From a virus: 22,956 bases of DNA. Below the pieces are notes generated by a model that saw only the letters and a list, made by a program, of their open reading frames with translations, did no database searches and had not been told where the DNA came from. Both the position numbers and the translations under genes were made by a program. Each line of letters opens with the position of its first letter. Within the stretch, counting starts at the first letter, position 1. The DNA lies in IMG/VR virus record IMGVR_UViG_3300009151_000415, positions 1 through 22,956 of that record. One strand, 5' to 3'. Below are positions 1 through 22,956 of this stretch, piece by piece.

Positions 1-226
1 GCAGGCTGTAGTCCATAGTAGTGATATTAAGGCTATTACGATTGTGATGCCAATCACCCATAAAAATTCCAACATCGCAACCCTCCTCCTTGGCTTTTGC
101 AATATACCAGTCTACAAAATCTTCGCAGTCTTGGTTATGCACACTACTGTTGGATTTCAATCCAAAGTGTATGTCTGTAAAACAGGCAACTTTCTTAAAC
201 AGTTGGTGTGTCATTGGTTGATTCAT
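1..226 (-). CDS. gp47: Recombination endonuclease subunit gp47 (SbcD/Mre11-like), N-terminal part
   Basis: Partial gene: 75 codons are visible and the rest lies off the left edge. The product should be the metallophosphoesterase subunit of the gp46/gp47 nuclease, which processes DNA ends for recombination-dependent replication. Motif I is FTDIHFG at residues 16-22 (D18, H20); motif II is MGDWHHNR at residues 56-63 (G57, D58). The usual SbcD motif II is GDxxD, but here His61 stands in place of the last Asp; I recall the same GDWHH form in marine T4-like phages. The ATG at 224-226 is chosen because GAGGA (235-239, minus strand) sits 8 bases upstream; the next in-frame ATG (212-214) has no ribosome binding site. 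The first 32 bases overlap the end of gp55 in another frame, so translation is probably coupled. The order 55-47 is that of T4. Identification is from motifs and context; the catalytic His and C-terminal motifs are not visible. Confidence 0.88.
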   Translation of the reverse strand, partial: MNQPMTHQLFKKVACFTDIHFGLKSNSSVHNQDCEDFVDWYIAKAKEEGCDVGIFMGDWHHNRNSLNITTMDYSL

Positions 227-1052
227 TAGTTGTGTCCTCGTTATGACGTTTCAGTGCGGCCGCATGCTCGCCAGCTCCGGTGCGTGAGTAAGATGGATTC
301 ATACCATTCATTTCTAAGATATCATCTCTGATATTTTGATTGCGTTTTTCAATATTAATAACACGCACAAAACTATTAGTAACTGCGGCAGTAAAATAGG
401 CAAAAGGATTATCGCTCTTAGATTCATCAAATTGAAGTCCCACTTGTGTTAATTGTAGTATGGCTTGTCCCCGCATTTCATCGTTGTAGGTATAACCACG
501 AACGTTGCCTCGGGTAGCATATCTTTCACATAACTTAATCATCATGCGGGCCAATGTGGGTGTAATTTGTCCAGCATCCTTGTCAAAGTGACCTTTATCC
601 AAGGTGCCCTTCCAATGACTTTTGCCCACACAAATCAATTCATCTTCGTCATTAAATTTCCAATGTTGAAATGGCGGAAAGTTAACTTTGTCTCTATGAT
701 CTGCCAAACTCTTTGGATTTTTCTTACGTGTATTGTTAAGTGGAATATGGTCAAATGTCATGACTCTAAACACCAAATCCAGCTTCTGTATCTTTTTATA
801 GTCCACTTCGCAGTCAGCTTGCTTGACTTTTTCACCAGCACGTTTGCGGGTTTGATATTCTAAATCGCCTATTCTTTTGGCCTGATTACGCTTGGCTTCT
901 GCTACTGTGCGTATGTTTACCTTGTCTATACTAGGTATAATCAAGTCATATTGATGATACTTTGGGTCAGTAAAACTACAATAACTGCTTTTGGATCTAT
1001 GTATTTCCAAAAGCATATCTTTGTTGTTTAAGTAATTGATTTTTGCTGTCAT
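195..1052 (-). CDS. gp55: Late-transcription sigma factor gp55
   Basis: This 285-residue protein is a T4 gp55-type sigma factor, which redirects host RNA polymerase to TATAAATA-like late promoters. The diagnostic part is residues 162-255, a sigma region 2-like block: ITPTLARMMIKLCERYATRG, then GYTYNDEMRGQAILQL, then FDESKSDNPFAYFTAAVTNS and INIEKRNQNIRDDILEMNG. T4 gp55 is about 185 residues; the excess is an N-terminal extension of about 160 residues (starting INYLNNKDMLLEIHRSKSSY) with a Lys/Arg-rich stretch at residues 53-80. The C-terminus (NEDTTNESTNDTPTV) is polar and shows no hydrophobic clamp-binding peptide like the one known at the T4 gp55 tail. The ATG at 1050-1052 is preferred over an upstream in-frame ATG at 1125-1127: GAGGA (1060-1064, minus strand) lies 7 bases before it, and the extra 25 residues would run through the promoter. 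It ends inside gp47. The family call is firm; the role of the extension is unknown. Confidence 0.9.
   Translation of the reverse strand: MTAKINYLNNKDMLLEIHRSKSSYCSFTDPKYHQYDLIIPSIDKVNIRTVAEAKRNQAKRIGDLEYQTRKRAGEKVKQADCEVDYKKIQKLDLVFRVMTFDHIPLNNTRKKNPKSLADHRDKVNFPPFQHWKFNDEDELICVGKSHWKGTLDKGHFDKDAGQITPTLARMMIKLCERYATRGNVRGYTYNDEMRGQAILQLTQVGLQFDESKSDNPFAYFTAAVTNSFVRVINIEKRNQNIRDDILEMNGMNPSYSRTGAGEHAAALKRHNEDTTNESTNDTPTV
235..239 (-). promoter_or_regulatory. Ribosome binding site of gp47, inside gp55
   Basis: GAGGA on the minus strand, 8 bases before the ATG at 226 and lying within the last codons of gp55. Ribosomes finishing gp55 would pass directly over it, which suggests coupled translation. 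Confidence 0.75.
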
Positions 1053-1059
1053 TAAAGAG

Positions 1060-1064
1060 TCCTC
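1060..1064 (-). promoter_or_regulatory. Ribosome binding site of gp55
   Basis: GAGGA on the minus strand, 7 bases before the ATG at 1052. It decides the start of gp55 against the longer frame beginning at 1127. The surrounding heptamer CGAGGAC is repeated exactly before gp47 (234-240), so both genes carry the same initiation signal. Confidence 0.8.
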
Positions 1065-1073
1065 GTAAAGTAA

Positions 1074-1102
1074 ATTATAAACTACGCACAGATTAAAGTC
1101 AA
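1074..1102 (-). promoter_or_regulatory. Sigma70-type promoter for gp55-gp47
   Basis: On the minus strand, TTGACT (1102-1097) and TATAAT (1079-1074) are separated by exactly 17 bases. This matches the bacterial housekeeping consensus in 11 of 12 positions. Transcription would start near 1067, about 15 bases before the gp55 start codon. Host RNA polymerase could therefore make the late sigma factor before any phage sigma exists. The -35 box abuts the divergent late-promoter octamer. Confidence 0.75.
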
Positions 1103-1109
1103 ATAAATA
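1102..1109 (+). promoter_or_regulatory. T4-type late promoter of the baseplate operon
   Basis: AATAAATA matches the late -10 box TATAAATA in 7 of 8 positions and fits the looser NATAAATA form reported for T4-like marine phages. Transcription would start about six bases downstream, near 1115, just before AGGAG (1117-1121) and the ATG at 1133. Polymerase bound here would cover the whole divergent gp55 promoter. The assignment is by motif and position only. Confidence 0.65.
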
Positions 1110-1132
1110 GAGTATCAGGAGAACCAAATATC

Positions 1133-2092
1133 ATGGGTCTATTTAATACAGCACAGGGTTTGAACCAAGTCATAGGCAGTGCGCAAAGCGTGTTTGGAGC
1201 AATAGAAATTGCCAAAAGTTTGCCTAGCCAACTTGAAGGCCTCAATGCATTTAGTGATAACATACGCACCATTGGATTGCCCACAGCAGGCGAAGCAGTG
1301 GGCGACATATATAGTGCAGTGGCAAGTTTCGGTGGCGGTGATGCTCCAAGCAACGACTGGCGTGTTAGACTAAGTTTACCCAAGTGGCCCAGCTTTAGAA
1401 CAAGCCCAGTATTGAAACCATTAAAAGATTCTGGAGGTTTAATTTTTCCATATACTCCTACCATCACAATACAACAACAAACGAACTATTCACAAATGGC
1501 TCCGATCCATAACAATTATGCGTTCAATGCATTTAAAAATAGTGATCCAGGAACAATTCAAATCTCAGCACCGATGTTTGTAGAAGACACAGAACAGGCG
1601 CTGTATTGGATTGCAATGTTGCATTATTTAAGAAGTATTTCCAAAATGTTCAGCGGAAATGATCCAAAAGCAGGAAATCCTCCTCCTATTGTCAACTTGA
1701 ATGGATATGGAAATTTTGTGTTTAAAAATGTTCCAGTAGTAATTGCCAATTTTAATCTTACATTGGATAAGGACTGTGATTATATCGGTTGTAATGTTGT
1801 AGGCAGTGCAATGGGAGCAGTGGCAGGTCTGGCCGACTCCATCGGGGGCCTTGCTGATAATTTTGGAAAAGAAAACATCAGTGATTTAACAGGCACACTA
1901 GGACAAATTGCAGGACTGCTGGGAACGTTTGGTATCGGCGGCAGTACCAGCGGCGGCGTAACGCATGTGCCAACTAAGAGCACATTCACCGTCACACTAA
2001 AACCAACATACAGTAGAACAAATGTACGCAAATTTAGCTTAGATCAATTTGTAACCGGCGGATACATGTCCGGCGCAACAGGATACATTTAA
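1133..2092 (+). CDS. Baseplate tail-tube cap/initiator protein (gp48/gp54-like)
   Basis: 319 residues. The central part (about residues 78-225) looks like the tube-like domain of the baseplate proteins that start tail-tube assembly: DWRVRLSLP, LIFPYTPTITIQ, a Gln/Asn-rich segment, FVEDTEQALYWIAMLHYLRS, GNPPPIVNLNGYG and NVPVVIANFNLTLDKDCDYI. This is followed by a Gly/Ala-rich flexible stretch (about 226-275), then PTYSRTNVRKFSLDQFVTGG near the end, which also recurs in phage tube and cap proteins. In T4 two related proteins, gp48 and gp54, fill this role; only one such gene is in the window and I cannot say which it matches. It is the first gene of the operon, with AGGAG 11 bases before its ATG, and gp53 follows after one base. 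Glycine-rich ends fit a subunit that folds on assembly. The role is inferred from recalled family features and from the gp53-hub-gp5-gp25-gp6 context. Confidence 0.68.
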   Translation: MGLFNTAQGLNQVIGSAQSVFGAIEIAKSLPSQLEGLNAFSDNIRTIGLPTAGEAVGDIYSAVASFGGGDAPSNDWRVRLSLPKWPSFRTSPVLKPLKDSGGLIFPYTPTITIQQQTNYSQMAPIHNNYAFNAFKNSDPGTIQISAPMFVEDTEQALYWIAMLHYLRSISKMFSGNDPKAGNPPPIVNLNGYGNFVFKNVPVVIANFNLTLDKDCDYIGCNVVGSAMGAVAGLADSIGGLADNFGKENISDLTGTLGQIAGLLGTFGIGGSTSGGVTHVPTKSTFTVTLKPTYSRTNVRKFSLDQFVTGGYMSGATGYI

Positions 2093-2093
2093 T

Positions 2094-2396
2094 ATGCCAA
2101 CACAATATAGTGATCGCAGTCCGTGGTCCATAACTCCAATAACAAAAAATTATCTCGATGTGTTACGTATACGAACTGTGAGTGCTGAGTCAGATGATTT
2201 CTTTTACACCATACAGCCCCAATACAATCTTCGTCCTGATTTATTAGCGTTTGACTTGTACGGAGACCCGGCACTGTGGTGGGTTTTTATTCAACGAAAT
2301 TTAGATATTCTACAAGACCCTATCTTTGATTTTACAGCAGGAACAAAAATTTATATTCCAAAAAACAGCAGTCTGTCAGAAATTTTAGGAATCTAA
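2094..2396 (+). CDS. gp53: Baseplate wedge protein gp53
   Basis: 100 residues. The block YNLRPDLLAFDLYGDPALWW followed by VFIQRNLDILQDPIFDFTAG and TKIYIP is the hallmark of the gp53 family, a wedge subunit that binds gp6/gp25 and helps wedges join around the hub; the final part resembles a LysM-type fold. T4 gp53 is about 196 residues, so only the family core is present, as in other compact marine T4-like phages. It starts one base after the preceding stop, with AGGA (2080-2083) ten bases upstream, and is followed by the hub gene after one base. No alternative identity fits the motif set. Confidence 0.88.
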   Translation: MPTQYSDRSPWSITPITKNYLDVLRIRTVSAESDDFFYTIQPQYNLRPDLLAFDLYGDPALWWVFIQRNLDILQDPIFDFTAGTKIYIPKNSSLSEILGI

Positions 2397-2397
2397 T

Positions 2398-4599
2398 ATG
2401 GCAAATAATGATGTCAAAGAAACTTCAACGCCAGCCACTTCTTCACAATCAAGTACGCCCGGTGTTGCCGCTACCGCAGTAAGTATCGGAGCCAGTGCCG
2501 CAAGCCTGATGGGGTTTGGTGTTGATTCAGGATTCAAACCAGGAATGCCAAATGTACTGCACAAATATGCAAGTTACAATACAATTTTTACCTTGGCAAT
2601 ATTATCCCCGGATCAATTGGCCAATCCTGAAAAAACCTATTTGAGGGGAGCACCGTTGCCTATTATTTTAAGATCTGCCGGAGGCAACCCAACCAACAGA
2701 ATCAAAACTGAATTTGGAAAATTTGATTTTTATATTACTGAGTTGGAAATTAAAAGCGTTTATGGATTTACACAGGGGCTGGGAAACACCAATGCTACGC
2801 TACTTGACTTTACAGTGTCGGAACCGTACAGCATGGGAATGTTTCCCATAGCATTAAATACCGCCGCGCAAAGTATTGAACCAAATCCGTACAATAGCTT
2901 TGCACAAGCTACCTTTCTGTTGAAAATTGAATTTATGGGTGAAGATCAAAACGGCAATATGGTCAAAGTTAAAAATACCACCAAATTCTTACCGATACAA
3001 TTTAGAAGAGTTGATATGAGTGTCAGTGAAGGCGGAGCAACCTATAAGTGTCAAGCACATGCATCAGCGGATGCTCCAAATTTAAGATCAAATTCGAGAC
3101 TTTTAACAAACGCCACAATCAGAGGAAGTAGTGTACAGGAACTTCTACAACGCGGCCCGCAGAGTCTACAGGCGGTGATCAATGGCAGACTAAGAGAAAC
3201 TGCCAAGGCAGCAGGAATCAAAACAGCAGATGAAATAGTAATTGTATTTCCTGATTCTGCAGACAAGCTACAGGCGTTTGAAAAAGGCGAAGACGAAAAA
3301 GCTACCGATGCAAAAGCCAGTGGACTCAAAGCCAGCGAAAAAAGAACAGCAGTTGTTAACGACAGCACAATTTTAAGTGCATTAAATTTATCTCGTGGCA
3401 CTCTAGTAAACGGAGAATCACTAATAGAAACTCAGGTCAATGCTATCGGCAAAGCTAGCATGGGATACGATGCAAACAAAAAAGCCAATACAGCGGCACA
3501 AAAAATGCAAAACATAGTAGACAAGGGTGGAAAAGTAGAGCAGGGTTTTTACGAGAGGAATTTTAAAATTTCAGAATTCGTATTGGCACAAGATTCGTCA
3601 ATACAGTATGCCATAAATCAAGTTATAAGAAATAGCAACTATGCTGAAGACTCACTTAAAGCTCCATCGGATGACAAAGGTATGAAACAATGGTGGAGGA
3701 TCGAAACTGCAATGTATGAACTTGATGCTCCTGTGGACGAAAAAACAGGCATGAAACCAAAAGTATTTGTTTGGAAGGTATTACCTTACTTGTTTCACGA
3801 AAGTAATTTTCCGATCCCCGGCTCATCCAGTCCAACATTTACTGCATTGTTGAATCAGTGCATCAAGATCTACAATTATATTTTTACCGGAAAAAATCAA
3901 GATATTTTAAAATTCAACTTGGACTTTGATACTAAATTCATGGTTGCTATCACCAATGATCAGGGAAATGTTCAAACGGAAGCTGCCAAAAAAGGCGGTG
4001 CACCAGCAAAGCAAGGCGGACAACCGGGGGGCCCTACTAGGAAAGGAGTTCTAGGATATCAATCCACTTATACAGCCACGCACAATAGTTTTGACCGACG
4101 AGGTGCAGGCGGAGATGAAACCCCAGCAACAAAAGCCGCAGGCATGATGCATGATGCATTAACTTATGGTTATGATTTGCAAAATATTGAAATAGACATA
4201 GTAGGAGATCCCTATTATCTAACCAGCAATGGCATGGGAACTTACAATGAACCACCGGATAAAAAGTTAATGAATATTCTAAAAGACGGCAGTATCAATT
4301 TTCAAAACGGGGAAGTTGACATTGCAATTATTTTTAAAACTCCGCTGGATATAAATTCAAGCACTGGATTATACACCATGTCAGGCAAAGCAGTGGGGCA
4401 ATTTAGCGGATTGTACAAGTTGCAAACGGTGACCCATAGATTCAAAGACGGGGAATTCACACAAACAATCAAAGGAGTACGCCGACCAATGACCAAAGAA
4501 GATGTTAAAAAGACTGTGGCCGTTTTCAAACCCGGGCCGCCGATACTTGATGCCACAGCAACTCAAGTGCAGGGTATTGATGGGACCGCACAAGCATAA
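2398..4599 (+). CDS. Large baseplate hub protein (probable gp27 counterpart)
   Basis: 733 residues. Residues 1-40 are Ala/Ser/Thr-rich and the conserved-looking body starts near KYASYNTIFTLAILSPDQL. Features of tailed-phage hub proteins lie toward the C-terminus: IDIVGDPYYLTSNGMG (the family 'GDP' loop), then SGLYKLQTVTHRFKDGEFTQ and TIKGVRRP, the strand pair with terminal Arg found at the end of many hub domains. Two low-complexity linkers interrupt it: an Ala/Lys/Glu stretch at about residues 295-317 and a basic Gly/Pro/Lys stretch at about 530-548 (AAKKGGAPAKQGGQPGGPTR). In T4 the hub partner of gp5 is gp27 (391 residues); here the gene is directly upstream of the spike gene and overlaps it by one base (TAATG), consistent with a hub-spike pair. 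It is nearly twice the T4 length, so other functions may be fused. No peptidase or lysozyme motif was recognised. The hub role is inference. Confidence 0.6.
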   Translation: MANNDVKETSTPATSSQSSTPGVAATAVSIGASAASLMGFGVDSGFKPGMPNVLHKYASYNTIFTLAILSPDQLANPEKTYLRGAPLPIILRSAGGNPTNRIKTEFGKFDFYITELEIKSVYGFTQGLGNTNATLLDFTVSEPYSMGMFPIALNTAAQSIEPNPYNSFAQATFLLKIEFMGEDQNGNMVKVKNTTKFLPIQFRRVDMSVSEGGATYKCQAHASADAPNLRSNSRLLTNATIRGSSVQELLQRGPQSLQAVINGRLRETAKAAGIKTADEIVIVFPDSADKLQAFEKGEDEKATDAKASGLKASEKRTAVVNDSTILSALNLSRGTLVNGESLIETQVNAIGKASMGYDANKKANTAAQKMQNIVDKGGKVEQGFYERNFKISEFVLAQDSSIQYAINQVIRNSNYAEDSLKAPSDDKGMKQWWRIETAMYELDAPVDEKTGMKPKVFVWKVLPYLFHESNFPIPGSSSPTFTALLNQCIKIYNYIFTGKNQDILKFNLDFDTKFMVAITNDQGNVQTEAAKKGGAPAKQGGQPGGPTRKGVLGYQSTYTATHNSFDRRGAGGDETPATKAAGMMHDALTYGYDLQNIEIDIVGDPYYLTSNGMGTYNEPPDKKLMNILKDGSINFQNGEVDIAIIFKTPLDINSSTGLYTMSGKAVGQFSGLYKLQTVTHRFKDGEFTQTIKGVRRPMTKEDVKKTVAVFKPGPPILDATATQVQGIDGTAQA

Positions 4600-6056
4600 T
4601 GAGCTCATACGATAATTTTAGTAATCAACGCCCAACTATCAATGGGCCCGCGGAATATATTAAAAATCCCGGCCCTTTCTTAGCAAGAGTGGTTAATAAT
4701 TTTGACCCCGACAAAGAAGGAGCCATACGTGTGCAGATTATACACGAAGGATCCACCGGCGAAAAAACTTCCGGAGAATCGATCCCAGCCCGTTATCTAA
4801 GTCATTATTGGGGAAGCACGGCCCAGCAATTTAACGGGCCGGCAGATACATTTCAAGACACGCAAAAATCATGGGGCATGTGGATACCAACTCCTGAAGT
4901 AGGATCGATAGTAGTAGTAATTTATATAGAAGGTAATCCTGGAAATGCTTATTGGTTGGGCGGAGTAATTCACTCTCGAATTGACAGTCATAAAAACTTC
5001 GGAGTTCCTGACAGCGCGGCCACTTCTTACAATAAGGATGACCCAAGCAAAAGATTACCTGTAGCAGAATTTAATTCGAATACTACTGAACGGGGCACTT
5101 ATGAAAATACACTGCTGAAACCAACAAATCCAATAGGCGATATTTTCAAAAAACAGGGTCTTTTACAGGACGATGTTAGAGGAATTAGTTCCAGCAGTGC
5201 TAGACGAGAAAGCCCTAGCAGAATTCTTGGATTCAATACTCCCGGCCCAATAGATTATAAAAGTCCCAAGAAAGATATTGGCGGCCCAGGAGAAAGCTCT
5301 GTTACATTTGTACACAAATTGGGTGGTAGCAGTTTTGTCATGGACGACGGTGACGATCAATTTTTTAGAAAAACTCCAGCAGGTGACGGCCCACCGGTAT
5401 ATGCAAAAGGATTGCCCGGTGACAAAATAATACCGCACAACGAATTGGTTCGAATCCGTACTCGTACAGGACATCAAATACTATTACACAACAGTGAAGA
5501 CTTGATTTATATAGGAAATGCCAAAGGCACCACTTGGATTGAATTGACTAGCAACGGAAAAATAGATATTTTTGCTGAAGACAGTATCAGCATACACACT
5601 AAAAATGATCTGAATATCAAAGCAGACAACGATATCAATCTAGAAGCTGGTAAAAATATCAATATGAAGTCAAATGGCAAAACACACTTAGAGTCCACAC
5701 TTGATTTGGAAATATTGTCATTGGGCGCGGCAACCATATCAGCCACCAAAGCAGTTGGTTTAGCATCTTTAGATAATCTTCTTATAAATGCCAAGATGGT
5801 GCATATCAATAGCCCCGGGCAAGTGGTAATACCTCCGATACCATTGAAAATAAACATGATACCAGATGAAACAGGTGTGCCTTCTCCTTCTATACTGTTG
5901 AGAGTGCCATCGCATGAGCCATGGCCATTCCATGAAAATTTAAATCCTGCTGATTTTGTTCCAGCAAAAACCAATATCAAAACAGGAACAGCACCCACCC
6001 CACCCGGCGGTTGGAAAGCATATACAGCACCAACTGATCCATTTAAACGGAGTTAA
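4599..6056 (+). CDS. gp5: Baseplate central spike protein gp5 (OB-fold plus beta-helix, no lysozyme)
   Basis: 485 residues. The N-terminal OB-fold (about 26-125) reads PFLARVVNNFDPDKEGAIRV, then MWIPTPEVGSIVVVIYIEGN and AYWLGGVI, as in gp5/VgrG spike proteins. A linker (about 130-235) follows. The C-terminal part (about 283-410) starts VRIRTRTGHQILLHNSEDLI and goes on with eight-residue strand repeats (SISIHTKNDLNIKADNDINL, EAGKNINMKSNGK), expected to form a trimeric intertwined beta-helix that punctures the outer membrane. T4 gp5 carries a lysozyme domain between these parts; here the space is only about 150 residues and shows no T4-lysozyme-like catalytic arrangement. The tail HEPWPFHENLNP is followed by a Pro/Thr-rich end. 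The ATG overlaps the hub stop by one base and has only a weak upstream purine run, so translation probably depends on reinitiation. Confidence 0.85.
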   Translation: MSSYDNFSNQRPTINGPAEYIKNPGPFLARVVNNFDPDKEGAIRVQIIHEGSTGEKTSGESIPARYLSHYWGSTAQQFNGPADTFQDTQKSWGMWIPTPEVGSIVVVIYIEGNPGNAYWLGGVIHSRIDSHKNFGVPDSAATSYNKDDPSKRLPVAEFNSNTTERGTYENTLLKPTNPIGDIFKKQGLLQDDVRGISSSSARRESPSRILGFNTPGPIDYKSPKKDIGGPGESSVTFVHKLGGSSFVMDDGDDQFFRKTPAGDGPPVYAKGLPGDKIIPHNELVRIRTRTGHQILLHNSEDLIYIGNAKGTTWIELTSNGKIDIFAEDSISIHTKNDLNIKADNDINLEAGKNINMKSNGKTHLESTLDLEILSLGAATISATKAVGLASLDNLLINAKMVHINSPGQVVIPPIPLKINMIPDETGVPSPSILLRVPSHEPWPFHENLNPADFVPAKTNIKTGTAPTPPGGWKAYTAPTDPFKRS

Positions 6057-6058
6057 TT

Positions 6059-6496
6059 ATGGCATCAACACTATACGACAAAATCACATTACCGGCGGCG
6101 CCAGTTACAGCTATTCCGATACCGCAAACATACAAAGGGTTCAGTACAGTTAATCAAACATCTCAAGGGTATGCGTTATATGATTTAGAATTGATCAAAC
6201 AAGATTTATTAAATCAGTTTCACATTCGTCGCGGAGAGCGTTTGATGAATCCAACGTTTGGAACTGTTATATGGGACAATTTATTCGAACCAATGACTGA
6301 AGATCTTAAATCCACAATCGTAGACAATGTCAGCGAAATCATCAATTACGATCCGCGATTGGTTGCAAAAAATGTCATTGTTACCACATATGAAAGTGGA
6401 ATACAGATAGAATGTATACTGCAATACCTGCCCTACAACATTCAACAAAGCATGCAATTACGCTTTGATCAGAATAATGGACTGATGTCTACATAA
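6059..6496 (+). CDS. gp25: Baseplate wedge protein gp25
   Basis: 145 residues, close to T4 gp25 (132). RRGERLMNPTFGTVIWDNLF followed by EPMTE (residues 57-82) is the GPW/gp25 family signature, and the C-terminal VIVTTYESGIQIECILQYLP completes the domain. gp25 joins the wedge to the sheath and binds gp6 and gp53, both encoded nearby. GGAG (6049-6052) lies six bases before the ATG, and the gene starts two bases after gp5 ends. It is the last gene before the second late promoter. Some databases call the family lysozyme-like; no such activity is implied here. Confidence 0.92.
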   Translation: MASTLYDKITLPAAPVTAIPIPQTYKGFSTVNQTSQGYALYDLELIKQDLLNQFHIRRGERLMNPTFGTVIWDNLFEPMTEDLKSTIVDNVSEIINYDPRLVAKNVIVTTYESGIQIECILQYLPYNIQQSMQLRFDQNNGLMST

Positions 6497-6542
6497 TATA
6501 CGTACATATTAAAAATCAATAAATATTGATATAGGATAAAAC
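6497..6542 (+). promoter_or_regulatory. Intergenic late promoter and ribosome binding site of gp6
   Basis: The only gap inside the baseplate operon. AATAAATA (6518-6525) is identical to the octamer before the first baseplate gene and fits the T4-type late -10 box. It sits in the loop region of a small inverted repeat, TCAAT-AAAT-ATTGA (6516-6529). AGGA (6533-6536) lies six bases before the gp6 ATG. A late transcript starting near 6531 would carry gp6 and the giant gene with a leader of about a dozen bases. Confidence 0.6.
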
Positions 6543-9500
6543 ATGAGCGCAACAGATAGACAAAATAGATTGCTAGTAGCCAAAGATTGGACCAAGGTAT
6601 ACCAGTCTTTCCGCAATGCAGATTTCCAAAGTTATGACTTTGAAAATATTCGTAGAAGCATGATCGACTATCTGCGTCAAAACTTTCCAGAAGATTTTAA
6701 TGATTATATTGAATCCAGCGAATACCTTGCCCTAATCGATCTCATTGCTTATCTGGGCCAAAGCATAGCTTTCCGTGTGGATTTAAATGCTCGCGAAAAC
6801 TTTTTAGAATTGGCAGAGCGTCGAGACAGTGTACTACGCCTAGCACGTATGCTCAGTTACAATGCCAAACGTAACCAGGCGGCCAAGGGTGTTTTGAAAT
6901 TTACTTCAGTTCAGACCACACAAAACGTGCTGGATTCCAACGGACGTAACTTATCCAATCAAATTATCAGTTGGAACGACAGTTCCAACAACAACTGGTA
7001 TGATCAGTTTATCTCGGTCTTGAACGCGGCATTTCCAGCCAGCCAGCAATTTGGCAATCCTTCGGATAGCGCAACAATCTATGACACTCCAACAGAACAA
7101 TATAGATTTAACAACTCTACCACCGCAGTACCGGTATACGGATTTACGAAAACTGTAAACGGTTCGACTATGGAATTTGAAGTTACCAGCACTACATTTA
7201 GTGGACAGGATTATATTTACGAAGACACACCTAAAATTGGCAACCCTATGGCTTGCATTTATAAAAATGATGGTCAAGGATCTGCCAGTAATAATACAGG
7301 ATTCTTTTTCTATTTTACCCAAGGCAAGTTGAATCAAGGATCATTTACAATTTCTCAACCCACAACTAGCGAATCTATTGATATTGATTCTATCAATATC
7401 AATGATACAGATGTATGGTTGTACAAAGTTGATCAACGAGGAATTGAATCAGAGCTATGGACGCAAGTGCCTAATTTATCAGGCAATAATATAATTTATA
7501 ATAGTCTTAATAAATCTATTAAAAACATTTATAAAATAATTACCCGTGCAGGCGATCGCATTAGTTTGTCGTTTAGCGATGGAACATTTGGAACAATTAC
7601 TATCGGTACATTTAATGTGTACTATAGAATCAGCAACGGTTTAGCGTATGTTATAAACCCGCAGGATATAAGAGGAGTATCTCTTACAATCCCTTATACA
7701 TCTGCGCTGGGTCAAGCGGAACAAATAACAGTCACGTTGGCACTTCAATCCAGTGTTGATAATAGTGCATCAACAGAAAGTAATGCCAAAGTCAAAGCAA
7801 ATGCTCCGGCAACTTACTATACACAGAATAGAATGATCACTGCCGAGGACTACAATATTAGTCCACTGTCAGTAAGTCAAGAAATTGCAAAAATAAAAGC
7901 AGTAAATCGAAGTGCAAGCGGCATCAGTCGATATCTCGATCTAATAGACCCTACTGGAAAATATAGCAAAACTAATTTATTTGCAGACGATGGTATACTA
8001 TATCAAGAAGTATACACATCAAGTACTACATTTACATATACCAGCAGAACAGATATCCAGGGAATTATTGTTAATAAAATTTTTGACATCCTGGCTAATA
8101 CTGACTTGAGAAATTTTTATTATTCAAAATTTACAAATATCAATACAACATTGCTGGACATAACATGGTACAATGTCAACACTGATTTGGCATTTTCAAG
8201 CGGATACCTAGGATCCACAATAGATAAAAAACCTTATCTATTGTCCACATATTCAAATACTGCATTGAAATATGCATCTGTTGGATCGTTGATAAAATTC
8301 AAAGCACCATTAGATGCCGACGGCAACGAACAAGTTTTTGATAGAAGCAATAACAATGCGCTAGTAAAGAAAACCATAGTTCCAAAATCCAATACCAGCG
8401 ATTATATATGGGCAGAAATTGTATCATTATTGGGTGACGGTACTGCCAGCGGCACAGGCATCACACTAACCGGCGAAGGCGCAGTATCATTAAACGATAC
8501 TATCCCAACGGGCGCTATTGCAATACGTGTAGTTCCTGCGTGGAAAACAGTTATTGGCAGCGCAACCATTACAACTATGACAGATCTCATAGCCAATAAC
8601 ACTCCATTTGGTTTAAGATACGACATCAATACACAGACTTGGCAACTTATATTTCAATCCAATTTGGATTCTAGTAGCCCATTCAGTCTTAGTAAACAAG
8701 GTGACACAACCAATTTACAGTTAGATGCAAGTTGGCTGTTGTTGTTTGTTACCGATACCATAACATACACAGTGTCCAGTAGGAAACTGCGTTATGTGTT
8801 TGAAAGTGCGGCCCAGCTTAGATTCTACTTTGATGGCAACGAACGTGTATATGACAATGTGTCGGGAAAAGTTCTATCTGATAGCATCAATATCTTAAGT
8901 GTTAATACACAACCGTCACTGGCCGCACCATTCACATTCGATCAAAAATTTAAAATCACTAATCAATTTATTGGTTTGGATGGCTATATTGACACTAAAA
9001 AAATTGTGGTAACCTTTAACGACAAAGATAACACTGGGGTGGTCCAAGATCCAGACTCGTTTAACAATGTTGTAATACCAATGGCATCTGCAAGCATAAC
9101 AGCCAACGAATATATTGTTTTAGAAAAATACACAATAGAAGCAGGGCAGGAAGATTATAGATATATTTCTAATAATGATAGCAAAGTAATCATACTGCCG
9201 ACCCAACCGACAAATTTTTCTCAATATAAAAATGCTCAGTATTTTTATTTTATAGATGTTGATACAGTTGCAGTATATAATTCTGCCATATCAGAACTAA
9301 TACCCAGTTTAGATTATAAAGTATTTTTAGGTAGAGACAATCTTAAATTTCAATACACGCATAATGCCAGTGACACTCATCGTATCGATCCGGGCATCAG
9401 CAATATTATGGATGTGTTTATCCTTACCGATAGCTATGACCTATTGTTTAGACAATGGTTAAACAACGTTATTGCAGATAGACCGTTGCCGCCAAGTAGC

Positions 9501-10028
9501 GATCAATTAAATAATTCGTTCGCACCAAAATTAAACTTAATTAAAACTATCAGCGACGAAATTGTGTATCATCCTGTAAAATATAAAGTGCTATTTGGCG
9601 CCAAAGCTGAAGCATATTTACAAGCACAATTCAAAGTCATTATTAACAAGACTGTGGTACTGTCCGATAACGATATAAAGACTCAAATATTATCTGCAAT
9701 TAATACTTTCTTTGCGTTAGGCAATTGGGAATTTGGAGATACTTTCTACTTTACAGAAATGGCAAGTTATGTTACATCTCAAGTAAGTCCTGCAATCGTT
9801 AATTTTGTTATTGTTCCAGCTTCTAATTCCTTGTCGTTTGGCGGACTTTTTGAAATCAAAGCCGGGCCTGATGAAATCTTTATTAGTGGTGCAACAATTG
9901 ATAACATTGACATAGTAACCACAATGAACTCTACAACTATTAATAGTTTAGGAAATATTACACTAAAATCAAATGCTATAGCAGTACAAGCATTAACAAG
10001 CTCAGCTTACGGATCGTCTAATGTCTGA
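6543..10028 (+). CDS. gp6: Baseplate wedge protein gp6, enlarged
   Basis: 1,161 residues. The N-terminus (about 10-110) is gp6-like: DFENIRRSMIDYLRQNFPED, YLALIDLIAYLGQSIAFRVD and ENFLELAERRDSVLRLARML. A baseplate-J-type core follows (about 370-470), with NAPATYYTQNRMITAEDYNI and SRYLDLIDPTGKYSKTNLFA. The C-terminal domain (about 985-1150) has VKYKVLFGAKAEAYLQAQFK, GNWEFGDTFYFTEMASYV and FGGLFEIKAGPDEIFISGA. gp6 dimers form the inner ring that holds the six wedges together. T4 gp6 is 660 residues; the extra length is mainly between about 470 and 985, a beta-rich, Ser/Thr/Asn-rich region I do not recognise. The gene has its own late-type promoter and a good ribosome binding site, and its last 8 bases overlap the start of the giant gene. 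Confidence 0.85.
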   Translation: MSATDRQNRLLVAKDWTKVYQSFRNADFQSYDFENIRRSMIDYLRQNFPEDFNDYIESSEYLALIDLIAYLGQSIAFRVDLNARENFLELAERRDSVLRLARMLSYNAKRNQAAKGVLKFTSVQTTQNVLDSNGRNLSNQIISWNDSSNNNWYDQFISVLNAAFPASQQFGNPSDSATIYDTPTEQYRFNNSTTAVPVYGFTKTVNGSTMEFEVTSTTFSGQDYIYEDTPKIGNPMACIYKNDGQGSASNNTGFFFYFTQGKLNQGSFTISQPTTSESIDIDSININDTDVWLYKVDQRGIESELWTQVPNLSGNNIIYNSLNKSIKNIYKIITRAGDRISLSFSDGTFGTITIGTFNVYYRISNGLAYVINPQDIRGVSLTIPYTSALGQAEQITVTLALQSSVDNSASTESNAKVKANAPATYYTQNRMITAEDYNISPLSVSQEIAKIKAVNRSASGISRYLDLIDPTGKYSKTNLFADDGILYQEVYTSSTTFTYTSRTDIQGIIVNKIFDILANTDLRNFYYSKFTNINTTLLDITWYNVNTDLAFSSGYLGSTIDKKPYLLSTYSNTALKYASVGSLIKFKAPLDADGNEQVFDRSNNNALVKKTIVPKSNTSDYIWAEIVSLLGDGTASGTGITLTGEGAVSLNDTIPTGAIAIRVVPAWKTVIGSATITTMTDLIANNTPFGLRYDINTQTWQLIFQSNLDSSSPFSLSKQGDTTNLQLDASWLLLFVTDTITYTVSSRKLRYVFESAAQLRFYFDGNERVYDNVSGKVLSDSINILSVNTQPSLAAPFTFDQKFKITNQFIGLDGYIDTKKIVVTFNDKDNTGVVQDPDSFNNVVIPMASASITANEYIVLEKYTIEAGQEDYRYISNNDSKVIILPTQPTNFSQYKNAQYFYFIDVDTVAVYNSAISELIPSLDYKVFLGRDNLKFQYTHNASDTHRIDPGISNIMDVFILTDSYDLLFRQWLNNVIADRPLPPSSDQLNNSFAPKLNLIKTISDEIVYHPVKYKVLFGAKAEAYLQAQFKVIINKTVVLSDNDIKTQILSAINTFFALGNWEFGDTFYFTEMASYVTSQVSPAIVNFVIVPASNSLSFGGLFEIKAGPDEIFISGATIDNIDIVTTMNSTTINSLGNITLKSNAIAVQALTSSAYGSSNV

Positions 10029-13000
10029 TAACAAAAATCCAACAGGTTCAAACAATTACTCTTTGGTAGATCTACTACCAAATTATTATCGTACCGATAC
10101 CAACAAAAAATTTATTCAAGCAACTATTGATCAGTTGTCGCAAAAAGGCACGGCTAAAAAACTTACCGGATATATTGGTCGCCAAAATGCAAAGTCGGCC
10201 AACGGTAATGATGTGTATATCAAAGCACCTACCAAAGATAGACAAAACTATCAATTGGAACCGTCTGTGGTTATCAATGATAAGACTGGTAGCACAACAT
10301 TTTTTAAAGATTATCAAGACTACATCAATCAGCTAAAAGTATTTGGAAGTGATGTTTCCAATCATGAAAACATAAACAGACAAGAATTTTACAGTTGGGA
10401 TCCGCATATCAATTGGGATAAATTTGTTAACTTCCAACAGTATTACTGGTTGCCTTATGGTCCTGATTTGGTCAAAATTGCTGGTCAACAGTTAAACATT
10501 TCTAGTACCTACACTGTAGTAATAGCTCAATCTGCTACGTTACAAAAAGAATATTTGTTTACTCCTAACGGATTAGATAGAAATCCTGCACTGACTTTGT
10601 ATAGAGGACAAACTTATTATTTTGAAATTGATAGTCCTGGAGAACCGTTCAGTATCAAAACTTCTCGTACTCCTGGGTCAACTGACAGATACACTGACGA
10701 AAATTATATAGATAAGTTTGCAGTTGAATCCGGAACAATCAAATTTACAGTACCAATTACTGGTCCTGATAATCTGTATTACCTAAGCGAACGTAATCCT
10801 GATCTAGGCGGTTTAATTAAATTTTTAGATATCACTGAAAATGCATACATCAATGTCACTGAAGAATTGTTGGGTAAAAAAACATATACTCTTTCTAATG
10901 GCACACCGTTAAGCAACGGGATGAAAGTGTCTTTCGTAGGCAAAGTCACACCTGCCCAATATGCTCAGGGCGAATTCTATGTAGAAGGAGTTGGGACAGC
11001 GATTAATTTAATACCGACTACTACATTTGAAATTATCAGTACATATACTCAAGACAAAGCGGTTAATTTTGATTCAACATTATTTGATCAATATCCTTTT
11101 GCGGCCGCAACTTCCTTTACCGGTACCCCGGACTATATCACTATCAACAGAGCAAGCAAGGATCATAATCCGTGGACTAGATACAATCGTTGGTTTCATA
11201 CCGACGTTATCAATGCCAGTGCCAAGTTTAATAATACACTTGCAGATTTCAATCAAGCCAGTCGGGCAGTGCGTCCGATTATTGAATTTGAACCAAATTT
11301 AAAGTTATTTAATTTTGGTTCAGTAGCAACCAACGATGTAGATTTGGTCGATAACTACACCACCGATGTGTTTAGTATAGTGGAAGGTTCTGCAGGATAC
11401 AGTGTTGACGGTATCAAATTAACACAAGGCATGAGAATTGCATTTATAGCTGACCCTGATATAACTGTAAAGAATAAAATTTACAAAGTCTTGTTTGTCA
11501 ACATTGAAAATTCAGGCATAGGAGTTCCGCAAATACGATTGGTATTAGATGAAACGCCCGTTGCTGGATCAAACATGCTGGTAAGACAGGGTGTCACTTA
11601 TCAAGGACAAAGTTTTTGGTTCAACGGCACAGACTGGAAATTCGGCCAACAAAAACTAGTTGTAAATCAAGCACCGTTATTTGATTTATTTGACGAAACA
11701 GGTTCAAGTTTTGCCAGTTACAGCGGCTCCACATTTGCAGGAACCAAATTATTCAGTTATAAAATTGGAAATACAACTGCCGATAAAGTTCTAGGATTTA
11801 GTCTAAGTTATCAAAATATTAGCAACATCGGAGATATACTATTTGCGTTCAATTTACTAACGGATTCGTTTGATTATAAAGACTCTGACATTTTAATTAG
11901 TAAGTCTTTTAACACTGGATTTTTATCCAAACTAACATTTACTAATAGTCAACAGTTTGTCAACGGTTGGCAAACTAGTTTAGTAACACGTTACCAGCCG
12001 GCAATCAGGATTTACAAAAATTCTGGATTAACAAATAATTTTCCATTAGATATCTACGATAACAAAACTGATTTATCAGATTTGGAAATTCGATTATATG
12101 TCAACGGACGCAGACTTAATATTGCAAACTGGACCATAACGGATTCTTCTACTTACAAAAAAATTAAATTATCTGCAGACATTGCAAGTACTGATGTATT
12201 GACAATTAAAGCATTTGCTAGACAGCCTATCAATAATAACGGATATTACGAATTACCAATTAATTTACAAAATAATCCTCTAAACAAAGATATGGGTAAT
12301 TTTACTCTAGGCGAAGTTACAGATCATTTAAATTCTATTATTGATAATATTCAATCGCGATTTGTAGAAATCAAGCCTGGCGAAAACAATTTAAGCGACT
12401 TGGGAAATATAACTCCTTACGGCACTAAATTTGTACAGCACAGCGGTCCAGCTAGTCTGGCGCTATATCATATCACCAGCGAACAAAATAATATTGTTAA
12501 GGCTTTAGAAAAATCTAGGGACGATTACGGCAAATTTAAACGTAGTTTTTTACTTGCCGCTAAAAATCTAGGAGTTGATACTGATGTTGTTAATCAAGTT
12601 AACTTGATATTAAAAACACTATCAGCGAATAAAACACAAAAATCTCCTTATTACTTTAGTGATATGGTTCCTTTTACAGGAAAGAAAACAACAGAATATA
12701 CTGTTGTGGACAGCAGAATTAGAACATATCCATTGTCTACCACATTTAGTAATAAAGTAATATCAAACAAAGCAGTTAGTGTGTACCTTGGCGGAATACA
12801 ACTACTGTACGATATTGATTATTCTTTTACAACAGATGGTTATGTACAACTTAATGATACCGTTCACTTGGTTAATAATGATACTGTTGTAATTTTTGAA
12901 TATGATAGTACTGACGGATGTTTTATTCCACCAACTCCTACTAAATTAGGGTTATGGCCAAAATTTTCACCTAAAATATATGTGGATAACAGTTACGTAG

Positions 13001-16000
13001 TTCCACGTAGTATCATCATGGGCCACGACGGTAGTCAGACATTGGCGTATGGCGACTACAGAGATAATATTATTTTAGAATTAGAAAAACGAATTTATAA
13101 TAATATTCAAATTGAATACGATCCTACAATTTTTGATATTTACGATATTCTTCCAGGTTATTTTAGAACAAGTAACTTTACATTGGATGAATTTAATAAA
13201 GCACTTGCTCCTGGATTTTATAAATGGGCAGGAATCACAGGACGAGATTTTTCTAAACAAATTGATTTTAATAAATCTAATTCATTCACTTATAATTACA
13301 AAGGCCATACTACACCAGACGGTAGAAATTTACCAGGATATTGGAGAGGAATTTATCGTTGGATGTATGATACCGATAAGCCCAACGTAGCTCCTTGGGA
13401 AATGTTGGGTTTCAGCGAAGAACCTCAATGGTGGCAGAACAAATACGGTCCTGCGCCGTACACAAGTAATAATACTATACTATGGCAGGATTTGGCTATA
13501 GGAGCAGTTAGTGAACCAGGCAAGGCAGTAATATATAGAAGTAAATTTGTTAGACCAAATTTATTAAAACATTTACCAGTTGATGATGCCGGCAACTTGG
13601 TTAGCCCGTCAGCCGCACGATTATCGACTGGAGTCTTTAATTCGGATATCCAGAGTCATTATGTGTTCGGAGATACTGCACCAGTCGAATCTGCATGGCG
13701 CCGAAGTAGTTATTTTCCATTCAGCACATTGATTGCTTCGATGATCCTACAACCGGCCCATACGTTTGCTACCTGTTTAGACAGATCGAGAACTGTAAGA
13801 AATCTATGTGGACAATTGGTATACAAAGATACCAATTTAAGAATTAGACCACAGGATGTTGTATTGCCTAGTATCTATTCTAGTAAAACTAGAGTGTATA
13901 CTTCCGGAATTGTTAATTATCTAGTAGAAGCATTAATTTCAAATAATTTTAATTATTATAATGACTATCAATACAATTTAACTAATCTAAATATCAATCT
14001 ATCTTACAGACTAAGTGGATTCTCAAGCAAAGAAAACTTTAATTTAATTTTAGATAGTAAAAATCCAGCGGCATCCGGCAACGTGTTTGTGCCTCCTGAA
14101 AACTATAAAATTGTATATAATAGTTCAAGTCCTATTAATAAAATATCCTACAGTGGAGTTATTATTTCTAAAGTGGATTCTGGATTTGAAATCAAGGGTT
14201 ACAGTTCTTCAGAATCATTTTTTAATTACTATCCTTATAGACAAGAAGCCGGCCCACAAGTGAATGTCGGCGGAATCAGTTCAAGTTTTGTAAAGTGGAC
14301 TGCTGGTAAAACGTTTGCGGTAGGACAGCTTGTTTTATATAGTGGAAAATATTATCGCACATTGTATACAACAACTGCCCAGGATTCTTTTGATTCTACA
14401 GCATTTGCCCCATTACAAATATTACCAATAACGGGCGGAGCAACAGCAGTATTTAGACAATCGTGGGATACAGAAACTGTGAATATACTGCCATACGGTA
14501 CAGTGTTGAACAGTATTCAAGCAGTGGTTGACTTTTTATTAGGATACGGCGAATATTTAAAAGGCCGTGGTTTTATATTTGAAGATTTTAATAACGAACT
14601 GTCCCAAGTAAGCAACTGGGAAACTTCAGCCAAAGAATTTATGTTCTGGACTACACAAAAATGGTCTACTGGAGAAAATAAATGGGAGCAATGGACTCCA
14701 AATATTGCAATTAACTATGGACAGATTGTAAAGTATCAAGACGAATACTATACTGCTATACAAAACATTCCAGCACAACCTGTATTTCTACAAGAGCTTT
14801 ATTTTAAATTGGATGGACTCAGTACTGTTGGAAGTGCAGTAATTAGTCTAAGCCCTAGTGCCAACAAGTTGACATTTATGTCTGAGCTATCAGTAGCAGA
14901 AGATATTAATAATCCATTTAACGAATATGAAATATTCCAAGTTGACGGCTCTAGTCTAACTCCGGCAGACATGAATTCAAATAGACAGGGTAATCTTGTT
15001 ACATTCACACCATCTAATAACGGTACAATTTATAATGCTAGTTTTTATCTAGTACAAAAAGAACAAATTTTAATTTTAGACAATTCAACAGTATTCAATG
15101 ATGTAATTTACAATCCAGAAAGCGGATACAGACAAGAACGTATTAGGGTATCGGCATTTATAAGCAGCCAGTGGCTGGGTGGGTTTGAAGTTCCTGGATT
15201 TATTTTCGATCGAGCTGATATAGCCCCTTGGAAATCTTGGACTGATTATGCGTTGGGCGACATTGTGTACTATCAAGGATATTATTACAGTGCCAATAAT
15301 TTCGTACCTGGTACCTCTGAATTTAATTCCAATGATTGGTCGCAAATTAAGAAACCGTCACCTGTGCTGTTGCCTAACTGGTCTTATAAAGCAGGACAGT
15401 TCGAAGATTTTTATAATCTAACAGAAGATAATTTTGATTCCGGCCAGCAAAAAATTGCTCAGCATCTAATAGGCTATCAAAAAAGACAATATTTAAATAA
15501 TATTATACAGGATGATATTAGTGAATTTCAATTTTATCAAGGAATGATACGAGAGAAAGGAACGCAAAATAGTCTTAACAAACTGTTTGATGTGCTGAGT
15601 GCCGATAATAAAGAAAGCATAACATTTTTTGAAGAATGGGCAATTCGTGTTGGACAGTATGGAGCAAGTGAAGCATTCGAAGCTGTGGAGTTTGTGGTAA
15701 CACAGCCAGATATAACCAAGAATTCTCAAGGATTCTATCTGACACTACAGCCAGAGCGTTCTACTAATTTTAATCTAAATATATCTGCTAATAGTGTATA
15801 CCTAAAACCGCAAGGATATGATGCTAAACCGTTTCCGACTAATAACAATCAAAAATCTTTCCTAAGATCTGCCGGATATGTACAAGCTAATTCTGATACG
15901 ATTCAGATTAAAACTTTAGCTGATCTATCAACACAAGATATTGCACAATTTAAAGATGGTGCATATATTTGGGTATCGTTTGCAAACACCAGTTGGAACA

Positions 16001-19000
16001 TATATAGATTCACATCTGTAAAATTAATGCCAACTAATGCAATTTATAACACAGACAAAACAATATCTATAACAACAACAAACTTTGTGGATCCTAGTAT
16101 AGTTGGATATTATATCGGAATCCAACAAGTATCTTTCGCAGGTTTTTATAAAGTAATTTCAGCAGAATTAACAACCATAGTACTGGATGCATCGTCATAC
16201 ACTCCAGCCGCAGAATGGCCCACAGCTGAAACAATAAAGAATAATTTGCAAATTTTTAATCTATATCCAGTAAGAGCTAATTCAATTGACAGTGCAAATG
16301 ATATTATTAAATCTTATACTAAATTAGGTGATAAAATTTGGGTCGATGATGACGGCACCAGCAAGTGGGCATCCTTGGAATTAACTTCAGTATTTTCTCA
16401 AGCTGAAATCAAAAAACCATATACATCTCAAGACACTGCACACGGGCGTGTAGTAACACTAAGTCAAGACGGACTGATTGCGGCAGTAGCCACTCAAACA
16501 GGTCAAGTAATAATTTATGAAAAGCAAGGCCCAACTTGGATTTTCAAACAAGCAATAACTCGCCCGTTCATGGCACAATATGACTTTGGGCAAGATCCAA
16601 ATCTTCCTGATACATTCGCTGAAACAATGGCAATGAGTGCCGACGGACAATTTTTAGCAGTAGGTAATCCTCGAGCCGGCAAACTGGCTACCAGGGTCTT
16701 GCCTAACGGAAATGTTATTTGTGATAAATCTGCATTAAACTCAGCTAGCACACAAACAGGCACAGTGAGCTTGTACCAGAAAGATGCTTACAATGAATTT
16801 TTGTTATTGTTTACAATTGCCAGCGGTGACGACATCACAGATCAACAATTTGGATCATCTCTTGAATTCGGAACAAATACATTATTCGTCGGATCCAAAG
16901 GCAATACCAATTACGGAACTCAAGCAACTGTTTTTGAATTAAGATACCTAGCAGGGATAGATAATAATGTATCAGTCGCCAACACAAATGCTGACGGCGA
17001 ATCAGCACTTGCCATAGCCACAGTTACATATGATGCTGGAAACGCATTTTCATCTAGCGGGCCCACAGATTTAGTATTTGACGGTGGTTCTTCTATCACA
17101 ATAAACAGTACCGCAGACAGATGGGTAATTGTACGTCCTGGCCTAAGTGTAAACAATGGCACCGGCATCGGATATGGGTTATCATTATCTGTAACGTCCG
17201 ATAATTCCATATTGGCAATCGGCGCACCGTTTGGTGGAAGCGTGTACATTTACAAATTAAATTCTAACAATGTTTACGATTTATCGCAGACACTCAACGG
17301 CAAAACACAAACAGTTTCTCAGTCGACTACAGTTGCCGGAGTTGAATCCTTCAACACACTGACTTTGAATGGCGGTTACGGATTTAGAACCGATAACACT
17401 AAATTTATAAATTCATCATTGGCAAATTTAAGTACCACTGGTGGCTCAGGTACTGGTCTAATCGTAGATGGAATATTAAATGCCAATGGAACAATCCAAA
17501 AAATCAGTGTTAGACAGCCAGGTAAAAATTACAAAGTCGGCGATAGTATCACTGTAATAAATCCTATTGGCAACGGATCTGCATTAAGTTTATCTTGGGC
17601 AAGTAGAACTTATACTTCACCTAGTGATGATGGAATTCCTTATAAACTTGGCGATACTGTAAATTATGGCGGCATCAACTATGTTGCTGTGGGCAACACA
17701 ACAGGAAATACTCCTAGTTTAGTGTCAGCATATTGGTCTCAGATATCATTTGCCAATGCATTAGTCGGCGCAGATATCAGTACAACAACTCTTATTGGTT
17801 CAGGCTCCGGACTAAAAGTCAAATTGGCAACTGCAACATCGAGCGGCGCAACAGCTGGAAGTACAGTGATCCCAGTCACCACCATCAACAATTTTGAGGT
17901 AGGACAATCTGTATTTTCATCAACTTCTGCAACAGCATTTGCTTCCGGAACATATATTACACAAATTAACAAAGCAATTTTTCAATCAACACTGTCGGAT
18001 AATGTGTTAACTGTTAATAAAATAACAGCAGGAAATAACAGTATTATTGCAGAAATTATTGGATCTATCAACGGTACTGTTCTTACAGTAGAATCTCTGG
18101 CCGGAGCACAATTAATTCCAGGCATGGCACTATCAGGTGCAGGAATTCCAGACAGCATCTATATCGTCAGTGGATCCAATAATAAATGGACTATTAATAT
18201 ATCTGCATCTGTGACTAGTGTACAAATTACAGCCACATTGTATGAAACAATCAAACCGGGAATGTGCTTAACAAACCCTGCACTTGATACACCTGCCACA
18301 TTCACAGGAACAATAACTACCAAAGGTACATCAACACTGACTGGTGCAGTGACAACATTGATTGGAGGAGTGGCATCGCTATATAATGCCACTATTTCAG
18401 GAACTAAATTAACTTTTGATGCAGTAACAGGCGGGGATCCTGTAGTTGCTGGCATGGTGTTGACTGGCTCGGGTGTTTCATCCGGAACAACATTGCTGTA
18501 CGGTACTGGAACTAATTGGACAGTCAGTATTAGTCAGACTATTGGATCGCCTGTTACAATAACTGCTACATTGACCACAGCAACAATTAATGGATTTTCT
18601 TTAACTTTTTCAAAGTTTACCGGAGTAGCTTTACAAATTGGAGCAGTATTAAGCGGTGGATCTGTTGCGGCAGGCACCACAGTTGTGGGCGGCACTGGAC
18701 TCAGCTGGATTGTCAGCGTTAATCAAATAGCAACATGCACAACAGCCACACTTCCATACGGAACCATAAGCGGAAATACATTGACTTTTGTGGCATCTTC
18801 TGGTGCACCTGTAGAAATTGGTATGGCTGTGGTAGGAAATACAACAGTGCCAGGAACATTTATTACCGGCGGCTCTGGAAACACATGGTCAGTTAATATT
18901 AATCAAACAACTACTTGTACTCAAACTACCTTACAAGCGTCCTTGATAAATGCAGAAATCAATGGTACGACCCTAACATTCACCGGCATATCTGGAGCAG

Positions 19001-22000
19001 ATTTAATTCCAGGAATGGTGTTATCGGGTGCCGGTGTAATATCCGGAACCTATGTTATCAGCGGCGCCGACACAGAGTGGCTTGTGAGTACAACACAAAC
19101 AGTGGTTCCAACGACCATAACAGGCACTCCGGTTTATCTAACAGCTAGCGGAACTATTAACGGAACTATCTTATTAGGACAACAAATAAGTGGTTCGGGT
19201 ATCGTATCAGGCACAACAATTGTTGCTTCGGGAACTGGCATCGGAGGCGCTGGAACTTATCTAGTAACGCCAAGCCAAACACTAAATTCAACTGCAATAT
19301 CAAGTCGTTACATTTACCAACGTCCAACAATTATTGCTGGCATCACTTTGACCGGTGCAATTATATCCGGTACAACGTTGACATTCTCTGGAATCACTGG
19401 AGGAAATCTACAAGTGGGAATGAAAGTAACTGGTAGCAACGTGGCCTCGGACACTGTCATTGTATCAGGAGCTTCTACCAGCTGGATAGTAAGTATAAGT
19501 CAGTCAGTTTCTAATACGACTTTGTTAGTTACTGGTACCGGTACTGGTGGAACAGGAACATACATAGTGGACCAAGTATTGCCAGTAGGTATCAATGTAA
19601 CAACTGGTGTCAGTTTAGTAATTAATACAGCATTGGCAAATTCATTAATAGGTGTAGCTGAAGTTACTAGTTTGAAAATTTCTAACTACGGTACAGGTTA
19701 TTCAATAAATGATCTAGTACAATTTAATATAAATGGATCAACCAATCCAATTAAAACACGTATATCAGAAATCAGTGCTAATGCCAAAGTTAGTGTTGCT
19801 TCAATAAGTGACGGTAGTATTACTAGAGATGCTTCTCAGTTTGGTGCAAGTGTAAAAATCAATGCCACCGGAGAATTTTTAGTAATTGGGTCTCCATTAT
19901 ATTCAAATGCAGTTGGCTTTGAAGGCGAGGCATTGGTCTACAGTAACAACGCTATTTCTACAAATACATACAGTCTGTATCAAGAAATTAAAAATCCACA
20001 TTCAGCACCAGGGGATTTGTTTGGTAAAACAGTTAAGTTCTCTAACGACAACAAGACATTGTTGGTCCATAGCCCAGGTGCTGATTCTTTTGTTTTAACT
20101 ACCCTTGATAATGATAATTTACAAACCACATTTGATGCTGGAGCATTGCAATTTAAAGAATTAACATTGAATTCTGGAAAAATTGATGTATATACCCGAT
20201 ATTTGACAAATTGGATTCTTGGAGAATCGTTGTCTAATGTTAGTAACAGTATTGATGGTTTTGGACAAAGTTTTGCGATTGCTAATGATGTGATATTAGT
20301 GGGCGCACCTCATGCTACCGATTTACTGAACGATAAATTACAAAATATATCTATAACAGAAACCAATTCTGGCAAAGTTTATACGTATGAGCGTCAGGCC
20401 GGCAAATATAACTGGGCCAATGTACATGGTCAGACCGAATTAGTCGATCTTACTAAAATTAAACAGGTATTTTTATACAATAAATCTAATAATAAACTTA
20501 TAAAATACTTAGATGTAATTGATCCAAATTTTGGAAAAATTGCAGGAATTGCCGAACAAGAAATTAGTTATAAGACATTTTATGATCCTGCAATATACAG
20601 CGTAGGAAATTCTACAGTTAATGTGGATACTGGAACTGCATGGACAACGCCACATGTTTCTAAACTTTGGTGGGATCTGCGTACTGCTAAATTTATAGAC
20701 AATCATGCTGAAGATGTGGTGTACCGTAACAGCACATTAAACATGCTGGCTACCGGCGCAAGTGTTGATATTTACGAATGGGTTGAAACTAAATTAACCC
20801 CAATCGATTGGAAATCTCAAGCTGATACTTCAACTGGATTAACCAAAGGCATCAGTGGTGTACCGCTATATACAGATTCTTATAGTGTTAAACAACACTT
20901 CAACACATTTACAAAAGCCTATGAAAATACATATTATTTCTGGGTTAAAAATAAAGTACTAGTTCCAGAAGTTACTAGTCGTACCACATCAGCATATTCG
21001 ATAGCTAAATTGATTAGTAATCCTCGAGGAGAAGATTATGCGTTTGCAAGCATAACTGGAAATAATTCTTTCAACTTGATCAATTGTCAAAATTTATTAA
21101 GCGGCACAGATGTTGTATTAGGCATCGAGTATTGGAAGATAGATAACACTACACAAAATACACATGCTCAGTGGAAGCTGGTTGATAATAACCCCAATAC
21201 CAATTTACCAGCAACTATCGAAAATAAATGGTTTGACAGTTTATGCGGTAAAGATCAAGCAGATAGACCAGTACCGGATCTAGGCTTGCCTACTAAATTA
21301 CGATTTGGTGTTGAAAGCAGACCTAGACAAAGTATGTTTGTTAATAGTTACGAGGCATTAAAAGAATTTATAGAACGTGCTAACAGAATACTTATTAACG
21401 AACAAATTGTCGAACAAAAAGATATAGCAATATTAGATAATTATGATGTTGCTCCTTATAAATTTACCGGAGAGTATGACACCACTGTTGATACTGATGC
21501 CGAACTACGAATAATTGCAGTGTCAACAGCAAAACCGGCTGTAATTGCACCGATCATTGTTAATGGCAGCATAACTGGAATTACAATTATTTCTTCGGGC
21601 TCAGGATATATTAATGTTCCTCCGATAGTTGTAGCAGGAACTGGCGTTGGCGCAAAATTAAAAGCAATAATTGATGTTGCAGGGCAAATTATTGGCGCAA
21701 CTATTTTAAATGGCGGCAAAGGTTACGTCGAGAGCACAACAACTCTATCAGTTAGAACTTTCTCAGCTTTGGTTAAATCAGACTCGGTAGCAAACGGAAA
21801 TTGGAGTATCTATGCATATATTACCAATGCAATTACTGGTGTTAAATCTTGGGTAAGAGTAAAAACACAATCCTATGATGTACGCAACTATTGGAATTAT
21901 ATAGACTGGTATGCAACTGGATTTAATCAGTATACAGTAATAGATCATGCAATTGATACATTTGCAGAAATAGGAACAATTAAGCCGGTGGTTGGTCAAA

Positions 22001-22956
22001 CTTTGAAGGTTAGAATTGCTGGATCAAAAGGATGGCAATTGTTATCTTGCTATTCGTCTGTTCCAAGTATCGATTGGACACAGCAATACAGTGTTGTTGG
22101 CATCGAAAACGGAACTATAAAATTAAGTCAAAAACTTTATGATTTCAAGAATAATAATATTGGATTTGATGGTTCAACTTTCGATGGAATAGGATATGAC
22201 AATACTGCAAGTAAAGAATTAAGAATTATTCTTAATTGCTTAAAAGACAATATTTTAATTGATACATTGAAACAAAGTTATTTAGATTTGTTCTTTGCCA
22301 GCATCAGATATGCCCACACTGAACAAACGTATATCGACTGGGCGTTCAAAACCAGTTTTGTAAAAGCACAACACAATGTTGGTAAATTAAAACAAACTGT
22401 TACATACAGCAACGATAATCTTTCTAACTTTGAAGATTACATCAAAGAAGTTGTGCCTTATAGAACAACAGTTAGAGAATATGTGAGCAACTATTCATCT
22501 ACAGATAATAGTTCATCTGTGATTACTGATTTTGATTTGCCAGCAATTTTTAACGCTAGTGGTAATAGTGTTATCAAAACACAGGTAAAAAATGGCATAG
22601 TGGTATCGGATAACGAACATGTCAAACTATATCCGTGGAAGCATTGGCTAGATAATTTAGGATTCCAAATAACATCTATAGTTATCACCCAAGCTGGAAC
22701 AAAATACGTAACAGAACCAACTGTTAGAATCATTAGTAACAGCGGTTCTGGAGCAGTTGCTCGTGCGTTTATTGCTAACGGCAAGGTATCTAGAATCATA
22801 TTGCTTAACCCCGGAAGCGGTTATTTAACAGCTCCAAAAATCATTATAGATGGAGGCACCAATACTGGCAGTACGGTTGCAACAGCGGTTGCTATCATTG
22901 GTAAATCGTTAACAAGATCCAGTTTTATCAAAATGAAGTTTGATAGAATTACTAAC
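10021..22956 (+). CDS. Giant structural (baseplate/fibre) protein, C-terminus off the window
   Basis: Read codon by codon, this frame has no stop for 4,312 codons (about 470 kDa) and continues past the right edge. It starts at ATG 10021 inside the end of gp6 (TAATGTCTGA), with only a weak purine run upstream. Layout by residue: 12-150, N-terminal block (LVDLLPNYYRTDTNKKFIQA, then SWDPHINWDKFVNFQQYYWL); 1066-1234, Trp-rich block (WRGIYRWMYDT, PWEMLGFSEEPQWWQNKYG, FGDTAPVESAWRRSSYFPF); 1426-1777, three CBM5/12-like motifs; 1815-1880, HLIGYQKRQYL, FQFYQGMIREKGT and FEEWAIRVGQYG; 2142-3470, beta-propeller split by a large insertion; 3550-3773, block with LWWDLRTAKFID, YYFWVKNKVLVP and ESRPRQSMF; 3850 onward, GxGY repeats. 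I recognise these blocks from very large uncharacterised structural proteins of marine T4-like phages. T4 has gp7 after gp6; whether this protein replaces gp7 is unknown. A wedge or host-contact role is inferred. Confidence 0.85.
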   Translation, partial: MSDNKNPTGSNNYSLVDLLPNYYRTDTNKKFIQATIDQLSQKGTAKKLTGYIGRQNAKSANGNDVYIKAPTKDRQNYQLEPSVVINDKTGSTTFFKDYQDYINQLKVFGSDVSNHENINRQEFYSWDPHINWDKFVNFQQYYWLPYGPDLVKIAGQQLNISSTYTVVIAQSATLQKEYLFTPNGLDRNPALTLYRGQTYYFEIDSPGEPFSIKTSRTPGSTDRYTDENYIDKFAVESGTIKFTVPITGPDNLYYLSERNPDLGGLIKFLDITENAYINVTEELLGKKTYTLSNGTPLSNGMKVSFVGKVTPAQYAQGEFYVEGVGTAINLIPTTTFEIISTYTQDKAVNFDSTLFDQYPFAAATSFTGTPDYITINRASKDHNPWTRYNRWFHTDVINASAKFNNTLADFNQASRAVRPIIEFEPNLKLFNFGSVATNDVDLVDNYTTDVFSIVEGSAGYSVDGIKLTQGMRIAFIADPDITVKNKIYKVLFVNIENSGIGVPQIRLVLDETPVAGSNMLVRQGVTYQGQSFWFNGTDWKFGQQKLVVNQAPLFDLFDETGSSFASYSGSTFAGTKLFSYKIGNTTADKVLGFSLSYQNISNIGDILFAFNLLTDSFDYKDSDILISKSFNTGFLSKLTFTNSQQFVNGWQTSLVTRYQPAIRIYKNSGLTNNFPLDIYDNKTDLSDLEIRLYVNGRRLNIANWTITDSSTYKKIKLSADIASTDVLTIKAFARQPINNNGYYELPINLQNNPLNKDMGNFTLGEVTDHLNSIIDNIQSRFVEIKPGENNLSDLGNITPYGTKFVQHSGPASLALYHITSEQNNIVKALEKSRDDYGKFKRSFLLAAKNLGVDTDVVNQVNLILKTLSANKTQKSPYYFSDMVPFTGKKTTEYTVVDSRIRTYPLSTTFSNKVISNKAVSVYLGGIQLLYDIDYSFTTDGYVQLNDTVHLVNNDTVVIFEYDSTDGCFIPPTPTKLGLWPKFSPKIYVDNSYVVPRSIIMGHDGSQTLAYGDYRDNIILELEKRIYNNIQIEYDPTIFDIYDILPGYFRTSNFTLDEFNKALAPGFYKWAGITGRDFSKQIDFNKSNSFTYNYKGHTTPDGRNLPGYWRGIYRWMYDTDKPNVAPWEMLGFSEEPQWWQNKYGPAPYTSNNTILWQDLAIGAVSEPGKAVIYRSKFVRPNLLKHLPVDDAGNLVSPSAARLSTGVFNSDIQSHYVFGDTAPVESAWRRSSYFPFSTLIASMILQPAHTFATCLDRSRTVRNLCGQLVYKDTNLRIRPQDVVLPSIYSSKTRVYTSGIVNYLVEALISNNFNYYNDYQYNLTNLNINLSYRLSGFSSKENFNLILDSKNPAASGNVFVPPENYKIVYNSSSPINKISYSGVIISKVDSGFEIKGYSSSESFFNYYPYRQEAGPQVNVGGISSSFVKWTAGKTFAVGQLVLYSGKYYRTLYTTTAQDSFDSTAFAPLQILPITGGATAVFRQSWDTETVNILPYGTVLNSIQAVVDFLLGYGEYLKGRGFIFEDFNNELSQVSNWETSAKEFMFWTTQKWSTGENKWEQWTPNIAINYGQIVKYQDEYYTAIQNIPAQPVFLQELYFKLDGLSTVGSAVISLSPSANKLTFMSELSVAEDINNPFNEYEIFQVDGSSLTPADMNSNRQGNLVTFTPSNNGTIYNASFYLVQKEQILILDNSTVFNDVIYNPESGYRQERIRVSAFISSQWLGGFEVPGFIFDRADIAPWKSWTDYALGDIVYYQGYYYSANNFVPGTSEFNSNDWSQIKKPSPVLLPNWSYKAGQFEDFYNLTEDNFDSGQQKIAQHLIGYQKRQYLNNIIQDDISEFQFYQGMIREKGTQNSLNKLFDVLSADNKESITFFEEWAIRVGQYGASEAFEAVEFVVTQPDITKNSQGFYLTLQPERSTNFNLNISANSVYLKPQGYDAKPFPTNNNQKSFLRSAGYVQANSDTIQIKTLADLSTQDIAQFKDGAYIWVSFANTSWNIYRFTSVKLMPTNAIYNTDKTISITTTNFVDPSIVGYYIGIQQVSFAGFYKVISAELTTIVLDASSYTPAAEWPTAETIKNNLQIFNLYPVRANSIDSANDIIKSYTKLGDKIWVDDDGTSKWASLELTSVFSQAEIKKPYTSQDTAHGRVVTLSQDGLIAAVATQTGQVIIYEKQGPTWIFKQAITRPFMAQYDFGQDPNLPDTFAETMAMSADGQFLAVGNPRAGKLATRVLPNGNVICDKSALNSASTQTGTVSLYQKDAYNEFLLLFTIASGDDITDQQFGSSLEFGTNTLFVGSKGNTNYGTQATVFELRYLAGIDNNVSVANTNADGESALAIATVTYDAGNAFSSSGPTDLVFDGGSSITINSTADRWVIVRPGLSVNNGTGIGYGLSLSVTSDNSILAIGAPFGGSVYIYKLNSNNVYDLSQTLNGKTQTVSQSTTVAGVESFNTLTLNGGYGFRTDNTKFINSSLANLSTTGGSGTGLIVDGILNANGTIQKISVRQPGKNYKVGDSITVINPIGNGSALSLSWASRTYTSPSDDGIPYKLGDTVNYGGINYVAVGNTTGNTPSLVSAYWSQISFANALVGADISTTTLIGSGSGLKVKLATATSSGATAGSTVIPVTTINNFEVGQSVFSSTSATAFASGTYITQINKAIFQSTLSDNVLTVNKITAGNNSIIAEIIGSINGTVLTVESLAGAQLIPGMALSGAGIPDSIYIVSGSNNKWTINISASVTSVQITATLYETIKPGMCLTNPALDTPATFTGTITTKGTSTLTGAVTTLIGGVASLYNATISGTKLTFDAVTGGDPVVAGMVLTGSGVSSGTTLLYGTGTNWTVSISQTIGSPVTITATLTTATINGFSLTFSKFTGVALQIGAVLSGGSVAAGTTVVGGTGLSWIVSVNQIATCTTATLPYGTISGNTLTFVASSGAPVEIGMAVVGNTTVPGTFITGGSGNTWSVNINQTTTCTQTTLQASLINAEINGTTLTFTGISGADLIPGMVLSGAGVISGTYVISGADTEWLVSTTQTVVPTTITGTPVYLTASGTINGTILLGQQISGSGIVSGTTIVASGTGIGGAGTYLVTPSQTLNSTAISSRYIYQRPTIIAGITLTGAIISGTTLTFSGITGGNLQVGMKVTGSNVASDTVIVSGASTSWIVSISQSVSNTTLLVTGTGTGGTGTYIVDQVLPVGINVTTGVSLVINTALANSLIGVAEVTSLKISNYGTGYSINDLVQFNINGSTNPIKTRISEISANAKVSVASISDGSITRDASQFGASVKINATGEFLVIGSPLYSNAVGFEGEALVYSNNAISTNTYSLYQEIKNPHSAPGDLFGKTVKFSNDNKTLLVHSPGADSFVLTTLDNDNLQTTFDAGALQFKELTLNSGKIDVYTRYLTNWILGESLSNVSNSIDGFGQSFAIANDVILVGAPHATDLLNDKLQNISITETNSGKVYTYERQAGKYNWANVHGQTELVDLTKIKQVFLYNKSNNKLIKYLDVIDPNFGKIAGIAEQEISYKTFYDPAIYSVGNSTVNVDTGTAWTTPHVSKLWWDLRTAKFIDNHAEDVVYRNSTLNMLATGASVDIYEWVETKLTPIDWKSQADTSTGLTKGISGVPLYTDSYSVKQHFNTFTKAYENTYYFWVKNKVLVPEVTSRTTSAYSIAKLISNPRGEDYAFASITGNNSFNLINCQNLLSGTDVVLGIEYWKIDNTTQNTHAQWKLVDNNPNTNLPATIENKWFDSLCGKDQADRPVPDLGLPTKLRFGVESRPRQSMFVNSYEALKEFIERANRILINEQIVEQKDIAILDNYDVAPYKFTGEYDTTVDTDAELRIIAVSTAKPAVIAPIIVNGSITGITIISSGSGYINVPPIVVAGTGVGAKLKAIIDVAGQIIGATILNGGKGYVESTTTLSVRTFSALVKSDSVANGNWSIYAYITNAITGVKSWVRVKTQSYDVRNYWNYIDWYATGFNQYTVIDHAIDTFAEIGTIKPVVGQTLKVRIAGSKGWQLLSCYSSVPSIDWTQQYSVVGIENGTIKLSQKLYDFKNNNIGFDGSTFDGIGYDNTASKELRIILNCLKDNILIDTLKQSYLDLFFASIRYAHTEQTYIDWAFKTSFVKAQHNVGKLKQTVTYSNDNLSNFEDYIKEVVPYRTTVREYVSNYSSTDNSSSVITDFDLPAIFNASGNSVIKTQVKNGIVVSDNEHVKLYPWKHWLDNLGFQITSIVITQAGTKYVTEPTVRIISNSGSGAVARAFIANGKVSRIILLNPGSGYLTAPKIIIDGGTNTGSTVATAVAIIGKSLTRSSFIKMKFDRITN
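14296..14415 (+). other. CBM5/12-like motif 1 in the giant protein
   Basis: Residues 1426-1465. Pattern W, then FAVGQLVLYSGKYYRTL, as in the chitin/carbohydrate-binding fold Wxxx(Y)xxGxxVxYxGxxYxA. The usual closing Trp is not seen. Suggests sugar binding at the host surface; inference only. Confidence 0.45.
14692..14820 (+). other. CBM5/12-like motif 2 in the giant protein
   Basis: Residues 1558-1600. WTPNIAINYGQIVKYQDEYY followed by TAI and, further on, PAQPVFLQELYFKL. Same spacing of Gly, Val, Tyr and YY as motif 1. Confidence 0.45.
15229..15348 (+). other. CBM5/12-like motif 3 in the giant protein
   Basis: Residues 1737-1776. WKSWTDYALGDIVYYQGYYY, then SANNFVPGTSEFNSNDWSQI. The clearest copy: it has opening Trp, GD, aromatic patch and closing W-x-x-I. 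Confidence 0.6.
16441..17304 (+). other. Beta-propeller, blades 1-4 (FG-GAP-like), in the giant protein
   Basis: Residues 2141-2428. Each blade has the form (F)G-x-hydrophobic-S-x-DG-x-hhhhG-x-P followed by G-x-V-x-hY. Blade 1: GRVVTLSQDGLIAAVATQTG, QVIIYE. Blade 2: AMSADGQFLAVGNPRAG, TGTVSLYQ. Blade 3: FGSSLEFGTNTLFVGSKG. Blade 4: GYGLSLSVTSDNSILAIGAP, GGSVYIY. Such propellers bind proteins or sugars. Blades were assigned by eye. Confidence 0.65.
17494..17565 (+). repeat. GxGY-type module, left flank of the repeat array
   Basis: Residues 2492-2515: IQKISVRQPGKNYKVGDSIT, then VINP. Same form as the copy at 19663 (h-x-x-h-x-h-x-x-x-G-x-x-Y-x-x-x-D). A weak form of the GxGY beta motif. Confidence 0.5.
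17596..17745 (+). other. CBM5/12-like motif 4, inside the propeller insertion
   Basis: Residues 2526-2575. YKLGDTVNYGGINYVAVGNT followed by TGNTPSLVSAYWSQI. It has the GD-V-Y-G-Y-A pattern and closing W-x-x-I. Unlike copies 1-3 it lies between propeller blades 4 and 5. Confidence 0.58.
18061..19536 (+). repeat. Tandem 60-65-residue beta repeats in the giant protein
   Basis: About seven copies starting near 18061, 18385, 18574, 18754, 18934, 19126 and 19321, with a degenerate stretch at 18241-18384. Consensus by eye: I-x-G-T-x-LTF-x-x-x-x-G-x-x-L-x-x-GM-x-L-x-G-x-G-V-x-SGT-x-IVSG, then W-x-VSISQT and T-x-T-A-T-L. Three units are exactly 60 codons. The protein pattern is clear but the DNA has diverged, so the duplications are not recent. 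The GTGxGGxGTYxV form in the copy at 19126 is common in phage tail and fibre proteins. Function unknown; probably a stalk-like or Ig-like beta array. Confidence 0.75.
19663..19740 (+). repeat. GxGY-type module, right flank of the repeat array
   Basis: Residues 3215-3240: VTSLKISNYGTGYSINDLVQ followed by FNINGS. It pairs with the module at 17494 to bracket the CBM-like motif and the tandem repeats. Confidence 0.55.
19831..20430 (+). other. Beta-propeller, blades 5-7 (FG-GAP-like), in the giant protein
   Basis: Residues 3271-3470. Blade 5: FGASVKINATGEFLVIGSPL, GEALVYS. Blade 6: FGKTVKFSNDNKTLLVHSPG, GKIDVYTR. Blade 7: FGQSFAIANDVILVGAPH, SGKVYTYER. With the four blades before the insertion this makes seven, the usual number for a closed FG-GAP propeller. 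Confidence 0.65.
21568..21753 (+). repeat. GxGY double module near residue 3850
   Basis: Two successive beta motifs: ITGITIISSGSGYINVPPIV and IIGATILNGGKGYVESTT. This is the typical 'I-x-V-x-x-x-GSGY-x-x-P-x-V-x-h' pattern of phage tail and surface proteins; role unknown. Confidence 0.6.
22669..22860 (+). repeat. GxGY double module near the right edge
   Basis: Two motifs: SIVITQAGTKYVTEPTVRII and VSRIILLNPGSGYLTAPKII, separated by GSGAVARAFIANG. Same type as at 21568. The protein continues beyond the window. Confidence 0.6.

Follow-up and report, generated by a model that had tools for sequence, protein, structure and literature searches.

Interleaved sigma70 and late promoters and a candidate operator in the gp55/baseplate gap of T4-like jumbo phages

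In T4-like phages, early-to-late switching is known from T4 itself, whose late promoters are a bare 8-bp box. The T4 late system of gp55, gp33 and gp45 (PMC2988020) resembles the locus described here in its gp55-type sigma factor and in its 8-bp late box. Late promoters of T4, however, are described as lacking an upstream element (PMC2988020) as well as a -35 element and a MotA box (PMC6024815), whereas a subset of the late promoters here does have an upstream element and the gp55 here has an insertion. The shared element is therefore a departure from T4. T4 middle promoters, with the MotA box at -30 (PMC2988021), offer a partial likeness: here too a phage element stands at about -30, roughly 12 bp before a downstream box, but the downstream box is a late box and the element is an inverted repeat.

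In phage phi29, early and late promoters face opposite ways within one intergenic region, A2c/A2b-A3, where protein p4 switches the late promoter on and the early ones off and inverted-repeat operators overlap early promoter elements (PMC3100819). phi29 is an unrelated phage, its late promoter is used by host polymerase with p4 and no phage sigma factor is mentioned, its p4 sites are present in four copies with half-sites 15 bp apart, and p6 assists (PMC3100819). The present locus has opposed promoters and a conserved inverted repeat, with a gp55-type late box, a far tighter overlap and a presumed early gene that is the late sigma factor itself, and its regulator is only presumed. The predicted promoters of jumbo phages CBB and GAP32 (PMC5259590) share the ATAAATA late motif, a gp55 gene behind a phage-specific promoter and divergent baseplate genes; in CBB, unlike here, the gp55 promoter is of the TGAAACG type, and we found no repeat in the gap.

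Architecture of the gap

The window, by which we mean the whole 22,956-nucleotide stretch of DNA analysed, contains a gp55-type sigma gene divergent from a baseplate operon, with the control elements confined to 36 bp between them (Table 1). A sequence-only reading had described two abutting promoters in this gap, and its coordinates were all exact when the sequence was read again: TTGACT at 1102-1097, a 17-nt spacer and TATAAT at 1079-1074, opposed to AATAAATA at 1102-1109, with base 1102 common to the -35 element and the late box. Its assignment of the flanking genes to a gp55-type sigma factor and a baseplate operon is borne out by PHROG profile matches. Its inventory of motifs was correct for the two promoters and overlooked a conserved third element in the 17-bp spacer.

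Table 1. Positions of control elements and genes in the window
Feature	Position	Strand	Basis or remark
gp55-type late sigma factor gene, 285 aa, ATG 1052	195-1052	-	PHROG 12791 (E 7.5e-73); PHROG 234
gp55 probable ribosome binding site CGAGGA	1060-1065	-	direct reading
Predicted gp55 transcript start	1067	-	position of the -10 element
gp55 promoter -10, TATAAT	1074-1079	-	consensus match
Imperfect inverted repeat, candidate operator, TATAAACTACGCACAGATTA	1076-1095 (20 bp, centre 1085.5)	.	symmetry and conservation
gp55 promoter -35, TTGACT	1097-1102	-	consensus match; 17-nt spacer to -10
Late box of baseplate operon, T4-type, AATAAATA	1102-1109	+	direct reading; enrichment in relatives
Predicted late transcript start	1115	+	T4 late promoters, box at -13 to -6
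Baseplate operon ribosome binding site AGGAG	1117-1121	+	direct reading
First gene of baseplate operon, virion structural protein, 319 aa	1133-2092	+	PHROG 12050
gp53-like wedge gene	2094-2396	+	first baseplate operon (to 6496)
Structural gene	2398-4599	+	first baseplate operon
Hub/lysozyme-like gene	4599-6056	+	first baseplate operon
gp25-like wedge gene	6059-6496	+	first baseplate operon
Candidate operator, second copy, CATAATATACGTACATATTA	6492-6511	.	distance to late box equals that in the gp55 gap
Late box of gp6-like gene, AATAAATA	6518-6525	+	upstream of the gp6-like ATG
gp6-like baseplate wedge gene, 1161 aa	6543-10028	+	PHROG 10646

Membership of the gp55 family follows from profile matches to both PHROG 12791 and PHROG 234. 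The best PDB fold match is T4 gp55 in an open complex (7d7c; E 0.08, probability 0.97), obtained with a weak AlphaFold model (mean pLDDT 66) that suffices only to support gp55 identity. The T4-type profile matches only residues 147-261 of the 285, and relative to T4 gp55 the protein carries a highly conserved insertion of about 120 aa. At the far end of the window, an open frame of more than 4300 aa (10021-22956) runs off the sequence and encodes a giant virion structural protein (PHROG 10938).

The gp55 promoter scores 11/12 against the sigma70 consensus, and its 17-nt spacer lies within the 16-18 expected between TTGACA and TATAAT. Only two matches this good occur in 20 kb on both strands, so that chance placement of one of them in the gap is unlikely. 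On the other strand, an 8-bp TATAAATA-like box lies shortly upstream of a gene, as at a T4-type late promoter, the baseplate ATG being 23 nt downstream of the box. In T4 the late box spans -13 to -6 of the start. The lack of any upstream or -35 element that marks T4 late promoters does not hold here, since a conserved element lies at about -30 of this late promoter and of at least two others. As a string, AATAAATA is not rare in the window (2 found, 4.4 expected), and its significance thus rests on placement and conservation; both copies are intergenic and upstream of an open reading frame.

The third element is the 20-bp repeat, which fills the spacer between -35 and -10 with its centre at about -18.5 of the gp55 promoter and about -29.5 relative to the baseplate late promoter. 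Taken together, sequence conservation shows a sigma70 promoter, an opposed late promoter and the repeat to be interleaved at fixed spacing; that the gap is a composite control point is a reading to which we give even odds.

Conservation and assignment of the two promoters

A search with the gp55 protein gave 80 relatives of 77-96% identity on environmental viral contigs, with some redundancy among them and most of them fragmentary; 79 included upstream DNA. In 79/79 the block TATTTA(T/G)TTG...TAT(A/T)(A/C)T is found free of indels. The overlap described by the sequence-only reading is thus conserved when the gap is aligned across relatives, and within this clade the late box and the gp55 -35 element never separate. 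Mean pairwise identity within the block is 86%, as compared to 42% and 37% in the two 36-nt flanks (an ungapped comparison, in which indels depress the flank values) and 42% at fourfold sites of gp55. Fifteen of the 36 block columns are invariant, and none in the flanks. In 11 of the 12 larger relatives' records the junction TATTTAKTTGAC occurs exactly once, at positions fitting the gp55 loci; the twelfth carries TTGATT there instead. A scan with the whole pattern, made without a protein query, led back to the same place: among the 80 matches listed, 64 lie directly upstream of gp55 and three more are cut by contig ends but belong to the same genes (67/80 at gp55), while the other 13 lie elsewhere and have unrelated spacers. 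Two of those 13 (L430 and L444) are situated just upstream of an apparent tRNA gene. At the level of sequence, this conservation is the decisive evidence that the observation is real, and both promoters are confirmed as conserved sequence elements.

The late promoter reading is further supported by the relatives at large. Of three larger relatives, two have ATAAATA as the top strand-specific 7-mer upstream of genes and the other has it in second place, one count behind, with sense against antisense counts of 55 vs 14, 16 vs 2 and 17 vs 5. Across 0.7 Mb of relatives, with gene calls from a simple ORF caller, 70 intergenic and 49 coding occurrences correspond to an approximately 33-fold enrichment. 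This enrichment upstream of genes makes the late promoter reading sound. A Pfam DNA_PPF search for a sliding clamp gave no match in the phages, and the controls were equally silent.

The sigma70 promoter has a much narrower distribution. An opposite-strand sigma70 match of at least 10/12 is found at 41/42 distinct gp55 blocks, at 1/70 sites upstream of the gp6-like gene and at 0/48 tail-tube sites. Similarly, each base of the -10 element is kept in 95-100% of distinct relatives at gp55, the hexamer not being kept at gp6 or tail-tube sites, and the G and C of TTGAC are present in 93-100% at gp55 as against 0-24% at the gp6 site. Since the sigma70 match is nearly exclusive to the gp55 blocks, the sigma70 promoter can be assigned to gp55, and the repeat together with the late box to a limited number of tail-gene promoters. 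Early timing of the gp55 promoter is presumed: gene 55 of T4 has a MotA-dependent middle promoter besides its early one (PMC6024815), and in CBB gp55 is preceded by a promoter of the TGAAACG type, a class described for that phage (PMC5259590).

A repeat shared with tail-gene late promoters

The gp6-like gene also has the spacer motif GTGCGTAG (plus strand CTACGCAC) ahead of its late box. In the window this copy is the variant at 6492-6511, with the box at 6518, and in 80 relatives (70 distinct sequences) the gp6-like gene has ATWAA-N-TACGCACATAAT upstream of its box. The element also precedes the late box of the tail-tube gene (about 48 distinct sequences) and, in weaker form, that of PHROG 11259, whose function is unassigned. 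At the gp6 and tail-tube sites it is a late box, not a TATAAT, that the element precedes. We therefore rule out that the spacer is conserved merely for sigma70 spacing, as late promoters devoid of a sigma70 promoter carry it too.

When every possible symmetry centre was compared, the best of all lay, counted from the initial base of the box, at -16.5 nt for gp55, -16.5 nt for gp6 and -15.5 nt for the tail tube, with a symmetry pairing of 0.54-0.67 as compared to 0.31 in shuffles; for PHROG 11259 the corresponding centre was not the top one. The repeat is imperfect, its pairing comes largely from the A/T arms, and its half-sites show no covariation across the aligned sequences. An RNA hairpin or terminator was rejected: in the gp55 gap both predicted starts are downstream of the repeat, and covariation between the half-sites is lacking. 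A matrix was built from gp55 and gp6 sites alone, the tail-tube sites being held out; scanned against 0.68 Mb from five relatives, it gave 20 intergenic and 7 coding sites, a 62-fold enrichment per base; one of the 7 coding sites is a late promoter beneath a spurious open reading frame. The held-out tail-tube sites have the same repeat-box geometry as the training sites. We found no description of the element in the open-access literature, and a search for the MotA DNA-binding domain (Pfam MotCF) gave no match in the phages, with the controls equally silent.

A second geometry was also found, in which the repeat is centred 12.5 nt past the box start, over the predicted start of transcription; it recurs in three genomes and suggests, from position, repression. 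Sites of this kind lie at 120629 and 121398 in G002, 103187 in G003, 138537 in G004 and 148677 in G001, and those of G003 and G004 precede a conserved 94-aa gene.

The mostly fixed spacing between repeat and box would also suit contact by the late polymerase itself. The repeat might then be a -35-like element that the late polymerase reads, either through the insertion in gp55 or through a co-activator in the place of T4 gp33. At several unrelated genes the centre precedes the box by 15.5-16.5 nt, which puts it near -30, where the MotA box sits in T4 middle promoters (PMC2988021), and both the length of gp55 and the restricted extent of its T4-type match are in keeping with such a role. Against this, most late boxes in the same genomes lack the element, the second geometry does not fit, and the inverted-repeat symmetry suggests a separate dimer; we consider this explanation unlikely. 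An upstream element general to all late promoters is rejected on the pooled composition of 77 late boxes, which shows nothing strong at that position. Based on these comparisons, we take the repeat to be a candidate operator common to gp55 and tail genes.

Distant jumbo phages and a proposed mechanism

The gene pair itself extends well beyond this clade. gp55 is divergent from baseplate genes in PA5oct, XaC1, 121Q, CBB, Vibrio phage 2.275 and SCTP-2, and in Atu_ph07 and Phosso a single nucleotidyltransferase-like gene lies between them (outgroup loci L218-L224 and L226). Every outgroup gp55 gap has a late box. From box start to -10 the distance is 33-35 bp in 121Q, CBB and XaC1, 44 in the Vibrio phage and 52 in PA5oct, as compared to 30 here, and the XaC1 and CBB gaps contain a TGAAACG-type promoter (in CBB, TGGAACG directly after the late box). 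The repeat was not found in the gp55 gaps of PA5oct, XaC1, 121Q, CBB or Vibrio phage 2.275, so that the gene arrangement does not depend on it. In Agrobacterium phage Atu_ph07, with a gp55 of 38% identity, the gap keeps the junction TATTTAGTTGACA but shows no clear -10; its repeat is 15.5 nt from the late box, with a score reached by 0.4% of shuffles, and Phosso has a weak repeat at the same distance. The presence of the pair in distant phages that lack the tight form indicates an old gene pair and a tight three-layer form that characterizes this group.

These distances bear on whether the arrangement is simply a product of genome compaction, with two needed promoters in a short gap conserved because every base is used twice. 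Most relatives do have a coding density of about 95%, and jumbo phages in general show gp55 and baseplate genes in divergent synteny. However, distant phages have the elements as much as 52 bp apart, so that abutment is not forced. Nor does either consensus promoter call for the conserved spacer, whose element is also found at other sites. We regard a coincidence of this kind as very improbable.

The sequence-only reading had instead explained the locus by polymerase exclusion: the two overlapping promoters would not be occupied together, and accumulating gp55 would bring late polymerase to silence gp55. In such a model the spacer element would be without a role. The reading took well-separated elements in relatives as contrary evidence. 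There are none in the clade, where the overlap stays intact in all 79 relatives; the distant jumbo phages, which keep the divergent pair, do space the elements more widely, at 33-52 bp, yet this is still inside one polymerase footprint, and mutual exclusion stays plausible. In T4, clamp activation lengthens the upstream footprint of the late complex by 13 bp over that of the basal complex (PMC2988020), so that a late complex positioned for baseplate transcription would overlie the gp55 promoter; a T4-like extended footprint would take in the gp55 start and its -10 (about -36 to -41 of the late start). As the sole explanation, though, we doubt it. Any spacer sequence would serve exclusion equally, which leaves the conserved spacer unexplained, as well as its recurrence at gp6 and tail-tube late promoters without a sigma70 promoter. 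Polymerase exclusion is probably not the whole story, and the third conserved element suggests a dedicated regulator rather than exclusion alone.

The explanation we find best is a three-part control point with a regulator at the repeat, although we would lean neither way on whether it is correct. In this model, host sigma70 polymerase would transcribe gp55, the baseplate operon would be read the other way from a gp55-type late promoter, and the repeat would be bound by a regulator, a DNA-binding protein that the phage encodes and probably a dimer. In its logic this model resembles the action of phi29 p4 (PMC3100819). The region between -35 and -10 is a classic repressor position, and binding there should therefore shut off gp55 synthesis. 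At the tail operons the same regulator would tune late transcription, as activator or repressor, and late polymerase at the baseplate promoter, by also covering the gp55 promoter, would reinforce a one-way switch. The gp55-driven negative feedback proposed by the sequence-only reading is putative.

More broadly, and with a confidence that falls a little short of even, we propose that a widespread group of T4-like jumbo phages has an undescribed regulator whose operator is common to the late-sigma gene and tail-gene late promoters, such that one protein would both end late-sigma synthesis and time tail assembly. If the late-sigma gene does share an operator with some of the late promoters in this abundant environmental group, late expression would be subdivided and fed back in a manner unlike T4. 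The 36-bp site and the recurrence of its element at tail promoters point to one compact control point for the switch to virion building, and as the three elements can be mutated separately, the phage's limit on its own late sigma factor is directly testable.

A different arrangement was seen in the largest relative (G001, L100), which contains at least six near-identical copies of TTGCAT-17-TATACT, each followed by a ribosome binding site and ATG. Copies lie at 342475, 342887, 343674, 350387 and 351324, with a variant near 347961, and the spacer and -10 fall within a 27-bp near-perfect palindrome, AGCGCATAGTTTGTTATACTATGCGCT. From its sequence, this array looks like a set of early promoters under one operator.
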